NCBI GenBank assembly: GCA_958295895.1
Contig: CATQHI010000003.1
Location: 62,001 to 126,000, forward strand
Direction: 5' to 3'
Source: Saprospiraceae bacterium
GTDB lineage: Bacteria > Bacteroidota > Bacteroidia > Chitinophagales > Saprospiraceae
Length of the DNA: 64,000 nucleotides
Numbering within the stretch: the stretch's first letter is position 1; each line of letters starts with the position of its first letter. The notes beneath the pieces were generated by a model. That model did no database searches and was not told the DNA's origin. It saw only the letters and a program-made list of their open reading frames with translations. Below are positions 1-64,000 of the stretch, one piece after another. The translations under genes and the position numbers were made by a program.

Positions 1-200
1 TGCATGGGGATATAGGTAGCGATCAGGGTGACCATATCCTCCATACCGGGCGTCCGGAAGGCGTATACGTCGACGTTATCCGCTAGCGGATCGTCGGCAA
101 TGAGGGGCGCTTCCCGGTGGGAGGAGGCCAGTAGCCCCGTACCCATCATTACTCCGAGCAGGAGCAACAGCGCGCATTTAGTGGGTTGAATTAATTGCAT
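1..200 (-). CDS. DUF4331 family protein, partial (C-terminus beyond window edge)
   Basis: Reading the minus strand from an ATG at 200-198 gives a hydrophobic N-terminal signal sequence ending near GLLA. It is followed by SSHREAPLIADDPLADN and then VDVYAF, the N-terminal signature of DUF4331. The complete protein just upstream at 278-2017 carries the same block almost residue for residue, so the two are tandem paralogues. Only about 66 codons are visible. DUF4331 proteins are exported and have no established biochemical role. The 77-bp gap to the upstream copy holds a strong hairpin at 217-240. Confidence 0.85.
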   Translation of the reverse strand, partial: MQLIQPTKCALLLLLGVMMGTGLLASSHREAPLIADDPLADNVDVYAFRTPGMEDMVTLIATYIPM

Positions 201-216
201 AAGTTAGTTGTAGTGA

Positions 217-240
217 GCCCCGGCCGAGACCGGCCGGGGC
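217..240 (-). terminator. GC-rich hairpin between tandem DUF4331 genes
   Basis: A perfect 10-bp stem (GCCCCGGCCG / CGGCCGGGGC) with a 4-nt loop lies 37 bp past the stop of the upstream DUF4331 gene and 17 bp before the start of the downstream one. No T-run follows it on the minus strand, so it may be a processing or stabilising hairpin, or an attenuator that reduces expression of the second copy, rather than a simple terminator. Confidence 0.4.
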
Positions 241-277
241 AGTCTTTTGATTTAAGTTTATAGCCTAGTGGAGAGGC

Positions 278-2017
278 TTAGCGTAGGTTGGTATGATTCA
301 CCTCAGTACCACGCCAGGGCAGGGCCACGTAGGGGAAGGTGCTACGGAATTCGCGGTCGTTCGCCTCTACCTCGGTCGAGTAGTTCAGCACGCCGAGCAG
401 TTGCTCGGTCACGGGGCTATCATCCATATCCGGATCGTAGTCGTCATACCACAGACCGATTGCAGCCAGCACTACACCCGAGACGGCTTGGAGCTCAATG
501 CGGGTCACGTCATCCTCCAAACGGCGTCCGTTGGGGAATCCGTCCATGTTGGGGATCATCTGGAGGCTGTCGCCGCTGCCGGTAAATCCGGGATCGGTGA
601 GTCCGGCTACGGCTGCCGCAATCAGGCCCTCTGAGCTAAATGCGTCGGAGTTACGTGGAGTAGGGGGCACAGCCATATTGAGGCGCAGCATATCACCACC
701 GTTGGGCAGGAAGTTGTTGATGAAGGGCTTACCCGCAGCAAGTGGATTACCTGCCTTGCCGGTAGCCAACTGATAGGGGGGCAGGTTGGGTACGCCGGTA
801 TGGAAGATGGGCCAGAGGTCCACCGAGCGCGGCTGCTTAGGGCCGGGCAGTAGAAGCCCACCGAAGGCACTATCGGAAAGGGCAGTGCCGGAGCGCGCTG
901 ATTGTGGCAGGCCAAAGAGACCATCAGCATTGTTAGTGAAGTCGTAAAGACCCAGGCTGGCTGTCTGAATCATCAGGGGAGCGAAGGCAGGAACCTGCTT
1001 ACCAAATTCAGCCGTATCGATATACAGCGCCAGTTCGGGGTTGTAGAAGTACTTATCCAGTACCGTATCGGCTAGCTCCTGGTAGGGCGTGATGGCGTTC
1101 CAGTAGTCCTTCATGCCGATAGGGATGACCACCTCGTTGGTCAGCGGCATGCCCAGGCGAGACACCTGCACGTAATCACCGCTGTCCATAATGGAATCGG
1201 CGCTTTCAATGGTGCGAATAGCGGGACGGCTAGCCGAGGCCCATACGCCGATGACGTAGTCACCGTCGAGAATGTTAGCCGGCGTACTGGCAGCACCTGC
1301 CTTCAGTAGGGTAGCCTTGGGTACCTTGATGGCTAGGGTGTGCACGTTGAACTGGGCAAGTCCGTCGCGGCTAGGCTCATCGCCCTGGCGCGGAGAATCG
1401 CCGAGGTCGAAGACGCCACCCAGGTCGACGAAGAAGGGATCGTCGGCAGGACCGGCAAACACCATCTCGCCCGTGGAGGCCTCCATGATGCTATTCTCCC
1501 AGAGGCTCTCGTACATCGTGTCGAGTCCCACCTCACTTTCAATCGAACGGGGGCCGATGTTGTAAGCAGGTACCATACCGTTGGTCACGATCGTATCGAA
1601 GGTCATCATGCGGTCCATACTCCGTTCCAGGGTGTAGGTGGCCTTGATGTTCTCGGCACCCAAACGGATATTAAAGAAAGTACTAGGGTCCTCGTTGGTA
1701 CGGGTAAAGGTGAAGCGGTAGGTGATTTCGTCACCCACCATCTTGGCGTCGTTGTCGACGTGAATCTCGTAGCGGATGTCCTCTCCGAAGGTGTAATAGT
1801 TAGGACCACCCTGCGGCAACTGCATTGGAATGTAGTTGGCGATGAGGGTAACGGTAGAGGTATCGTCGGGTGAGACGAAGGCGTAAACGTCGGTATTGTC
1901 AGCGAGGGGATCGTCAGCAATTAGCGGCGCTTCCCGGTGGGAAGAGGCCTGGGCAGTTTGCCCTAAGCAGACGATCAACGCAAAACAACCCAAACAGCGG
2001 AAGTAGAGCTTGATCAT
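278..2017 (-). CDS. DUF4331 domain-containing exported protein
   Basis: A 579-residue protein with an N-terminal signal peptide (about residues 1-25, hydrophobic core CFALIVCLG, cleavage near AQA). The DUF4331 signature SSHREAPLIADDPLADNTD follows directly and the domain fills the rest of the chain. Function is unknown. The family occurs in Bacteroidota, often in exported or cell-surface settings. There is no transmembrane segment after the signal peptide and no type IX sorting domain at the C-terminus, so periplasmic release is the simplest reading. A second, edge-truncated copy follows at 1-200. The 198 bp between this gene and cutC hold only short weak hairpins. Confidence 0.9.
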   Translation of the reverse strand: MIKLYFRCLGCFALIVCLGQTAQASSHREAPLIADDPLADNTDVYAFVSPDDTSTVTLIANYIPMQLPQGGPNYYTFGEDIRYEIHVDNDAKMVGDEITYRFTFTRTNEDPSTFFNIRLGAENIKATYTLERSMDRMMTFDTIVTNGMVPAYNIGPRSIESEVGLDTMYESLWENSIMEASTGEMVFAGPADDPFFVDLGGVFDLGDSPRQGDEPSRDGLAQFNVHTLAIKVPKATLLKAGAASTPANILDGDYVIGVWASASRPAIRTIESADSIMDSGDYVQVSRLGMPLTNEVVIPIGMKDYWNAITPYQELADTVLDKYFYNPELALYIDTAEFGKQVPAFAPLMIQTASLGLYDFTNNADGLFGLPQSARSGTALSDSAFGGLLLPGPKQPRSVDLWPIFHTGVPNLPPYQLATGKAGNPLAAGKPFINNFLPNGGDMLRLNMAVPPTPRNSDAFSSEGLIAAAVAGLTDPGFTGSGDSLQMIPNMDGFPNGRRLEDDVTRIELQAVSGVVLAAIGLWYDDYDPDMDDSPVTEQLLGVLNYSTEVEANDREFRSTFPYVALPWRGTEVNHTNLR

Positions 2018-2215
2018 AAAAAGCTGTGTGTGGAAGATGGTTGATTAATTAGTTCGAACGGGCCGAAGCCCGCTCTAATGTACCTACGTGTAGCGAAGGC
2101 ACTTCAGATTTGTTCACCCGCAAGATAATTCACGGGAGTGTATTGTGGGGCCTGAGGATCAGGGCATTATAAATGATCCCCCGATAGATAATTGTAGTCA
2201 CTCTAAATCGTCCCT

Positions 2216-2959
2216 TCAGCCCACTTTTGCGGTCCGTAAAAAGTTTTTCACCCGCTCGGGGGTAGTAATTTGTCTTTGGTACTCCGGCAGACCAGGCACT
2301 CTCATGTACACCTCCGCATTCCGGTGCACCATGCGACTGTCGAGTGGCGAGAAGGCCGTAGCGTGAAACTCCCGTGCCCCGGTGTAGGTAAGCACCTCTG
2401 CTACATTCTCTGGAGTGATCCCGCAGCCCGGTAGTATGCCAATCCCGTCTCCGGCTGCTACCACCAGCCGACGGATCAGTTCCAATCCCTCCGGTACGGT
2501 TGCCGCCTGTCCTGAGGTGAGCACCCGGTGAACGCCAAGGTCCCGCAGCCGGTCCAGCGTCGCAAAGGGATCACGACATACGTCAAAGGCGCGGTGAAAG
2601 GTGATCGACAGCGGACCGGCTGCCTTTACCAGGCGTTGCACCTGCGGCCCCGCTACCTGACCCTGCGGGTCGAGTATGCCGAAGACCACGCCGGCTACAC
2701 CCAGGCTGCGACAGTAGCGAACGTCGGCCTCCATTACGTCAAGCTCGCGTGCCGTGTAGTCAAAATCGCCGCTGCGGGGCCGGATCATCACCATCACGTC
2801 AATGCCCACCCGCGCAGCGGCGGCAATGGTGGCGTGACTCGGCGTGATGCCCCCTTCTACCAGGGCCGCGCAGAGTTCGACCCGCTGCGCGCCGCCCGCC
2901 TTTGCGGCGTAAATGTCATCGATGCCCTCCAGGCAGACCTCAAAGGTGACCTCACTCAT
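2216..2959 (-). CDS. cutC: CutC family protein (copper homeostasis)
   Basis: A 247-residue cytoplasmic TIM-barrel protein of the CutC family. It opens with FEVCLEGIDD and GGAQRVELCAALVEGG, then MVMIRPRSGDFDY and HRAFDVCRDP, all family hallmarks. CutC was first linked to copper tolerance in E. coli, but its enzymatic activity is unresolved. The start codon overlaps the stop of the upstream asparaginase gene by 8 bp, making it the third gene of an aguA - asparaginase - cutC operon. A 16-bp piece of the dispersed GC-rich repeat (2638-2653) lies in frame inside the gene, encoding AGPQVQ. Confidence 0.93.
   Translation of the reverse strand: MSEVTFEVCLEGIDDIYAAKAGGAQRVELCAALVEGGITPSHATIAAAARVGIDVMVMIRPRSGDFDYTARELDVMEADVRYCRSLGVAGVVFGILDPQGQVAGPQVQRLVKAAGPLSITFHRAFDVCRDPFATLDRLRDLGVHRVLTSGQAATVPEGLELIRRLVVAAGDGIGILPGCGITPENVAEVLTYTGAREFHATAFSPLDSRMVHRNAEVYMRVPGLPEYQRQITTPERVKNFLRTAKVG
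2638..2653 (-). repeat. Dispersed GC-rich repeat, copy 1 (16 of 19 bp)
   Basis: On the minus strand this reads GCGGGGCCGCAGGTGC, the last 16 bases of the 19-bp repeat seen exactly at 13727, 17491, 26312 and 40883. It is in frame inside cutC. Confidence 0.6.
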
Positions 2960-3941
2960 GCTGTCCTAATTTACTCGGTGGTACGATCATTTCGTTGGCC
3001 TGGCTCGGCGAATACACGGCGTAGTCAAAGCCATCCTGTATGCAGTAGCCCCCACTGCGCCCGTAGCGGTCGAGGGCGATAAAGCCTACCTGGATCTCGC
3101 GGTAATCGGGGTTTTTGGCGATCACCCGCTCTACCGCCAGCCGACACGCTTCTGCGGGAAGGTGTCCCTGCCGCATCAGCTCCACCACCAGGAAGGAGCC
3201 GCAGGCCCGGATCACCGCCTCCCCCCAGCCGGTCGCCGTAGCCGCGCCCACCTCACCGTCTACGTAGAGGCCCGCCCCGATGAGGGGGGAGTCACCCACC
3301 CGGCCGTGGTACTTATAGGCCGCCCCGCTAGTGGTGCAGGCCGCCGCCAGGCCACCCTGCCGGTCAAGGGTAAGCAGACCGATGGTGTCGTGATTTTCGA
3401 CGTTGATGGGGGGGCGGTAGCCGGGGTTGTCGCGTAGCCAGACTTGGTACTCCCGGCGCGTCTCCGGCAAGAGAAGCTCGGTAGGGGTGAAGCCCTCGGC
3501 CAGAGCAAAATCACGGGCGCCGTCCCCCACCAGCATCACGTGGGGTGTCACTTCCATCACCCGGCGGGCCACCGAGATCGGATGCACGAAGCCCTCCAGG
3601 GCAGCCACGCTCCCGCAACGGCCGCTACCGTCCATAAGGGCGGCGTCGAGGGTGACCACGCCGTCACGGTCCGGCCGGCCCCCCAGGCCTACGGTACGTA
3701 CCGCCGGATCGGCCTCCGTGACGCGTACGCCGGCCTCGGCCGCATCGAGCGCACGGCCCCCGGAGGTCAGCACCTCCCAGGCCGCCGCATTGGCCGCCTG
3801 CCCGTGCTGCCAGGTACTCACGACTACCGGGCGTACCGCTTCCGGCTCCGGATTGGAGGCGGTAGCACAACCCGCAGCTAAACCGGCCACACCAAATAGG
3901 GGAGCCTGGCGAAGAAAATCACGACGGTTGGGGTAGGGCAT
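2952..3941 (-). CDS. N(4)-(beta-N-acetylglucosaminyl)-L-asparaginase / isoaspartyl peptidase family
   Basis: A 329-residue N-terminal-nucleophile hydrolase of the glycosylasparaginase family. The chain should autocleave before Thr186 in the HDTIGLL motif, which becomes the catalytic N-terminus. GRVGDSPLIGAGLY further on is the usual substrate-pocket segment. The N-terminus has an RRDFLRQ twin-arginine-like motif, a hydrophobic stretch and a Cys after GLAAG, so it is probably exported through Tat and possibly lipidated. Such enzymes cleave the GlcNAc-Asn bond of glycopeptides or related beta-aspartyl bonds. It lies 11 bp after the agmatine deiminase gene and overlaps cutC by 8 bp. Confidence 0.9.
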   Translation of the reverse strand: MPYPNRRDFLRQAPLFGVAGLAAGCATASNPEPEAVRPVVVSTWQHGQAANAAAWEVLTSGGRALDAAEAGVRVTEADPAVRTVGLGGRPDRDGVVTLDAALMDGSGRCGSVAALEGFVHPISVARRVMEVTPHVMLVGDGARDFALAEGFTPTELLLPETRREYQVWLRDNPGYRPPINVENHDTIGLLTLDRQGGLAAACTTSGAAYKYHGRVGDSPLIGAGLYVDGEVGAATATGWGEAVIRACGSFLVVELMRQGHLPAEACRLAVERVIAKNPDYREIQVGFIALDRYGRSGGYCIQDGFDYAVYSPSQANEMIVPPSKLGQHE

Positions 3942-3952
3942 GGGCAGGGAGT

Positions 3953-4933
3953 TTACCAGTGGGGAATTTGCATGGTCAGACAGTGCAACCCCCCGTGCTG
4001 CTCGATGAAGGGCCGGGAGGGTACCGGTACTATTCGGTAGCCCTGGCCCCCGAGTGTCTGCAGGGCCAGCTCATCGGCCGGTACCCCGTAGGTGGGTAGG
4101 AATAGCGTTCCGTTACTGATCAGAAAGTTAGCGTAGGAAGCCGGAAGCCGGTGGCCGTCCACCTCGCTGTACAGGGTACCGGTCCAGGGTAGCTCCAGCA
4201 GGCGGTAGTCGCGGCCCTTCTCCCGCAGCTCCTCGCGCATCTTTACGAACTCCTCGTGCTGTGGATCATCCGGCGGCGGTGGGCCCACGTAGGCGATCGT
4301 ATCCGCCCTCAGGAAGCGGGCTACCGTATCGATGTGGGCGTCGGTATCGTCGCCGATGAGCTCCCCGTGGTCGAGCCAGATGACGCGCTCGGTACCAAGC
4401 GTCGACCGCAATAGGTTTTCGGCGGCGACTTTACCGGCGAAGTCGTTGCGGCCCGCGCTCAGTAGGCAGCGCGTGGTCGTTAGTACCGTGCCCCTTCCGT
4501 CGCTTTCTACGCTTCCTCCCTCGAGCACCTCGGGAATTCGCTGGTAGCCGACGGTGGGGTAAATCTGGTCATGAACGGCCCGGGGCAAGGCGTTGTCCTG
4601 GCGTGCATCGAACTTGCCCCCCCAGCCATTGAAGGTAAAGTCTAGCAGTAGCGGACCTCCATCGAAGACGGTGATGGGCCCGGAGTCGCGTACCCAGCTA
4701 TCGTCGGCCGGCACTTCCAGCACCTGGCCCCGGAAGCGCTCCTGGTACCGCGCAAAGAAGTGAGTATCGGGCACGATCATTCGCACCGGACAGACCTCCT
4801 GTACTAGATTAGCTGCCGTGAGGAGGGCTTCGGCGGCGTTGTCTAGGACCGGGCCCCAGTCTCCCCCCCGGCGCGGGAAGCAAAATAGGACGCACTGCTG
4901 GGGGTGCCACTCGGCCGGGAATACTCGCATCAT
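3953..4933 (-). CDS. aguA: Agmatine deiminase family protein (peptidyl-arginine deiminase type)
   Basis: A 326-residue guanidino-modifying enzyme. It shows [30 protein letters not shown] and the C-terminal [11 protein letters not shown], with Cys318 as the expected nucleophile. The His-x-Asp element DAHIDT is also present. Family members convert agmatine to N-carbamoylputrescine, or in related branches deiminate peptidyl arginine. Sequence alone does not separate these, but the compact size and absence of a signal peptide favour the cytosolic agmatine enzyme. It is the first gene of a three-gene minus-strand operon. It diverges from the FGE-like lipoprotein gene 36 bp away. Confidence 0.88.
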
Positions 4934-4969
4934 CGTAAATTACGCGGTCAATATCGCCCAATTCAGTCT

Positions 4970-5737
4970 ATGTACTACCGTATCCTTCTTTTTTTGGGCG
5001 CGCTCGCCGGTGCCACCCTGGGTTGTGGAGCCCCCGAGTCCGCCCCCGCCCCCGGCGGCATGGTCTGGATTCCAGAAACGACCGGTGGAGGCTTCTGGAT
5101 GGACGCCACGGAGGTGACAACCGCGGAGTTCAGCGCCTTTATCGACGCTACGGGCTACACGACCGAGGCCGATAGCTTCGGCTGGTCCGGGGTGTTTTCG
5201 ACCGTGGAGCAGGCCTGGTTGCCGGTTACGGGGGCTAACTGGCGGTATCCGCAGGGGCCCGCTGGTGCTGCGGCCGCTCCGGATCAGCCCGTTACCCAGG
5301 TCAGTCTGCGCGATGCCCAGGCGTACGCGCGCTGGGCCGGAAAGCGACTGCCCACCGAAGCCGAATGGATGCAGGCTGCTACCCAGAGCGGCCGCTACCA
5401 AAATTATCCCTGGGGTGAGGACATGCTGCCCGATGGTACCTACCGGGGCAACTGGTGGCAGGGGCCCTTCCCGTACACCGACGAGGTCCGTGACGGCTTT
5501 CCCGGCGTAGCCGCCGTGAAGCAATTTCCGCCGGCCGATAACGGGCTCTACGACATGGCGGGCAACGTATGGGAGTGGACGGCCACTGAGCGCGCCGCCA
5601 CCGGCGAAAACGTCATCAAAGGAGGCTCGTTTCTCTGTAGCACCAGTTATTGCACCGGCTTTAACCTACAGCAAAAGCAGTATACGGCCAAGGACAGTGG
5701 GCTCAATCACCTGGGCTTCCGCTGCATAGCGGGTTAA
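4970..5737 (+). CDS. Formylglycine-generating enzyme family lipoprotein (SUMF1-like)
   Basis: I place the start at the ATG at 4970 because the 255-residue product then begins with a clean lipoprotein signal ([20 protein letters not shown], lipid-attachment Cys near residue 19). An upstream extension would add a charged non-signal leader. The FGE/SUMF1 fold is clear: [35 protein letters not shown] and GLNHLGFRC. Both cysteines that bind copper and perform catalysis in true FGEs are present with the correct C-x4-C spacing (Cys223 and Cys228 in [11 protein letters not shown]). No sulfatase is encoded nearby. It could be an active FGE or a relative that hydroxylates or binds another target. Confidence 0.9.
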
Positions 5738-5740
5738 AAA

Positions 5741-5770
5741 GAAGTGGCCTTCCCTCGGGAAAGCCACTTC
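5741..5770 (-). terminator. Rho-independent terminator, probably bidirectional
   Basis: GAAGTGGC(C/T)TTCCC pairs with GGGAAAGCCACTTC with one mismatch around a short loop. On the minus strand the stem is followed by TTTTT, a good intrinsic terminator for pbpC (the 190 bp between the pbpC stop and the stem hold nothing else I can support). It directly follows the FGE-like gene, so it may stop both convergent transcripts. Confidence 0.75.
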
Positions 5771-5958
5771 GTACAAAGCTTAAAGTCGATCATGCCCCGC
5801 GAAGGTAAGTGAAGGAGCTACCGATCGGAGAGTTGATGCTTCGGGAGATTTGTGACGCCTACCGTTGGTGTGTATGGTGGGTAAAAGGGGGGACTTCAAG
5901 TTAAGTACTTGTTTTTTGGGCTGCTGTCTGTCTGTGGTATGCGGATGAATTGTGATGT

Positions 5959-8283
5959 TCAACCCCCTTCGCGTACCATAAAACGGCGCTTCGTGCTATT
6001 CCCCGAAGCATCAGTCACGGTCAATACATGCGATCCCGGCGCTAGGGAAAGGCTCAACTGATGGTACACCGTAGTGGAGCGAACGTACTGCCCGTCGAGG
6101 TGCCAGAACAGCTCGGCCCGCGGATCGCCAGTCGATACGGCGAAGTAGAACGGCTCGAACTTGCCCCGCCAGTTTTTCACCGCGCTGAGCACGCCGCTTC
6201 CCTCCGGATAGATAAACTGTAAACCACGTTCCTGTAGGGGCTGCCCGGCACAGTTGGGCTGCCAGCTCGGCGGGTCGCGGTAATCGGCGTGCCTGCGGCG
6301 ATAAAAGTGGGCCCGTAAGGGGGGAAGGGCAAATACGGTAGCCGCCACTCCGTCAACGCTACACTGCCTCGTGGTACGGTACTGCCCATCAGCGGTCAGT
6401 AGCACCCGCCGGTGGAAGGGACACGGTAGCGTTCGATCGTGGACGCGCGCCGTCAGCTGAGTAGTCGTCGGGCAGTCTACGCTCGCTAGGTAACCGGAGA
6501 CGCTGCAGCTTCGTACCGACCTGAGGGCATCATCGGGCGGGCTAAACCAGTAGGGAGCATCGGGGGCATAAGACTCAAGCAACCGAAAGAGGTCAAAGAG
6601 CACGGGAGCCGCCGCCTGCACTCCGATGAGCCCCGGTCGGCCCGCCCCGTCGGCATTGCCTACCCACACGCTGACCACGTAGGCCGGTGTGGCCCCCACC
6701 GCCCAGGCATCGCGAAAGCCGAAACTGGTGCCGGTCTTCCACGCTACCGGACGGTGACTTTCAAACCGGCGGTAATCGCCCGATTCATCCGGTCGCCTAA
6801 GGTCACGCAGCGCTTGGAGTACCGTGAACCCCGCCCCGGCACCCAGACCGGCAAAGTCCGTTGGTTGGTTGTCCTGTCGCCGGGCGTGGTAGGTCAGTTG
6901 TTGCTGGGCCAGGCCCAAAAACCAGTGGTGGATCTCTTCCAGGGTGATCTCTGCACCTCCGAGAATTAGTGAGAGACCGTAGTGACCGGCCGGCTGCCCC
7001 ATGTGCGCGAAGCCCGCCCGCTGCAGCCGGTCGTGAAAGCGCGCTACCCCGTAGTCGCGTAGCAGGTACACGAAGGGAATATTTAGCGAGCGTACCAGGG
7101 CTTCATCGGCCGCCACCGCCCCGTCGAATTCGGGGGTAAAGTTCGCCGGCCGAAAGTTTTGAAAACTTGTCGGTACGTCCGGCAGTAGCTGCTTCGGTAG
7201 CAGCTCGCCGGCGTCAAGGGTCAGGCTATAGAGGAAGGGTTTAAGCAAACTGCCGGGGCTACGTGGCGCGGTGATGAGGTCTACCGCCGGGGCATGCTCC
7301 GCCCCCAGCTCCGGCACATTGCCGTGGTAGGCGACTACTTCTCCACTGCCCACCTCCGTAATCAGCACCGCCATATTATGAATTTGGTTCTGGCGCAGCA
7401 GCCGGTGGTGGCGATCAATCACCCCGGCTACGGCACGTTGCAACTGACCGTCTAGGGTTGTAGGTACACGTCCCCGTACCCCCTCCGCAAGTCGTCGTTG
7501 TAGGTAGTGCGGGGCATCACGGGGTAGGTCGAGGGGAGCACCCGGCAGTGGTTCCAGTAGCGCCAGTTCGAGGGCCCGCGGTGTCAGCGTACCGGCGGTG
7601 GCTAGCTGATGAAGTAGGCGATCTCGTTTTGACCGTAGGGCGTCCCGATTCCGCCCCGGGTGGATCAGCGCCGGACTGTTCGGAAGTACCGCGAGGGTGG
7701 CCGCCTCCGCCGCGCTGAGGGTAGCCGGCGGGCGACCGAAATAGCGGTAGCTCGCGGCGGTCAGCCCCACCGTATTACCCCCGAAGGGCGCGTTGCTTAA
7801 CCATAGACTCAGGAGCTCGGCTTTGGAGTACCGCACTTCCAGCCGCAGGGCCATAGCCGCCTCGACGAACTTTTGCCACAGATTGCGATGGGTGTCGCCC
7901 CGTGCCATACGCGCTACCTGCATGGTCAGCGTGCTACCTCCACTCACCACCCGACCTGCCCTAAGGTTGTCGACTAGTGCCCGGACCACCGATCTGGCAT
8001 CGATGCCAACGTGGTGGTAGAAGCGACGATCCTCAAAGGCAACGACCGCAGCCTCCAGTATGGGTGGAATACTATCGGCGGCCGGCATCCGCCACTGTCC
8101 ATCGTCAGCAATGTGGGCACTCAGTAACTGTCCCTGCCGGTCTAGCAGCTCCGTAGCTAATGGTGCCACGAAAAGATCGTCCGGCAGGCAATTCCACCAC
8201 CAAGCCGTCAGTACCAGCAGCAGACCTACGCTTAGCCCCCGTGTGGATAAACAAAAACGGTAAAGTCGGGCTTTTTTATGCAC
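5959..8283 (-). CDS. pbpC: Penicillin-binding protein 1C (bifunctional transglycosylase/transpeptidase)
   Basis: A 774-residue class A PBP of the PBP1C type. An N-terminal membrane anchor (residues about 14-31) precedes the GT51 glycosyltransferase domain, with catalytic Glu84 in EDRRFYHH and then GGSTLTMQVAR. The transpeptidase domain has SxxK at Ser345-Lys348, SLN at 399-401 and KTGTS at 516-520. A BiPBP_C domain fills the last 90 residues or so. The start is GTG (8283-8281). It polymerises and cross-links peptidoglycan in the periplasm. The alpha-2-macroglobulin gene that often accompanies pbpC is not in this window. The gene diverges from the radical SAM gene with 58 bp between the two start codons. 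Confidence 0.95.
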   Translation of the reverse strand: MHKKARLYRFCLSTRGLSVGLLLVLTAWWWNCLPDDLFVAPLATELLDRQGQLLSAHIADDGQWRMPAADSIPPILEAAVVAFEDRRFYHHVGIDARSVVRALVDNLRAGRVVSGGSTLTMQVARMARGDTHRNLWQKFVEAAMALRLEVRYSKAELLSLWLSNAPFGGNTVGLTAASYRYFGRPPATLSAAEAATLAVLPNSPALIHPGRNRDALRSKRDRLLHQLATAGTLTPRALELALLEPLPGAPLDLPRDAPHYLQRRLAEGVRGRVPTTLDGQLQRAVAGVIDRHHRLLRQNQIHNMAVLITEVGSGEVVAYHGNVPELGAEHAPAVDLITAPRSPGSLLKPFLYSLTLDAGELLPKQLLPDVPTSFQNFRPANFTPEFDGAVAADEALVRSLNIPFVYLLRDYGVARFHDRLQRAGFAHMGQPAGHYGLSLILGGAEITLEEIHHWFLGLAQQQLTYHARRQDNQPTDFAGLGAGAGFTVLQALRDLRRPDESGDYRRFESHRPVAWKTGTSFGFRDAWAVGATPAYVVSVWVGNADGAGRPGLIGVQAAAPVLFDLFRLLESYAPDAPYWFSPPDDALRSVRSCSVSGYLASVDCPTTTQLTARVHDRTLPCPFHRRVLLTADGQYRTTRQCSVDGVAATVFALPPLRAHFYRRRHADYRDPPSWQPNCAGQPLQERGLQFIYPEGSGVLSAVKNWRGKFEPFYFAVSTGDPRAELFWHLDGQYVRSTTVYHQLSLSLAPGSHVLTVTDASGNSTKRRFMVREGG

Positions 8284-8341
8284 AAATTGTTGTACTTTGT
8301 GTAGATATAAGCGTTCTCTACGGGGAATAAGTCAGCAGTAT

Positions 8342-9601
8342 ATGAACGAACGGACCGCCGAGAAACTTACCATCCTAGCCGATGCCGCCAAGTACGATGT
8401 ATCGTGCAGTAGTAGCGGTAGTAAGCGTAAAAATACGGTAGATGGCCTCGGTAACGCCACCGGTATGGGTATCTGTCATACCTACACCCAGGATGGCCGT
8501 TGCGTGTCGCTCCTCAAGATTCTGCTGACGAACCATTGCATCTTTGACTGCGCCTATTGTGTATCGCGCCGCAGCAACGACGTCAAGCGCGCCGCCTTTA
8601 CCGTGGAGGAAGTGGTTGACCTGACGCTCAATTTCTACCGCCGCAATTACATCGAGGGACTTTTCCTGTCCTCCGGTATTTTTAAGAGCGCCGACTACAC
8701 CATGGAGCGCCTGGTCCGCATCGCCAAGACGCTACGTACCGAGCACAAGTTTAATGGCTACATCCACCTCAAGGCCATCCCCGGGGCCAGTGACGAGCTG
8801 ATCCACGAGGCCGGCCTTTACGCCGATCGCCTCAGCGTCAACCTGGAAATGCCCAGCGAGATGAGCCTGAAAAAGGTAGCTCCCGAAAAGAACTACGCTG
8901 AGGTGTACCGGCCGATGAATTTCCTCAAGGAATCTATCGTTGGCTACAAGGAGGAAAAGAAAGCTTTGGTCAGGACTCCGGATTTTGCCCCCGCCGGACA
9001 GTCCACCCAGATGGTCATCGGTGCGAGTCCCGAAAGCGATCAAGATATTCTGAAGCTATCTGCTTCCCTCTACGAGGAGCAGAAGCTGAAGCGGGTCTAC
9101 TACAGTGGCTACGTGCCCATCAGTACCGATAGCCGACTGCCCACCCTCACCGCGCCACCCCTGCGGCGTGAGAATCGGCTCTACCAGGCCGACTGGCTAA
9201 TGCGCTTTTACGGTTTTGCCGCCGACGAGATCGTCGATGATAGTCAGCCGAACCTCGATCCGGATATCGACCCCAAGTTGGCTTACGCTTTGCGGCATCC
9301 CGAGATGTTTCCCGTTGACATAAACACTGCACCCTACGAGATGATCCTGCGCATTCCCGGCGTCGGGGTGAAGTCCGCACTGAAGATCGTCAACTCCCGC
9401 CGCTTCCGCCCCCTGCGCCGCGAGCATCTGCAAAAGATCGGGGTGGTGTGGAAGCGGGCACAGTACTTTTTGCTCTGTGCGGACAAGGACTTCCGGCAGT
9501 TGGGCTTCGATCCTGCAGTCATTCGCCGGCAGGTGGTGCATGGCGCGAGCAAGACTGGGCGGCATGCGCAGGATACTGGGCAGCTGGCGCTATTTGGATG
9601 A
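8342..9601 (+). CDS. Putative DNA modification/repair radical SAM protein
   Basis: From the ATG at 8342 the product is 419 residues. The radical SAM cluster motif C-x3-C-x2-C is Cys66, Cys70, Cys73 in NHCIFDCAYC. The C-terminal part has a helix-hairpin-helix DNA-binding segment (MILRIPGVGVKSALKIV). This layout matches the radical SAM family (TIGR03916) normally encoded beside a uracil-DNA-glycosylase-like partner and thought to act in DNA repair or modification. No such partner is in this window: the next gene is a convergent TPR protein. A TTG 45 bp upstream could extend the frame, but the ATG gives the family's usual N-terminus (MNERTAEKL). A partial promoter (TACTTTG at 8293-8299) lies 42 bp before the ATG. 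Confidence 0.9.
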   Translation: MNERTAEKLTILADAAKYDVSCSSSGSKRKNTVDGLGNATGMGICHTYTQDGRCVSLLKILLTNHCIFDCAYCVSRRSNDVKRAAFTVEEVVDLTLNFYRRNYIEGLFLSSGIFKSADYTMERLVRIAKTLRTEHKFNGYIHLKAIPGASDELIHEAGLYADRLSVNLEMPSEMSLKKVAPEKNYAEVYRPMNFLKESIVGYKEEKKALVRTPDFAPAGQSTQMVIGASPESDQDILKLSASLYEEQKLKRVYYSGYVPISTDSRLPTLTAPPLRRENRLYQADWLMRFYGFAADEIVDDSQPNLDPDIDPKLAYALRHPEMFPVDINTAPYEMILRIPGVGVKSALKIVNSRRFRPLRREHLQKIGVVWKRAQYFLLCADKDFRQLGFDPAVIRRQVVHGASKTGRHAQDTGQLALFG

Positions 9602-9605
9602 ATAA

Positions 9606-9639
9606 AAAGCCCCACCAAAATCACTTTTGGTGGGGCTTT
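9606..9639. terminator. Bidirectional rho-independent terminator
   Basis: A perfect 15-bp inverted repeat (AAAGCCCCACCAAAA / TTTTGGTGGGGCTTT) with loop TCAC lies between the convergent radical SAM and TPR genes. A-tracts and T-tracts at the two ends make it suitable for both strands. Confidence 0.93.
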
Positions 9640-9658
9640 GCAGTTCGGGTGGCGGGGC

Positions 9659-10990
9659 TTACATACCCTGCTCCTCAAAGTAAGACTTCTCAATTTTCTC
9701 GCCGGCCTGAACCTTCTCGATACGGGCTTTCATTTCATTGGAGGCATCGTAATTGTCGCGGCGGGCAAAGATCTCCTTGAGCGCGTTGAGGGTGTTTAGA
9801 TTGTTCGGATCGGTCTTCTCCGCCTTCTGAAAGTAGGGGTAGGCGATGTCAAACTCGGCGTTGATTTCCTTTTCGAGCGCCTCGTACTTGGCCTGACCTT
9901 CTTTACTGAAGTCGTTGCCGAGCTCCACCAGATCATTGGTCATGGTAGCGGCGCGGTTGTAGTACAGGGCACCGAGGCTGTAGATGAGGCTAGCGTTATC
10001 GGGCTCGATCTCTAGCCCCTTCTCGTAATTGGCCTTGGCCTGGTCAAAGTAACCGGCGGCGGCTTCGGGCTCCTCGGCACGCTTGGTCTGGTAGAGCTGG
10101 TCGTACACGGACCCAAGGGTGCTGTAGAGGCTCACGTTTTCGGGTTCGGCGGCGATGGCTTCTTCAAGCTTACCGGTCAGTTCGTCCAGTTTGCCCTGGG
10201 CGAGGTAGTAGTTGATCTCGGTGAAGAGCAGCTGAGTCTCGTCGGGAAACTTCTGGCGCCCCTCGTCGAGGTACTTACCGGCCTGGTCCATGTCTCCCTT
10301 ACCGCTGTATACTTTATAGAGTCCATCGTAGAGCCCCACGTCATTATAGCCTCCTTCGTAAAGCGCGAGGAACAGTGGCTCGGCGGCGGCGTAGTTTTCG
10401 TTAAGCACGGCGGATAGGGCGGCGTAGTAGCGCTCATCGTTCAGCTTGGTTTCGTCCGCGGCAAAGGCACTCTCTCCACCATTCTCAGTGAGGAAATCGT
10501 GGACCTGAACGCTCTTATTGAAGGCTTCGTAGCTGTCCTCGTAGTTCTTATCCTGGATGGCGTAAATACCCTCGTTGGAAATATTGCCCTGGAGGGTTTC
10601 GAGGCCCTTAAGGGCAGCTTTCTTACCGCTATTCTTGTCCGACATATTGTATGCCTTCATGTAGTAGTCAGCGGCAGTGGCGGCGGCACGGGCGACCATC
10701 GGCTCGATGGGCTCGTTGTTGGCCAGGGTACGGTCCTGTACGTACTGGTTAATGGCGGCGGAGTAGATGTCACCGGCCTCGATGTACGACTTATAATCGG
10801 CCTGCACCGTGGGGTCCTCCATAGCGACCATGACCGCATCAACGGCTTCCTGGAGCTTGACCGCGTCGCGGCTCGTGTTGTAGTTGTCGTAGGCCTTGGA
10901 AGCCTCCTTGAGTTGGTCCTCGCCACTCTGGGCGAAGGCGGTAGATACCGCAAGTAGTGCAACCAGTGCACTAAGGAATAAATTACGCAT
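9659..10990 (-). CDS. Exported tetratricopeptide-repeat protein
   Basis: A 443-residue protein starting with a standard Sec signal peptide (MRNLFLSALVALLAVSTAFA, cleavage before QSG). The rest is alpha-helical with several TPR-like units, for example YSTLGSVYDQLYQT and LIYSLGALYYNRAAT, each about 34 residues. TPR proteins are scaffolds for protein interactions, and this one should lie in the periplasm. It is 153 bp downstream of gyrA on the same strand. That gap shows only a small GTTG/CAAC hairpin. No enzymatic motif is present. Confidence 0.85.
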   Translation of the reverse strand: MRNLFLSALVALLAVSTAFAQSGEDQLKEASKAYDNYNTSRDAVKLQEAVDAVMVAMEDPTVQADYKSYIEAGDIYSAAINQYVQDRTLANNEPIEPMVARAAATAADYYMKAYNMSDKNSGKKAALKGLETLQGNISNEGIYAIQDKNYEDSYEAFNKSVQVHDFLTENGGESAFAADETKLNDERYYAALSAVLNENYAAAEPLFLALYEGGYNDVGLYDGLYKVYSGKGDMDQAGKYLDEGRQKFPDETQLLFTEINYYLAQGKLDELTGKLEEAIAAEPENVSLYSTLGSVYDQLYQTKRAEEPEAAAGYFDQAKANYEKGLEIEPDNASLIYSLGALYYNRAATMTNDLVELGNDFSKEGQAKYEALEKEINAEFDIAYPYFQKAEKTDPNNLNTLNALKEIFARRDNYDASNEMKARIEKVQAGEKIEKSYFEEQGM

Positions 10991-11143
10991 GATTAGGTTG
11001 TGTTGGTTTCAATGTATGTGTGTGCATACACCTCTGAGACGAGCGATCGCCCCGAAGGGTAATAGCAGAACGTTGAGCGTAGCCCCAACGATGGTTAAGG
11101 CTACCTTAAAATTATAAAACAGTCAGGTGCTATCCGTGTTCGG

Positions 11144-13711
11144 CTACTCTTCCTCACCGCCCACAATGTCCTCCTCGTCGATGCTCACGACGGCTACGTC
11201 GGCGATCGCATCGTCACTGCCTAGGTTGATTAGGCGAACGCCCTGCGTAGAGCGACCCATGACCCGCAGCTCCTCCATCCCGGTACGGATTAGGATGCCG
11301 GAGCGATTGGTGATCATCAGATCGTCGTCCTCGCTGACCGCCTTGATGGTCACCAGCTCACCGGTCTTCTTGGTAATTTTCATGGTGCTCACGCCCTTGC
11401 CGCCGCGGTTCGTAATGCGATAATCGGCCCAGTCCGACCGCTTACCCATGCCGTTTTCGCTCACCACTAGGATGGTTTTATCGGCGTCGCGTTCGTGATC
11501 GAGGGTGACCATACCCACGACCCGATCTTTGGGTCCGTTCAGGCTGATGCCCCGCACACCGGCGGCATTACGGCCCATATTACGAACGGCGTTCTCCTCG
11601 AAGTGAATGGCCTGTCCCTTAGCCGTAGCCAGGAAGACGTGACTGTTGCCGTTGGTAAGGCGGGCTTCTAGGAGTTCGTCGCCCTCATTGATGGTGATGG
11701 CGTTGACCCCATTGGTGCGTACACGGCTATATTCCTCCAGACTGGTCTTCTTGACCTGCCCTTTCTTCGTTGCAAAGATCACCGAGTGCTGGGCCAGGAA
11801 CTCTTCGTCCGTCAGGTCCGCCACGTTGATGTAGGCCTTGACGTTGTCGTCCTTGGGCATGGCCAGGATGTTCTGGATCACCCGACCGCCACTGTTCTTA
11901 CCAGCCTCCGGAATCTCGTAAATGCGCAGCCAGTAACAGCGCCCCTGCTCCGTGAAGAGGAGGAGGTAATTGTGGTTGCTGGCGATGAAAATGTGCTCGA
12001 TGAAGTCGGTATCCCGGGTTTTACTGCCGCGACTGCCCCGACCGCCCCGGCTCTGAGCCCGGTACTCGCTCACCGGCGTACGCTTGATGTAGCCCAGGTG
12101 GCTGATCGTCACTACTACGTCCTCGTCGGCGATCATGTCCGTGATCGAGATATCGGCCGTATCCAGGCTAATCTCCGAGCGGCGCTCGTCGCCGAAGCGG
12201 GCCCGTACGTCCTGTAGCTCCTCCTTGATGATCTCGCGCTGCAGCTGTTCACTTTCCAGGATGGCGCGTAGCCGGTCGATCAGCGCACGAATCTCCGCGT
12301 ACTCATCCCGAATCTTATCGATCTCCAGGCCGGTAAGCTTCTGCAGGCGCATGTCGAGGATGGCCTTAGCCTGCTCCTCGCTCATCACGTTGCCCTCCAG
12401 CACGAAGAGCTCCGCGGTAGCCACCTCGTGGATCAAAGCACCGAACTTATCCCAGAACGCGTCCCGGTCCGTAATGAAGTTACCGGCCATCAGTCCGTCG
12501 CGGGCGTCCTCTGGATTGGCACTGGCACGAATCAGTGCGATCACCTCGTCCAGGTAGTCCAGCGAGATCAGCAGACCGATCAGGATGTGCGCCCGCGCCA
12601 GGGCTTTGTTAAGTTCGTACACCGTACGCCGCTGGATCACCTCCAGGCGGAAGGCCACGAACTCCTCGATCAGGTCCTTCAGGTTCAGCGTCATGGGCCG
12701 GCCACCGACCAGCGCTACGTTGTTGACGCCGTAGCTCGTCTGTAGCGGGGTGTACTTATACAGGTAGCTGAGCACAATCGAGGCCATCGCGTCGCGCTTC
12801 ACCTCGATGACGATACGCAGTCCGTCGCGGTCCGACTCGTCGCGCACGGCACTCACCCCGGTGATCTTGCCATCGTTGACCAGCTCGGCGATCTTGGCCA
12901 CCAGCGTAGCCTTATTGACCTGGTAGGGGATCTCGCTGATAATGATCGTTTCCTTATCGTTCGAGTCGACCTTGATGTCGGCCCGGCCCCGCACGACCAC
13001 GCGGCCGCGTCCGGTCCGGAAGGCCTCACGCACCCCGTCCATGCCGTAAATGATGCCACCGGTAGGGAAATCCGGGGCCTTCACAAACTTCATCAGTTCA
13101 TCAATGCTGATGTCGGGGTTGTCGACTAAAGCAATTACCCCATCAACCACCTCATTCAGGTTATGGGGCAGCATGTTAGTAGCCATACCCACCGCAATGC
13201 CCGAAGCGCCGTTCACCAGCAGATTCGGGATACGGGTGGGCATCACGGTAGGCTCCTTGAGCGTATCGTCGAAGTTGAGCTGGTAGTCGACCGTGTCCTT
13301 GTCCAGGTCGCCCAGGATGCTGTCGCTGATGCGCTGCAGGCGCGCCTCGGTGTAGCGCATGGCGGCCGGGCTATCGCCGTCCATGGAGCCGAAATTACCC
13401 TGACCGTCCACCAGGGGATAGCGCAGGCTCCAGTCCTGCGCCATACGGACCATAGTATCGTAAACGGAGGAGTCGCCGTGCGGGTGGTACTTACCCAGTA
13501 CCTCGCCGACGATGCGGGCGCTCTTCTTGTGTGCGCCGCGGTAGCTGAGTCCCAGCTCGCTCATACCGAAGAGCACCCGGCGGTGTACGGGTTTGAGTCC
13601 GTCGCGCACGTCGGGCAGCGCCCGGCTTACGATGACCGACATCGAGTAGTCGATGTAGGCCGACTTCATCTGGTCTTCGATATTGACCGGAATGATGCGT
13701 GAATTTGGCAT
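11144..13711 (-). CDS. gyrA: DNA gyrase subunit A
   Basis: An 855-residue type IIA topoisomerase subunit that breaks and rejoins DNA during ATP-driven negative supercoiling. The catalytic tyrosine is Tyr120 in [10 protein letters not shown]. The quinolone-determining region reads HGDSSVYDT, with Ser81 and Asp85 equivalent to the susceptible E. coli Ser83 and Asp87. The C-terminal beta-pinwheel carries a GyrA box (QSRGGRG, one change from QRRGGRG) and the protein ends in an acidic tail ([12 protein letters not shown]). The roughly 65-nt 5' leader contains an exact copy of the dispersed 19-bp repeat between the probable promoter and the start codon. Confidence 0.98.
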
Positions 13712-13726
13712 ACGGGTAGTTTAGAC

Positions 13727-13745
13727 GGGGCGGGGCCGCAGGTGC
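13727..13745 (+). repeat. Dispersed GC-rich repeat, copy 2 (exact 19-mer)
   Basis: GGGGCGGGGCCGCAGGTGC, followed by AA. Intergenic, inside the 5' leader of gyrA. Identical copies occur at 17491, 26312 and 40883. Confidence 0.85.
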
Positions 13746-13780
13746 AAGAAACGTCGCAAAACAGCCAGTCCGCCCACGCA

Positions 13781-13788
13781 CGAAGGTA
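13781..13788 (-). promoter_or_regulatory. Probable gyrA promoter -7 element (TACCTTCG)
   Basis: On the minus strand TACCTTCG differs by one base from the Bacteroidota -7 consensus TAnnTTTG and lies 69 bp before the gyrA start. The same octamer precedes the haloperoxidase gene at 21802. It sits inside a 6-bp inverted repeat (GCACGA / TCGTGC). Confidence 0.45.
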
Positions 13789-13849
13789 CAAAAATCGTGC
13801 CTAAAAACCTAGCTAAACCATAGCGATTATGGGGGGTTAAGTAGCCCAT

Positions 13850-14594
13850 ATGGCAGAGTCGAAGCAGGTTGTCAAACCTTACGGAAAAAAGGAATCGAAG
13901 AAAGAGGAAGTAGGTCGGATGTTCGACTCCATTGCCCCCACCTACGACCTACTCAATCGGGGGTACCTCCTTTGGTATTGACACCCTGTGGCGGAAGAAA
14001 CTCATCGCCCAACTCAAGCCCCGAGAGCACCGTACCATCCTTGACGTAGCCACGGGCACGGCCGACGTAGCCATCCAGACCGTACTGCGCACCGGAGCCG
14101 ATCACGTCACCGGCGTAGACCTGAGTGAGGGGATGCTAGCCTACGGGCGGGTGAAGGTTAAAAAGTGGGGGCTGGAGGAGCGCATTACCCTCGAGCAGGG
14201 CGATAGCGAGGCACTGCCCTACACCGACGGGAGCTTCGATGCCGTCACGGTGGCCTTCGGCGTGCGCAACTTCGAACATCTGGAGCGGGGGCTGGCCGAG
14301 ATGCTACGTGTACTGCGGCCCGGCGGCAAGCTCATCGTACTAGAATTCAGTCGCGTGAGGTACGCACCGCTGCGTTGGGCGTTCAATTTTTACTTTGGCA
14401 AAATTATGTCGCTCATCGGCCGTTTACAGAGCCGAGACCCCCGGGCGTACGCCTACCTCTTCGAATCCGTCCAGGTTTTTCCGAGCGGTCCGGACTTTCA
14501 GGCAATCCTTCGGCGGGTCGGTTATAAAGACACTACATGGCAAGCACTTACACTGGGCGTCGCTTCTATCTACACGGCTTACCGGCCGCGCTGA
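13850..14594 (+). CDS. ubiE: Demethylmenaquinone methyltransferase UbiE/MenG (one apparent frameshift)
   Basis: SAM-dependent C-methyltransferase that completes menaquinone. Translation from the ATG at 13850 gives the family N-terminus, including RMFDSIAPTYDLLNR, then hits a stop. The remainder (SFGIDTLWRKKL, DVATGTADVAI, GVRNFEHLERGL, RPGGKLIVLEFS) continues in the next frame. Removing one G from the GGGGG run at 13959-13963 joins them as LNRGTSFGID, as expected for UbiE. The gene is therefore intact apart from one extra base in a homopolymer, probably a sequencing error. MqnB at 52743 shows the organism uses the futalosine route, so this is the menaquinone methylation step. The gene overlaps porT by 58 bp. 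Confidence 0.9.
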
Positions 14595-15283
14595 CTCTTT
14601 GCCTCACGATTTTCTGTTGCACCTGCGCACGCGCCCAGTTTGTCGGCGGGAACAACCGAAACTTCTACGATTTTCAGGCAAAGCCCTACTACTTTGGCAT
14701 CACCCTGGGCTTTAACTCGAGTCGCTACACCCCCTTCCGTAGTCGCGAGTTCCTGTACACCGATAGCATCGTCGGCGTGGAGAGCCTCAACGGGCCGGGC
14801 TTCAACTTGAACTTGATCGGCAACCTGAAGCTCGGCAAGTACTTCGACTTCCGCTTCACCCCGGGCTTCAACTTTGCGGAGCGTAACCTGAACTATACGC
14901 AGAGTACCCAACGGCGCGCACAGATTCAGGAAAAGGTAGAGGCTGTATTTATAGAATTGCCCTTTTACTTTCGCTACAAGTCAGCGCCCTACCGCGATAA
15001 GCGGCTATTTCTGATCGCTGGTATGAAGTATTCTTTCGACGTAGCCAGTGAGAGCCGTACGCGACAGGCGGAGGAGCTGGTACGTATCAGCCCCCATGAC
15101 TTTGCTGTAGAGTACGGGGCGGGAATTCAGATCTTTTTTCCCTTCTTCATCCTATCCCCGGAATTCAAGATCAGTCACGGCATCGGCAACACCCTGTTGT
15201 TTAACCCTACCTTACCGCAGAGTGTCATTCTGGATAAGGTGACAACACGCACCTTCACGATCTCCTTTCACATTGAGGGGTAG
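14537..15283 (+). CDS. porT: PorT family outer-membrane protein (type IX secretion/gliding)
   Basis: A 248-residue outer-membrane beta-barrel protein. A signal peptide (hydrophobic LPAALTLCLTIFCC, cleavage near ARA) leads into alternating aromatic strands (YYFGITLGFNSSRY, FDFRFTPGFNF, IELPFYFRYKSAP) and the chain ends with an aromatic/beta strand (FTISFHIEG). PorT is part of the type IX secretion machinery and characteristically follows ubiE in Bacteroidota genomes, as here. The two proteins with type IX sorting domains at 60013 and 61093 are matching substrates. Its stop codon directly abuts the stop of the convergent tpiA. Confidence 0.88.
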   Translation: MASTYTGRRFYLHGLPAALTLCLTIFCCTCARAQFVGGNNRNFYDFQAKPYYFGITLGFNSSRYTPFRSREFLYTDSIVGVESLNGPGFNLNLIGNLKLGKYFDFRFTPGFNFAERNLNYTQSTQRRAQIQEKVEAVFIELPFYFRYKSAPYRDKRLFLIAGMKYSFDVASESRTRQAEELVRISPHDFAVEYGAGIQIFFPFFILSPEFKISHGIGNTLLFNPTLPQSVILDKVTTRTFTISFHIEG

Positions 15284-16036
15284 TTACAGGGCTCGCACGA
15301 TGGCCGCAAAACTTTGCGCGTCGAGGCTTGCCCCCCCGACCAGCCCGCCATCCACATCGGGCTGGGCGAAGAGTTCGGCGGCGTTATCGGGCTTTACCGA
15401 GCCACCGTATAGGATGGTTATATTATCGGCGATCTCACTACCGAACTGGTTGCCGATCATGCGGCGAAGGTAGTCGTGCATCTGCTGCGCCTGCTCGCTG
15501 CTGGCCGTCACGCCGGTCCCGATGGCCCAGACGGGCTCGTAGGCGATCACTACTTCCCTGATCTGCTCCGGACTCAGCGAGCCCAGGGCTTGCTCTACCT
15601 GCTTACCGACGACCACCTCCTGATTGCCGGCCTCGCGGATGGCTAGTTTCTCGCCGCAGCAGTAGATAGGTTTCAGGCCAGCTGCGATGGCAGCTACGAT
15701 CTTACGATTGATGAGATCGTCGTCCTCCCCGGCGTACTCTCGTCGCTCGCTGTGGCCCAGGATCACGTACGCTACGCCTGCGTCGGCTAGCATCTCCGCG
15801 CTCACCTCACCGGTGTAGGCCCCCCTGGGTTCCTGGTGCATATTCTGGGCGGCCACGGCGTAGCCGGGGTGGTCTGTGAGCTGCTCGTGTACGGCCATGA
15901 GTTGGATTTCGGGTACGCCGAATACTACCCGGGTGGGGGGGGTGCCTAGTTTTTCCAGCACATCACGCACTAGCGCGTGGCCCTGACGGGGGGTGGTGTT
16001 CATTTTCCAGTTTCCGGCTACCATGGTGCGGCTCAT
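15284..16036 (-). CDS. tpiA: Triosephosphate isomerase
   Basis: A 250-residue glycolytic TIM-barrel enzyme that interconverts dihydroxyacetone phosphate and glyceraldehyde 3-phosphate. All catalytic residues are in place: Lys11 in GNWKMN, His95 in ILGHSERR and Glu167 in AYEPVWAIGTG, with the phosphate loop YGGSVKP near residue 211. Its stop (TAA) is immediately next to the porT stop with no base between them. Upstream lies a palindromic repeat element at 16098-16173. Confidence 0.97.
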   Translation of the reverse strand: MSRTMVAGNWKMNTTPRQGHALVRDVLEKLGTPPTRVVFGVPEIQLMAVHEQLTDHPGYAVAAQNMHQEPRGAYTGEVSAEMLADAGVAYVILGHSERREYAGEDDDLINRKIVAAIAAGLKPIYCCGEKLAIREAGNQEVVVGKQVEQALGSLSPEQIREVVIAYEPVWAIGTGVTASSEQAQQMHDYLRRMIGNQFGSEIADNITILYGGSVKPDNAAELFAQPDVDGGLVGGASLDAQSFAAIVRAL

Positions 16037-16073
16037 AATGACTTGGATTTAATTTGATTCTGTAATAGCTGGC

Positions 16074-16088
16074 GCAGCTCCGCTGCTA
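16074..16088 (+). repeat. Flanking segment of palindromic element, shared with 23926-23940
   Basis: GCAGCTCCGCTGCTA here and GCAACTCCGCTGCTA at 23926 differ at one base. Each is followed about 8 bp later by TTGAACCAC, so both loci carry the same longer repeat. Confidence 0.55.
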
Positions 16089-16097
16089 CAGGGGGTT

Positions 16098-16173
16098 GAA
16101 CCACAGAGCGCGCAGGGTTACGCAGAGCCTCGTTCAGTCACACCTCTGCGTCTCTCTGCGCACTCTGCGGTTC
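16098..16173. repeat. Palindromic intergenic element with 30-bp inverted arms (CACAGAG type)
   Basis: The left arm (16098-16127) begins GAACCACAGAGCGCGCAG and ends ACGCAGAG. The right arm (16144-16173), reverse-complemented, begins GAACCGCAGAGTGCGCAG and also ends ACGCAGAG. The arms match at about 25 of 30 positions, with compensating differences. The 16-bp loop is unpaired. It would form a long hairpin in RNA or single-stranded DNA. It fills much of the 182-bp gap between tpiA and bioB. Confidence 0.8.
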
Positions 16174-16218
16174 GAAGTTTATGTAAGCACAGCTGCCATG
16201 CTACGTAGATAAGTGCGC

Positions 16219-17301
16219 TCACTTCCGCTTAGCCTCATTGCGCTCGATCGTATGCCCCGGGCGGCTCCATTTAATCCGTTGTTTCTCAGTGGGCGGACCG
16301 GGATCAGCAGTAGGTACCGGACGAGCCCCCTTAGCGTAAGCCGCCGTAGGCCGCAGGCCCAGCGCACTGAACAGCTCCATGTCCGCGAAGGCCTCTGGAT
16401 TAGGCGTAGTCAACAGTTTATCGCCGGCGAAGATGCTGCCCGCGCCGGCCAGGAAACACAACGCTTGCCCCTCGGGGGTCATGCCGGCACGACCCGCACT
16501 GAGCCGTACCGTGGTGGTCGGCAGTACGATACGCGTCACGGCGATCATACGCACCATTTCGAAAATATTGACGGGCTCCTGCTCTTCCAGCGGCGTACCT
16601 TCTACGGCTACCAACGCATTGATGGGTACCGACTCGGGCACCGGCGTCAGGCTAGCTAGCGTAAGCAGCATTTTCAGGCGGTCTTCGACGCTTTCCCCCA
16701 TACCGATGATGCCTCCGGAGCAGACCGTAAGTCCGGCGCGGCGGGCGTTGCCGATGGTTTCCAGGCGGTCCTGGTAGCCACGGGTGGAGATCACCTCCTT
16801 GTAGTACTCCTCACTGCTGTCCAGGTTATGGTTGTAAGCGTAGAGTCCGGCGGCGGCCAGGCGCTCGGCCTGGTTGGGGGTGAGCATGCCGAGGGTGGCG
16901 CAGACCTCCATATTCAATCCATTTACGGTGCGTACGAGCTCCAGCACCTGGTCGAACTCGGCATCGTCACGCACATTGCGCCAGGCGGCCCCCATGCACA
17001 GGCGGCTGCTGCCCAGTCCCTTGGCGCGCTCGGCGGCCGTGCGCACCTGTTCCACGGAAAGCAGCGCATTTTCCTCGACGTCGGTGTGGTAGCGGGCGGC
17101 CTGCGGACAGTAGCCACAGTCCTCCGGACACCCCCCGGTCTTAATGCTCACCAGGCTCGATACCTGTACCTCGTTAGGATCGTGGTGCTGCCGGTGCACG
17201 GTAGCGGCCCGAAAGAGGAGCTCCATTAGCGGAGCGTCGTGCAGCTCCCGCAGCTCGGCCAGCGACCAGGAAGCGGGGAGGGGATAGGTCTGGACGGTCA
17301 T
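16219..17301 (-). CDS. bioB: Biotin synthase
   Basis: Radical SAM enzyme that inserts sulfur into dethiobiotin. From the ATG at 17301 the product is 360 residues. The 4Fe-4S cluster motif is KTGGCPEDCGYCPQ. MGAAWRNVRD, YNHNLDSSEEYY and the substrate/2Fe-2S-binding RLSAGR segment are all present. An upstream in-frame extension (20 codons) is rejected because it has no conserved content and would overlap the promoter. A textbook TAnnTTTG element sits 7 bp before the ATG, so the gene probably has its own nearly leaderless transcript although it lies 27 bp after the mannosyltransferase gene. Confidence 0.96.
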   Translation of the reverse strand: MTVQTYPLPASWSLAELRELHDAPLMELLFRAATVHRQHHDPNEVQVSSLVSIKTGGCPEDCGYCPQAARYHTDVEENALLSVEQVRTAAERAKGLGSSRLCMGAAWRNVRDDAEFDQVLELVRTVNGLNMEVCATLGMLTPNQAERLAAAGLYAYNHNLDSSEEYYKEVISTRGYQDRLETIGNARRAGLTVCSGGIIGMGESVEDRLKMLLTLASLTPVPESVPINALVAVEGTPLEEQEPVNIFEMVRMIAVTRIVLPTTTVRLSAGRAGMTPEGQALCFLAGAGSIFAGDKLLTTPNPEAFADMELFSALGLRPTAAYAKGARPVPTADPGPPTEKQRIKWSRPGHTIERNEAKRK

Positions 17302-17308
17302 AGGCCGG

Positions 17309-17316
17309 CAAATATA
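17309..17316 (-). promoter_or_regulatory. bioB promoter -7 element (TATATTTG), 7 bp before the start codon
   Basis: Exact match to TAnnTTTG on the minus strand in the 27-bp gap before bioB. The distance implies a leader of at most a few nucleotides. Confidence 0.6.
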
Positions 17317-17327
17317 GGTACTGCCCC

Positions 17328-18782
17328 TCAGCCGTCCGGCAAGCGGTATACGTACCACCACTTCTGGCGGTCGGCCCAGCCGAGGACGTTCACCGCGTCG
17401 ATGAGCGAGCTACGGTCCGTGTACAGCAGCTCGCTACCGACCGGTAATTCGGGGGGCTGCCGCGTATGCTCCACGTAAAGGCAGGGCCCGGGGGCGGGGC
17501 CGCAGGTGCCTGCGGTATCGAAGGGTGACTCAACAATCGTAGTACCGGGAGGCAAATAGAAGTGGGGGGTAGTCCCCTCGGCGGTGAAGAGTCGGGCCCC
17601 CGGTCCGGTCAAATTTGCGCCAGTGGGAAACGTGCGGTAGATGTACGCTGCCGGCCCGGTACCGGAGTCCGCCCGGCGCACGGCGACGGATAGCAGTAAC
17701 ACGATGTTTACCCCCAAGCACAGCCAGGCGGTACCTCTCACCCACTGCCGGTTCCAGAAGGGTCCGTACCGTGCGTAGGCCGCGCTGCCCGCGCCCGCCA
17801 GTAGGATCGGTAGCAGGGGAAGGAGCGGAAACAAAAAGCGGATGTCCTTACGCGCTAGCAGCGTGTGTACCAGGAAAAACAGCCCGACCATCCAGCTCAC
17901 CGGGTCGCGGCGGTATACCCACAGGTAGACGATGGTCCCACCGAGGTACACCAGACCTAAGGGCGGAATACCCCGTAGCACCACCAGCTCGAAGTACCCG
18001 TACCAGGGCAGGGTACCGTAGCCGGCCGCGCGCCCCTCGATCAGGTTGGCAGCAAAGTAATGGTAGGCCGGTAGCGTCCACTCTCCGTAGAGCCAGTACG
18101 TCAGGGGGTAGGCGAGCAAGAGTACCGTAAAGCCCCCGGCTACGAGGCCACCTACTGCTTTCCATGGGGCACGATGCACGAACAGGAGCCATAGTCCGAA
18201 CCCTACGGCCAGCAGTCCGGCCTGGTAGCGGAAGAGGAAGGCCAGGCCAAAGTAGGCTCCGCTCCAGAAGCTACTCCAGCCCCCCGCGGGGGTGTAGTGT
18301 TGATCCACCGCAGGGGTGCGGATAGGGTAGGTTAGTAGGCCGAGCACCGCCGCGAGCCCCGACCAGTTCTCACTCGAAAATCTCACGCCACTGTAGTAGG
18401 CACACCAGTGGAAGAACAGGAGCACGATAAATGCCGATCGTAGACCAGTAGGTACAACACCCACGTACCGCCGGTAAAGTAGCACGGCCACCCACAAAGA
18501 GAGCCCGGCCGAAAGTAGGCGGAGAAGAAAGGCTACCACAAATGGATCTGCCGTTCCCACGCCACCCAGTAGTCGGTACATACCATAAGCTACCGCGGGT
18601 TGTAAGGCCGGGCGCATCCGCTCGCCGTACTCCCACGGTAGCTCGTGCACCGGAGTGATGCCCAACTTGTAGGCGGCAAACTCGAGAATTTGGAAGTATT
18701 CATCCCCCTGGTGGTGCCCGGTCGAATTCCAGGCGGTGAGGGCTAGTAGGAGTGCCGCGGCGATGATTAACCACCTACTCAT
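17328..18782 (-). CDS. Alg9/PIG-B-like mannosyltransferase, multi-pass membrane protein
   Basis: Starting at the ATG at 18782, the 484-residue product has about ten hydrophobic helices. It also has the hallmark first-loop motif HHQGDEYFQILEFA, a variant of the HxPDExxQ motif of GT22 (Alg9/PIG-B) dolichyl-phosphate-mannose-dependent enzymes. RKDIRFLFPLLPLLP is the second family signature. It likely adds a sugar from a polyprenyl-phosphate donor on the periplasmic side. The acceptor is unknown. An in-frame extension to 18866 is rejected because it would overlap the upstream gene by 92 bp without conserved content. From 18782 the overlap is 8 bp, so the genes are translationally coupled. Confidence 0.85.
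   Translation of the reverse strand: MSRWLIIAAALLLALTAWNSTGHHQGDEYFQILEFAAYKLGITPVHELPWEYGERMRPALQPAVAYGMYRLLGGVGTADPFVVAFLLRLLSAGLSLWVAVLLYRRYVGVVPTGLRSAFIVLLFFHWCAYYSGVRFSSENWSGLAAVLGLLTYPIRTPAVDQHYTPAGGWSSFWSGAYFGLAFLFRYQAGLLAVGFGLWLLFVHRAPWKAVGGLVAGGFTVLLLAYPLTYWLYGEWTLPAYHYFAANLIEGRAAGYGTLPWYGYFELVVLRGIPPLGLVYLGGTIVYLWVYRRDPVSWMVGLFFLVHTLLARKDIRFLFPLLPLLPILLAGAGSAAYARYGPFWNRQWVRGTAWLCLGVNIVLLLSVAVRRADSGTGPAAYIYRTFPTGANLTGPGARLFTAEGTTPHFYLPPGTTIVESPFDTAGTCGPAPGPCLYVEHTRQPPELPVGSELLYTDRSSLIDAVNVLGWADRQKWWYVYRLPDG
17491..17509 (+). repeat. Dispersed GC-rich repeat, copy 3 (exact 19-mer)
   Basis: GGGGCGGGGCCGCAGGTGC inside the mannosyltransferase gene, read there antisense as GTCGPAP in the C-terminal soluble region. 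Confidence 0.85.
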
Positions 18783-19986
18783 GCGTACGGCCTGAACGGC
18801 CTGTCGGAGCTGCCGGTGCCAGATCGTTCCCGATAGGTTGTGAAAGCACCCTGACCAACTCCTCATTCAGCACCGGCTGGCCGGCATCCACCCAGCAGCT
18901 GTACCAGGCCGACCCGACGGCCCGCACCGCGGCCCGAAAGCGATCCTCGACCATGCCGTGCATAGCCTGAGACCAGGCGGCGGCATACTCCCGGCACTGT
19001 GTGCGTACCTCCCGCCCCAGTCGCTCCTCGACGCAAAGTTGCCGATCGGAGGAAAATCTCTGTCGTAGCCGAGCCTCGGTAGTTAGCACGCTATCGACCA
19101 GCGCGTGGCTTTCGAGCACGATGTTCCAGTAGTATTCGGCGGGGTCGGAGATGTAGTCCGCAGGGCCCACGAAATAGTCATAGTCGGTATCCGCAAACAG
19201 CTCCGGTAGCCGGCTCTCCCAGAAGGCGTGAATACCGAGCTGATTGGTGAGCTGGCCATTGTAGTTCTCGGTGGTGTGCAACGGCACGTGGGCATCGCCG
19301 ATGTAGTGACCGAGCTCGGCGGCTAGCTGCAGAATACGGTCGGCATCACCCGCTACGAAAGCATCGGTAAGCTGCCGGTGGTGGCGCTGCAGATGATAGG
19401 GCAGGATGCCGTGCTCGGAGAAGTGATCTACCGGGTAGACCGCTCCCACCGTGTCCGGAAAGTCCAGGCGGCGCAGGGAGTCCACCACTACAGCCCGCTC
19501 CTCGTACAGCGCTGGAAGTAGCGTGTTCGTCCATAGGTTACGGTAGTCTGCTAGTGGAAGGTCGAAGCTCCTTTCTCCGCTGGTCAGGATCGCCTGGTCG
19601 AACAGCACGGTGTCCAGTCGCCAGTGCGTGGTATCTCCTGCTGTATCCACAGCGTCCAGACCGCCCCGCCACATGCGGGCGTCCAGGTAGCTACGGGGTA
19701 CGTCATCGAAGGGGAGCTCCCCCCAGTGATCTAGGTCGATGTAGTGGCGCACGGCCTCGTGCTCGGTGGCGTAGCGGCGCTTGTCGGGGTCGACGGCGTG
19801 CTCGGCCAGGTAGTCGGCCTGCGGTCGGAAGCCTACGCCTAGTTCGGGCGGAAGGGTATACACCGCCAGGCGGTTGATGCGGCGGTGGGCGAAGAAGCCC
19901 CAGGATGGGGAAGGGGGCGGTTCGCAAAACGTTGCACCCGCGGCCCCGCCCAGGAGTACGATGAGAAGTGAGGGAAGAAGGTTCAT
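18775..19986 (-). CDS. Zinc-dependent phospholipase C-like exported protein
   Basis: A 403-residue all-helical zinc hydrolase related to the phospholipase C/P1 nuclease superfamily. Likely metal ligands are spread as in that fold: WGFFAHRRINRLA near the mature N-terminus, HYIDLDHWGE, HYIGDAHVPLHTTENYNG and HAFWESRLPEL. The N-terminal signal peptide (MNLLPSLLIVLLGGAAGA) contains a copy of the dispersed GC-rich repeat. It follows gldG by 14 bp and overlaps the mannosyltransferase. Phospholipase versus nuclease activity cannot be settled from sequence. Confidence 0.82.
   Translation of the reverse strand: MNLLPSLLIVLLGGAAGATFCEPPPSPSWGFFAHRRINRLAVYTLPPELGVGFRPQADYLAEHAVDPDKRRYATEHEAVRHYIDLDHWGELPFDDVPRSYLDARMWRGGLDAVDTAGDTTHWRLDTVLFDQAILTSGERSFDLPLADYRNLWTNTLLPALYEERAVVVDSLRRLDFPDTVGAVYPVDHFSEHGILPYHLQRHHRQLTDAFVAGDADRILQLAAELGHYIGDAHVPLHTTENYNGQLTNQLGIHAFWESRLPELFADTDYDYFVGPADYISDPAEYYWNIVLESHALVDSVLTTEARLRQRFSSDRQLCVEERLGREVRTQCREYAAAWSQAMHGMVEDRFRAAVRAVGSAWYSCWVDAGQPVLNEELVRVLSQPIGNDLAPAAPTGRSGRTHE
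19934..19951 (-). repeat. Dispersed GC-rich repeat, copy 4 (one substitution)
   Basis: On the minus strand GGGCGGGGCCGCGGGTGC, then AA. It is in frame in the signal peptide of the phospholipase-like protein, encoding GGAAGA. Confidence 0.65.
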
Positions 19987-20000
19987 GAAGGAAGGATAAC

Positions 20001-21722
20001 TTAACGGGCGTAGCGGCGGCGACGCAGAAAGTTGAACAAAAAGCCGAAGAGGCTAAGGAGTAGGAGGGGGAGCACTAGGTTGAGGCTGCGCCAGTAGCCG
20101 GCCTCGGCCAGGGCACGGTTCTGGTCGAGCAGGCGCAGACGTACGTCTTTGTTGCGGCTGTTGATGATGCCGGTAGGATCGAGTAGGTAGGCGACTGCAT
20201 TGAGCAGGAAGGTCTTATTGGCGTAGGGGATGCCGCTGAAGCGGTTGACGCCAAGGGTGCCTACCTCGCCGCGACTACTGACACTGTTAGCTAAGACGTC
20301 ACCGTCGCTAACGACCAGCATGGCGGTGGGGATTGAGCTACTACGGTAGTCTCGATTGCTACGACTAAGCAGATTCTCGAAGGAGGAGCGCATCCGGTTG
20401 GCGAAGGGACTTTCAAAAGTGCCCTCCAGGAGAAGCGCCAGGGGCAAATCAGCCCGGTTGAAGCGGTCCAGTTTGACGCTGAATTTCTGGGCGTCGAGGT
20501 CGATGGTGGAGGGCACGGCCTGGAGCCGCGCCCTGTTGCTGCTAGTGAGGAGGGTAGTGCGGCTGATGTTAGTCCCGGCACCGACCTCCTCCAGGAGGGT
20601 AGGGTAGCGCAGGTCTACGGCGTCGATATTTTGCACGATGGGATGTTCCGAGGCGGGCAGTGCGGTGACGTGGTAGGGGAAGGGCACTAGGGTGAACCGG
20701 GGGCCCGTCGGTCCCTGGCTGGTTGCTATCGGAATGGGACTATTAGCCAGGTCGAGCACCAGCTCGCTGCTAACGCGAAAGCCGTAGCGGAAGAATAGAT
20801 CTTCCAGTCCGGTAGTCCGGGCCTGGGGGATAGCCTCGCCCGTAGTCTGCAGGCTATCGTAGTCCATGGCTACGGCGTCGATGGCCCAAACGACCTTGCC
20901 GCCCTGCATCACGTACTGGTCGAGCCGGAAAGCCTGCTCCGGGGTAAAGGGCACCGTCGGTTTGGCGACGATGAGTAGGTCGACCTGATCGGGTACCGTG
21001 GCTACGCTATCCAGGTACAGCGGCCCCACCTCGTAGTCCTTGCGCAGCTCGCTGACCAGGTCGGCAAACTGAGCCGGGGGCAGCTCGCCGTTGCCGAGGG
21101 TGAAGCCGATGGTGTATTTGTCCGTGGCGGTGAGGCCCGCGATGGCGCGTGTAAGATTATATTCTAGTAGGTTCTCCGCCTGGTTAAGTTGCTGGGCCAG
21201 TGGCACATCGGGGCGGGAGGCCTCCAGCAGGGGCACGATGCGCTGCTGCTCGCCGGCGTACACGAGAGCGTAGGGATATACGGCGCGGGCGGTGCGCTCC
21301 CCGGCCGACTGCTGGTAGTCAGTCACCGGTACGATGTCGTCCTCAAACATTGCCTCCTGCCGCTGGCGTACCTCATCGGGGGTGCCTGCGAGTGGGTCGG
21401 CAAACTCGTACTCCAGGTAGTCGGTATAGCCGGCGAAGTCCTCCAGTTTTTCCTCCAGGGCGGTACGCAGGCGCTGGTAACCGGCGGGTAACTCCCCCGC
21501 GAGGAGGACGCGCACGTAGACCGGTTCGGCCAGGTCGGTGAGCTGGTCACGGGTGTTGGTAGATAGCGTGTAGCGACGGTCCTCGGTGAGGTCGAGGGCG
21601 GTGTACAGCCGGGTGCCCCCGAGGCGGGAGTGGGCCAGTACGTTCACCACCACGAGTACGCCCAGTCCGAGGACAAATCGAAGTAGGGCCTGAAGGCGGT
21701 ATATACGTTCACGTGAGGGCAT
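20001..21722 (-). CDS. gldG: GldG, gliding-motility ABC transporter substrate-binding protein
   Basis: A 573-residue membrane-anchored protein. One N-terminal helix (about 13-28) is followed by the large GldG extracytoplasmic region (ABC_transp_aux-like: DLTEDRRYTLSTNTRDQL, VLLAGELPAGYQRL, GGKVVWAIDAV) and a C-terminal helix (LNLVLPLLLLSLFGFLFNFL) before an arginine-rich tail. It works with the permease GldF and ATPase GldA in gliding. Neither partner is adjacent: the upstream gene is divergent and the downstream ones are a phospholipase-like protein and a mannosyltransferase. A -7-like TATCTTCG at 21736-21743 lies 13 bp before the start. Confidence 0.9.
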   Translation of the reverse strand: MPSRERIYRLQALLRFVLGLGVLVVVNVLAHSRLGGTRLYTALDLTEDRRYTLSTNTRDQLTDLAEPVYVRVLLAGELPAGYQRLRTALEEKLEDFAGYTDYLEYEFADPLAGTPDEVRQRQEAMFEDDIVPVTDYQQSAGERTARAVYPYALVYAGEQQRIVPLLEASRPDVPLAQQLNQAENLLEYNLTRAIAGLTATDKYTIGFTLGNGELPPAQFADLVSELRKDYEVGPLYLDSVATVPDQVDLLIVAKPTVPFTPEQAFRLDQYVMQGGKVVWAIDAVAMDYDSLQTTGEAIPQARTTGLEDLFFRYGFRVSSELVLDLANSPIPIATSQGPTGPRFTLVPFPYHVTALPASEHPIVQNIDAVDLRYPTLLEEVGAGTNISRTTLLTSSNRARLQAVPSTIDLDAQKFSVKLDRFNRADLPLALLLEGTFESPFANRMRSSFENLLSRSNRDYRSSSIPTAMLVVSDGDVLANSVSSRGEVGTLGVNRFSGIPYANKTFLLNAVAYLLDPTGIINSRNKDVRLRLLDQNRALAEAGYWRSLNLVLPLLLLSLFGFLFNFLRRRRYAR

Positions 21723-21735
21723 AGGCGGTGGGAGG

Positions 21736-21743
21736 CGAAGATA
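21736..21743 (-). promoter_or_regulatory. Possible gldG promoter -7 element (TATCTTCG)
   Basis: One mismatch to TAnnTTTG on the minus strand, 13 bp upstream of the gldG start in the 145-bp divergent gap. Confidence 0.4.
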
Positions 21744-21801
21744 AAGCGGGTCCCCGACAGAGTCCGGGGGCCGTTAATCCAGCTCGCATCCGCGCGCGTT
21801 G

Positions 21802-21809
21802 TACCTTCG
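21802..21809 (+). promoter_or_regulatory. Possible -7 element (TACCTTCG) for the haloperoxidase/PAP2 gene
   Basis: Same octamer as upstream of gyrA. It lies 58 bp before the ATG at 21868. Confidence 0.4.
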
Positions 21810-21867
21810 TAGCGGTCGCAAGCGTGGCGCTACCGGCCCTACAATTTCGATCACTGCACCCCTACGT

Positions 21868-23250
21868 ATGAAGTTCCGCTTTGTCTGCATGCTTTTTCTC
21901 CTTTTCACCCTGCTGAGCTGCGGGGAGGATAGTAATCCGAATTACCAGGAGGAAGTCGCCCGCCCCGAGTTCTTTCACCGTTCGGTGAAACAGCTCACGG
22001 ACGTGATCGTCCACGATATCTTTTCCCCGCCGGTAGCGAGCCGGATCTACTCCTACTCGAGTATCGCCGGCTACGAGGCGCTGGCGGCGGGCGATCCCAA
22101 TCTAGAGAGCCTAGCCGGGCAGATTCCCCACCTTGCACCCGCGCCCCCGCCCCCTGCCGGACAGGAAATTGCCTTTCCCATTGCCGCGGTCGCCGCACAG
22201 CTCAGGGTGGGTAAGAGCCTGATCTTCAGTGAGCCGAAGATGGATGAGTTCAGGGAGGAGCTTTTTCAGGAGATGCGCGAGATCGGCGTGCCGGAGGAAG
22301 TCTTCGCTGCCTCGGTCGCCTACGGAGAGCAGGTAGCCGACCACATCATCGCCTGGTACGGCGGGGACATGTACAAGCAGACGCGGACGTTTCCGAAGTA
22401 CTCCATCACCGACGATGAGACCAAGTGGCAGCCGACGCCGCCGGACTACATGGACGGCATTGAGCCGAGCTGGATGAAGATCCGGCCGTTCACACTGGAT
22501 AGCGCCAGTCAGTTTAGTCCCTTACCGCCTACCGAATTTAGCCTGGAACCCGACAGCAAGTGGATGCACGAGGTGAACGAGGTGTACACCGCCTTTACCG
22601 GCGTCGACGAGCAAGAAAGCGCCCAGCGGCAGGCGATTGCGCAGTTCTGGGACTGTAATCCCTACGTGAGCCACACGGTGGGCCACCTGATGTTTGCCAC
22701 CAAAAAGATCACCCCGGGCGGGCACTGGATCAATATTGCCGCGATTGCCGCTAAGAAAGCAGATGCCGATTTTGCCCGCACGGTAGAGACCTACGCCCTG
22801 GTCAGCATGGCCATGTACGATGCCTTCATCAGCTGCTGGGAGGAGAAGTACCGCTCGAAGCTGGTGCGGCCGGAGACCTTCATCAACCGCCACGTCGACC
22901 AGGAGTGGCGGCCGCTGCTCCAGACGCCGCCCTTTCCGGAGCACACCAGTGGGCACTCCGTGGTGAGTCGCGCCTGTGCGGTGGTACTGACTGATTTATA
23001 CGGGAATAACTTTGCCTATGACGACGATAGCGAGGAGGAGTACGATTTGCCGACGCGGACTTATCCGAGCTTTTTAGCGGCTAGCGAGGAGGCTGCGATC
23101 AGCCGGCTCTACGGGGGTATTCATTACCGACCCTCCATTGAGTACGGGATGACACAGGGAGAGGCGGTAGGCAAGCACCTACTCGCACGCATTCACGCCC
23201 GATCCAAGATCACCGAGGCACGGGGTGGCGGTCTTACTACCAAACGGTGA
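21868..23250 (+). CDS. Vanadium-dependent haloperoxidase / PAP2 superfamily lipoprotein
   Basis: The ATG at 21868 begins a lipoprotein signal (MKFRFVCMLFLLFTLLSCGED, Cys18), so I prefer it to the longer frame. The 460-residue chain carries the three PAP2/haloperoxidase phosphate- or vanadate-binding motifs: KYRSKLVRPETF, PFPEHTSGHSVVSRA (TSGH in place of PSGH) and SRLYGGIHYRPSIEYG. Family members use bound vanadate for halide oxidation or act as acid phosphatases. The sequence does not decide which. It should face the periplasm. The downstream small membrane protein starts inside its stop codon. Confidence 0.87.
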   Translation: MKFRFVCMLFLLFTLLSCGEDSNPNYQEEVARPEFFHRSVKQLTDVIVHDIFSPPVASRIYSYSSIAGYEALAAGDPNLESLAGQIPHLAPAPPPPAGQEIAFPIAAVAAQLRVGKSLIFSEPKMDEFREELFQEMREIGVPEEVFAASVAYGEQVADHIIAWYGGDMYKQTRTFPKYSITDDETKWQPTPPDYMDGIEPSWMKIRPFTLDSASQFSPLPPTEFSLEPDSKWMHEVNEVYTAFTGVDEQESAQRQAIAQFWDCNPYVSHTVGHLMFATKKITPGGHWINIAAIAAKKADADFARTVETYALVSMAMYDAFISCWEEKYRSKLVRPETFINRHVDQEWRPLLQTPPFPEHTSGHSVVSRACAVVLTDLYGNNFAYDDDSEEEYDLPTRTYPSFLAASEEAAISRLYGGIHYRPSIEYGMTQGEAVGKHLLARIHARSKITEARGGGLTTKR

Positions 23251-23507
23251 ACTTCGCGCTGCTGCTCATCGGGCAACTGATCCTGTACTCTCTGCTGATG
23301 CTAGCCAATGAGTACGCCGGTACCCTGCTGGCCGCCATCCTTGGCGCTATCTGCTTTGCGATCTGGGGGCTGAGTCACGTGACGGAATGGGTGGAGCCCA
23401 GTAGGGTGAGCCGCTCTTATTACACCTACCTGCTTACGGGATGGATTGCCCCGGCCCTGGCCCTGATCGCCTTCATTGCCCTGCGAGGCGGTATTGGCTG
23501 GCTCTGA
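23247..23507 (+). CDS. Small three-helix membrane protein of unknown function
   Basis: An 86-residue protein starting at GTG, whose first bases overlap the upstream TGA by 4 nt, indicating translational coupling to the haloperoxidase/PAP2 gene. It has three hydrophobic segments (about 4-20, 24-42, 62-80) joined by a short polar loop (HVTEWVEPSRVSRSYYTY). I do not recognise the family. The coupling suggests a membrane partner or an unrelated conserved protein. Confidence 0.7.
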   Translation: MNFALLLIGQLILYSLLMLANEYAGTLLAAILGAICFAIWGLSHVTEWVEPSRVSRSYYTYLLTGWIAPALALIAFIALRGGIGWL

Positions 23508-23546
23508 GGCGAACATGTCCGGTCGCCACCGGCTTGACTACTACGT

Positions 23547-23924
23547 ATGAAGCGTTTGATCTCCTACTCCCGGGGCCGACTCTCCGCCTTTGGGTATGCC
23601 TTTCGGGGGGCGTATGACCTGCTGCGCAACCACGCGCCGTCGAAGATCCACATCGCCGCCTTTTTAATGATGATCGGCCTATCGTGGGGGCTGGATTTCG
23701 CCCTCTGGAAATGGGTGGCGGTGTTGCTGTGCTCGGGGATGGTACTGGCCGCCGAAGCGCTGAATACGGCCGTGGAGTACGTGGTAGACTTGGTAAGCCC
23801 GGAGTATAACATCCTGGCCGGTAAGGCGAAGGACGTGGCGGCGGGGGCGGTGTTATTTACTGCGGTGTTTTCCGGGATTATTGCTTTGCTGTTAGTGTAT
23901 GATTCACTCTGGGGGGGCGGGTAG
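23547..23924 (+). CDS. dgkA: Diacylglycerol kinase family protein (undecaprenol kinase type)
   Basis: A 125-residue trimeric-type membrane kinase with three transmembrane helices. The signature AAEALNTAVEYVVD, with the catalytic glutamate in AEALNTAVE, and the following LAGKAKDVAAGAVL are diagnostic of the DgkA family. Outside proteobacteria these enzymes usually phosphorylate undecaprenol for cell-wall lipid recycling. The N-terminal RLSAFGYAFRGAYDLLRNH is the usual amphipathic surface helix. It lies 39 bp after the small membrane protein gene and is probably co-transcribed with it. Confidence 0.93.
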   Translation: MKRLISYSRGRLSAFGYAFRGAYDLLRNHAPSKIHIAAFLMMIGLSWGLDFALWKWVAVLLCSGMVLAAEALNTAVEYVVDLVSPEYNILAGKAKDVAAGAVLFTAVFSGIIALLLVYDSLWGGG

Positions 23925-23925
23925 T

Positions 23926-23955
23926 GCAACTCCGCTGCTATTGGTTTTGAACCAC
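23926..23955 (+). repeat. Half copy of the palindromic intergenic element
   Basis: GCAACTCCGCTGCTA followed by TTGAACCAC repeats the left flank and arm start seen at 16074-16104, but no right arm follows. The whole 67-bp gap between dgkA and chaN otherwise shows only a small hairpin (GGCGCTTCCGGCGC on the minus strand). Confidence 0.55.
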
Positions 23956-23991
23956 GGATTTTAGCGCCGGAAGCGCCCTGTTATACCTGCC

Positions 23992-24843
23992 TCAGTAAGT
24001 CTTAGTCATCCGCTCCGGGACGAGGATAGTAAAGTCAGCCTTCCCCACATTCTCCCTGATCAGCCCATCGAGCTTGGATTGCTCCAGCGTAGTTATGGTC
24101 ACCACCCGCAACTGCGGTTTGTACTGCCGCAGGTACCAGCTAATGCCCTCGAAGTTGTCGCTGTGGTAACTTCCGTTGATGTGCAGGAGGGGCCACCCTT
24201 CGCGGACGTTGCGGGCGATAAACCAGGCCATCGTAGCATCCTTGATGGCTTGCGCTTTGGGGAAGTTTTCACCGGCGTGACCGGGTCCCTGTCCCGGCAT
24301 CAGCATCGCTTCGTAGCCCGGTAGTTCCGCATCGTAGGGTGGGGGCAGCGGGGGAAGCAGCGCTTGTTCTTCAGCCGGCAAAGACTGTAGCACCACGAAG
24401 CCGCGCTGGAAGACCATCCGGGCGTACTCCCGCGGCGTATTGGTAGCGTATACTCGGGCGCTCTGCTGCCGCGCTTGCTGGAGTAGCGGTAGGTAGTCGG
24501 TGTTGAAGTTCGGCCACAGCCCCCCGACCGCGCTATCGAGCTGCTCTACGGTGAGGCTATCGGACATGAATCTATCGAGGGCATCCTGCTCGTCGGTTTC
24601 GAACATCTCCAGGCCTAGATCGTAGGCCTGGAGGTCGCCGGCTACCACGAGCTCCAGCCAGTGCGCGATGGGGTTATTGTGGTACTCGCCGAAGAGGATG
24701 ACATCCGCTTCCTGTAGCTCGCGCAGCATCTTTTTGTAGGATACTTCTTTACCGCTTTTTCCGAACAGCGCGTAGGCCTGGGGTACCGACTGCGAGTATA
24801 AAGTGGTACTCAGCAGTAAGCAAAGCATAATTTGGTATGACAT
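23992..24843 (-). CDS. ChaN family exported protein (haem-binding type)
   Basis: I choose the ATG at 24843, which gives a 283-residue protein with a signal peptide (MSYQIMLCLLLSTTLYSQ) and places a TAnnTTTG promoter 5 bp upstream. A longer frame to 24945 would overlap the SDR gene. The ChaN/Tiki-like fold is clear from VILFGEYHNNPIAHWLEL, YDLGLEMFETDEQDAL and the late GSYHSDNFEGISWYL. ChaN proteins bind haem and are linked to iron uptake, and related Tiki enzymes are metalloproteases with the same GExH motif. Confidence 0.85.
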   Translation of the reverse strand: MSYQIMLCLLLSTTLYSQSVPQAYALFGKSGKEVSYKKMLRELQEADVILFGEYHNNPIAHWLELVVAGDLQAYDLGLEMFETDEQDALDRFMSDSLTVEQLDSAVGGLWPNFNTDYLPLLQQARQQSARVYATNTPREYARMVFQRGFVVLQSLPAEEQALLPPLPPPYDAELPGYEAMLMPGQGPGHAGENFPKAQAIKDATMAWFIARNVREGWPLLHINGSYHSDNFEGISWYLRQYKPQLRVVTITTLEQSKLDGLIRENVGKADFTILVPERMTKTY

Positions 24844-24848
24844 GGTCA

Positions 24849-24856
24849 CAAAGCTA
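24849..24856 (-). promoter_or_regulatory. chaN promoter -7 element (TAGCTTTG), 5 bp before the start codon
   Basis: Exact match to TAnnTTTG on the minus strand in the 82-bp gap after the SDR gene. A start site at the usual distance would give a leaderless or near-leaderless mRNA. Confidence 0.6.
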
Positions 24857-24925
24857 CGAAGTCCGCCGGGTAGCGTTTTGCTTCCAGACGAAGGGTGCAG
24901 CACCGCCAAATTGTACTTCGTACTT

Positions 24926-25837
24926 CTAGTAAGGCATCTCCCCACCCGTAACGCCCATCACCTCGCCGGTAAGGTAACTACCCTCCTGGGAAGCAAGCAG
25001 TACGTACACCGGGGCAATCTCTGCGGGCTGGCCCGGCCGACCCAGCGCGGTAGTACTACCGAACTTCTCAATTTTGTCCTGCGGCTGCCCGCCGGAAGAC
25101 TGTAGCGGCGTCCAGAACGGACCGGGGGCTACGGCATTCACGCGGATCCCCTTTTCGGCCACCTGCTGGGCCAGCGCCTTGGTGAAGGCTACGTTACAGG
25201 CCTTGGTCTGGGCGTAATCGAGCAGACTCGACGAGGGGTCAAAGCTCTGCACCGAGGCGGTGTTGATGATGGACGCCCCGGCACTTAAATGCTTGAGAGC
25301 TTCCTTCGTGATCCAAAACGGAGCGTACACATTGACCTTGAAGGTATTGTCGAACTGCTCGGTGGTGAGGTCGCTGATTGATTTTTGGGCGGTCTGCCGG
25401 CCGGCGTTATTGACGAGAATATCTAATCCACCGAGCTTACCTACGGCAGTAGTTACCAGTTCCTTGCAGAAAGCCTCTTCGACGATGTCTCCGGGGATGG
25501 CTACGGCGGTGCGGCCCTCGGCTTCGATCAGTTTGATCACCTCCTGGGCGTTCTGCTCCTCGGTGGGTAGGTAGTTGATGGCTACGTCAGCCCCCTCGCG
25601 GGCAAAGGCGATGGCGGTGGCGCGTCCGATACCCGAGTCACCCCCCGTGATCAGGGCCTTGCGTCCCTCAAGGCGGCCAAAACCGACGTAGCTTTCCTCG
25701 CCATGGTCGGGCTCGGGATCCATCTTGTTGACCGAGCCGGGCCGGTTCTGCGGCTGCCGCGGAAAGGGCGGGCGGGGGTACTGGGTGAGGGGATTCTGCT
25801 TCTGGTAGCGGTTAGTTAGTTTGTCTGTTGCACTCAT
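24926..25837 (-). CDS. SDR family oxidoreductase (YghA/glucose-dehydrogenase-like)
   Basis: A 303-residue extended-N-terminus short-chain dehydrogenase. The cofactor loop is [10 protein letters not shown], the structural motif is NNAG, and the active-site Tyr-x3-Lys is YAQTK with Ser in NTASVQSF. The leader [18 protein letters not shown] is typical of the subgroup that includes E. coli YghA, often stress-induced and with unknown physiological substrate. Cytoplasmic. It diverges from wbqC, whose promoter lies in the 38-bp gap. Confidence 0.92.
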
Positions 25838-25863
25838 GCCCCGTTAACCGGGCGTTTTTCTCA

Positions 25864-25871
25864 TATGTTTG
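25864..25871 (+). promoter_or_regulatory. wbqC promoter -7 element (TATGTTTG), 4 bp before the start codon
   Basis: Exact TAnnTTTG followed by CTAA and the ATG at 25876, indicating a leaderless transcript. Confidence 0.65.
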
Positions 25872-25875
25872 CTAA

Positions 25876-26466
25876 ATGCCGCCGACTTTGCCCTTGCTCA
25901 CCACCTCGGCCTACTTTCCCCCTCTGATTTGGTTCGTTAGCGCCCTCGCCGCTGGCACCTGGCAGTGGGAGGCCCACGAAACCTACCAGAAGGGCGGCTG
26001 GCGCAGTCGTTGTCGCATCCTCACCGCCAACGGTCCATTGCTCTTATCCGTGCCGCTCCGGGGCGGCAAGCACCAGCAGATGCCCATCCGCGAGGTACTG
26101 ATCGATGAGCGCACGGACTGGCGGCGGCAGCATGCACAAGCCATCCGCTCAGCTTACGGCCGTTCTCCTTACTTCGAGTATTATGGGGAAGAGGTATTGC
26201 AACTAATTCAGCGACAGTGCGATACGCTATGGAACTACAACTTAGCTATCACCAGAGGTATGATTCAACTTTTAGATTTACCCCTTTCGCTCAGTTTTAC
26301 AACCTCATTCCGGGGCGGGGCCGCAGGTGCGAAGTTGGTGGGAGGCGCACAGGGACTAGCTTCGTACCCCCAGGTCTTTTCCGATCGGTTCGGCTTCGTG
26401 GATGAGCTGTCGGTACTGGATGGCTTGTTTTGTTTGGGGCCTACCTTTACCCCATGGCAAACCTAA
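25876..26466 (+). CDS. WbqC family protein
   Basis: A 196-residue protein with the WbqC-like signature: STSAYFPPLIWF-type start, THETYQKGGWRSRCRI-like segment (here EAHETYQKGGWRSRC) and LLSVPLRGGKHQQMPIREVLIDE. The family is found near surface-polysaccharide genes, and its biochemical role is not established. Residues RGGAAGA (about 146-152) are encoded by an exact copy of the dispersed 19-bp repeat, so this looks like a tolerated insertion in a loop. The last 13 bp overlap the start of the dynamin-like gene. Confidence 0.85.
   Translation: MPPTLPLLTTSAYFPPLIWFVSALAAGTWQWEAHETYQKGGWRSRCRILTANGPLLLSVPLRGGKHQQMPIREVLIDERTDWRRQHAQAIRSAYGRSPYFEYYGEEVLQLIQRQCDTLWNYNLAITRGMIQLLDLPLSLSFTTSFRGGAAGAKLVGGAQGLASYPQVFSDRFGFVDELSVLDGLFCLGPTFTPWQT
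26312..26330 (+). repeat. Dispersed GC-rich repeat, copy 5 (exact 19-mer)
   Basis: GGGGCGGGGCCGCAGGTGC in frame inside wbqC. Confidence 0.85.
26442..26449 (+). promoter_or_regulatory. Dynamin-gene -7-like element (TACCTTTA), 4 bp before the start codon
   Basis: One mismatch to TAnnTTTG with the same 4-bp spacing to the ATG at 26454 as at wbqC. It lies inside the end of wbqC, so the GTPase gene may have its own leaderless promoter. Confidence 0.5.
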
Positions 26467-28169
26467 TCGACGCCGGCCTCCAGGCTGACCGTGCCCGGCT
26501 GGAGGAGATTATCAAGCGACTGCACGAGCTGACCATCCGCATCGGACACGAGGACATGGCCCAGACCGTAAGCGACCTGCGCAACCGCATCTTCGAACCC
26601 TTCATGTTCGTGATTGTGGGCGAGGTGAAGGCCGGCAAGTCCAGTTTCGTCAACGCACTGCTGGCAACGGGGGAGGAGATCGCCAAGGCCGCCCCCCAGC
26701 CAATGACCGATACCATCCAGCAAATCATCTACGGGGAGGAGCGCCGCGAGGTCAACGTGAACCCCTACCTGAAAAAGATTTTCCTGCCCGTCGAGATTCT
26801 CAAGGAGATCGCTATCGTGGATACGCCGGGTACTAACACCATCGTGGCCCACCACCAGGAAATCACCGAGCAGTTCATTCCGGCCAGTGACCTGATTGTA
26901 TTTGTCTTCGAGGCCAAGAATCCCTACCGGCAGTCGGCCTGGGACTTTTTCCAGTACATCCACGGGGACTGGCGCAAGAAGACCATCTTCGTGCTGCAGC
27001 AAAAGGACCTGGCTACGGAGGATGAACTGGCCGTCAATCTCGCCGGCGTGGCGGAAAAAGCCACCAAAGAAGGCATCGAGCACCCCCGGGTATTCGCCGT
27101 TTCCGCTAAGCTGGAGCAAGCCGGGATGTACGATAGTGGCTTCGAGCCCCTGCGGCAGTACATCGCCGATAATATCACCGGCGGCCGGGCGCCCCGCCTA
27201 AAGCTGAATAATAGCGTACTGACCGCCCAGACCATCAACGGGCGCATCGCCGATGGACTGCTCCTACGCCGCAGTCAGTTCGAGGCCGATACCCACTTTC
27301 GCCAGGATATCCAGGACACCCTTGAGGAGCAGGCCGGCCAGAGCAATAAGCAGGTCGATCTGATGGTCGAAAATCTGCTGCTGACCTATGACAACATCAC
27401 CCGGGAAAAGCTAGCCGAGCTGCGCAACGGACTCAGTATGTTCGGTCTCGTAAAGCGTAGTGTAGCCTCCACCTTCGGTAGTACGCCGAGCGCCAAGACC
27501 TGGCTGGAGACCCTGGCCCGGGACCTGGAGACCGAGCTCAACGATAAGTTGCGTGCCCGCCTGAACGAAAACGTGGTGGACCTGGCCGAGAGCATCCAGC
27601 AGATGGTCAAGACCATCGACCTGAAGATTCGCAGTAGCCAGACGATTCTCAGCAACGACCACGAACTTTTCTCCAGCATTGCCGAGCGGCGCGAGAACGT
27701 GCTGCGCGATCTGCAGGACCAGTTTAATCGTTTTGTGAGCCGGACGGAGAACTTTACCGACGAAGCACTCTTCGCCGACCGCGAAAATTTGGCTCCAAAC
27801 TTGGCCGCCGGTGGAGGTATCGCCGCGCTGGGGGTCATTCTCATGGCACTCAGCACCCTGCCCGTGCTCGACGTCACCGGCGGGGTGCTCACCACCGTGG
27901 GCGTGATCTTCGCCGGCTTCAGCACCCGGGGCAAGCGCCGCCGGATCGTAGAAAGCTTCGAGCAGGAAATCATCACCGGTCGCAATCGCCTAGCCACCGA
28001 GCTGGAAGAAAAACTAAAGGCCTACATCACCACCCTACGCCGGCGCATCGAGGCCAATTTCGGTCGTTTCGACGAGATGCTGGACCGGGAGCAGAAGAAC
28101 CTGCTCATCCTGGAGGGCACGCACGCGGAGGTAGACAAGGAGCTAGCCAAGCTCAGTGAGACGATCTGA
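26454..28169 (+). CDS. Bacterial dynamin-like GTPase
   Basis: A 571-residue dynamin-superfamily protein. The P-loop is GEVKAGKSSFVNALL (Lys62-Ser63), the G2 threonine is in QPMTDTIQQI and G3 is VDTPGTNT. The middle is helical and coiled-coil-like. Near residue 450 two hydrophobic stretches (GGIAALGVILMALSTLP and GVLTTVGVIFAGF) form a membrane-inserting paddle as in bacterial dynamin-like proteins, followed by a basic patch (RGKRRRI) and a C-terminal helix. It probably remodels or protects the cytoplasmic membrane. The stop codon overlaps the next start (TGATG). Confidence 0.9.
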   Translation: MANLIDAGLQADRARLEEIIKRLHELTIRIGHEDMAQTVSDLRNRIFEPFMFVIVGEVKAGKSSFVNALLATGEEIAKAAPQPMTDTIQQIIYGEERREVNVNPYLKKIFLPVEILKEIAIVDTPGTNTIVAHHQEITEQFIPASDLIVFVFEAKNPYRQSAWDFFQYIHGDWRKKTIFVLQQKDLATEDELAVNLAGVAEKATKEGIEHPRVFAVSAKLEQAGMYDSGFEPLRQYIADNITGGRAPRLKLNNSVLTAQTINGRIADGLLLRRSQFEADTHFRQDIQDTLEEQAGQSNKQVDLMVENLLLTYDNITREKLAELRNGLSMFGLVKRSVASTFGSTPSAKTWLETLARDLETELNDKLRARLNENVVDLAESIQQMVKTIDLKIRSSQTILSNDHELFSSIAERRENVLRDLQDQFNRFVSRTENFTDEALFADRENLAPNLAAGGGIAALGVILMALSTLPVLDVTGGVLTTVGVIFAGFSTRGKRRRIVESFEQEIITGRNRLATELEEKLKAYITTLRRRIEANFGRFDEMLDREQKNLLILEGTHAEVDKELAKLSETI

Positions 28170-28753
28170 TGCGCTACTTTTTGCTCGACAAGCCCTACGG
28201 CGTGCTGAGTCAGTTTAGCCGGGAGCTAGCCACGCACCGGACGCTGGCTGATGTATACGACTTTCCGCCCCACGTCTATCCGGTCGGCAGACTGGATCGC
28301 GACAGCGAGGGGCTGCTGCTCCTGACCGACGATACCCGGCTCAATTACCGATTGCTGCAGCCAGCTCACGGACACCGGCGTACCTACCACGTGCAGGTAG
28401 AGGGCGCGGTCGGGGAGGAGGCCACGGCGGCACTCGCGGCTGGTGTGACAATCCGCCTAAAGGGCCGGGAGCACCGTAGTCGTCCGGTGGTAGTCGAACG
28501 GATTGCACCTGCGTACTCGCCCAGAATGCCGCCTATCCGGCAACGCAAGCATATTCCCGATACGTGGTTATCCTTGACGCTGACGGAGGGTAAAAATCGG
28601 CAGGTGCGCCGCATGTGTGCCGCGGTAGGCCACCCCGTGCTGCGCTTGGTTCGCTACGCCATTGGCGAGGTGACGCTGGCTGACCTGGCGGGGCAACATG
28701 TGCGTGAGGTAGGGGTTAATTGGCTGAGTCAGCGGCTCGGATTGCTGAAATAA
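28169..28753 (+). CDS. Pseudouridine synthase, RsuA/RluE family
   Basis: A 194-residue stand-alone catalytic domain without an S4 RNA-binding domain. The active-site motif is VYPVGRLDRDSEGLLLLT with the catalytic Asp in GRLDRDSEG, and EGKNRQVRRMCAAVGHPVLRLVR is the second signature. It isomerises uridine in rRNA. Compactness and LDKPYGVLSQF at the start resemble RluE, which modifies a single 23S rRNA position, but the exact target is inferred. Coupled to the dynamin-like gene by a one-base stop/start overlap. Confidence 0.92.
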   Translation: MRYFLLDKPYGVLSQFSRELATHRTLADVYDFPPHVYPVGRLDRDSEGLLLLTDDTRLNYRLLQPAHGHRRTYHVQVEGAVGEEATAALAAGVTIRLKGREHRSRPVVVERIAPAYSPRMPPIRQRKHIPDTWLSLTLTEGKNRQVRRMCAAVGHPVLRLVRYAIGEVTLADLAGQHVREVGVNWLSQRLGLLK

Positions 28754-28755
28754 CG

Positions 28756-28763
28756 TACTTTCG
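28756..28763 (+). promoter_or_regulatory. Possible -7 element (TACTTTCG) for the PspC gene
   Basis: One mismatch to TAnnTTTG. It begins directly after the pseudouridine synthase stop and lies 20 bp before the ATG at 28784. Confidence 0.4.
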
Positions 28764-28783
28764 AACCCTTACTAACGGTACCG

Positions 28784-28999
28784 ATGGAACGATTTCGTAG
28801 AACGGTGGAACACTCGGCCTTCGGCGTCTGCGCCTGGCTGGGAGACAAAATGGGCATCCCGCGGGCGCGGGTGCGGACCTACTTTATTTACCTCTCCTGC
28901 CTGTCCCTGGGGTCTTCCCTCCTCTTTTATTTCTTCGCGGCCTTCTGGCTCAACGTGCGCAACTACATGCGGGAGGGCCGGCGGCAGATGGGCTGGTAG
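28784..28999 (+). CDS. PspC domain small membrane protein
   Basis: A 71-residue protein made of a single PspC domain: VCAWLGDKMGIPRARVRTYF followed by one hydrophobic segment (LSCLSLGSSLLFYFFAAFWL) and a short basic tail. PspC proteins are toxins/sensors of envelope stress in the phage-shock response of other bacteria. No PspA or PspB is nearby. Confidence 0.85.
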   Translation: MERFRRTVEHSAFGVCAWLGDKMGIPRARVRTYFIYLSCLSLGSSLLFYFFAAFWLNVRNYMREGRRQMGW

Positions 29000-29014
29000 A
29001 TCGGTAGGGCAGCT

Positions 29015-30010
29015 ATGTACACCCCGCCTACCACTGCATTATTAGCCTGGTCGGAGCGCGTAGGGGAGGCCGCGGCGGCCGGCCAGCCCTTCTTTTTTCT
29101 GCTCGATTTTGAGCTCCAACGGCCACGTTTTTTTACGGAGCGGGAGTGGCTGCGGCCGGGTAATCTGGCCTTTGATTTTCCCGGGCGGCCCGATCCTCAG
29201 CCCGAAACTACGCGGGTCGCACAGATCACGGCGCAGGCCATAGCTACCTCACAGTACCGGGAGGCGTTTGCGACCGTCCAACGCGGACTGCAGCGGGGCG
29301 ATAGCTTCCTGACTAACCTGACCTTTCCTACGCCGATCGCGCTGGACGTTGACCTGCGGACGGTGTACGGGGCGGTGGAGGCTAAGTACCGGGTGCTGCT
29401 AGCGGATGAATTCGTCTGCTTCAGCCCCGAAACCTTCGTCACCATCGACCGGGAGGGCTACATCGCCACGAGTCCGATGAAGGGGACGGCAGCGGACACC
29501 CCGGCCGACCGTGCGGCCCTACTCAGCGACCCTAAGGAGGTAGCCGAGCATGCCACCATCGTGGATCTACTGCGTAACGACCTGAGTCAGGTAGCGCGCA
29601 GGGTACGGGTGACCGACTACCGCTACCTGCTGGCTACGGAGCGCGGCGGGGGCGCACTGGTGCAGACGAGCTCCGACGTTGGGGGACAGCTACCCAAAAA
29701 CTGGCGGACTACCCTTGGGGCAACGTTACTGCGACTCCTTCCGGCCGGCTCGGTAAGCGGAGCGCCGAAGTCCGCCACCCTGGAGGTGATCCGCCAGGCG
29801 GAAGGGCAGGACCGGGGGTACTACTGCGGAGTTGCGGGCTACTACGATGGACAGCGGCTCGATACCTGCGTCCTGATTCGCTACATTGTTCACCGCGGGG
29901 GCAGGTATTATTTCCACTCCGGGGGGGGAATCACTGCCCGGAGCGACCGGGAAGGGGAATACCGGGAGATGAATGCAAAAATCAGACTACCGCTGCGGGC
30001 CACTCAGTAA
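29015..30010 (+). CDS. pabB: Aminodeoxychorismate synthase component I
   Basis: A 331-residue chorismate-binding enzyme. SPMKGTAADTPADRAALLSD contains the PxKGT lysine that marks aminodeoxychorismate synthase rather than anthranilate synthase. VDLLRNDLSQVAR, LLPAGSVSGAPKSATLEVI and YCGVAGYYDGQRLDTCVLIR complete the chorismate site. It is shorter at the N-terminus than E. coli PabB (about 450), common for Bacteroidota. With glutamine amidotransferase it makes 4-amino-4-deoxychorismate for folate, which the next gene product (PabC) cleaves. Confidence 0.93.
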   Translation: MYTPPTTALLAWSERVGEAAAAGQPFFFLLDFELQRPRFFTEREWLRPGNLAFDFPGRPDPQPETTRVAQITAQAIATSQYREAFATVQRGLQRGDSFLTNLTFPTPIALDVDLRTVYGAVEAKYRVLLADEFVCFSPETFVTIDREGYIATSPMKGTAADTPADRAALLSDPKEVAEHATIVDLLRNDLSQVARRVRVTDYRYLLATERGGGALVQTSSDVGGQLPKNWRTTLGATLLRLLPAGSVSGAPKSATLEVIRQAEGQDRGYYCGVAGYYDGQRLDTCVLIRYIVHRGGRYYFHSGGGITARSDREGEYREMNAKIRLPLRATQ

Positions 30011-30074
30011 CGGAACTACTTCACCTATTCTGCCACCTACCTATCTTGCCGCCCCTCGCTAAATGTCGTAATTT

Positions 30075-30713
30075 TTGTCCCTTTCGAGTCCTATTCCTCC
30101 GCTGCTGGAAACCATCCGCCTGGTCGATGGAACCGCCCCGCTCCTTGACTTTCACCAGCAACGGGTAGACCGCTCACGCAGAGCCTATTACGGAAAATCG
30201 CCCGCATTCAAACTAGTGGATGTACTGGATAAAATCGATCTACCTTCTACGGGTACGCATAAGCTGCGCCTCATCTACGCTAGCGAACTACACAGTCACG
30301 AGATCACTCCCTACGAGGTAGGACCGGTACGTAGCCTCCGCGTCGTAGCGGATGACGGACTGCGCTATGGGCGTAAATATGTGGACCGCCGGGGCATTGC
30401 CGACCTGTATGCCCGGCGGGGGGAGTGCGACGACATCCTCATCGTACAGCGGGGGTACCTTACGGATACGAGCTACGCTAACATCGCCCTCTACGATGGC
30501 GCGCAGTGGTACACCCCCGCCTGGCCCCTGCTGCGGGGCACGCGGCGGGAAGAGCTACTGCAGGCCGGGGTGCTTCGTCCGTCCGTGATCCGGCTACGCG
30601 ATCTACCCCAATTCGAGTGTATCCGGCTCATCAACGCTATGCTACCCTGGGGCGAGGGCCCTACGGTGGTGACGACGGCCGTGCGGGGGGTGCAGGAGTT
30701 ATTGGGCCGTTAG
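30075..30713 (+). CDS. pabC: Aminodeoxychorismate lyase, class IV aminotransferase family
   Basis: A 212-residue fold-type IV PLP enzyme. LLETIRLVDGTAPLLDFHQQRVDRSR is the classic start, Lys in GRKYVDRRG is the likely PLP lysine, and LTDTSYANIALYDG plus TPAWPLLRGTRREELL are the substrate-side motifs. Paired 64 bp downstream of pabB, it should release pyruvate to give 4-aminobenzoate for folate. No in-frame ATG precedes the conserved region. The TTG at 30075 is the best start I can see, though it overlaps a promoter-like TAATTTTT, so the true start may be a few codons later. Confidence 0.88.
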   Translation: MSLSSPIPPLLETIRLVDGTAPLLDFHQQRVDRSRRAYYGKSPAFKLVDVLDKIDLPSTGTHKLRLIYASELHSHEITPYEVGPVRSLRVVADDGLRYGRKYVDRRGIADLYARRGECDDILIVQRGYLTDTSYANIALYDGAQWYTPAWPLLRGTRREELLQAGVLRPSVIRLRDLPQFECIRLINAMLPWGEGPTVVTTAVRGVQELLGR

Positions 30714-30762
30714 GACATTTTACCCCCTACGGTCATTGAACTAATGGGGCGTTATGTAAATT

Positions 30763-30768
30763 AGGAGG
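30763..30768 (+). promoter_or_regulatory. Strong Shine-Dalgarno (AGGAGG) before the inositol operon
   Basis: AGGAGG is a full anti-SD match, unusual in Bacteroidota, which mostly do not use it. It is 7 nt before an in-frame ATT (30776) and 16 nt before the TTG at 30785. The spacing favours initiation at ATT. The 71-bp gap before it holds only a weak CCCC/GGGG hairpin. Confidence 0.5.
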
Positions 30769-30784
30769 CAAAACCATTCCCAAC

Positions 30785-32035
30785 TTGAACTCAATAAACG
30801 AGGAGGCGGACCGCGGTCCGCTTGGCATAGCGATCATCGGGCTCGGTGGCGCCGTAGCCACCACCGCCGTAGCCGGCACATTACTTATTCAACGCGGTGA
30901 GCAAGGCACGACCGGTCTACCGCTCGCCGAACACAGCGACCTGGACCTCACCCCCTATACCGAGCTTCACTTCCGGGGCTGGGATCTATACGACGATAAT
31001 CTGCACGCCGCGGCCAAGCACCACCGGGTACTCGACCGGGAGCAGCTCGACGCCGTGGAAAAGGATTTACAGAAGATGCGCCCCTGGCCCGCCATCAGCA
31101 ACCGCAATTACTGCGAGGGCGTAGTCGGGGCCGCCGATAGCACCGAGACCCACCGTGAGCTAATCGCCGATATTCAGAACCGGCTGCGGGAGTTTGCCGC
31201 CGAGATCGGTGGCCGCGTCGTGGTGATTAACCTAGCCAGCACCGAACACGCTATCGACCCCAAGGAGACTATCTACCAGTCCGTAGATGCCTTCGAGCGC
31301 GGCGTGGAGGCCAACGATACCTCCATCAGCCCAGCCATGCTCTACGCCTACGCCTGTATCACCGCCGGCGTACCCTACGGTAACTTCACCCCCAGCCGCG
31401 CCGCCGATATCCCCGCGCTGCGCAAACTCGCTAATGAGCGTAACGTACCCGTAGCCGGTAAGGACGGCAAAACGGGCCAGACCTACATCAAGACCGTTCT
31501 GGCCCCGGCCCTGCGCGCCCGCGCCCTGCACGTGGACGGGTGGTTCTCGACCAACATCCTCGGCAATCGCGACGGGGAGGCCCTCCGTACGCCTAAGTCG
31601 TTGGAAAATAAGATCACCACGAAGGGTGACGTGCTCACCAACTGTCTGGGGTATCCCGTGGAGAGCCACCTGGTGCGGATCAATTACTATAAACCCCGCG
31701 GCGACGATAAGGAGGCCTGGGACAACATCGATATCTCCGGCTTCCTGGGTCAGCGCATGCAGATTAAGGTGGATTTCCTGTGTAAGGATAGCATCCTGGC
31801 CGCTCCCCTGGCCATCGAGATCGCCCGCTGTCTGGATCTTGCCGGCCGCCGGGGACGCGGCGGGGTAGTGGAGTCGCTCGGTGTATTTTTCAAGGCACCG
31901 ATGACCCGGGAGGGCGGGGCGCCTAACCACAATTTCGCCGAGCAACAACTTGAGCTGCTCCGCTGGCTTCACGAGACCGATGCCATGGCATCGCACAGCG
32001 CCGCCACCCCGGCCTCCGATACCGTCGCTGCCTGA
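30785..32035 (+). CDS. ino1: Inositol-3-phosphate synthase
   Basis: A 416-residue NAD-dependent enzyme converting glucose 6-phosphate to inositol 3-phosphate. It has the Rossmann loop GLGGAVATT (19-27), the catalytic lysine segment AGKDGKTGQTYIKTVLAP (225-242; compare DxKSGQTKxKS in eukaryotic enzymes), the STNILGNRDGEAL motif (255-267) and GDDKEAWDNIDISG near residue 312. It is the first gene of a nine-gene operon. The start is uncertain: TTG at 30785 is assigned, but the AGGAGG at 30763 is better placed for an ATT three codons upstream. In this operon the product is likely the inositol acceptor for the GT4 glycosyltransferase. Confidence 0.93.
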   Translation: MNSINEEADRGPLGIAIIGLGGAVATTAVAGTLLIQRGEQGTTGLPLAEHSDLDLTPYTELHFRGWDLYDDNLHAAAKHHRVLDREQLDAVEKDLQKMRPWPAISNRNYCEGVVGAADSTETHRELIADIQNRLREFAAEIGGRVVVINLASTEHAIDPKETIYQSVDAFERGVEANDTSISPAMLYAYACITAGVPYGNFTPSRAADIPALRKLANERNVPVAGKDGKTGQTYIKTVLAPALRARALHVDGWFSTNILGNRDGEALRTPKSLENKITTKGDVLTNCLGYPVESHLVRINYYKPRGDDKEAWDNIDISGFLGQRMQIKVDFLCKDSILAAPLAIEIARCLDLAGRRGRGGVVESLGVFFKAPMTREGGAPNHNFAEQQLELLRWLHETDAMASHSAATPASDTVAA

Positions 32036-32041
32036 CCGCCG

Positions 32042-32974
32042 ATGTTGCCGACCCTTGATTTAGTACGTACCGCAGGTCTGCTGGCCGAACTGCAGGACCT
32101 CAAACGGCTGCAACCCGCCCACCTGCCCCATAGTATCGCTACGGAGCTGTTCCGCGAGGCCTGGATGCGTGTGCTGCGGGGAGACGATACTACTGAGGTG
32201 GCCTTACGTACCACGCTGGTTGCCCTGACCAGTGTGCTGTTTCCGGGAGCGGATGGACGCTTCTTTACCGTGGCCGGACTGGATGAAACTGACATAGCGG
32301 AGGTGCTGCACAACGCGCTACGCCGTACCGGCGGTAGGGTGCTGGAGGGGCAGTTGTACGATCGACTCGCGGCCGGGATTCCCGACCTGGCGCAACAATT
32401 CGCCGGCCACGCCGAACAGGTGTACGAACTGCTTCCCGAAGCCCTCGTGGTGCTCTGCGACCAACCGCGAGCCGGTGCCACGCATCCGGAACTGCCCCGT
32501 TTAGTCCTAAGCCCGCCGGAGATGCACTCCGATCACTGCCTGATGACGGCCGTCTACGCCGTACTTTTTGCCGAGCAGTACGGAGCCAATCCTGGCACAG
32601 CCTTTCTGGGGGCGCTGGCCCATCACCTACACAATGCCTACCTACCCGACTGTGGCTACGCCGGAGAGCTCTGCCTGGGCCGCCACCTTCAGCAGGTGAT
32701 ACAAAACTGCCGGGCGGAAGCGCTCGCACAGTTCCCGTCGCAGCTGCGGCCCCGCATCACGGAGGCGCTGTACCACCACGAGCGAATTGACACGCCGGAA
32801 GGTCTGGCGATCAGTGCCGGAGACGTGCTCGACCGGGTCATCGACGTGAAGTGGCGAACGCGCGCCGCTGCGGTCACCGATCAGGATATCCTAGGTGAGC
32901 TGGACCTGGTACACCCCGGTCCACTCAAGGATTTTCAGACCGAGCTGCTAAGTGCCACCGGCTTATGGGGGTAG
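32042..32974 (+). CDS. HD-domain protein of unknown specificity (candidate phosphohydrolase)
   Basis: A 310-residue protein. Its second half has HD-superfamily-like metal ligands: HSDHCLMTAVYA (His162, His165), LAHHLHNAYLPDCG (194-204), EALYHHERIDTPEGLAIS (His245-His246) and AGDVLDRVID (Asp261). The first half is helical without recognised motifs. HD proteins hydrolyse phosphate esters or act as oxygenases (MIOX-like di-iron forms). In this operon it is a candidate phosphatase for inositol phosphate or its glycoside, or an inositol oxygenase-like enzyme. That role is inference. Six bases separate it from ino1, and it overlaps the next gene by 10 bp. Confidence 0.75.
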   Translation: MLPTLDLVRTAGLLAELQDLKRLQPAHLPHSIATELFREAWMRVLRGDDTTEVALRTTLVALTSVLFPGADGRFFTVAGLDETDIAEVLHNALRRTGGRVLEGQLYDRLAAGIPDLAQQFAGHAEQVYELLPEALVVLCDQPRAGATHPELPRLVLSPPEMHSDHCLMTAVYAVLFAEQYGANPGTAFLGALAHHLHNAYLPDCGYAGELCLGRHLQQVIQNCRAEALAQFPSQLRPRITEALYHHERIDTPEGLAISAGDVLDRVIDVKWRTRAAAVTDQDILGELDLVHPGPLKDFQTELLSATGLWG

Positions 32975-34122
32975 TGCTGCTGAGTCCCACGAACGGCCGC
33001 CCCCTGGTGCCGCGGGGACCGCATCTGCTCAGCGACGGGGAACGACTGTGGCCCATAGTAGAGGGCATTGCCTACCTGCGAGCCAGGGAAGAGTTGCGCC
33101 TGGCCGTAGTCGAGGCCCTACAGGCTGACCGGGAGGGCCAGGCAGTAAGGTTGCTACTGGCGGATCAGGATCGCTTTAGCCCCACCAGTCCACCGGATGA
33201 TGCCGCGCTGAATATCCTCCTCGAAGCCGGGGAGGAACTGACGCTGCGCCGGGCCATGGAGCTGCTCCATTTCGGCCCGGTAGCGGACTATTTCACCCAC
33301 CGCTGGTCCTCGCCAACCTTTGTGGGGGGATTGCGATTGCTGGAGCTGAGTGTGCCCAACCGAGACGGCCGGGTGGTAGAGTATGCCTGTGGCATCGGCC
33401 ATTTTCTACGGGAACTGGAGTCAATGGGCGTCAAGACCGTAGGCGTAGACATTGTATGGGCCAAGCTCTGGCTGGCACGCCGGTTTATGGGCGTGACTGG
33501 AACCCTGATCTGCGGTGATGTAGAAACTGGAACGGTGGTCGAGCCGGCCGAACGGTGCACCGTATTCTGTCACGATGCCCTGTACTTCTTGGAGCACAAG
33601 CAGTCCGCGCTCGACAACATGCGTCGCGCAGCGGCCGGGGGTAGGGTAGCAGTGGGGCACGTGCACACCCGGCTGGACCAGCACCGGGTCGGCTTTGCGG
33701 AGACGCTCACTGTCTATCGCCAGTTGACCCCGGGCACTACTGAGGACGACCGCTCGTACATTACCGCCTGGTTTACCGAAGGTCTGCCAACTGCGGCGAC
33801 CCAGCACAGCAGTGCCGTAGCCTGGATGGAAGGGGAAACCCTACCCGTTGCAGAGCAGCTGCACTTTAGGCCGGCACTAAGTGATCTGCAGCAGAATCCC
33901 CTACTCGGTCCCGGTGAGGTACGCTGGCCCACACAAGGGTGGCAACGGGAGTACCAGGAGGACGCCGCGCACATCGGTCCGTATACCCTTACGGACCTCG
34001 TGGCCGACCCGCTGGTGCAGCAGCTCGTGACCGGCTTAAGAGAGGTAAGCGACCTCTCCAAACAAGAGCGCCTTTCCCTCTACCGCCGCCAGGCACTGCT
34101 CAACCTACCCCCCCAGTGGTGA
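32965..34122 (+). CDS. Class I SAM-dependent methyltransferase with degenerate Trm112-like N-terminus
   Basis: A 385-residue protein. Residues about 1-40 (LSPTNGRPL, then LLSDGERLWPIVEGIAYLRA) resemble the Trm112-like ribbon that precedes many methyltransferases, but the zinc cysteines are missing. The Rossmann domain shows motif I VVEYACGIGHFLRELE and GVKTVGVDIVWAKL about residues 133-160. HDALYFLEHKQSALDNMRRA is the post-motif region. The last 100 residues are unusual. The substrate is unknown. A hydroxyl, amine or thiol of the operon's product is the likely target. It overlaps the next gene by 4 bp (GTGA). Confidence 0.83.
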   Translation: MGVVLLSPTNGRPLVPRGPHLLSDGERLWPIVEGIAYLRAREELRLAVVEALQADREGQAVRLLLADQDRFSPTSPPDDAALNILLEAGEELTLRRAMELLHFGPVADYFTHRWSSPTFVGGLRLLELSVPNRDGRVVEYACGIGHFLRELESMGVKTVGVDIVWAKLWLARRFMGVTGTLICGDVETGTVVEPAERCTVFCHDALYFLEHKQSALDNMRRAAAGGRVAVGHVHTRLDQHRVGFAETLTVYRQLTPGTTEDDRSYITAWFTEGLPTAATQHSSAVAWMEGETLPVAEQLHFRPALSDLQQNPLLGPGEVRWPTQGWQREYQEDAAHIGPYTLTDLVADPLVQQLVTGLREVSDLSKQERLSLYRRQALLNLPPQW

Positions 34123-35120
34123 CCCGCTTCGGTATTGTCGGCTATGGTTGGGTGGCGCAGGATTACATGCTACCCGCCCTGCAGGCACATCCGGAGACGG
34201 AGCTCTGTGCCGTGGTCAGCGTGCGGGAGGAAGACTTCGTGAACCTGCCCGGGGGGGTGCGTCCCTACACCTCCGTCGGAAGTATGCTCGCCGCTGAGGC
34301 CCTGGACGCGGTGTACGTAGCCTCCCCCAATTACCTCCACCCCGAGCACGTGGCGGCCTGCACCGCAGCGGGGATCGACGTACTCTGCGAAAAACCCCTG
34401 GCCCACACCTATGCCGCTGCCGAGGAGCTCGGGCGAGCGGTGCGGGCGGCGGGGGTGCACTACGCGACGGCCTACGATCAGCGCCACCACCCGGCCCACC
34501 GTCTGATGCGCGATTGGGTAGCGGCGGGAAGGTTAGGTACCATTACCCAGGTGCGGCTCGACTACGCCTGCTGGCTGCCCGCCGGCTGGAGTGCCGACAA
34601 CTGGCGCATCGACCCCGCAAGGGCCGGCGGCGGGGCCATCATCGACCTGGCACCCCACGGACTCGATCTGCTGGAAATGCTGCTCGGTCAGGCCATCGTG
34701 CAGCTGCATATATTCCAGCAACGCGCCGTGCAGGAGTACACCGTAGACGATGGTGGCGTGCTCAGTATGGCCTTCCGGGGGGGGGCTCTCGGCGTGCACA
34801 CGGTGGGCTACAACCGCCCGGAGACCCTACCCCGCCGCCGCATCGAACTCATCGGTACCGAGGGCATGCTCACGGCCGAGAACACGATGGGGCAGGACCC
34901 CGGCGGTACCCTTACTTTTCTGCCGGCAGCACAACTGGGCGGCGGAGCGCAGGTGCTGCCCTTTGATGGAACGATAAGCCCCTTCTACCTCCAGCTCGAT
35001 TCCTTCCTCCGCCAGCGGCAGGGGCTCGCTACCTATCCGCAACGTACCTTAAACGATGATCTCCGGCTCGCGAAACTACTCGACGATGCCCTGGCAGCAA
35101 ATCCTATACTATGGCCCTGA
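34119..35120 (+). CDS. Gfo/Idh/MocA family oxidoreductase
   Basis: A GTG start at 34119 overlapping the upstream TGA gives 333 residues. The Rossmann loop is FGIVGYGWVAQDYMLPAL, the catalytic-lysine motif is DVLCEKPLAHTYAAAEEL, and GGGAIIDLAPHGLDLLEMLLG is the C-terminal domain signature. Such enzymes oxidise or reduce a ring hydroxyl of sugars or inositols with bound NAD(P). Next to an inositol synthase and an inosose-isomerase-like TIM barrel, an inositol or glycosyl-inositol dehydrogenase is the best guess. A GTG one codon upstream is an alternative start. Confidence 0.9.
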   Translation: MTRFGIVGYGWVAQDYMLPALQAHPETELCAVVSVREEDFVNLPGGVRPYTSVGSMLAAEALDAVYVASPNYLHPEHVAACTAAGIDVLCEKPLAHTYAAAEELGRAVRAAGVHYATAYDQRHHPAHRLMRDWVAAGRLGTITQVRLDYACWLPAGWSADNWRIDPARAGGGAIIDLAPHGLDLLEMLLGQAIVQLHIFQQRAVQEYTVDDGGVLSMAFRGGALGVHTVGYNRPETLPRRRIELIGTEGMLTAENTMGQDPGGTLTFLPAAQLGGGAQVLPFDGTISPFYLQLDSFLRQRQGLATYPQRTLNDDLRLAKLLDDALAANPILWP

Positions 35121-35953
35121 CGCACTACGCCTGTACCCACTGCGGGGGTTGGATCCTCTGGTTCGACAGCCGCGAGCCCGTGGCCTGCCCCAACTGCACC
35201 GATGTGAGGAACGCCCTGCCGCAGGAAGATTTTACCTATTTACCCATCGGGGAGGCTCCGGGGCAGTTTTCTACCCAGTGGCAGGAGACCCTACCGGGAC
35301 TCTGGGAATTTTGGACCACCCCGCAGCTCGGCCTGGGCTCCCACGGCTGGCTGCTACAGCGTGACGAAGGCAACATTGCCTTCGAGGCCGCGCCATTCTA
35401 CGATGAGGCCTCGCGCAGGCAGCTAGCGGTACTAGGCGGCATCCGGGTCCTGGCCGCCTCCCATCCCCACGGCTACGGGGCGCTCTGGCAGCTACAGAAG
35501 TTCTTCGACCCCGAGCTCATCATTCACAAGGACGATCTGAAGTACACGAAGGCCTTTCGGGTAAATCACCCCATCGACGACTTTCACGCCATTGGTGCAG
35601 AGCACGAGATGCTGCGCCTGGGGGGGCACTACGAGGGGCAAACCGCCCTGTACGATCACCCCCGCCGCATCCTTTTTCTGGGCGATGCCCTCAAGATCGA
35701 CTTTGACGCTGCCGGTGTACCCGTAGCGCTAAGCTGCCACAAGGGCTACCACTACGCCATCCCACTGACGCGCGACGAACTGCTGCACTACCGTGAGGTG
35801 TTCGGTCGCTTTGACTTCGCCCACGTCTGCACCCCCTTTGAATTCGGCCGGGGGGTGAACCAGGCCCTAGCTACGGCACTTATCGATTACTTACTAACCC
35901 ACGGCATCCACACCAGCCCGGTGCCACTCACAAGCCTTCAAGCGTATGTCTGA
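35111..35953 (+). CDS. Metallo-beta-lactamase-fold protein with N-terminal zinc ribbon
   Basis: A 280-residue protein. The first 30 residues form a ribbon (ACTHCGGW and VACPNCTDV, CxxC-x16-CxxC). The rest is MBL-like: a lasso of strands, LAASHPHGYGALWQL in place of the usual HxHxDH, LRLGGHYEGQTALY and RILFLGDALKIDF. Later histidines (ALSCHKGYHYA) complete a possible metal site. The altered signature means either a non-canonical metal site or a subfamily specialised for redox or hydrolysis. It overlaps the dehydrogenase gene by 10 bp and the ycaO gene by 8 bp. Confidence 0.8.
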   Translation: MALTHYACTHCGGWILWFDSREPVACPNCTDVRNALPQEDFTYLPIGEAPGQFSTQWQETLPGLWEFWTTPQLGLGSHGWLLQRDEGNIAFEAAPFYDEASRRQLAVLGGIRVLAASHPHGYGALWQLQKFFDPELIIHKDDLKYTKAFRVNHPIDDFHAIGAEHEMLRLGGHYEGQTALYDHPRRILFLGDALKIDFDAAGVPVALSCHKGYHYAIPLTRDELLHYREVFGRFDFAHVCTPFEFGRGVNQALATALIDYLLTHGIHTSPVPLTSLQAYV

Positions 35954-37427
35954 TCAGCTGGACCGTGCCCTTTCCGCCTACCGAAATTCCCTGCCCCAGG
36001 GTACTTACGAGACCCTACGTATTGACGGGTCCGACTACCTCGGGATCCCAATCTATAACGTGGACCTATTCACCCCAGATAGTTATTACAGTGGCATCGG
36101 TTACGGAGCCAACGAGACCGAAGCCCTGGTGGGCGCTTACGGTGAGCTTGCGGAAGACTGCCACCTACAACTTTCTTTCCCTAAGCTACCCATCCGTGAG
36201 GCTAGCTACGCGGAGTTGGTACACGAACACGGGAAAGACGGGGTGCTCGATCCGCTGACGCTGGTCCTGCCAGCCGGCTCCCCGTATACTGCGGAGACCC
36301 GTCTACGCTGGGTGCCGATCGAGCGGCTACGGGATGGTGCCCGGGTCTGGTGTCCGGCTGAGTTTGTAGTGAGCGGGGACTGGGAGCTTCCCGACTATGA
36401 CGATAAGCTCACGACCTGTATTTCCAACGGCACCGGCGCGGGCGATACCGAGGAGCGTGCCATCCTCCACGCCCTGCTCGAGCTCCTCCAGCGCGACGGC
36501 AACGCCGATAGCTTTCGGGCACTGGATCGCGGTCGGGTCATCGATCCCGCTACCGTGAGTGAGTCCGTGCGGGAGATTATCGCTTACCTCAGAGGGAAAG
36601 GTCTAGATGTCACGCTCAAGCTGGCCCGGGTAACCTGCGGCTGCGCCAGCGTTTACGCGGTCGGCGATGACGTAAGCTCCGATGCCTTCGGGCTGAGTGC
36701 TACGGCCTGCGGAGAGGCTGCCGACCCCGACATCAACAAGGCGTTACGCAAGGCGGTACTCGAATGCGCCAGTAGCCACAGTCGCAAGCGCTTCAACAAT
36801 CTACCCTTCCGGCGACTGGACGGCGACGTGCCCGACGATTACTTCGACCGCATCCGGGCAGCAATCGACCTAGACACCGAAGAGGAACGGGCACTGCGTG
36901 CCATGGTAGAGTTTGTCACCTCCGACAAGTCCGTCGTACGGCGGCGGCTGGCGGGTAGTGTCTTTAGCCACCGCGAGACCGTCGCCGCTAGAGATCTTCC
37001 GACACTCCCGCAGGCGGAGGTACCCGAGCAATTGCGGTACGTGCTCCGCCAGCTAGGCGAAAACGGAATGGAACCCTACGTGTTCCGTGCTGCCACCGCC
37101 GGCCCCGACTGCCACGCCGTCAAGGTCGTCGTACCGGATATGGAGATGGAGTTCGGCAGTTACCACCGTATCGGTCACCGCGGGGTACAACGGCTGCTGC
37201 AGGACGACCCCTTCAAGCTGCTGAGCCGTGAGCCGGCAGCGGGCTGCCAACGTATCCGACTTACGGATCAGCGGGAGCGGGAGGTAGGGGGCCCCTGCTA
37301 CCTCAATACCGCCCGCCTGGATGCGCTCATCGAGCCGCTTTACGGACTGTACCGGGAGCCCACCGCCCACGCGGCCCCCATTGCCCTGGAGGAAGATTAC
37401 TTTGGTAGTAAATCCGTCATCGCGTGA
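35946..37427 (+). CDS. YcaO-domain ATP-dependent enzyme
   Basis: A 493-residue YcaO protein. The three nucleotide/Mg-binding segments are intact: YGANETEALVGAYGELAED (53-71), ISNGTGAGDTEERAILHALL (159-178) running into ELLQRD, and ACGEAADPDINKALRKAVLE (254-273) then CASSHSRK. YcaO enzymes phosphorylate an amide oxygen, enabling azoline, thioamide or amidine formation. The C-terminal PxPxP of azoline-forming cyclodehydratases is absent (the chain ends DYFGSKSVIA). No E1-like or ocin-ThiF partner, TfuA, dehydrogenase or precursor peptide is nearby, so a small-molecule substrate is likely. It overlaps the TIM-barrel gene by 4 bp. Confidence 0.92.
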   Translation: MSDQLDRALSAYRNSLPQGTYETLRIDGSDYLGIPIYNVDLFTPDSYYSGIGYGANETEALVGAYGELAEDCHLQLSFPKLPIREASYAELVHEHGKDGVLDPLTLVLPAGSPYTAETRLRWVPIERLRDGARVWCPAEFVVSGDWELPDYDDKLTTCISNGTGAGDTEERAILHALLELLQRDGNADSFRALDRGRVIDPATVSESVREIIAYLRGKGLDVTLKLARVTCGCASVYAVGDDVSSDAFGLSATACGEAADPDINKALRKAVLECASSHSRKRFNNLPFRRLDGDVPDDYFDRIRAAIDLDTEEERALRAMVEFVTSDKSVVRRRLAGSVFSHRETVAARDLPTLPQAEVPEQLRYVLRQLGENGMEPYVFRAATAGPDCHAVKVVVPDMEMEFGSYHRIGHRGVQRLLQDDPFKLLSREPAAGCQRIRLTDQREREVGGPCYLNTARLDALIEPLYGLYREPTAHAAPIALEEDYFGSKSVIA

Positions 37428-38278
37428 GACTGCGTTACGCATATAACACCAATGGAGCGGCGCATCACAGGCTCCCGGACGCCCTCCGGCTGATCGCCGA
37501 GGCCGGCTACGACGGAGTCGCGCTCACCCTTGACTGGCACCACCTTGACCCCCTTGGCGAGCACTGGCAGGCCGATACCTACAACGTTCACCGTCTTCTG
37601 CAAGAGTACGGGCTCAGCGTAGTCATTGAGACCGGTGCCCGCTACCTGCTCGATCCCAACGATAAGCACGAGCCTACGCTGATCAGTCCCTTACCGCAGG
37701 ACCGCGCCCGCCGGATAGCCTTTCTAAAGCGGGCCGTCGATATTGCCAAGCTCCTACACGCCGAGACGGTTTCCTTCTGGGCCGGTGTGCGCAAGCAGGC
37801 CGTCGCAGAGAAGGAAGCCTACCATCACCTTGGCGAGGGCCTACTGAGAGTTGCCGATTACGCCGAGCAGGAGAACGTGCACATCAGCCTGGAGCCGGAA
37901 CCTGGCATGTTCATCGAAACCAATACCGACTACCAGCGCCTACTCGATACCCACCCTTCCCTCCACGACCGCCTTCACCTGGCGCTCGACCTCGGCCACG
38001 TCTGGGTCACCGGTGAAGATGACCCCGCCCGGGCCGTACACCGCTATGCCGATCGCCTCGGCACCGTCTCCATCGAGGGTATGAACCGGGGCCAGCACCT
38101 CCACCTGCCGCTTCACGAGGGCGACATGGAAATAAAGCCGCTTTTAGAAGCCCTACACGATGTTAAGTTTGACCGCCTGGTCTGCGTAGAGTTGAGCCGC
38201 GAGAGCGTGCGGGCCCACCACGCCATTCCGGAGAGTATTGCTTACTTGCGGGAGGTGGAAGGATCGCTGGATAGTTGA
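37424..38278 (+). CDS. Xylose-isomerase-like TIM-barrel protein (sugar/inosose isomerase or epimerase type)
   Basis: A 284-residue AP-endonuclease-2/xylose-isomerase-like barrel starting at a GTG that overlaps the ycaO stop. Metal-binding acidic residues are where the fold needs them: HISLEPEPGMFIE, HLALDLGHVWVTGE, VSIEGMNRGQHLHLPLHEG and LVCVELSRES. Members include inosose isomerase/dehydratase (IolI/IolE), tagatose epimerases and hydroxypyruvate isomerase. With a Gfo/Idh/MocA partner, it would rearrange a keto-inositol or keto-sugar. The 47-bp gap after it is the largest inside the operon and contains no small reading frame I can support. Confidence 0.88.
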   Translation: MRLRYAYNTNGAAHHRLPDALRLIAEAGYDGVALTLDWHHLDPLGEHWQADTYNVHRLLQEYGLSVVIETGARYLLDPNDKHEPTLISPLPQDRARRIAFLKRAVDIAKLLHAETVSFWAGVRKQAVAEKEAYHHLGEGLLRVADYAEQENVHISLEPEPGMFIETNTDYQRLLDTHPSLHDRLHLALDLGHVWVTGEDDPARAVHRYADRLGTVSIEGMNRGQHLHLPLHEGDMEIKPLLEALHDVKFDRLVCVELSRESVRAHHAIPESIAYLREVEGSLDS

Positions 38279-38325
38279 TTCGGCGCTGAGGGACCCTTCC
38301 CCTAACCCATTTACCCCCTTACACC

Positions 38326-39591
38326 GTGCGCATCTGTTTCATCTCCCGCCGCTACTTCCCCGCCGTCTCCGGCATGAGCGTTTACGCCCGTAACCTGACC
38401 AGGGCACTGAGCGAGCGCGGCCACGAGGTGGTCATGATCAGCCAGTACCGGGAGGATCCCACCGGGGTGCGCATCTACGGTGGGGGCCCCCCGCCCCAGG
38501 AGCCGTGGATGGAGGTGCACGGACTGCGTTCCACCGGCGAGGAACAGGGCGTTGATAACCCCCCCGCCGACTTCGAAGCGGACACCCGCGCCATGGTCGC
38601 GCTGGCCGAGCGGCTGCACGCGCAGCGGCCCTTTGATGTGGTGCACGCCCAGTATGCTTATCCCACCGGACTGGCCGCCCTGGAGGTAAGTCGGCGGCTC
38701 GGTATTCCTAACGTAGTATCTATTCAGGGGGGCGACGGACACTGGGTGGGGCTCTGCTGCACCACCCACCACCGGGCCATGCAGGCCGTGCTCGATCATA
38801 GCATGGCACTGGTCATCGGCTGTGCGAGTTTTCGCGACGAGGTGGTCGACAATCACGGTACCGCAGCGGAGCGCTTCACGATCATTCCGGGAGCAACGAA
38901 TACCGAGCAGTTCCGCCCCCGCTCCACGGCGGTAGGGGCGTTGCGCGCACCGGCCCGACTGCTCTACCACGGGCGGGTGGACGCGCGCAAGGGGAGCCTC
39001 GACTTTATCCACTGCGGCAAGGCCTTGATCGAGGCCGGCTTCGCCCTTCGGCTCATTGTCTCCGGTATCGGACCGGACTTCGACGCCACGGTGGCCCTCG
39101 CGCACGAGCTAGGTATCGCTGACTGCACGGAATTTCCCGGTGAGGTAGCCTACGCCGATGCGCCCGCCCGCTACCACGCCGGCGACATCTTTCTGAGCCC
39201 CACTTACGCCGAGGGCTTTTCCAATACCATCCTCGAGGCCATGGCCAGCGGACTGCCCATCGTCAGTACCCGTACCGTCGGCGTGGTCGACTGCGTACGC
39301 GACGGCGAAAACGGACTACTGGTCAAGGCCGGTGATCTGGCCGCCCTTACCGCCGCTACCCGCTCGCTCCTCGAGCAGCCGGAGCTACGCCGCAAACTCG
39401 CCACCACGGCCCTGGAAGAAGTGCACGCCACGTATTCCTGGCCCGTGGTGGCCGCCCAAATTGAGGGAGAATACCAACGGCTAACCGGTACGCCCCTCGA
39501 TACCGCGTGGACCGACATCATCACCGTCGACGAACGGGCGGAACATGCCGACCTGAGTTGCCGCTTCCGCACCCAACCCCACCTGCTGTGA
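38326..39591 (+). CDS. GT4 family glycosyltransferase (MshA-like role proposed)
   Basis: A 421-residue GT-B enzyme starting at GTG. The N-terminal FPAVSGMSVYARNLTRALSE loop, the central LLYHGRVDARKGSLDFI and the C-terminal nucleotide-sugar motif SPTYAEGFSNTILEAMASG (Ex7E) are typical of GT4. MshA of mycothiol biosynthesis belongs to this family and joins GlcNAc to inositol 3-phosphate. Co-occurrence with ino1 and a PIG-L deacetylase supports a similar reaction here, but the donor and acceptor are inferred. It overlaps the deacetylase gene by 4 bp. Confidence 0.88.
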   Translation: MRICFISRRYFPAVSGMSVYARNLTRALSERGHEVVMISQYREDPTGVRIYGGGPPPQEPWMEVHGLRSTGEEQGVDNPPADFEADTRAMVALAERLHAQRPFDVVHAQYAYPTGLAALEVSRRLGIPNVVSIQGGDGHWVGLCCTTHHRAMQAVLDHSMALVIGCASFRDEVVDNHGTAAERFTIIPGATNTEQFRPRSTAVGALRAPARLLYHGRVDARKGSLDFIHCGKALIEAGFALRLIVSGIGPDFDATVALAHELGIADCTEFPGEVAYADAPARYHAGDIFLSPTYAEGFSNTILEAMASGLPIVSTRTVGVVDCVRDGENGLLVKAGDLAALTAATRSLLEQPELRRKLATTALEEVHATYSWPVVAAQIEGEYQRLTGTPLDTAWTDIITVDERAEHADLSCRFRTQPHLL

Positions 39592-40355
39592 TCCTGGTGT
39601 TCTCGCCCCACCTCGACGATGCCGTCTTTTCCTGCGGTGGACTGCTAGGCCAGCTATCCGGCGAACTGGTGCGGGTGGTGACCTGCTTTACCCGCTCGGT
39701 GCCCGATCCCCGGGGGTTTGCGCTAGCCTGTCAGCTCGATAAGGGACTTCCCCCCGGGGTAGATTACATGGCGCTGCGCCGGGCCGAGGACGAAAAGGCC
39801 ATGGAGCTACTCGGCCTGTACCCCGAGCATTGGGACCTCCCCGAGGCCCCCCACCGCGGCTACGAAAGTGCCCCCGCTCTCTTTGTCGGCGTCCATGCTG
39901 ACGACACGATCCAGGAGGAGCTCCGCCAGCGGGTGGCTTCCGTCATCTACGATTACCGCCCGTTGACCATTTTCTATCCCCTGGGAGCCGGCAACCATGC
40001 TGATCATCTGCAGGTCATCCAGGCAGTGAAATCACTGAAAAAATACTGGGAGCAGGTAGATTTTATCCAGTACTACGACCAGCCCTACACCCACCGTCAT
40101 CCCAACGCGTACACTGATATTGATACTGCCACCCCACTGCATACGTCCGAAAAACTTCCGGCAAAGCAGACGCTGGGCTATTCGTTGACCCCCGCTACCT
40201 TACGGGTCAAGTACGCCGCCTGCCTGACCTACGCTACCCAGATCGGGTTCCAGTTCAAGGACCGGCAGGGCATGGAAGCATTGCTCGGTGACCGCGAGTA
40301 CTACCGCACCACCCGCGCTAGCCTGCGGCCTCTAGTATACGGCGCAGGTTCGTAA
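39588..40355 (+). CDS. PIG-L/LmbE family N-deacetylase
   Basis: A 255-residue zinc enzyme from the GTG at 39588. The metal-binding motif is SPHLDDAVFSCGG (His8, Asp10, Asp11) and the second ligand set is NHADH (136-140). The family includes MshB, BshB and GlcNAc-PI deacetylase, which remove acetyl from GlcNAc-inositol or GlcNAc-malate. It follows the GT4 gene with a 4-bp overlap, so deacetylation of that enzyme's product is the natural reading. Its last 38 bp overlap the convergent START-domain gene. Confidence 0.92.
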   Translation: MILVFSPHLDDAVFSCGGLLGQLSGELVRVVTCFTRSVPDPRGFALACQLDKGLPPGVDYMALRRAEDEKAMELLGLYPEHWDLPEAPHRGYESAPALFVGVHADDTIQEELRQRVASVIYDYRPLTIFYPLGAGNHADHLQVIQAVKSLKKYWEQVDFIQYYDQPYTHRHPNAYTDIDTATPLHTSEKLPAKQTLGYSLTPATLRVKYAACLTYATQIGFQFKDRQGMEALLGDREYYRTTRASLRPLVYGAGS

Positions 40356-40959
40356 CGGTCTTGACCGGCCCGCCCGTCATAATTTCCCTGCGCAGCCAGT
40401 TGGGTAGACCGGAGCCGGCATCGGTGCGCACCGTCACCTGTAGCAGCACCGTACCGTCGGGCTGCGGACTCACGACCCACTCCCCGTCATAAACCGTCGG
40501 GCGGTCCCGTCCATCGGTAGGGGGAATCGCCTCGGGGGAGCCAGCAATGGTACGCGTGTATACCCCCCGGTCATCGACCTGCTGCGTCACCCGCGCCACC
40601 ACCTCCTTATCGCCGAAGGGGAAGGGCATGTCGATGCCGGAGACGAAGATATAGTCATCGGCCCGGCCACCGTCTACGATATAGGCCCGGTCGCAGCGGT
40701 GTACCCAGTTGGGATAGCCGGCCGCATCATCGAGGATTGCACGAACCGTCTGCACCTGCGTACGCGCCCTGGTCATGACCCGCACGCTCATTTCTCCGTT
40801 CGTCTCCTGGCGTACAAATACCTGCACCCCGTCCTTATCCGCATCCAGCACGAACTCATCCTGCGTTTCCTGTCCAATCAGTGGGGCGGGGCCGCAGGTG
40901 CAAAGCAAAAGAAGCGACAGGAGCAGCGCTGCTCGCCTCACGCAATTTATATTGGGCAT
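40318..40959 (-). CDS. START/SRPBCC-domain exported protein
   Basis: Starting at the ATG at 40959, a 213-residue protein with a signal peptide (RRAALLLSLLLLCTCGPAP), possibly a lipoprotein at one of the cysteines. The START-like lipid-binding domain follows: VRVMTRARTQVQTVRAILDD, NWVHRCDRAYIVDG and PNWLRREIMTGGPVKTVTNL. The family binds lipids or hydrophobic ligands. The signal peptide region contains an exact copy of the dispersed 19-bp repeat (encoding TCGPAP). Its 3' end overlaps the PIG-L gene tail to tail by 38 bp. Confidence 0.85.
   Translation of the reverse strand: MPNINCVRRAALLLSLLLLCTCGPAPLIGQETQDEFVLDADKDGVQVFVRQETNGEMSVRVMTRARTQVQTVRAILDDAAGYPNWVHRCDRAYIVDGGRADDYIFVSGIDMPFPFGDKEVVARVTQQVDDRGVYTRTIAGSPEAIPPTDGRDRPTVYDGEWVVSPQPDGTVLLQVTVRTDAGSGLPNWLRREIMTGGPVKTVTNLRRILEAAG
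40883..40901 (+). repeat. Dispersed GC-rich repeat, copy 6 (exact 19-mer)
   Basis: GGGGCGGGGCCGCAGGTGC, then AA. It is antisense within the signal-peptide region of the START-domain gene. Confidence 0.85.
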
Positions 40960-41077
40960 AGGTTGCAATAACGGAAAAGATCGCCGTACGTTGTGAACAC
41001 CGAATCTTTCCCTACCTTAGTCACGGCAACCGGTTGTATTCCGGTCGATCATGGTTTACAATTACTTTACCGTCCCT

Positions 41078-42439
41078 ATGCTTCAAACCGGCACCACGCT
41101 ACTCCTATTCCTGGCTACAACCGCTTTGTCGGCCCAGTCGCAATTCACCTCCCTGACCAATGGGCGCGACCTCAGCAACTGGGAAACCTACGGCGGTCAG
41201 GCCCCCTATTCCCTTTCCGGCGATACCGTCACCGGAACGGCCGTAGTCAATACTCCGAACACTTTCTTGTGTACGGAGCGTCCTTACTCCGACTTCGTTC
41301 TCACCCTGGAATTCAACGACGATGCTCCCCTGAACAGTGGCGTGATGGCGCGGGGACAGTGGCGGCAGGACGGTGACATCCGCCGCATCTACGGCTACCA
41401 GGTAGAAATCGACCCGAGCGCCCGCGGCTACACCGGTGGTATCTACGACGAGGCACGCCGGGGTTGGATCTATCCCCTCCACTATAATGACGGGGCCCGC
41501 CAGCTCTACCGCCAGGGCGAGTGGAACGAGATGCGCGTCGAGGCCATCGGTGACAACCTGCGGACTTACATTAACGGAAAGGCCGCCGCCAACCTGGTCG
41601 ATAGTGTGGATGCCTCGGGCCTGATTTGTCTGCAGGTGCACGCCATCAAGGAGGATCTGGCCGGGAAGCAGGTGCGCTGGCGCAACATTCAATTGCTCGA
41701 TAACGCGACCGAAGCCGACCGGATGCAGGCCGTACAGGCACCGGTAGAAAACATGATGGTCAACGACCTGACGGAGGCCGAGCGGCGGCAGGGGTGGCGC
41801 CTGCTCTTCGACGGTAGCTCGACCCAGGGCTGGCGGGGGGCAAAGCTCGATGAGTTTCCGGCCTCCGGCTGGGAGGTCGCGGACGGTGAGCTGCGCGTGC
41901 TGCCCGGTAACGGGGGGGAGAGCACGAACGGGGGCGATATCGTGACGAAGGATAACTTCAGCAACTTCGAGCTGGTCTTTGAATTCAAACCGGCGGAAGG
42001 GGCTAATAGTGGCGTGAAGTACTTCGTGGACCCCGACCTGAATAAGGGCCAGGGCTCGGCCATCGGCCTGGAGTATCAGATCCTGGACGACGAGCGTCAT
42101 CCGGACGCGAAGCTAGGCGTAATGGGTAACCGAACGATGGCCTCCCTCTACGACCTCATCCCCGCCGCGGTCATGGACGTGCCCGGCCGGGGTAAGGAGT
42201 ACAAGATCGGGCAGTGGAATCGCGGCCGCATCGTCTCCAGGGACGGCCACGTCGAGCACTGGCTCAATGGCTACAAGGTAGTCGAGTACGACCGCCTGAG
42301 CCCCATGTTCCAGGCACTGGTCAACTACAGTAAATACCGCGACTGGGAAAACTTCGGTCGCTTCCCCCAGGGGCCCATTCTGCTACAGGATCACGGCGAT
42401 GCCGTGGCCTTCCGCACCATCAAAATCCGTGAACTTTAA
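41078..42439 (+). CDS. Exported protein with two DUF1080 (3-keto-disaccharide hydrolase) domains
   Basis: I use the ATG at 41078, which gives a signal peptide MLQTGTTLLLFLATTALSAQ. An ATG at 41051 would add nine residues. The 453-residue chain has two concanavalin-like DUF1080 domains, about 22-205 (FTSLTNGRDLSNWETYGG, MRVEAIGDNLRTYINGK) and 232-453 (WRLLFDGSSTQGWRGAK, NSGVKYFVD, VEHWLNGYKVVEYDR). DUF1080 enzymes cleave 3-keto-glycosides made by Gfo/Idh-type dehydrogenases. The next gene encodes such an exported oxidoreductase, so the pair forms a periplasmic glycoside-degrading unit. Confidence 0.92.
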   Translation: MLQTGTTLLLFLATTALSAQSQFTSLTNGRDLSNWETYGGQAPYSLSGDTVTGTAVVNTPNTFLCTERPYSDFVLTLEFNDDAPLNSGVMARGQWRQDGDIRRIYGYQVEIDPSARGYTGGIYDEARRGWIYPLHYNDGARQLYRQGEWNEMRVEAIGDNLRTYINGKAAANLVDSVDASGLICLQVHAIKEDLAGKQVRWRNIQLLDNATEADRMQAVQAPVENMMVNDLTEAERRQGWRLLFDGSSTQGWRGAKLDEFPASGWEVADGELRVLPGNGGESTNGGDIVTKDNFSNFELVFEFKPAEGANSGVKYFVDPDLNKGQGSAIGLEYQILDDERHPDAKLGVMGNRTMASLYDLIPAAVMDVPGRGKEYKIGQWNRGRIVSRDGHVEHWLNGYKVVEYDRLSPMFQALVNYSKYRDWENFGRFPQGPILLQDHGDAVAFRTIKIREL

Positions 42440-42449
42440 GTCGATTACC

Positions 42450-43769
42450 ATGAGCAACCGCCGCACTTTTATCAAAAAAACCGCCCTGGCCACCGCCGGG
42501 CTCGGACTGGGGCTGCCGGCCTACAGCCGTACCCAGGTGATGGGTGCCAACGACCGGGTCAACGTAGCCGTCTTCGGTACCAACAGCCGCGGGGAGTACC
42601 TGGCCGGAACCTTTGCCACCGTCCCGGACTGCCGGGTGATGGGTATTGGCGATGTGGACACCCGGGCCATCGCCAAGGGGCAGAAACGTGTAGTAGAGAA
42701 GGGTGGTAAGGAGCCTAAGGGCGATCAGGACTTCCGGCGCTTCCTCGACGACAAAAAGATCGATGCGGTGGTCATCGCTACCCCCGACCACTGGCACGCC
42801 CCCATGGCCATGATGGCCCTCGATGCCGGTAAGCACGTCTACGTCGAAAAACCCTGTAGCCACAATCCGGCCGAGGGTGAGATGCTGGTCGCCAAGCAGG
42901 GTAAAAGTGGACTAAAGGTGCAGATGGGTAACCAAACCCGTAGCAGCGTAAGCCTCAACAAGGTGGTCAAGGAAATTCACGATGGCCTGATCGGCGACGC
43001 CTACGCGGGTAAGGCCTGGTACGCCGCCACACGCGGACCGATCGGTGAGCACGAATCCGCCCCCGTGCCCGAATGGCTCGACTGGGAGCTCTGGCAGGGA
43101 CCGGCCCCGCACCAGGATTTTGACGCCCTTCTGGTGCACTACAACTGGCATTGGTTCTGGAAGTACGGCACCGGGGAGCTGCTCAATAACGGTACCCATG
43201 AGGTAGATATGTGCCGCTGGGCGCTTGGCGTAGACTTTCCCGAGCAGGTCACCTCTACCGGCGGCCGCTTCTCCTTTGACGATGCCTGGCAGGCCTACGA
43301 CACCCAGCTGGCCGGCTTTAATTTCCCCGGCGGGAAGCACATTCACTGGGACGGACGTAGCTGCAACGGCATGCCGCTCTGGGACCGCGGTCGTGGCTCC
43401 ATGATTTACGGTACCGAGGGTAGCGTACTAATGGACCGTAACGGCTACATCGTTTACGATCTACAGGGCAAGGAGCTGCGCCGCGAGGAAGAAAGTGAGG
43501 CCTCCGTAAGTATGGACACCACCGGTGGCGGCAACTTAGACGAGCTGCACATCGGCAACTTCATCCGCGGGGTGAACTCCGATGAGAAGCTCAACTCCGC
43601 CGTTGCCGATGCGAATCCGAGCGTAACCATTTGCCACCTCGGTAACATGGCCCAGCGCACCAATAGCGTACTGAAGTGTGACCCCGCTACGGGTAAGCCC
43701 CTCGATAATCCCGAAGCGCTTGCTCTCTGGCAGCGGGAGTACGAACAAGGGTGGGCTCCGACGGTCTAG
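42450..43769 (+). CDS. Tat-exported Gfo/Idh/MocA family oxidoreductase
   Basis: From the ATG at 42450, 439 residues with a Tat signal (NRRTFIKKTALATAGLGLG). The Rossmann domain starts VNVAVFGTNSRGEY, the catalytic motif is HVYVEKPCSHNPAEGE, and GTGELLNNGTHEVDMCRWAL is the C-terminal signature. Exported members of this family oxidise glycosides at C3 or act on sugars with prebound cofactor. It lies 10 bp after the DUF1080 gene, supporting a shared 3-keto-glycoside pathway. This is a different subfamily from the cytosolic dehydrogenase at 34119. Confidence 0.93.
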   Translation: MSNRRTFIKKTALATAGLGLGLPAYSRTQVMGANDRVNVAVFGTNSRGEYLAGTFATVPDCRVMGIGDVDTRAIAKGQKRVVEKGGKEPKGDQDFRRFLDDKKIDAVVIATPDHWHAPMAMMALDAGKHVYVEKPCSHNPAEGEMLVAKQGKSGLKVQMGNQTRSSVSLNKVVKEIHDGLIGDAYAGKAWYAATRGPIGEHESAPVPEWLDWELWQGPAPHQDFDALLVHYNWHWFWKYGTGELLNNGTHEVDMCRWALGVDFPEQVTSTGGRFSFDDAWQAYDTQLAGFNFPGGKHIHWDGRSCNGMPLWDRGRGSMIYGTEGSVLMDRNGYIVYDLQGKELRREEESEASVSMDTTGGGNLDELHIGNFIRGVNSDEKLNSAVADANPSVTICHLGNMAQRTNSVLKCDPATGKPLDNPEALALWQREYEQGWAPTV

Positions 43770-43773
43770 TCAC

Positions 43774-43781
43774 TACCTTTG
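43774..43781 (+). promoter_or_regulatory. ribF promoter -7 element (TACCTTTG), 4 bp before the start codon
   Basis: Exact TAnnTTTG followed by 4 bp and a GTG. Its position decides the ribF start and implies a leaderless mRNA. Confidence 0.65.
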
Positions 43782-43785
43782 CGGG

Positions 43786-44751
43786 GTGATCACGCACTTT
43801 CAGCTTGACGACCTGCCGCCCTTCCGCCATGCCGTGCTCACCATCGGGAGTTTCGATGGCGTACACCGCGGTCACCAGCAATTGCTGCGCCGCATTCGGC
43901 GCATGGCCGAGGCGCGGGGCGGAGAGAGTATCGTGATCACCTTCGATCCGCACCCCCGGAGCGTACTACGACCGGATGATGATAGTCTACGGCTACTGAC
44001 CACCACGGAAGAAAAAGCCACCTACTGCGCCGAGCAGGGGATTGATCACCTGGTGGTGGTACCCTTCACGGAGGTCTTTAGTCAGCAGAGTCCGGCGGAG
44101 TACATCGAGCACTTTCTCGTCCACTACTTTTCTCCGGAGCGTATCGTCATCGGCTACGACCACCACTTCGGACGGGACCGTGCGGGCAACGTGGAGTTTT
44201 TACGCTACCATGCGGCCGAGTTTGGCTACGAGGTGGTGGAGATCGCGGCCCAGGAGGTGAACCAAATAACGGTCAGCTCGACGAAGATTAGGTCTGCCCT
44301 GCGGGAAGGACAGGTGGTGCCCGCCCGCGAGTTGCTGGGCCGCCCCTACGGGCTCTCCGGTCGGGTGGTGATGGGTCAACAGATCGGGCGAACCATGGGC
44401 TACCCCACGGCCAATCTAGAACTGCTGGATCGGCTCAAGTTGATACCGGCCAATGGCATCTATGCCGTGCGTGCCTGGATCGGGGAGGCGTGGCACCAGG
44501 GAATGCTTTACATCGGTGACCGGCCGGGTGCTCGGCGATGGGCGGGGTACGATTATTGAGCTACACGTTTTTGACTTCTCGGCCGATCTGTACGGGCAGA
44601 CGGTGCGCGTAGAATTCGTGGATTATCTGAGGGGGGATGTTGCGCTGGATGGGTTGGCAGCCCTACGGCAGCAGTTGCAGGAGGATGAACAAGCGGCCCG
44701 CGCCGTACTGGCTCGGGAGGCAGTCGCTTCATCCGCCGGTACAACCCCTAG
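43786..44751 (+). CDS. ribF: Bifunctional riboflavin kinase/FAD synthetase (one apparent frameshift)
   Basis: Makes FMN and FAD. The GTG at 43786 gives VITHFQLDDLPPFRHAVL; then TIGSFDGVHRGHQQLLRRI and VVPFTEVFSQQSPAEYIEHF show the nucleotidyltransferase domain. The kinase domain follows: GRPYGLSGRVVMGQQIGRTM and YPTANLELLDRLKLIPANGIYA. After GDRP the frame breaks. Removing one G from GGG at 44526-44528 restores VLGDGRGTIIELHVFDFSAD and VRVEFVDYLRGDVALDGL. The end is uncertain: the restored frame has no stop and runs into the glycosyltransferase, while a TAG one frame away at 44749 would end it at the usual length near 317 residues, implying another missing indel. Confidence 0.85.
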
Positions 44752-44767
44752 CAATCCGGACACCGCA

Positions 44768-45828
44768 GTGGTGATTCTAAACTACAACGGGCGGGGGTAC
44801 CTGGAACGCTACCTGCCCACCGTGGTGGCCGAGCTCGAGGCGAACTGCCGGGTGGGTGGTGGCCGACAATGCGAGTACCGACGACTCGGTAGCCTACGTG
44901 CGGCGCGAGCATCCCGGCGTAGAAGTGATCGAACTACCGGAGAATTACGGCTTTGCCGGAGGATACAACGAGGCCCTGCGGCGGGTGAGCGCTGAGGTAT
45001 ATGTCCTGCTCAACAGCGATGTGCGTGTCACTCCCGGCTGGCTGGCCGCGTGCTACCTCACTTTCGGGACGGGGTGGTCGGAGCGGTGCAGCCTAAGGTG
45101 CTGGCCGAGCACCAGCCGAGTTGTTTTGAGTACGCGGGGGCTTCGGGCGGGTATCTGGACTTTCTCGGCTACCCCTTCTGCCGGGGTAGGGTGTTCGGAC
45201 ATACGGAGCGTGATGAGGGGCAGTACGACGGGGTGGCGGAGATATTTCTGGGCCACCGGGGCGGCGCTGTTTATCCGGTCCTCGGTCTTCCACGCCCTGG
45301 GGGGCTTCGAGCCGGAGTACTTCGCGCACGCCGAGGAAATCGATTTGTGCTGGCGGATGAAGCGGGCGGGCTACAAGGTGCTGGTGGAGCCCGCCGCGAC
45401 CGTCTTCCACGTGGGGGGGCGGTACCCTGGCCTACGACACGCCCCGCAAGGCCTACCTAAACTTTCGTAATACGCTGGTCACGAGTTTTAAGAATGAGCA
45501 CTCCACGCGGCTACTTTGGTGGGTACCCGTGCGCCTGCTACTCGACGGGGCGGCGGGTCTGTTGTTCCTTAGCCAGGGGAAGTTTAGCCACATCGCTTCG
45601 ATCCTTCGTGCGCATTTCCATTTTTATTCCCGCCTGCCGCTGTGGGTGTACCGGCGCGCCCGGCGTACCGCCGAAATCGATGCGGCCCGGGTGGGGCCGC
45701 CGCGCACCGATGCCGGCAGGGTCGCCGATAGCATCGCCCTGCATTACTACCTGCTGGGGCACAAGCGCTACTGTGAGGTGGTAGTAGAACAGGTGAGGGT
45801 GGAGCCGGAGGCCGTGGGGAGCAATTAG
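44768..45828 (+). pseudogene. GT2 family glycosyltransferase with four apparent indels
   Basis: Pieces of one rhamnosyltransferase-like GT2 protein occur in successive frames. AVVILNYNGRGYLERYL starts it; VADNASTDDSVAYVRREHP and YVLLNSDVRVTPGWLAA follow (extra G near 44854); HFRDGVVGAVQPKVLAEHQP comes after a lost base near 45050; FWATGAALFIRSSVFHALGG returns after an extra base near 45250; NTLVTSFKNEHSTRLLWW lies after an extra G in the G7 run at 45412. Correcting these gives about 350 residues with the A-type active site and a hydrophobic C-terminus. Either the gene is decaying or this stretch of sequence is error-prone. Confidence 0.8.
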
Positions 45829-45909
45829 CCGTCGTAAAAGAATGGGTAGTTTAATGCTGGTGGCGGAGCGAGCCCGTTGCATATTTGCCGGCAACGAAAA
45901 CTGCTACCC

Positions 45910-46956
45910 ATGGCCACGTTAGATTTTGGGGGGACGAAGGAAAAGGTCGTCACCCGTGAGGAGTTCCCACTTGAGAAAGCCCGTGAGGTGCTAAAGGATG
46001 AGACGATTGCGGTGATCGGCTACGGCGTGCAGGGTCCGGGACAGAGCCTTAATCTGCGCGATAACGGGTTCAACGTGATCGTGGGCCAGCGTAAGGGGGG
46101 GGCATCCTGGGATAAGGCCGTGAAGGATGGCTGGGTCGAGGGAAAAACCCTCTTCGAAATCGAGGAGGCCGCCGACCGGGGTACCATCATTCAGTACCTG
46201 CTCTCGGATGCCGCCCAGATTGAGGTCTGGCCGCGGATCAAGCCCTACCTCACCGAGGGCAAGGCGCTTTACTTCAGTCACGGCTTCGGCATTACGTACA
46301 GTGACCGCACTAAGATCGTTGCTCCGGATAACGTGGACGTTATTCTGGTAGCGCCCAAGGGCTCGGGAACGAGTCTCCGGCGGCTCTTTCAGGCGGGCCG
46401 GGGGCTTAACTCCAGCTACGCCATCGACCAGGATGCCACCGGACGGGCCTACGAGCGGGTGATTGCACTGGGCATTGGGGTGGGCTCCGGCTACCTCTTC
46501 GAAACGGACTTTCAGCGCGAGGTGTACTCGGACCTGACCGGCGAGCGGGGAACGCTTATGGGAGCCATCCAGGGGATTTTCGAGGCCCAGTACGATGTGC
46601 TGCGCGCTAACGGCCATACGCCCTCGGAGGCGTTCAACGAGACGGTAGAGGAACTTACCCAGAGTCTGATGCCGCTCGTGGCCGAAAACGGCATGGACTG
46701 GATGTACGCCAACTGCTCCACTACGGCCCAGCGCGGTGCCCTGGATTGGAAGGACAAGTTCCGCGACGCGGTCAAGCCCGTTTTCGAGGACCTATACCAG
46801 AGCGTGGCCAGTGGTGAGGAGGCCCAGCGCAGTATCGACTCCAACAGCCAATCGGACTACCGCGTGAAGCTCGAGGAAGAACTGCGGGAGCTCAATGAGA
46901 GTGAGATGTGGCAGGCCGGGCGCACGGTACGGGGGCTTCGTCCGGAGAACGCCTAA
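45910..46956 (+). CDS. ilvC: Ketol-acid reductoisomerase
   Basis: A 348-residue NADPH-dependent enzyme for valine, leucine and isoleucine synthesis. From the ATG at 45910: GYGVQGPGQSLNLRDNGFN is the cofactor loop, ILVAPKGSGTSLRRLF and the acidic metal site SDLTGERGTLMGAIQGIFEA (Asp and Glu for two magnesium ions) follow, and CSTTAQRGALDW and MWQAGRTVRGLRPEN close it. The wording (ASWDKAVKDGW, SDAAQIEVWPRIKPYLTEGKALYF) is closer to eukaryotic mitochondrial enzymes than to E. coli or Bacillus types. A near-consensus CATATTTG at 45880-45887 may be its promoter. Confidence 0.95.
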   Translation: MATLDFGGTKEKVVTREEFPLEKAREVLKDETIAVIGYGVQGPGQSLNLRDNGFNVIVGQRKGGASWDKAVKDGWVEGKTLFEIEEAADRGTIIQYLLSDAAQIEVWPRIKPYLTEGKALYFSHGFGITYSDRTKIVAPDNVDVILVAPKGSGTSLRRLFQAGRGLNSSYAIDQDATGRAYERVIALGIGVGSGYLFETDFQREVYSDLTGERGTLMGAIQGIFEAQYDVLRANGHTPSEAFNETVEELTQSLMPLVAENGMDWMYANCSTTAQRGALDWKDKFRDAVKPVFEDLYQSVASGEEAQRSIDSNSQSDYRVKLEEELRELNESEMWQAGRTVRGLRPENA

Positions 46957-46962
46957 TTGCTT

Positions 46963-46981
46963 GCCACCTGCGGCCCCGCCC
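46963..46981 (-). repeat. Dispersed GC-rich repeat, copy 7 (one substitution)
   Basis: On the minus strand GGGCGGGGCCGCAGGTGGC. Intergenic, in the 48-bp gap between ilvC and glpD. Confidence 0.7.
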
Positions 46982-47004
46982 ACTTGCCGCACTAACTACT
47001 TGCC

Positions 47005-48676
47005 ATGAATGCCGCCCAACAACGCGCCGCTAAGATCGACCGCCTTGACCACGAACCCTTCAACCTGGTGGTGGTGGGAGGGGGGATCACCGGTGCCGGA
47101 GTGGCCCTTGACGCCGCTAGCCGTGGTCTGAACGTTGCCCTCATCGAGCGCAGTGACTTTGCCTCGGGTACGAGCTCTAAGTCGACCAAGCTCATTCACG
47201 GAGGGTTGCGCTACCTGAAGAATCTGGAGATCGGGCTGGTGCGTGAGGTGGGGCAGGAGCGTGCGGTGGTACATAAGCTAGCCCCCCATCTGGTACGCCC
47301 GGAAAAGATGCTGCTAGCCGCTGGTAGAGGGCGGCTCGCTAGGGAAGCTGAGTACCAGCATGGCCCTGTGGGTGTATGATTTTCTGGCCGACGTGGAGGG
47401 CGACGATAAGCGCGTCATGCTGACCAAGGAAGAGACGCTGGAGACCGAACCGCTGCTGCGCGCCGATATCCTCAAGGGCGGCGGATTCTACGCCGAGTAC
47501 CGCACCGACGATGCCCGCCTGACGATCGAGAACGTGAAAACCGCGGAAGCAAACGGGGCCCTAGCCATCAATTATGTGGAGGCGACGGGATTTGTGTACG
47601 ACGAGGGGCACCACATCCGAGCGGTGAGGTGCCACGACCGGCATGCGGACCGTACATTTGAAGTGAGCTGCGAGCACGTCATTAGCTCGGCTGGACCCTG
47701 GGTGGACGACCTGCGTAGGATTGACAAGAGCATGAACAACAAGCGGTTGTTTCTGAGCAAGGGGGTGCACATCGTGGTGGCCCGCGAGCGGCTGCCGCTA
47801 CAGCACGCCTGCTACTTTGATGTGGCCGATGGGCGGATGCTCTTTGCCATACCGCGGCTGCGGTGCACCTACATTGGAACCACCGATACGCCGTATAAGG
47901 GGGACCCGAACGCCGTACCGGTATACCGGGAGGATGTACAGTACCTACTCGATGCGACCAATGCGATTTTCCCGACCGTGGACCTGGTCGTAGAGGATGT
48001 GGAATCCAGCTGGGCGGGTGTGCGACCGCTGATCTTTGAGGAGGGTAAGTCGGCCGGCGAGATGTCGCGCAAGGATGAAATCTTCGAGAGCGAATCGGGG
48101 CTGCTCAGTATCGCCGGCGGTAAGCTGACGGGCTACCGGAAAATGGCCGAGCGGGTGGTGGACCGACTGGGTAGGCAACTGCAGGAGGAGGGGGAAAATC
48201 TATCGAAAACCACGACGCGGCAGATCGTGCTGTCGGGTGGGCCGTTTGCCGACTTCGACGAGGTGCTTGCCTACGAGCAGGAGGTGGCCGAGCAGCTGCG
48301 GGCCGCCAGTCTCGCACCGCAGCGGGCGGGGTACTTGGTGGCGAACTACGGCAAGCAGTCGCCGACGGTAATCGCCATGGCACGCGAGCGGAAGGAAGGT
48401 AGTGACGTGAGCCGCCTGGCCTGCGCCGAGGCAGCCTGGTGTATTGACCATGAGCTGGCGTTGTATCCGCTCGACTGGGTGGAGCGGCGGTCGGGACGCC
48501 TATACTTCGATATGCCGAGCATTGCCCCGGTGCTGGATGAGGTGCTGGACGTATTCGCCGAAGCCTACGGGTATTCGGAGGCCGAGCGGGAGCGCGAGCG
48601 AAAGCGGGTGGAGGACGCCATTGCCTGGGTGAGCACCTTTGCACCGCAGCCTGCCGGGGCCACCACCGCGGTGTAA
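47005..48676 (+). CDS. glpD: Glycerol-3-phosphate dehydrogenase, FAD-dependent (one apparent frameshift)
   Basis: Membrane-associated flavoenzyme passing electrons from glycerol 3-phosphate to quinone. The FAD-binding start is FNLVVVGGGITGAGVALDAA, then SGTSSKSTKLIHGGLRYLKN. The frame breaks after PEKMLLA and resumes as MALWVYDFLADVEG. Deleting one G at 47317 gives an unbroken MLLPLVEGGSLGKLSTSMAL. The second part has AYFDVADGRMLF-like and FCYIGTTDTPY-like family segments (here RCTYIGTTDTPYKGDP) and the C-terminal DAO_C domain. Corrected length is about 556 residues, normal for the family. Confidence 0.9.
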
Positions 48677-48717
48677 CAAAACGAACCACTGCCTGTTAGG
48701 GCGGTAAACTGCAACCT

Positions 48718-49182
48718 ATGACGTCCCAGGGATCGATCTTCGAGCGGCGGGTAGACCCCGTACTACAGGCGGGCGTCATCCTGGCCATGGTACTGGTGAT
48801 CGATGTGTTTAGCATCATTGTGGCCGGTACGGACACGGTGGGGGTAAGCAACCGCTTCCCCTGGTTGTGCGCAGCGAGTTTTATGCTCTTCTTTGCGTTG
48901 TTCAACTCCGTGCTAAGTGCCTCGGCGGAGAACACCGCTAAGTACTGGGGCCGCAGCATGTATAGCTTTATGGGGCTTGCCCTGGGGGCCGGACTCCTAG
49001 CGTGGGCCTTCAGTGGAATTAGCATCAGTAACGCGGGGTCCTACCGGTGGATCTACCTGGTGGTGACGGTGGGCTATCTGGTCTTTCTGGGCATGATCTC
49101 ACTGATCAAGAACGTGGTCACCTTTGCCCAGCGCGAAGAGTGGAACAAGCCCCGGCTCAAGAACCGCCGCCGGGAGGACTGA
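48718..49182 (+). CDS. Four-helix membrane protein of unknown function
   Basis: A 154-residue protein with four hydrophobic helices (about 18-36, 49-66, 80-100, 110-128) and charged tails. The N-terminal SIFERRVDPVLQAG and C-terminal KNVVTFAQREEWNKPRLKNRR are polar and probably cytoplasmic. I do not recognise a named family, though similar proteins occur beside mutS2 in related Bacteroidota as far as I recall. It lies 41 bp after glpD and 49 bp before mutS2. Confidence 0.7.
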   Translation: MTSQGSIFERRVDPVLQAGVILAMVLVIDVFSIIVAGTDTVGVSNRFPWLCAASFMLFFALFNSVLSASAENTAKYWGRSMYSFMGLALGAGLLAWAFSGISISNAGSYRWIYLVVTVGYLVFLGMISLIKNVVTFAQREEWNKPRLKNRRRED

Positions 49183-49231
49183 GCAACCTAGCGGCGCCGT
49201 TGTGGGTTAGCAAGGGGCACCTTTTTCCGCT

Positions 49232-51619
49232 ATGCAGTTACTTCCCGCCGACACCCCCGAAACCCTGGAATTCGATAAGGTCCTGGCCCTCCTAGAGCGA
49301 CAGTGTCAGGGAGACTTGGGTCGTACGGCTGCCCGGCAGTTGCTTCCTTCCACGAAAGTCACCGAGGTGAATAGGTGGCTGGACGAGGTGGCCGAGTTCC
49401 GGCAGGGGACCGAGGAGAAAAGTATGTTTTCGATCGGCGCCTACGACGATGTCGAGGAGGAGTTGCGAGCGTTACGTGTGGACGGCTACGTACTGGTGGA
49501 GAGCGGACTGGCTAAGCTAAACGTGCTACTCCTGCAAGCCAAGCAACTATTCGCCTTTTTTCAGGGTGCGGCCCGCCAGGCTAAGTACGAACAGCTTTAC
49601 TCCGTCGTGCGGCAGGTGGACTATGTGCCGGAGCTCTCGGCAGCCATCGAAGCGGTCATCGATGCGGAGGGCAGCATTCGCTCGGATGCCTCGGAGGAGC
49701 TTGCGCGCATCCGCCGGCTCATCGGGAGCAAGCAGCGGGAGGTGGAAAAGGCCTTTCGTAGCGTCATTGAGAAGTACCGGCGGGCGGGCTACCTGACCGA
49801 TACGGTTGAAAGCTTCCGGAATGGGCGCCGCGTACTGAGCGTGCCAAGCGAATTCAAACGCCAGATACGGGGCATCATCCACGATGAGTCGGCGACGGGC
49901 AAGACCGCCTACATCGAGCCCGACGAGGTGATCGGAATTAACAACGATATTTTTGACCTCCAGCAGGAGGAGCGGCGGGAAATCTACCGAATCTTGCGCG
50001 AGCTCTCCGCCCAGCTACGGCCCTACGTCGACCAGATTACCGGCTACCGCGACCTGATCGCTTACTTCGACCTGGTGCAGGCCAAGGCGCGACTGGCCCA
50101 GCAACTGAAGGCGGAGCGACCGAAGGTCGATCGGCAGCCTCACTTGCGCATTCGCGAGGGGCGGCACCCCTTGCTGTACCTGAAGAACCGGCAGTACGGC
50201 AGAAAAACCGTGCCCTTCGACCTGAGGCTAGGGGGGAAGAACCGGCTGCTGATGCTCTCGGGACCGAACGCGGGGGGAAAGTCCATCCTGATGAAGTCCG
50301 TGGGCTTATTGCAATTGATGCTACAGTCGGGGATGCTCCTGCCGGTAGATAAGGAATCTGAGTTCGGCATCTTCACGCGGGTATTCACCGACATTGGGGA
50401 CCAGCAGAGTATCGAAGATGACCTATCAACCTATTCGAGCCGCCTTAAAAACGCTCGGGAGTTCATTAAGTCGGCCGATGATCGGACCCTGGTGCTCATT
50501 GATGAGTTTGGCGCCGGTACCGATCCGGCTCTGGGGGGGGCAATTGCCGAGGGGGTACTCGAAGGCCTGAACGCCAAGCAGGTGTACGGCGTCATCACGA
50601 CCCACTACAGCAACCTGAAGATATACGCGTACAAAACCGCCGGCATCGTCAACGGGGGGATGAACTTCGACAAGGATACCCTATCGCCTACCTACGAGCT
50701 ACAGGTAGGCCGGCCGGGCTCCAGCTACGCCTTCGAGATTGCCCAGAAGAGTGGGCTACCTGACGAAGTCCTGGCCCACGCACGCAGACGGGCCGGTAAG
50801 AACGAGCGAGCCGTCGATCAACTCCTCGTCGACCTCCAACGTGAAAAGCAGGAAGTAGAGGAGCAGCTTAAAGGACTGAACCAAAAACAAAAAACCCTCG
50901 ATGCCCTCACCCGTACCTACGAGGAACTCCACCGCGACATCGAAGTGCGCCGCAAACGCCTGAAGCTAGAAGCCAAGGAGCAGGCCCTCACGGAAACGGC
51001 GAAGTACAACAAGGAGATGGAAACCCTGATCCGGGAGCTCCGCGAAGAGAAGAAGATCGAAGAAGCCAAGGAGCAGGCGAAGGTGCTGCGTGAGGAACGC
51101 GAAAAGATTGGCGAGCAGGTGACCGACCTGCGGGAGTCCATCTACTACCAGCCCCGCAAGGGCAAAAATGCCAAGGAAGCCTTTAAGGAAGGCGACTACG
51201 TGAAACTGCGCACGGGCGGGGCCAGTGGCACCATCGAATCCATCGATAAAAAGCGCGCCGTGGTGATCGTTGGTGACCTCCGGCTGACGGTCAATCTGCG
51301 CGACATCGAGCACGCCGATAACCCTATGTCGCTGCGTAAGGAGCGCAGCGTAACCAGCGACATCAGCGCCGTTGCCACCTTCGACAATAAGCTGGACGTG
51401 CGCGGGATGCGCTTCGAGGAGGTGCTCAACACTACCCAGGCCTTCGTTGACCAGGCCCTCATGGCCAATGCCAGTCAGTTGCGTATTGTACACGGTAAGG
51501 GAAGCGGTGCCCTGAAGCGTGCCGTGCGGCAGAAGTTGCAGGAGTACAACCACGACTTTACCCTCATCACGCCCCCCCGCGAGCAGGGCGGTGAGGGCGT
51601 CACCATTGTAGAACTATAA
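49232..51619 (+). CDS. mutS2: Endonuclease MutS2
   Basis: A 795-residue MutS2. The clamp region is followed by the ATPase: Walker A GPNAGGKS (344-351), then LVLIDEFGAGTDPALGGAI as Walker B and signature. A long charged coiled coil (about 520-640, with EQLKGLNQKQKTLDAL) precedes a beta-rich linker and the C-terminal Smr nuclease domain (LDVRGMRFEEVL and HGKGSGALKRAV). MutS2 acts on recombination intermediates or, in some bacteria, on stalled ribosomes, rather than in mismatch repair. mrp follows after 11 bp. Confidence 0.96.
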   Translation: MQLLPADTPETLEFDKVLALLERQCQGDLGRTAARQLLPSTKVTEVNRWLDEVAEFRQGTEEKSMFSIGAYDDVEEELRALRVDGYVLVESGLAKLNVLLLQAKQLFAFFQGAARQAKYEQLYSVVRQVDYVPELSAAIEAVIDAEGSIRSDASEELARIRRLIGSKQREVEKAFRSVIEKYRRAGYLTDTVESFRNGRRVLSVPSEFKRQIRGIIHDESATGKTAYIEPDEVIGINNDIFDLQQEERREIYRILRELSAQLRPYVDQITGYRDLIAYFDLVQAKARLAQQLKAERPKVDRQPHLRIREGRHPLLYLKNRQYGRKTVPFDLRLGGKNRLLMLSGPNAGGKSILMKSVGLLQLMLQSGMLLPVDKESEFGIFTRVFTDIGDQQSIEDDLSTYSSRLKNAREFIKSADDRTLVLIDEFGAGTDPALGGAIAEGVLEGLNAKQVYGVITTHYSNLKIYAYKTAGIVNGGMNFDKDTLSPTYELQVGRPGSSYAFEIAQKSGLPDEVLAHARRRAGKNERAVDQLLVDLQREKQEVEEQLKGLNQKQKTLDALTRTYEELHRDIEVRRKRLKLEAKEQALTETAKYNKEMETLIRELREEKKIEEAKEQAKVLREEREKIGEQVTDLRESIYYQPRKGKNAKEAFKEGDYVKLRTGGASGTIESIDKKRAVVIVGDLRLTVNLRDIEHADNPMSLRKERSVTSDISAVATFDNKLDVRGMRFEEVLNTTQAFVDQALMANASQLRIVHGKGSGALKRAVRQKLQEYNHDFTLITPPREQGGEGVTIVEL

Positions 51620-51630
51620 TCACCCCAGCC

Positions 51631-52746
51631 GTGGAAGTTTCCCGTATCGCCGAAGCGCTCGCTACCGTCACCGATCCCCAAACCGGACAGGACCTGATCA
51701 CCGCTAATATGGTGCTGCACCTGAAGGTCGAGCCCCCCAACGTGTCCTTCACCCTCCAGTTGCCGAAGCTGGAAGCCAACTATAAGCAGCAATTGAACTT
51801 TGCCTGTCAGGAGGCCATCCTGGGGGTGTACCCCGAGGCCCAGGTGCACGTGCACATGCAAAATCCCGGCATGACGCCGCAGGCGGGCAGGGGCAGCGGC
51901 GGCCCCCAGCAAACGAACCCGCTGCCGCACGTCAAAAATATCATCGCCGTAGCCAGCGGCAAGGGGGGGGTAGGAAAGAGCACGGTGGCAGTGAACCTGG
52001 CGCTTGGTCTTCAGCAACTCGGTGGCGCCGTCGGCCTACTCGATGCCGACGTGTACGGCCCCTCCGCCCCCACCATGCTCGGACTCCAGGGACAAAAGCC
52101 CACGGTTGAGACTGTCTACGGTAAGCCGAAGATCAAGCCACTTTATGCCTACGGACTACCGGTGATGAGCACGGGCTTTGTCGTGGAGCCCGAGCAGGCG
52201 GTAGTACTGCGTGGGCCGCGCCTGGCGGGTATCATCAAGCAGTTTATCGAAGAAACAATCTGGCCGCCGCTCGATTACCTCATCGTAGACCTTCCTCCCG
52301 GTACCGGCGATGTGCAGCTAACCCTGGTGCAGGTGGTAAGCGTCACGGGTGCCGTACTCGTCACCACCCCCCAGGAGGTAGCCCTCGCCGATGCCGTCAA
52401 GGCCATGAATATGTTCTTCCTGGAAAACGTCAACGTGCCGGTGCTCGGGGTGGTGGAGAATATGTCCTACTTCACCCCGGCCGAGTTGCCTAACAACAAG
52501 TACTACATCTTCGGGCAGGGTGGAGGAAAAAGCCTAGCCAAAAAGAGCAATAGCATGCTGCTCGGGCAAATACCCCTGGTGCAGTCCATTCGTGAAGGGG
52601 GGGACGCGGGTACTCCCGCCGTGCTCGATAAGGACAACGAGGTCGTACGGGAGGCCTGGCTTAAGGTAGCCCGCAACGTAGCCCGGCAAACCGCCCTGCG
52701 CAATGAGATGATGGCCCCCACCGCACGCGTGGAAATGAAAAACTAG
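51631..52746 (+). CDS. mrp: Mrp/ApbC-family P-loop ATPase
   Basis: A 371-residue protein starting at GTG. An N-terminal DUF59/FeS_assembly_P domain (about 4-78) leads into the MRP ATPase with the deviant P-loop SGKGGVGKST (109-118), DADVYGPSAPTMLG and DLPPGTGDVQLTL. Mrp/Nbp35 proteins carry iron-sulfur clusters bound by a C-terminal CPxC, but here that position reads NMSYFTPAELPNNKYY without cysteines, a variant I associate with Bacteroidota. It may deliver clusters by another site or have a different role. Its TAG stop shares three bases with the stop of convergent mqnB. Confidence 0.92.
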   Translation: MEVSRIAEALATVTDPQTGQDLITANMVLHLKVEPPNVSFTLQLPKLEANYKQQLNFACQEAILGVYPEAQVHVHMQNPGMTPQAGRGSGGPQQTNPLPHVKNIIAVASGKGGVGKSTVAVNLALGLQQLGGAVGLLDADVYGPSAPTMLGLQGQKPTVETVYGKPKIKPLYAYGLPVMSTGFVVEPEQAVVLRGPRLAGIIKQFIEETIWPPLDYLIVDLPPGTGDVQLTLVQVVSVTGAVLVTTPQEVALADAVKAMNMFFLENVNVPVLGVVENMSYFTPAELPNNKYYIFGQGGGKSLAKKSNSMLLGQIPLVQSIREGGDAGTPAVLDKDNEVVREAWLKVARNVARQTALRNEMMAPTARVEMKN

Positions 52747-53423
52747 GAGACGAAGGGAGTGAGTACTCGTTGTAACGCGGTGTTAACGGCGGTGATTGCT
52801 GCTTTTATTTTCCAGGCCGATCGATCTCTTGGGGTCACGTAGTTGCTGATGGCGCGAAGTTGCAGCGCGTCTACCCCCGCTGCGATACAGGCGTAGAAGA
52901 AAGCGGCTCCTTCCATGGATTCTACCTGTGCATCGGGGAAGGACTCCCGTAGCCGGATGATGGTAGTTTGGCTACCCGTAGCCCGGTGCACGGTGAGTCC
53001 CGCTACGGTGGGGTAAGGCAGGATGGCGGAGGGCCCTGCGGGTCGGAGAATACCCCCGCCGTCAAACGGAAAGCCGGGTGGAAAACCCATTGCCGCCGGC
53101 GGAAGAAGGTTTCCATCCCGGTCTTCCGCCCCCCAGTCTCCCAGTTGCTCGCTCACTACGTTAACTACCTCACCAAGGGCGAGGGCGCGATCGAACGCCC
53201 CCGCAATACCGGTCTGAATAGCTAACTGTACGGCGGGTTGAGCCGGTAGGCGCCGACCGAGTAGGAATGCCGTAGAGACTAACCCGAGTCCTCCGAACAC
53301 CACTTCTATCTCTACCCGCTCAAAAGCAAGTACGTTCTGCTCCTGCCGTACGGCCTGTTTCCGGAGCCAAGCCACGGTAGGGTCTAGCTCCGGCGGGGTG
53401 GCGGCCAGGAGTAAGATTCTCAT
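52743..53423 (-). CDS. mqnB: Futalosine hydrolase
   Basis: A 226-residue nucleoside-phosphorylase-fold enzyme. FGGLGLVSTAFLLG, QTGIAGAFDRALALGEVVNV and VESMEGAAFFYAC (with the substrate Glu-Met-Glu segment) are the family marks, followed by LRAISNYVTPRDRSAW. It cleaves futalosine in the alternative menaquinone route, consistent with ubiE at 13850. It is translationally coupled (4-bp overlap) to the upstream addA-like gene. Other mqn genes are not in the window. Confidence 0.93.
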   Translation of the reverse strand: MRILLLAATPPELDPTVAWLRKQAVRQEQNVLAFERVEIEVVFGGLGLVSTAFLLGRRLPAQPAVQLAIQTGIAGAFDRALALGEVVNVVSEQLGDWGAEDRDGNLLPPAAMGFPPGFPFDGGGILRPAGPSAILPYPTVAGLTVHRATGSQTTIIRLRESFPDAQVESMEGAAFFYACIAAGVDALQLRAISNYVTPRDRSAWKIKAAITAVNTALQRVLTPFVS

Positions 53424-56400
53424 CGGACCAGCTCCATCAGCGTCGCGGTCGCCGGCGTGTGCAGGAATGCGGCCACTACGCGCTTACCGTACACGCGCTG
53501 AAGGAGTTCGGACTGCAGTCGAAGCTCCGCTAGCTTCAACCCCTGCTGCTGCTGAAATTGCTTCGGGGACAGGCAGATGTTCTGAATCAGCACGCATTCG
53601 TCATCCGGTAGTACTCCTAGCCAGTCGAGCTGCTGAGTGTACTTGCGATCCGCTACCCGTCCACGTAGGGCGAGGTGACGGTGTACCTCGGCCTCCGGCC
53701 AGTTGGCCTCCGTAAAGCCCCGAAAGCCATCCGATTGCCGTAGCATCGCTTCTATGTCGGCCGGTACCCCCGGTAGAAACTCGGCCAGCAATTGCTCGGC
53801 CAGCTCCTGCCGGTAGACCACGTCGGCAGTAGTGGGATCGCCGGCGATAAAGGTACCCACGCAGCGGGCGTACGCCCGTAGATCGACCGCCGGGTCGGGC
53901 TCGGCAAGACTGGCGTAGCGGATGGGGGAGGTACAGTCGCAGGGTCCGTAGGTATCGGTGATAAACCCGTCGTCCACCCAGCGGGCAGCGTGGTCTTCCC
54001 GGCCCGGTCGCATCCCGGCAAGGAACGGTACGGCGGTAAAGTGGGGCTCCGACCGTGGCTGGGAGATGGGCTCGGTGTATTGCACGGTCGTCTTGTCGAT
54101 ATCGTGACCGTCCCAGCTAAAGGGGGTCTCCGTAGTGCCGGGCTCGAGTACGGTGGTCTCCTTGCCCCCCCGGCCGTACACGCGGTCCAGCCAGGGCGCT
54201 CCGTACTTACCCGTCGGTAGGATTAGGTAGTCACGTGCGCGGGTCATGCCTACGTACAGTAAGCGGGCCTCCTCGGCCAGGGCCGCCTCCGTAGCGCGGG
54301 ATTTCCAATCACTGGCTTCCAGCTCGTCCACCCAGGGTATGCCCCCGCTGAGCCGGCCGTAGGGATTGACCCAGTACCGGAGCCAGCGGTCGGCAAGCGG
54401 CCGGTCGAGGTCGACGGGTGCGTCGGGGTCGTCGGGGATGACGGCGCGGCCCCACAGCTCGGCACGGAGCTTCTGGTCCAGGTCGTAGCAAATTACTGCC
54501 GGCCACTCCAGGCCCTTGCTGCGGTGGTAGGTCAAGACGTTCACCGCCTCGGGCCGCTCACTGGCTCCCTGCATATCGTCCTTTTCGCGTCCCAGTTGAT
54601 TGAGGTACAGCAGGTAGCCACCGAGGGAAGCTGCGCGGTGCTGCCGGTGGCAGGTCTCCTCGTAGGCGACGGCCAGACGGCGCAGCTCGTCGATGTTACT
54701 GAGCCGCTGTTCGCCGTCGCCCCAGGCTACGGCGATGCGACGTAGGTCGATACGTTCGAGCACGATGTTGAGCATCTCGCTGGTGGAGTGTTCGGAGGTG
54801 ATCTGGCGTAGGGCCTCGAGCTCCCTTAGAAGTGGTTCGTCAATCGCCCAGGGTGGTCGTTTGTCCCCCTCAGCCGAAGTACCTAGGTAGTCCAACCGGT
54901 GGTCGATGACACCGGGTAGGCTATAGCGACTTCCCAGTAGCAGGATTTCGGCGATGGATAGGGAGTCCCCACCATTGAGCATGTACTTCAGACAGGCTAG
55001 GAGCAGGGTAGCCTCGGCGGTCTTCAGCAGGCCATCGCGGGCGATGGCCGCAGATAGCCCCTGCTTGGTTAGTGCCTCAGCCATGTCCCGGCAGCCGTAG
55101 TTAGTCCGGCAAAGGATAGCGATATCGCCGGCCCGCAAACGCCGCTCCTCCGGCTCGCCCTTGGGTAAAATTAGCGGCGGTGCTTCGAGCAGCTCGCGAA
55201 TGGCCTTGGCCACGGCCTCCTGCATGAACGAGGCCTTCCAGCGACCGCCGCCATCGATGCTGAAGTGCCAGTGGATGAGGCCCGCGGTCTGACTCAGAGG
55301 CTCACTTTCTGCCTCGGCGAACTTCGATCCTTTACGCCGCCGCACCGGTTCCAACGCTACCTCGTCCGCCGAAAACTCCGGAAAGGCACTGACGAACAGG
55401 CTATTGCAGCTGTACACGATGTCTTCCCGGCTCCGCCAGCTCTGCCGCTGGATATTAGCCGGATCAATGGGCCCATTGGCGTGCATCACCGCTGCCATCA
55501 GTCGGGGCTCCGCGCCCCGGAAGCCGTAGATCGATTGCTTCGGATCACCTACCCAGACGCTCTGCTTAGCCAGCTGCGAAAGACGCAGGAACAGCGCCAG
55601 TTGAATGGGGGAGGTATCCTGAAATTCATCGACCATCAACAGATCGAGTTCGAGCGCTAGCGTCTCCTGCACGCTGGGGTGCTCCAGTAGCCTGAGCACC
55701 AGCACCTCCATATCGGTGTAGTCGATTCGTCCCCGATTTTTCTTGTACCGGTCGTATTCGGCGATGGAGTCGCGGGCACAGTCGAAGAGCAGGTCCTGGT
55801 AACCCCTAAGGTCATCCTGAAAGGCCGCCAGGGCAGCGTGCTCCTGCCCCAGTGTTTCGAGCTCCTCCACCAGTTCGCGGCTCTTGGCCCCGACCTCCTT
55901 AGTATACCGGCCCATCTTGGCGTACTCCTGCCAGGGCAGGTAGCCGTACTGCTGGAGCTGGGCGAGTGATTTGCGCAGGCCGATGGCGGCCGTCTCCGTT
56001 TTTTTGGTACTGTCAGCCGGGTTGTTAAGTAGCGCCTCGAAGGTCTCCTTCAGCACGCGCTGCATACGGGTCTGGTACTGAGCCAGGGTCAGGTCTTCGC
56101 GGGCCGGGGGCAGGAAAAATTTGAGCGTAAACCAGCTATTCGATTTGCTGCGCTTGATGTCCTCGTCGTCGAAGTTGTTGCCACGAATGATTTCTACCAG
56201 GCCTAGTACGTCCTTACGCCAGTTGTACTTCTCTCCATTAGCGCTCAGGCCCAGCCGGTCGCAGAGCTCCTCAATCTCCCGGATACGATCCAGGTCGATC
56301 ACCGCGGCCATGCTCAGGTTGAAGAGCCGCTGATCGTCGCCGTCGGCGATGATGTCCACCTGCGGACTCACCCCCGCCTCGTAGGCAAAGCGCCGCAGCA

Positions 56401-56656
56401 GCTTCACGCCCAGTCCGTGTACCGTACCGATCAGCGCGTTCGTGAGCGCACCAGCCTCCCTGGTCATGCCATCGCGTAGCAGCTTGACCCGTACCCGCTC
56501 CTTGAGCTCCGCAGCGGCTCGTTTTGTAAAGGTGGTGGCAATGATGCCGTTGGGTCGCACGGCCCCGCTGGTCAGCAGTTGGGCCATTTCCTGGGTGAGG
56601 CGATAGGTCTTTCCGCTACCGGCACCGGCGGAAATGAGTTTAAGGTTGGCTAACAC
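53420..56656 (-). CDS. UvrD/AddA-like helicase with degenerate nuclease domain
   Basis: A 1078-residue superfamily 1A helicase starting at GTG. Walker A is SAGAGSGKTYRLTQ (9-17), Walker B/motif II is LMVDEFQDTSPIQLALF, motif III VWVGDPKQSIYGFRGAEP, and later VNVLTYHRSKGLEWPAVICY and LLYVGMTRARDYLIL. The C-terminal 100 residues align by position with the AddA/RecB nuclease (HRHLALRGRVAD, QLDWLGVLPDDECVLIQN), but the catalytic D-Y-K is replaced by I-Q-N, so nuclease activity is doubtful. No AddB-like gene adjoins it. A TACATTTA promoter element at 56675-56682 lies 18 bp upstream. Confidence 0.88.
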   Translation of the reverse strand: MLANLKLISAGAGSGKTYRLTQEMAQLLTSGAVRPNGIIATTFTKRAAAELKERVRVKLLRDGMTREAGALTNALIGTVHGLGVKLLRRFAYEAGVSPQVDIIADGDDQRLFNLSMAAVIDLDRIREIEELCDRLGLSANGEKYNWRKDVLGLVEIIRGNNFDDEDIKRSKSNSWFTLKFFLPPAREDLTLAQYQTRMQRVLKETFEALLNNPADSTKKTETAAIGLRKSLAQLQQYGYLPWQEYAKMGRYTKEVGAKSRELVEELETLGQEHAALAAFQDDLRGYQDLLFDCARDSIAEYDRYKKNRGRIDYTDMEVLVLRLLEHPSVQETLALELDLLMVDEFQDTSPIQLALFLRLSQLAKQSVWVGDPKQSIYGFRGAEPRLMAAVMHANGPIDPANIQRQSWRSREDIVYSCNSLFVSAFPEFSADEVALEPVRRRKGSKFAEAESEPLSQTAGLIHWHFSIDGGGRWKASFMQEAVAKAIRELLEAPPLILPKGEPEERRLRAGDIAILCRTNYGCRDMAEALTKQGLSAAIARDGLLKTAEATLLLACLKYMLNGGDSLSIAEILLLGSRYSLPGVIDHRLDYLGTSAEGDKRPPWAIDEPLLRELEALRQITSEHSTSEMLNIVLERIDLRRIAVAWGDGEQRLSNIDELRRLAVAYEETCHRQHRAASLGGYLLYLNQLGREKDDMQGASERPEAVNVLTYHRSKGLEWPAVICYDLDQKLRAELWGRAVIPDDPDAPVDLDRPLADRWLRYWVNPYGRLSGGIPWVDELEASDWKSRATEAALAEEARLLYVGMTRARDYLILPTGKYGAPWLDRVYGRGGKETTVLEPGTTETPFSWDGHDIDKTTVQYTEPISQPRSEPHFTAVPFLAGMRPGREDHAARWVDDGFITDTYGPCDCTSPIRYASLAEPDPAVDLRAYARCVGTFIAGDPTTADVVYRQELAEQLLAEFLPGVPADIEAMLRQSDGFRGFTEANWPEAEVHRHLALRGRVADRKYTQQLDWLGVLPDDECVLIQNICLSPKQFQQQQGLKLAELRLQSELLQRVYGKRVVAAFLHTPATATLMELVR

Positions 56657-56674
56657 GGCAAGGGCTTAGGCCGG

Positions 56675-56682
56675 TAAATGTA
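56675..56682 (-). promoter_or_regulatory. Possible promoter -7 element (TACATTTA) for the addA-like gene
   Basis: One mismatch to TAnnTTTG on the minus strand, 18 bp before the GTG start at 56656. Confidence 0.4.
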
Positions 56683-56694
56683 AAACAATCCGTT

Positions 56695-56958
56695 TTATAA
56701 TCCGGCCTTCGCTAGCACCCGTTCCCGAATTCGCTCCAGTTGCTCCAGCAGCCAGGCGTCCAGGTTCCGGTACCAGTCGAGGTGGGGGGAGAACTCCGTG
56801 CAGCTGATGCACTGCGTGTCCTCGAACTGCTTTTTGCAGTTGGGGCAGATGGCGGTGGTCTCAAAGGTATCGAAGCGCGTAGCGCAGTGGTCACAGACCC
56901 AGTGGGCGTGGCCGTCGGGCTCCCAGTCGCACTTCGGGCAGGCTATTTGTACTTCCAT
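56695..56958 (-). CDS. Small zinc-ribbon protein
   Basis: An 87-residue protein with four CxxC knuckles: CPKC (8-11), CDHC (22-25), CPNC (38-41) and CISC (50-53), enough for two zinc ribbons. Tryptophan/histidine residues lie between the first two, and a charged helix (LEQLERIRERVLAKAG) ends the chain. Likely binds nucleic acid or a protein partner. I do not know a named homologue. It sits 38 bp upstream of the addA-like gene on the same strand. Confidence 0.8.
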   Translation of the reverse strand: MEVQIACPKCDWEPDGHAHWVCDHCATRFDTFETTAICPNCKKQFEDTQCISCTEFSPHLDWYRNLDAWLLEQLERIRERVLAKAGL

Positions 56959-56994
56959 TTGTAGAAGACACTTTGGTGCCCCGTTTGGGTTTGT

Positions 56995-57191
56995 TCACCA
57001 CAGAGAGCCTTGCGGCTCACAGAGGACTTCACAAAGGTTTCACAGATAAATTCGCCATAGAAGCGTGTCAAACACAACGCGCGTCCACTGCGCCCTCAGG
57101 CGCAGGCCTCTGCTACCTCACTATCCCAACCGCCTCCGTGAGACCTCTGTGAAACCCTCTGTGTGGCCCCTATAGGGGACTCCGTGGTGAA
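56995..57191. repeat. Large palindromic intergenic element (CACAGAG type)
   Basis: The ends are TTCACCACAGAG and, reverse-complemented, TTCACCACGGAG. Inside each arm, CACAGAGGACTTCACAAAGG faces CACAGAGGGTTTCACAGAGG. The arms are about 50 nt each with compensating changes, around a centre that contains a perfect 7-bp hairpin (CTGCGCC/GGCGCAG at about 57088-57105). It occupies nearly all of the 256-bp gap between the zinc-ribbon gene and ilvA. No reading frame is supported inside it. Confidence 0.75.
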
Positions 57192-57214
57192 TCTGACGCA
57201 CGATTACTCCCAGA

Positions 57215-58471
57215 CTAGATCAACATCTCAAACAAAATAGGCTGATCGTTCAGGTGCTCAAAGCGCATCTTCCGCGCTTCCATCCGCGCCAGCAGCTCCT
57301 CAAAATCCCCCCGCCGGCCCAGCTGAATCCCCACCAGCGCCGGCCCCATGGCCCGATTATGCTTCTTCGTATACTCGAAGTGGGTGATGTCATCGTCCGG
57401 CCCCAGCACGTCCAGAAAGTCGCGCAGGGCCCCCGACCGCTGCGGAAATTCTACGATGAAGTAGTGCTTCAGGCCCGCGTACATCAGCGCCCGCTCCTGA
57501 ATCTCGGGGGTACGGGTGATGTCGTTGTTGCCGCCACTCACTATGCAGACGACGCGCTTGCCGCTCAGGTCACCGAGTTGGTCAAGTACGGCAATGGAGA
57601 GGGCCCCGGCAGGTTCCACGACCAGTCCGTCCTCGTTGTATAGATCGAGCATCACGCCGCAGACCTTACCCTCGTCGACCAATTCGATGCGGGAAAAAGT
57701 TTCGGCTACGATAGGAAAGGTATGGGTGCCCACCCGCCGCACCGCCGCCCCGTCCACGAAGCTATCGATCGTCTCCAGGGTCACGATCCTACCCTGGCGG
57801 ATGCTTTCGTACATGGCCGGCGCTCCGCTGGGCTCTACGCCGATCAGCTCGGTATGCGGACTCAACTGGCGAAAGACGCTGCCGATCCCGGCGCTCAGGC
57901 CGCCACCCCCCACGGCTAGCACGACCATATCGATGGGCTCGGCGGAGGCGTCCAGTATTTCCAGTCCCACGGTGCCCTGACCGGCGATGGTCTTTAGGTC
58001 ATCGAAGGGGTGCACGTAGGTCAGTCCGCGCTCGGCAGCCACGCGCATCGATTCGGCGTAGGCATCGTCGTAGGTATCGCCGGTTAGCACCACGTCGACG
58101 TAGTCCCCGCCAAACATCCGCACCTTGCGTACCTTCTGGGCCGGCGTGACGACGGGCATGAAGATCGTGCCCCGCACCCGCATGGCCTTGCAGGCGTAGG
58201 CCAGTCCCTGGGCGTGATTACCGGCACTGGCACACACCACCCCGCGCTCGCGCTCCTCCTGACTCAGCGAGCTCATCTTGTTATAACTCCCCCGTATTTT
58301 GTAGCTACGTACCTCCTGCAGGTCCTCCCGCTTCAGGTATACCTCCGCCCCGTATAGGTTACTCAGTCGGGTGGAGCGCATCAGGGGAGTTTCCAGCGCG
58401 ATCCCCCGTAGTTTGTGGCGGGCCTTGATCACCTCCTCCACCGAGATCAGTCCGGTATCCGTACGCGTCAT
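57215..58471 (-). CDS. ilvA: Threonine ammonia-lyase (biosynthetic)
   Basis: A 418-residue PLP enzyme making 2-oxobutanoate for isoleucine. The PLP lysine is Lys58 in RSYKIRGSYNK, then CASAGNHAQGLAYAC and the phosphate-binding VGGGGLSAGIG. The final 85 residues or so form a single ACT-like regulatory domain (HYFIVEFPQRSGALRDFLDV), fewer than the two in E. coli IlvA, as in the shorter family branch. It complements ilvC at 45910. A TACCTTTA element 4 bp before the start suggests a leaderless transcript. Confidence 0.95.
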   Translation of the reverse strand: MTRTDTGLISVEEVIKARHKLRGIALETPLMRSTRLSNLYGAEVYLKREDLQEVRSYKIRGSYNKMSSLSQEERERGVVCASAGNHAQGLAYACKAMRVRGTIFMPVVTPAQKVRKVRMFGGDYVDVVLTGDTYDDAYAESMRVAAERGLTYVHPFDDLKTIAGQGTVGLEILDASAEPIDMVVLAVGGGGLSAGIGSVFRQLSPHTELIGVEPSGAPAMYESIRQGRIVTLETIDSFVDGAAVRRVGTHTFPIVAETFSRIELVDEGKVCGVMLDLYNEDGLVVEPAGALSIAVLDQLGDLSGKRVVCIVSGGNNDITRTPEIQERALMYAGLKHYFIVEFPQRSGALRDFLDVLGPDDDITHFEYTKKHNRAMGPALVGIQLGRRGDFEELLARMEARKMRFEHLNDQPILFEMLI

Positions 58472-58475
58472 GCCC

Positions 58476-58483
58476 TAAAGGTA
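58476..58483 (-). promoter_or_regulatory. ilvA -7-like element (TACCTTTA), 4 bp before the start codon
   Basis: On the minus strand TACCTTTA, GGGC, then ATG. Same octamer and spacing as at the dynamin gene. Confidence 0.55.
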
Positions 58484-58488
58484 CAGTA

Positions 58489-58506
58489 GGGCGGGGTCGC
58501 GGGTGC
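58489..58506 (+). repeat. Dispersed GC-rich repeat, copy 8 (two substitutions)
   Basis: GGGCGGGGTCGCGGGTGC. Intergenic, between the divergent promoters of ilvA and the PfkB kinase. Confidence 0.5.
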
Positions 58507-58516
58507 AGCGAATTGT

Positions 58517-58524
58517 TAACTTTG
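58517..58524 (+). promoter_or_regulatory. Kinase-gene promoter -7 element (TAACTTTG), 4 bp before the start codon
   Basis: Exact TAnnTTTG followed by GCGC and the ATG at 58529, implying a leaderless transcript. Confidence 0.65.
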
Positions 58525-58528
58525 GCGC

Positions 58529-59470
58529 ATGCAAACCCCCGAGATCATCTGTACCGGCGAAGTGCTCGTCGACCTCATCAGCACGGAGTACGGCGCCGAT
58601 TTTCGCAGCGTAGACACCTACCGCCGCTTCGCCGGCGGCAGCCCGGCCAACCTAGCGATGAACCTCGCCCAGCTCGGCCGCAGGGCTGGGCTTATCGCCA
58701 CCATCGGCAAGGACGACACCGGCGCCCTGCTGCGCGAGGAGCTGCGGGAACGCGGGGTGGATATCCGGCACCTCGTCGGGGTTAGTATCCCCACTACCTT
58801 AGTTTTGGTGACGAAAAGCAGGGCCGTCAGCAACTTCGAGGCCTACCGGGGGGCGGACGCCGAGATCACGGGTGTGCAGTTTCCGGACACCTACCTCGGT
58901 GACTGTAAAATCTTTCACACTACGGCCTTTGCCCTCAGCCGCGACCCGGCTCGCAGTACCATTCTTTCCGCCGCCGCCCGGGCCGTAGCCGCCGGGGCCC
59001 GCCTCAGCATCGACGTGAACTACGCACATAAGATTTGGCCCGACCGCCTGGAGGCACTCTGGGTGATCAATAGCTACCTCAGCCTAGGCACCGAGGCCGG
59101 CCGCGAAAGTCTGGTAAAGTGCAGCGAGGTAGACTTCGTGCGCCTGTTCGATGAGCCGCTGGACGACCGCGAGGACGCCGCCGAACGCCTGCTCGACCTG
59201 GGTGCCGGGGTGGTGTGCCTCACCCTCGGCGAGGAGGGCTGCTACGTGTACACCGACGGGGAGAATTTCAGTCTGCCGGCACGGCCCGTAGAGGTACAGG
59301 ATACGACCGGGGCGGGCGATGCCTTCTGGGCGGGGTTCCTAGCCGCCCACCTGGCGGGGAAAGATTGGAAAGCGTGTGCGAAGGCCGGACGCGCGGTGGC
59401 CGAGCTTAAATTGACCACGGTAGGTCCGCTACAGCAAAAACTCGATCTGGAGGAATTACTCGTTCAATAA
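58529..59470 (+). CDS. PfkB family carbohydrate kinase (fructokinase-like)
   Basis: A 313-residue ribokinase-fold sugar kinase. The N-terminal substrate region is GEVLVDLIS followed by FAGGSPANLAMNLAQLG, and the catalytic/anion-hole motif is DTTGAGDAFWAGFLAAH near residue 255. The arrangement is typical of fructokinases or 2-keto-3-deoxygluconate kinases. The substrate is not fixed by sequence. Cytoplasmic. rimM follows after 39 bp with its own promoter-like element. Confidence 0.9.
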   Translation: MQTPEIICTGEVLVDLISTEYGADFRSVDTYRRFAGGSPANLAMNLAQLGRRAGLIATIGKDDTGALLREELRERGVDIRHLVGVSIPTTLVLVTKSRAVSNFEAYRGADAEITGVQFPDTYLGDCKIFHTTAFALSRDPARSTILSAAARAVAAGARLSIDVNYAHKIWPDRLEALWVINSYLSLGTEAGRESLVKCSEVDFVRLFDEPLDDREDAAERLLDLGAGVVCLTLGEEGCYVYTDGENFSLPARPVEVQDTTGAGDAFWAGFLAAHLAGKDWKACAKAGRAVAELKLTTVGPLQQKLDLEELLVQ

Positions 59471-59496
59471 GCGTTGCACCGGCGCCCCCGGCCGCG

Positions 59497-59504
59497 TACT
59501 TTTA
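59497..59504 (+). promoter_or_regulatory. rimM -7-like element (TACTTTTA), 5 bp before the chosen start codon
   Basis: One mismatch to TAnnTTTG. It supports starting rimM at 59510 rather than at the ATG at 59504, which overlaps the element. Confidence 0.5.
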
Positions 59505-59509
59505 TGGGT

Positions 59510-60016
59510 ATGGAGCTGGTAGAGATAGGGCGCACCGGAAGGCCGCACGGGGTGAAGGGAGAGCTGGGTCTGCACGTGGAGGAGCTGTACGTAGACGATC
59601 TGCTACGGGCTAAGGCCGTACTGATCGGGGAGCCGGCTATACCGTACTTCGTGCGGCAATTCCGAGCCGGCGGTAAACTGACCGTTACACTGGAAACCTT
59701 TACGACGCGGGAGCAGGTGAGCCTGCTGGCCGGTCTGCCCCTGTGGCTACCCAGCGATCAGGTCACCGTAGAGGAGGAGGAAGCGATCACCCCCTGGGAC
59801 GCGCTGATCGGCTACCGGATCGTAGCGGAGGGCTACCCCGTACTGGGCCCGATCGTCGACATCGTGGACCTACCCGAGCACTACCTGGCGGAGATCGAGC
59901 ACGGGGGGAAAACCGTCTACATCCCCCTGCACGACGACCTCGTGATCGCCGTGCGGGAGAAGGAGGAGATGGTGGACATGGACCTACCGGGGGGCTTGCT
60001 CGAACTAGGGTCCTAG
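59510..60016 (+). CDS. rimM: Ribosome maturation factor RimM
   Basis: A 168-residue 16S rRNA-processing factor that binds ribosomal protein S19. From the ATG at 59510 it begins MELVEIGRTGRPHGVKGELG, the family signature. The C-terminal PRC-barrel domain (WDALIGYRIVAEGYPVLGPI, YLAEIEHGGKTVYIPLHDDLV) is complete. An upstream extension into 59474 is arginine-rich and unlike RimM. Its stop TAG shares three bases with the stop of the convergent sorting-domain protein. Confidence 0.95.
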   Translation: MELVEIGRTGRPHGVKGELGLHVEELYVDDLLRAKAVLIGEPAIPYFVRQFRAGGKLTVTLETFTTREQVSLLAGLPLWLPSDQVTVEEEEAITPWDALIGYRIVAEGYPVLGPIVDIVDLPEHYLAEIEHGGKTVYIPLHDDLVIAVREKEEMVDMDLPGGLLELGS

Positions 60017-61002
60017 CGCTTCACGACCTTGCCGGACTGGCGGCCCTGGGGCCCGTCGATGTGGTAGAGGTAGAGGCCGGCGGGGAGGTCCGCCAGGGAC
60101 CAATTGATTTGGGCATCGCTGGTGTAAAATTGGGAGGCAGTAGAGCGTACATTACGCCCCCCTAAATCGTGAAGGGAAGCACTGTATCTTCCGGATGTAG
60201 GTGGTACAAAACTGATGGCGACTTGATCGAAGGTAGGATTTGGCGCTACCGTAGTCTGATAGGTTGCTACCGGTTGACGGGTAGATATCACCACGTCGGG
60301 GTCAACGGTAGTGAACATGAACATCTCGGCATTCAATCCCCAAAAGTTCTCCACGGTGGTGTAGGCACCGTTTGCCTTTACCTCAAATACGTCAGTACCT
60401 TCACCGCAATCCTCAAGGGTGCTATAGATGCCAATATCTCCACCAAAGCCCTCGTAAACATCGCTGAAGTCGATATAAACCCAGAAGGAATCGCGGTCGA
60501 GCACTGGGGGATTCGGAAAGGTAAAGCGGGTGAAGCGGATAAGGGAGTCGGGGCGAATTACATCGCCAATGCGCACACTATCACTAGTTGCCAGAAGGCG
60601 ACCTAATGTGCTATCTGCGTTGATATCATTGTAGATTCGAGCCGAAAGGACGAGGTCATCAATCATGGAGTCAGGTCGGGCGAAGGCCACTCCTACTTCT
60701 GTAATCTGGTACCGGTCCTGTCCGGGGTAGACGAAGCGTTGGATCTTAGCTTGGTCTAGAAGGGTGTTGGTTCCAAACACATACCCTGAGTCGGATTCTA
60801 CTCTGAAGCTATAGAGGGCTATTGAATCAGCGCACTCCTCTCCGCCGATCGATACGGGAAAGATTCTTTCCGGAACCGATTTAGTGATTTCCGCCCTACG
60901 GATCTGTGGTAATTTTTGCTGTACGTTCTCCACCCAGGATTGTTGGCCGAAGGCCGCGGCAGCAAGTAAAAAGAAAAGTCCGAAGAGGTAAAGTTTCATC
61001 AT
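60013..61002 (-). CDS. Type IX secretion substrate with type A sorting domain
   Basis: A 329-residue secreted protein. The signal peptide is MMKLYLFGLFFLLAAAAFGQ. The body is beta-rich with no enzyme motif I recognise (VFGTNTLLDQAKIQRFVYPG, SFWVYIDFSDVYEG). The last 75 residues are a type A C-terminal sorting domain: VAPNPTFDQVAISF, then SLHDLGGRNVRS, and LADLPAGLYLYHIDGPQGRQ. Such domains are cut off as the protein crosses the outer membrane via PorT-containing machinery. A close paralogue is next to it. Confidence 0.85.
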   Translation of the reverse strand: MMKLYLFGLFFLLAAAAFGQQSWVENVQQKLPQIRRAEITKSVPERIFPVSIGGEECADSIALYSFRVESDSGYVFGTNTLLDQAKIQRFVYPGQDRYQITEVGVAFARPDSMIDDLVLSARIYNDINADSTLGRLLATSDSVRIGDVIRPDSLIRFTRFTFPNPPVLDRDSFWVYIDFSDVYEGFGGDIGIYSTLEDCGEGTDVFEVKANGAYTTVENFWGLNAEMFMFTTVDPDVVISTRQPVATYQTTVAPNPTFDQVAISFVPPTSGRYSASLHDLGGRNVRSTASQFYTSDAQINWSLADLPAGLYLYHIDGPQGRQSGKVVKR

Positions 61003-61092
61003 CTTGAAGTGTTAGAGTGCGTCAGTTGTACCCAATATATCACAGGTTTAGCTAAATAGTTTCAAAATTCCCGTAGATGTTGATAGAAATTG

Positions 61093-62103
61093 CTACCGCT
61101 TTATCATCTTTCCCGACTGTCGCCCCTCCGGTCCATCAATGTGGTAGAGATAAAGCCCGGCCGCCAGGTCAGCAACGGACCAATCAACCACTAGCTGCGC
61201 TCCAGCGCCAGCGCGCGGCTCGCTTTTGAGTAGCACCCTGCCCGCCAGATCCGTCAGCATCGCGCTGTACCGGCTGGGAGACTGGGGTGCCTCGAAGCGA
61301 AGGCTGTAAAATTTGGTAGCCGGATTGGGGAAGGCCTTGACGCGGTAATTGGCCAGTCGTGGCGTACCGATGCCTACAGTGGTGGAATCGTCAACGGTGA
61401 CTTCGAAGAACAACTCCGCATCATCGGCGTAGATATTTTTGTAGGTATCTACCGTCTCTGACTGGCCATCATCCGTAATGATGATAACGTTATCACCGTC
61501 CCCACACTCCGGAACAGTCGAAAGTAGGCCAATATAAGGCGGTGGATCAGTCGCATAGGCACGACTGAAATCAATAGCAACGAAGAATGAGGCATCGTTC
61601 AGCAGTATAGGCTCCGAGAAAGTGAAGCTCGTGAACAATAATTCAGTCTGGCTCACCCGCAAATCACCAGCACGTATCGAGTCACTTTCTCCCATAAAAG
61701 TGTACTCACCACCGTCGGGTCCGGGGTCTGAAATGACTAGTGCGGTAAGGTAAACATCATCAGCTCCTTCTCCCGGAAATTCGAAGGCTGTAGCTACAGC
61801 GGTAATTCGGAAAGCGCCGGCATTAGGATTCACAATCCGCTGGCCTACGACAACATCACCGAACAGGTTACTACCGAATACAAAGCCGGTATCTGGAATT
61901 CTCTGTGGATCAGAACCTGCTGTGAAGCACGGCAAGTCAGCCGCCGGTGGCAAGAGGACGTCTTCGGCGCGCTTATCAGGAATTTGCTTGGTTGATGGAG
62001 CAAAAGTGTAACTGCGGGTGTCGTGGGTACGTATATGGTTGCTACGCTGTGCACCCAACAGTAGGGGAAAAAGGAACACAAACAGAAGTGAAGATTTCAT
62101 CAT
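61093..62103 (-). CDS. Type IX secretion substrate with type A sorting domain (paralogue)
   Basis: A 336-residue paralogue of the neighbour at 60013, sharing the same plan: signal peptide (MMKSSLLFVFLFPLLLGAQ), a body with DTGFVFGSNLFGDVVVGQRIVNP matching SGYVFGTNTLLDQAKIQRFVYP, and a sorting domain (FPNPATKFYSLRFEAPQ, LTDLAGRVLLKS, LAAGLYLYHIDGPEGRQ). The tandem pair probably arose by duplication. The function of the body domain is unknown. The 93-bp gap to ribE holds no feature I can support. Confidence 0.85.
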   Translation of the reverse strand: MMKSSLLFVFLFPLLLGAQRSNHIRTHDTRSYTFAPSTKQIPDKRAEDVLLPPAADLPCFTAGSDPQRIPDTGFVFGSNLFGDVVVGQRIVNPNAGAFRITAVATAFEFPGEGADDVYLTALVISDPGPDGGEYTFMGESDSIRAGDLRVSQTELLFTSFTFSEPILLNDASFFVAIDFSRAYATDPPPYIGLLSTVPECGDGDNVIIITDDGQSETVDTYKNIYADDAELFFEVTVDDSTTVGIGTPRLANYRVKAFPNPATKFYSLRFEAPQSPSRYSAMLTDLAGRVLLKSEPRAGAGAQLVVDWSVADLAAGLYLYHIDGPEGRQSGKMIKR

Positions 62104-62196
62104 CGTGGTAGTTAGTGGGGTTACGGTTTCTTACCTTTAAGGTCACGCCAATCTACCGGCTACACAAGCCACCAAGTTCACTTTAGCAAAACTTTA

Positions 62197-62784
62197 TCAC
62201 CGCCGGTACGCCGCCCACTGCCGCGCAATGTACTTCCCGATAATGTCGAACTCCAGGTTCACACTGCTCCCCGGACGCAACTCCCGAAAGTTGGTATGGT
62301 CGTGGGTGTAGGGGATAATGGCTACCCGGAAGGTATCGTCCGTAGGCTCGACTACCGTCAGGCTCACACCGTTGATGCACACGCTGCCCTTGTCCACCAG
62401 TAGATCGTCCGTACCGTAGCGGAAGGTGTAGTACCAGCTACCGCCGCTTTCCCGTACCTCCAGGCACTCCCCAACGGTATCCACGTGACCCTGCACAATG
62501 TGGCCGTCTAGGCGCCCGCCAGCTACCGTAGCGCGCTCCAAGTTTACGACGCCACCTACCTCCCAGTCTCCCAGGCGAGTGCGGTTGAGGGTCTCCAGCA
62601 CGGCGGTAACGGTGTGGGTACCGTCACCAAGCGCGACAACGGTCAGGCACACCCCATCGTGCGACAGGCTCTGATCTATCCTTAGCTCCGCACTGATGGG
62701 GCTACGCACCGTAAAGTGTACATTGCTTTGCTCGCGCTCCACGGCTGTGATAGTGCCGGCCGCCTCGATGATCCCGGTAAACAT
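62197..62784 (-). CDS. ribE: Riboflavin synthase, alpha subunit
   Basis: A 195-residue enzyme made of two lumazine-binding domains. It starts MFTGIIEAAGTITAVE. SLSHDGVCLTVV and GHIVQGHVDTVGEC mark the first domain and its junction, and GSVCINGVSLTVV the second. It dismutates two 6,7-dimethyl-8-ribityllumazine molecules into riboflavin, the substrate of RibF at 43786. It follows the GH31 gene by 27 bp... on the opposite side: ribE is upstream of GH31's stop, both on the minus strand and not clearly co-transcribed beyond the shared direction. Confidence 0.95.
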   Translation of the reverse strand: MFTGIIEAAGTITAVEREQSNVHFTVRSPISAELRIDQSLSHDGVCLTVVALGDGTHTVTAVLETLNRTRLGDWEVGGVVNLERATVAGGRLDGHIVQGHVDTVGECLEVRESGGSWYYTFRYGTDDLLVDKGSVCINGVSLTVVEPTDDTFRVAIIPYTHDHTNFRELRPGSSVNLEFDIIGKYIARQWAAYRR

Positions 62785-62811
62785 GGTAGAAAAAATTAAC
62801 GGTTAGATACC

Positions 62812-64000
62812 TTACTCAATGACGACCGTCCGGAAGTCGAAGGGGACAACAACCGAGGCCGTCCGCTGGTCGAACTGCAGGGCGTGGGGAAGCAACTGCC
62901 CGTCGACCGTCACGCGACCCGGAGGGTGGCTGAGGCCCACCAGCCGAATGTTGGCAAAGCGAAAGCTGGCGTTGTACTGACCGTTGACCTCCTGCGTAAG
63001 GGTGATCTGCCGCCCGGCGCGCTGCATTCCGTACTTGCGCAGGGTGTACTGCTTGACCCGGTAGCCGTAGCCCTCGCCGGCATCCCAGTACAGCGCGCTG
63101 CTCCCGGTGTCGGCTAAGAAGAGCGATAGGTGCAAGGTCTCCGCTGTCGCTAACTGGCGAGTGTACTGCACCTTATCGACGGTAGGTAGTATGGCCCCGG
63201 CCCGAACAAATATCGGCAGTCGGTCGGCCTTGATGCGCACCCGCAGCCTCTGCTGTCCACCGTAGTGCTTGCCCGTCCAGAAATCGTACCAGTCTCCCTT
63301 CGGTAGGTAGATGTTCATCGTTTTTACCCCCGCTTCTACCACCGGGCACACCATAAGGTCGTCACCGGCCAGGAACTGATCGCCGTACTTGCGGCACTGT
63401 GGATCGGTCTGGTCGTAGAAAAAGAGGTTGCGTAGTACCGGTGTGCCAGTCTCTATGTGGTGGCGAAAGGCGGTATACAGGTAGGGGAGCAGCTTGTACC
63501 GCATCTCGATGGCCAGCCGGTTGCGTCGGGTGTGCTCGCCGCCGTGGGCCCAGGGTTCCTGGTCCTGGCGATCCTCCTGCTCGGCCTTTTTGACCTCGGC
63601 CGCCTCGGCCTCCGCCGCCCCGTCGGTGTTGTTGCCCATGCTGTGAATACGCATTAGGGGGTGGAACACGGCCAGTTGCAGCCAGCGGGTCAGTAGCTCC
63701 GGGGTGGGATCGTCCACAAAGCCGCCGATATCGCTGCCCACGAAACTGTAGCCGCTGATGGATAGCCTCAGCGACTGCCGGTTCGCCAGCGCCAGGTGCT
63801 CCCAGCTGGCTACGTTGTCGCCCGTCCAGAGCGAGGCGTAGCGCTGTCCGCCACTGAAGTTAGCCCTGGCCAGTAGGAAGGGGCGTTTGGCGGGTTGCAG
63901 CGACTTGAGCCCATCGTGGGTAGCGCGCGTCATCTGCATCCCGTACACGTTGTGGGCCTTCTTGTGGTCGCCGCGGTGGCCGTCGAAGTCGTGCCGCACG
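62812..64000 (-). CDS. Glycoside hydrolase family 31 enzyme, partial (N-terminus beyond window edge)
   Basis: The last 396 residues or so of a GH31 alpha-glucosidase/alpha-xylosidase. RPFLLARANFSGGQRYASLW followed by TGDNVASWEHL contains the acid/base Asp, and FVGSDIGGF and RWLQLAVFHPLMRIHS line the active site. The nucleophile (in the DMNEP segment) would be just outside the window. A short Glu/Lys/Ala-rich insert (EAEAAEVKKAEQEDRQ) interrupts the barrel. C-terminal beta domains follow. The gene continues past base 64000; the ribE gene lies 27 bp downstream of its stop on the same strand. Confidence 0.92.
   Translation of the reverse strand, partial: VRHDFDGHRGDHKKAHNVYGMQMTRATHDGLKSLQPAKRPFLLARANFSGGQRYASLWTGDNVASWEHLALANRQSLRLSISGYSFVGSDIGGFVDDPTPELLTRWLQLAVFHPLMRIHSMGNNTDGAAEAEAAEVKKAEQEDRQDQEPWAHGGEHTRRNRLAIEMRYKLLPYLYTAFRHHIETGTPVLRNLFFYDQTDPQCRKYGDQFLAGDDLMVCPVVEAGVKTMNIYLPKGDWYDFWTGKHYGGQQRLRVRIKADRLPIFVRAGAILPTVDKVQYTRQLATAETLHLSLFLADTGSSALYWDAGEGYGYRVKQYTLRKYGMQRAGRQITLTQEVNGQYNASFRFANIRLVGLSHPPGRVTVDGQLLPHALQFDQRTASVVVPFDFRTVVIE

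Follow-up and report, generated by a model that had tools for sequence, protein, structure and literature searches.

The nine genes at positions 30785-40355 of the window, the 64,000-nucleotide stretch of a Saprospiraceae bacterium contig (CATQHI010000003.1) analysed here, are a real conserved biosynthetic unit and probably build a sugar–inositol compound. On balance, we think it likely that they form a horizontally spread operon whose product is a small, polar amino-sugar–cyclitol with tailoring modifications, a YcaO enzyme activating a carbonyl. All substrates, all reactions and the product discussed below are those that we infer. The genes are tightly packed on the + strand in the following order, and most neighbouring genes of the set share operon-type overlaps:

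30785..32035, + strand: ino1, myo-inositol-1-phosphate synthase (416 aa, TTG start; PF07994, PF01658)
32042..32974, + strand: HD-fold protein, probably phosphohydrolase-like (310 aa; PF01966 below cut-off; fold match)
32965..34122, + strand: SAM-dependent methyltransferase, an optional tailoring gene (385 aa; PF13649)
34119..35120, + strand: Gfo/Idh/MocA dehydrogenase (333 aa, GTG start in a GTGA overlap; PF01408, PF22725)
35111..35953, + strand: N-terminal zinc ribbon and metallo-beta-lactamase fold, MBL (280 aa; fold and invariant residues)
35946..37427, + strand: YcaO ATP-dependent enzyme of its own subfamily (493 aa; PF02624)
37424..38278, + strand: AP_endonuc_2 TIM barrel, isomerase/epimerase/dehydratase-like (284 aa; PF01261)
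38326..39591, + strand: GT4 glycosyltransferase (421 aa; PF13692, PF00534)
39588..40355, + strand: PIG-L (LmbE) family N-deacetylase (255 aa, GTG start in a GTGA overlap; PF02585)

The coordinates and family matches bear out the preliminary description, which had given nine genes on one strand with close junctions over this interval. Scanning the window against Rfam and for tRNAs gave no hits, and no operon protein reached an NCBIfam cut-off among the matches listed.

The unit was followed in 85 loci, the best 80 of 233 YcaO relatives plus 5 fetched, a set that leans to near relatives of the window YcaO because the best 80 were kept. The genes are mostly unscattered, as expected in the preliminary description if they co-occur as a unit: (i), all nine stand in the window order in 46 of these 85 loci. 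(ii), the MBL gene is the sole missing gene in 14 of the 85, every one Methylobacteriaceae, and the methyltransferase in 5 of the 85 (the methyltransferase is missing from L007, L008, L014, L019 and L020). (iii), 70 rows of the best-80-of-233 set, the window counted, hold the seven core genes together, whatever their order. (iv), in 49 complete sets the protein distances, built like the tree from ORF-based protein calls, correlate at 0.85-0.97 between genes, a value also raised by shared host descent, against a highest correlation of 0.15 in 500 permutations of YcaO versus the others. Among the matches listed from the open-access literature there was no described pathway with this gene set, in agreement with the same description. 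An Acetobacteraceae mining study mentions one YcaO cluster of Roseomonas mucosa among RiPP clusters (PMC8776678).

A glucosaminyl-inositol core is plausible at the level of protein families because Ino1, a GT4 enzyme and a PIG-L deacetylase are present together. Ino1 is above the Pfam cut-off for both of its domains (PF07994, 200.2 bits; PF01658, 107.8 bits) and is 55-60% identical to its counterparts in five other loci. PIG-L matches PF02585 (55.6 bits), and SPHLDD and H137/D139/H140, which we take to be its zinc site, are invariant in 16 of 16 aligned sequences; its closest PDB relatives are glycopeptide pseudoaglycone deacetylases. The same three families in a single operon could also point to a mycothiol-like thiol that buffers the redox state, which we regard as very improbable. 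GT4 falls far short of the MshA equivalog TIGR03449 (91.2 bits, cut-off 462.5) and misses BshA (92.5 bits, cut-off 273.7), Ino1 scores 28.4 bits against a cut-off of 638 with the mycothiol-type INO1 model, and PIG-L scores 23.8 bits against 182.5 with BshB1, with no MshB model among its NCBIfam matches listed. Moreover, the nine genes hold no cysteine ligase or acetyltransferase family, and Actinomycetota carriers already make mycothiol. While Ino1, GT4 and a PIG-L deacetylase are common to the operon and to mycothiol biosynthesis (MshA/MshB with Ino1), the operon families do not match at equivalog level, MshC and MshD are absent from the nine, and YcaO, the dehydrogenase, the TIM barrel, the HD protein, MBL and the methyltransferase are added. 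Bacillithiol synthesis (BshA/BshB) follows a similar GT4 and PIG-L logic, but no cysteine-adding enzyme is among the nine. Of the modified glucosaminyl-inositol metabolite put forward in the preliminary description, the biosynthetic unit stands, while the product itself, given the missed MshA, BshA and BshB1 cut-offs, is a suggestion at family level. Ino1 was not found at E<=1e-10 in the genomes of L017, L048 and L039 (the last a MAG, with the locus at a contig end), so that inositol may be taken up there, or the scaffold may differ.

The remaining sugar- and cyclitol-type enzymes are assigned with varying precision. The Gfo/Idh/MocA protein keeps EKP and D176/H180 in all 15 sequences aligned, and its best PDB relative is 1,5-anhydro-D-fructose reductase; the TIM barrel is a clear PF01261 member (129.9 bits), all 7 of its NCBIfam matches being under cut-off (EboE NF035939, 19.1 bits against 250). 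The conserved blocks in these two proteins, in PIG-L and in GT4 are presumably catalytic motifs. Since GT4, PIG-L, Ino1 and the TIM barrel miss every NCBIfam cut-off among the matches listed, the donor, the acceptor and the order of steps are guesses. The methyltransferase just passes PF13649 (27.9 bits, cut-off 27). The HD protein stays under the PF01966 cut-off (20.8 bits against 22) and is placed by a fold match to YfbR/HDDC2, the best E in a PDB sequence search being only 0.037; H162, H165, H194, H195 and D261 are invariant in 16 of 16 sequences, giving a His-His where a His-Asp pair is expected. An inositol oxygenase (MIOX-type) is still a possible reading of this protein, with no such match among the 50 listed (VIA-align).

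YcaO itself is a strong member of its family (PF02624, 173.9 bits, cut-off 25.7). E67, E70, E179, R183 and D184 are invariant in 17 of 17 aligned sequences, in what we take to be the acidic ATP/Mg motifs E..E and E..ERD; the residue before the Arg is Gln182 in all 17, so that the motif reads E..QRDG versus E..ERD in the solved relatives (alignment with MJ1094 and LynD). MJ1094 is the best solved relative, its C-terminal stretch being matched too. Matches to SagD (98.7 bits) and to the McrA thioamidation model (86.5 bits) might suggest a RiPP or protein-modifying system with sugar tailoring; we hold this to be highly improbable, as both are under cut-off (219.25 and 365) and the partner cyclodehydratase and the TfuA family are absent from the nine. 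The fold is common to the operon enzyme, to MJ1094-type McrA thioamidation and to the azoline RiPP YcaOs, but the operon enzyme has the invariant Gln for Glu and sugar and cyclitol enzymes as partners. The adjacent MBL protein has no Pfam match; one PDB sequence search gave no match and another a weak one (best E 6e-4). In its sequence HxHx[YF]G replaces HxHxDH, part of the metal motif being absent, and in L008 a single 780-aa frame spans MBL and YcaO. Judging by these substitutions, one or more of YcaO (Gln for Glu), the HD protein (His-His) and MBL (partial metal motif) may be inactive. In 6 of the 85 loci there is a member of this YcaO subfamily that none of the other eight genes accompanies, GT4 also being missing from the genome in 5 of the 6, which suggests that YcaO may serve outside the pathway.

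A route for the amino-sugar–cyclitol can be proposed. Ino1 would convert glucose 6-phosphate to inositol phosphate, to which GT4 would join an N-acetylhexosamine, probably GlcNAc; the HD protein may remove the phosphate and PIG-L the acetyl group, leaving a free amine. The dehydrogenase and the TIM barrel could then oxidise and epimerise or dehydrate the cyclitol or the sugar. YcaO, possibly assisted by MBL, would use ATP to activate a carbonyl so that an amine or sulfide can attack it; the carbonyl could belong to an amide or to an enolised diketone in the form of its vinylogous acid. The methyltransferase would add a tailoring step.

The loci span six phyla within the best 80 of 233 plus 5. 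Lineage shares, which count YcaO and not the whole operon, are highest among the tested groups in Methylobacterium (108 of 111 genomes) and Geodermatophilus (21 of 26); Sphingomonas has it in 16 of 151. Among the Methylobacterium carriers is M. aquaticum 22A (L005), whose operon lacks MBL. A search in other Bacteroidota, as the preliminary description had suggested, found YcaO present but rare: out of 395 genomes from the phylum, 2 carry it, one being the window's own, and in a draw of 120 from the family the window's own is the only one. G006 and G116 of that draw, the sole other same-genus genomes searched, are without YcaO. In the window the operon is inserted between pabC and a gene that directly adjoins pabC in 7 of the 11 same-genus loci fetched. 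Four plasmid records, from Roseomonas, Hymenobacter and two Methylobacterium, carry the locus. These records, the single carrier in the family draw and the insertion beside pabC speak for transfer. In the tree (FastTree, which flagged long branches) most rows cluster by phylum, and a large part of the spread may therefore be ancient. Horizontal spread is nevertheless part of what we consider the best explanation, and a reasonably probable one, for a tailored amino-sugar–cyclitol pathway.

By counts from crude ORFs over whole loci, with UDG starts estimated from alignments, the 85 loci (best 80 of 233 plus 5) include a GalE-like epimerase in 22, an MdoH-like GT2 in 20, MFS transporters in 14 and, 3' of PIG-L, a UDG-superfamily gene in 22. 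Spore photoproduct lyases lie near the operon in L004; as a recurrent partner such a lyase was rejected, being intact in L004 only (1 of 85), with a 79-residue match in L013. In the latter, an Isosphaeraceae contig, the operon begins with a PRK06203-type cyclase, presumably EboD-like, and a TIM relative in the same genome lies with a gene read as UbiA-like. The ebo cluster consists of a cyclase, a TIM barrel and UbiA; it resembles the operon in pairing a cyclitol-type enzyme with a TIM barrel, but the window operon has no ebo genes. That the cyclase replaces ino1 and the TIM gene in L013 was rejected: another contig of the same genome holds an Ino1 homologue (42% identity over 281 residues) together with a TIM relative (43-44%), and no replacement is therefore needed. 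GT4 occurs in 1 of 45 Isosphaeraceae genomes, that of L013 itself.

There are two further readings of the product. Amino-sugar, cyclitol and amide-activating families together, plasmid carriage and the MFS transporters could indicate an aminoglycoside-like pseudodisaccharide, an antibiotic or enzyme inhibitor with a YcaO-made amidine or thioamide. Antibiotic clusters are rarely near-universal in a genus, however, whereas YcaO is so in two tested genera, Methylobacterium and Geodermatophilus, and a resistance gene is absent from the nine; we consider this reading quite unlikely.

A UVA-absorbing sunscreen is a tentative possibility: a cyclitol would become a cyclohexenone-like ring, YcaO with ATP would couple an amine to the vinylogous acid, and the compound made in Methylobacterium would be methylobamine or the parent of methylobamine. 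In mycosporines an ATP-grasp enzyme does the analogous ATP-driven coupling. UVA-absorbing compounds and methylobamine are reported from Methylobacterium, and the only 4 YcaO matches in a draw of 199 genomes from its order belong to that genus. The high share in Geodermatophilus, the names of some carrier strains, which hint at leaves, air, crusts and lichens, the UDG-superfamily gene and the lyases near the operon in L004 fit as well. Against this, the chromophore cannot be read from the genes, the Methylobacterium core holds many other genes too, Aureimonas (L081, L088) of the same order has YcaO alone, and an intact lyase occurs in just one locus. Among the carriers are also the soil genera Corallococcus and Streptomyces, and L011 comes from a MAG with the name HyVt, which hints at a hydrothermal vent. 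On the sunscreen reading, the pathway would have in common with mycosporine and gadusol synthesis a ring derived from a cyclitol, a methylation step and an amine coupling driven by ATP; the DHQ-synthase-kind cyclase and the ATP-grasp enzyme of that synthesis are absent from the window operon. The boldest form of the sunscreen reading is unlikely: an independently evolved, inositol-based mycosporine-like route in which Ino1, the dehydrogenase and the TIM barrel would make the ring, to which YcaO in place of an ATP-grasp enzyme would couple a glucosamine-derived amine, giving the Methylobacterium UVA absorber, partly plasmid-spread among leaf, air, crust and sea-surface bacteria of six phyla. 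If that route is true, it would to our knowledge be the first case of a YcaO enzyme making a sugar–cyclitol metabolite.

The near-universal YcaO of Methylobacterium, a well-known leaf genus, and the recurrence of the operon in one gene order across phyla and on plasmid records suggest that the amino-sugar–cyclitol product is probably worth keeping, and it may help its carriers live in strong light. YcaO enzymes are known from peptides and proteins; to find one beside sugar–cyclitol enzymes would widen the known scope of the family.

The operon is a conserved, mobile and real unit. In the window, its nine genes follow one another on the + strand (30785-40355) in the order ino1, HD protein, methyltransferase (MT), Gfo/Idh/MocA dehydrogenase (GFO), MBL protein with a zinc ribbon, YcaO, TIM barrel (TIM), GT4 and PIG-L, with spacings of +6, -10, -4, -10, -8, -4, +47 and -4 bp, in agreement with the single strand and tight junctions claimed in the preliminary description. 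The GTG codons within GTGA overlaps are most likely the starts of GFO (34119) and PIG-L (39588). The G+C content of the operon is 62.9% vs 60.5% for the window. pabB- and pabC-like genes (PF00425, PF01063) form the 5' flank, and the 3' flank is a convergent gene whose polyketide-cyclase/START-type matches are weak and sub-threshold (the START gene). Downstream of the operon lies a further pair:

Window 41051-43769: 3-keto-disaccharide hydrolase gene (PF06439) and a second Gfo/Idh/MocA gene

This pair is probably outside the operon proper, because seven same-genus loci with no operon at that site also have the hydrolase gene beside the START gene.

One scan of genome contigs with a six-row YcaO profile yielded 233 relatives, and the best 80 were taken together with five fetched loci (four plasmid records and one genome of the window's phylum); all 85 loci were searched with nine profile HMMs. 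All nine genes lie in window order in 46/85 loci; YcaO stands without the other eight in six (L031, L045, L061, L063, L081, L088), and ten are rearranged, partial or cut by a contig end (L013, L015, L016, L018, L024, L043, L046, L047, L051, L071). Elsewhere a single gene is missing: MBL in 14/85, every one Methylobacteriaceae and all 14 retaining the other seven genes with YcaO; MT in 5/85 (L007, L008, L014, L019, L020); and ino1 in 4/85 (L017, L048, L039, L065), L039 and L065 starting at a contig end. Protein distances correlate at 0.85-0.97 over 49 complete sets, window included (maximum of 0.15 in 500 permutations), a pattern also to be expected if the hosts share ancestry. As claimed, the operon is undescribed as far as the searched open-access literature shows.

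Four plasmid records carry the operon. In the window it is inserted between pabC and the START gene. A pabC search matched in 21/21 same-genus genomes, from which 12 loci were fetched, one being the window itself. Among the other 11, pabC and the START gene are adjacent in seven (L110-L116), the operon occupies the same site as in the window in one (L109), and no START gene was found within 1.5 kb in three. At least three same-genus genomes hold the operon, and it is absent from two that were searched. In Lewinella sp. IMCC34191 (L010) it lies between a pseudouridine-synthase gene and pabB; one neighbourhood is thus host to the operon at two places, pabC/START in the window and upstream of pabB in L010. 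In a concatenated FastTree tree (70 rows, with a warning of long branches), separate clusters are formed by Actinomycetota, by Myxococcota, and by the window together with the three labelled Bacteroidota; Skermanella and Aerophototrophica are placed with Myxococcota, and Hymenobacter and locus L008 with Chloroflexota, apart from the window's group.

The best 80 of the 233 relatives fall in Pseudomonadota (43), Actinomycetota (22), Myxococcota (9), Bacteroidota (3), Planctomycetota (1; ino1 and TIM absent from its contig) and Chloroflexota (1; rearranged), with one unplaced. Whole-genome searches, counting YcaO and not the full operon, found it in 1/120 drawn genomes of the window's family (the window's own), 2/395 of its phylum (the window's own among them), 16/151 of Sphingomonas (genus of L050) and 21/26 of Geodermatophilus (genus of L036).

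As a tenth operon gene, a uracil-DNA-glycosylase-superfamily (UDG-type) gene lies 3' of PIG-L on the same strand in 22/85 loci, all alphaproteobacterial according to their record titles, at 41 bp or less or overlapping in 20 of the 22 (89 and 271 bp in the other two), and scores 36.9-42.2 bits against PF03167 in the three tested. In two Skermanella loci it sits beside ino1 on the opposite strand (divergent), and it was not found at 20001-52000 of the window. Coordinates of one such gene, and of a cyclase gene in another locus, are:

L076:14439-15092: UDG-type gene
L013:490-1806 (Isosphaeraceae contig): PRK06203-type cyclase gene, 5' of HD

On another contig of the L013 genome (L106), an Ino1 homologue is accompanied by two TIM barrels and by a gene read as UbiA-like.

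Could the operon product be a UVA sunscreen, namely the Methylobacterium UVA absorber? UVA-absorbing compounds, one named methylobamine, are reported from phyllosphere Methylobacterium. YcaO is as good as genus-wide there (108/111 genomes; genus of L060) and, in a draw from the order, appeared in 4/199, all four Methylobacterium; the UDG-type neighbour is compatible with a light-stress module. However, Aureimonas of the same order has YcaO alone (L081), carriers include soil myxobacteria and streptomycetes, the isolate name of L011 (HyVt) suggests a vent, and a passage in a review has the words 'such as avobenzone'. We regard the sunscreen reading as rather improbable.

YcaO of this subfamily can also persist without the operon, as indicated by the lone-YcaO loci, most of them in genomes without GT4: of these six genomes only that of L061 has GT4, which is lacking in L031, L045, L063, L081 and L088 (GT4 was found in 9/15 genomes searched for it). 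ABC sugar permease-like genes were read near the lone YcaO of L081, L088 and L031. Tandem YcaO copies, two in L012 and L024 and three in L016 (Myxococcaceae), suggest diverged subunits or substrates. L018 (Corallococcus llansteffanensis), with GFO, YcaO, an ino1 fragment and no GT4 in the genome, looks like a decaying operon. In L007, a Hymenobacter plasmid record, GFO (10081-11129) and GT4 (14350-15587) are each split over two frames, through either decay or sequencing error.

Several active-site positions are unusual: (i), YcaO has E..QRD at the position of E..ERD in MJ1094, its best solved relative (17/17 aligned); (ii), the HD pair is H194-H195 (16/16 aligned); and (iii), MBL has HxHx[YF]G in place of HxHxDH, with H173, D192 and H210 invariant (16/16). 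We take these positions to be metal ligands in relatives. The zinc ribbon of the L008 MBL is missing its first Cys pair, present in the window. In that locus MBL and YcaO share one frame:

L008:8405-10747, - strand: MBL-YcaO single open frame, 780 aa

The gene content is observed, and the chemistry proposed here derives from protein families. Ino1 would make inositol phosphate, GT4 would add a hexosamine, HD would remove the phosphate and PIG-L would free the amine; GFO and TIM may then rework the ring by oxidation followed by epimerisation or dehydration. Using ATP, YcaO would activate a carbonyl towards an amine or sulfide, probably partnered by MBL, as the fusion frame suggests. MT and MBL may be tailoring enzymes since both are missing in some lineages. 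Ino1 is absent from the genomes of L017, L048 and L039 (a MAG), which would thus need outside inositol or another scaffold. The core logic resembles that of known amino-sugar–cyclitol pathways; should YcaO turn out to take a sugar or cyclitol as its substrate, the operon would merit more than kinship with them.
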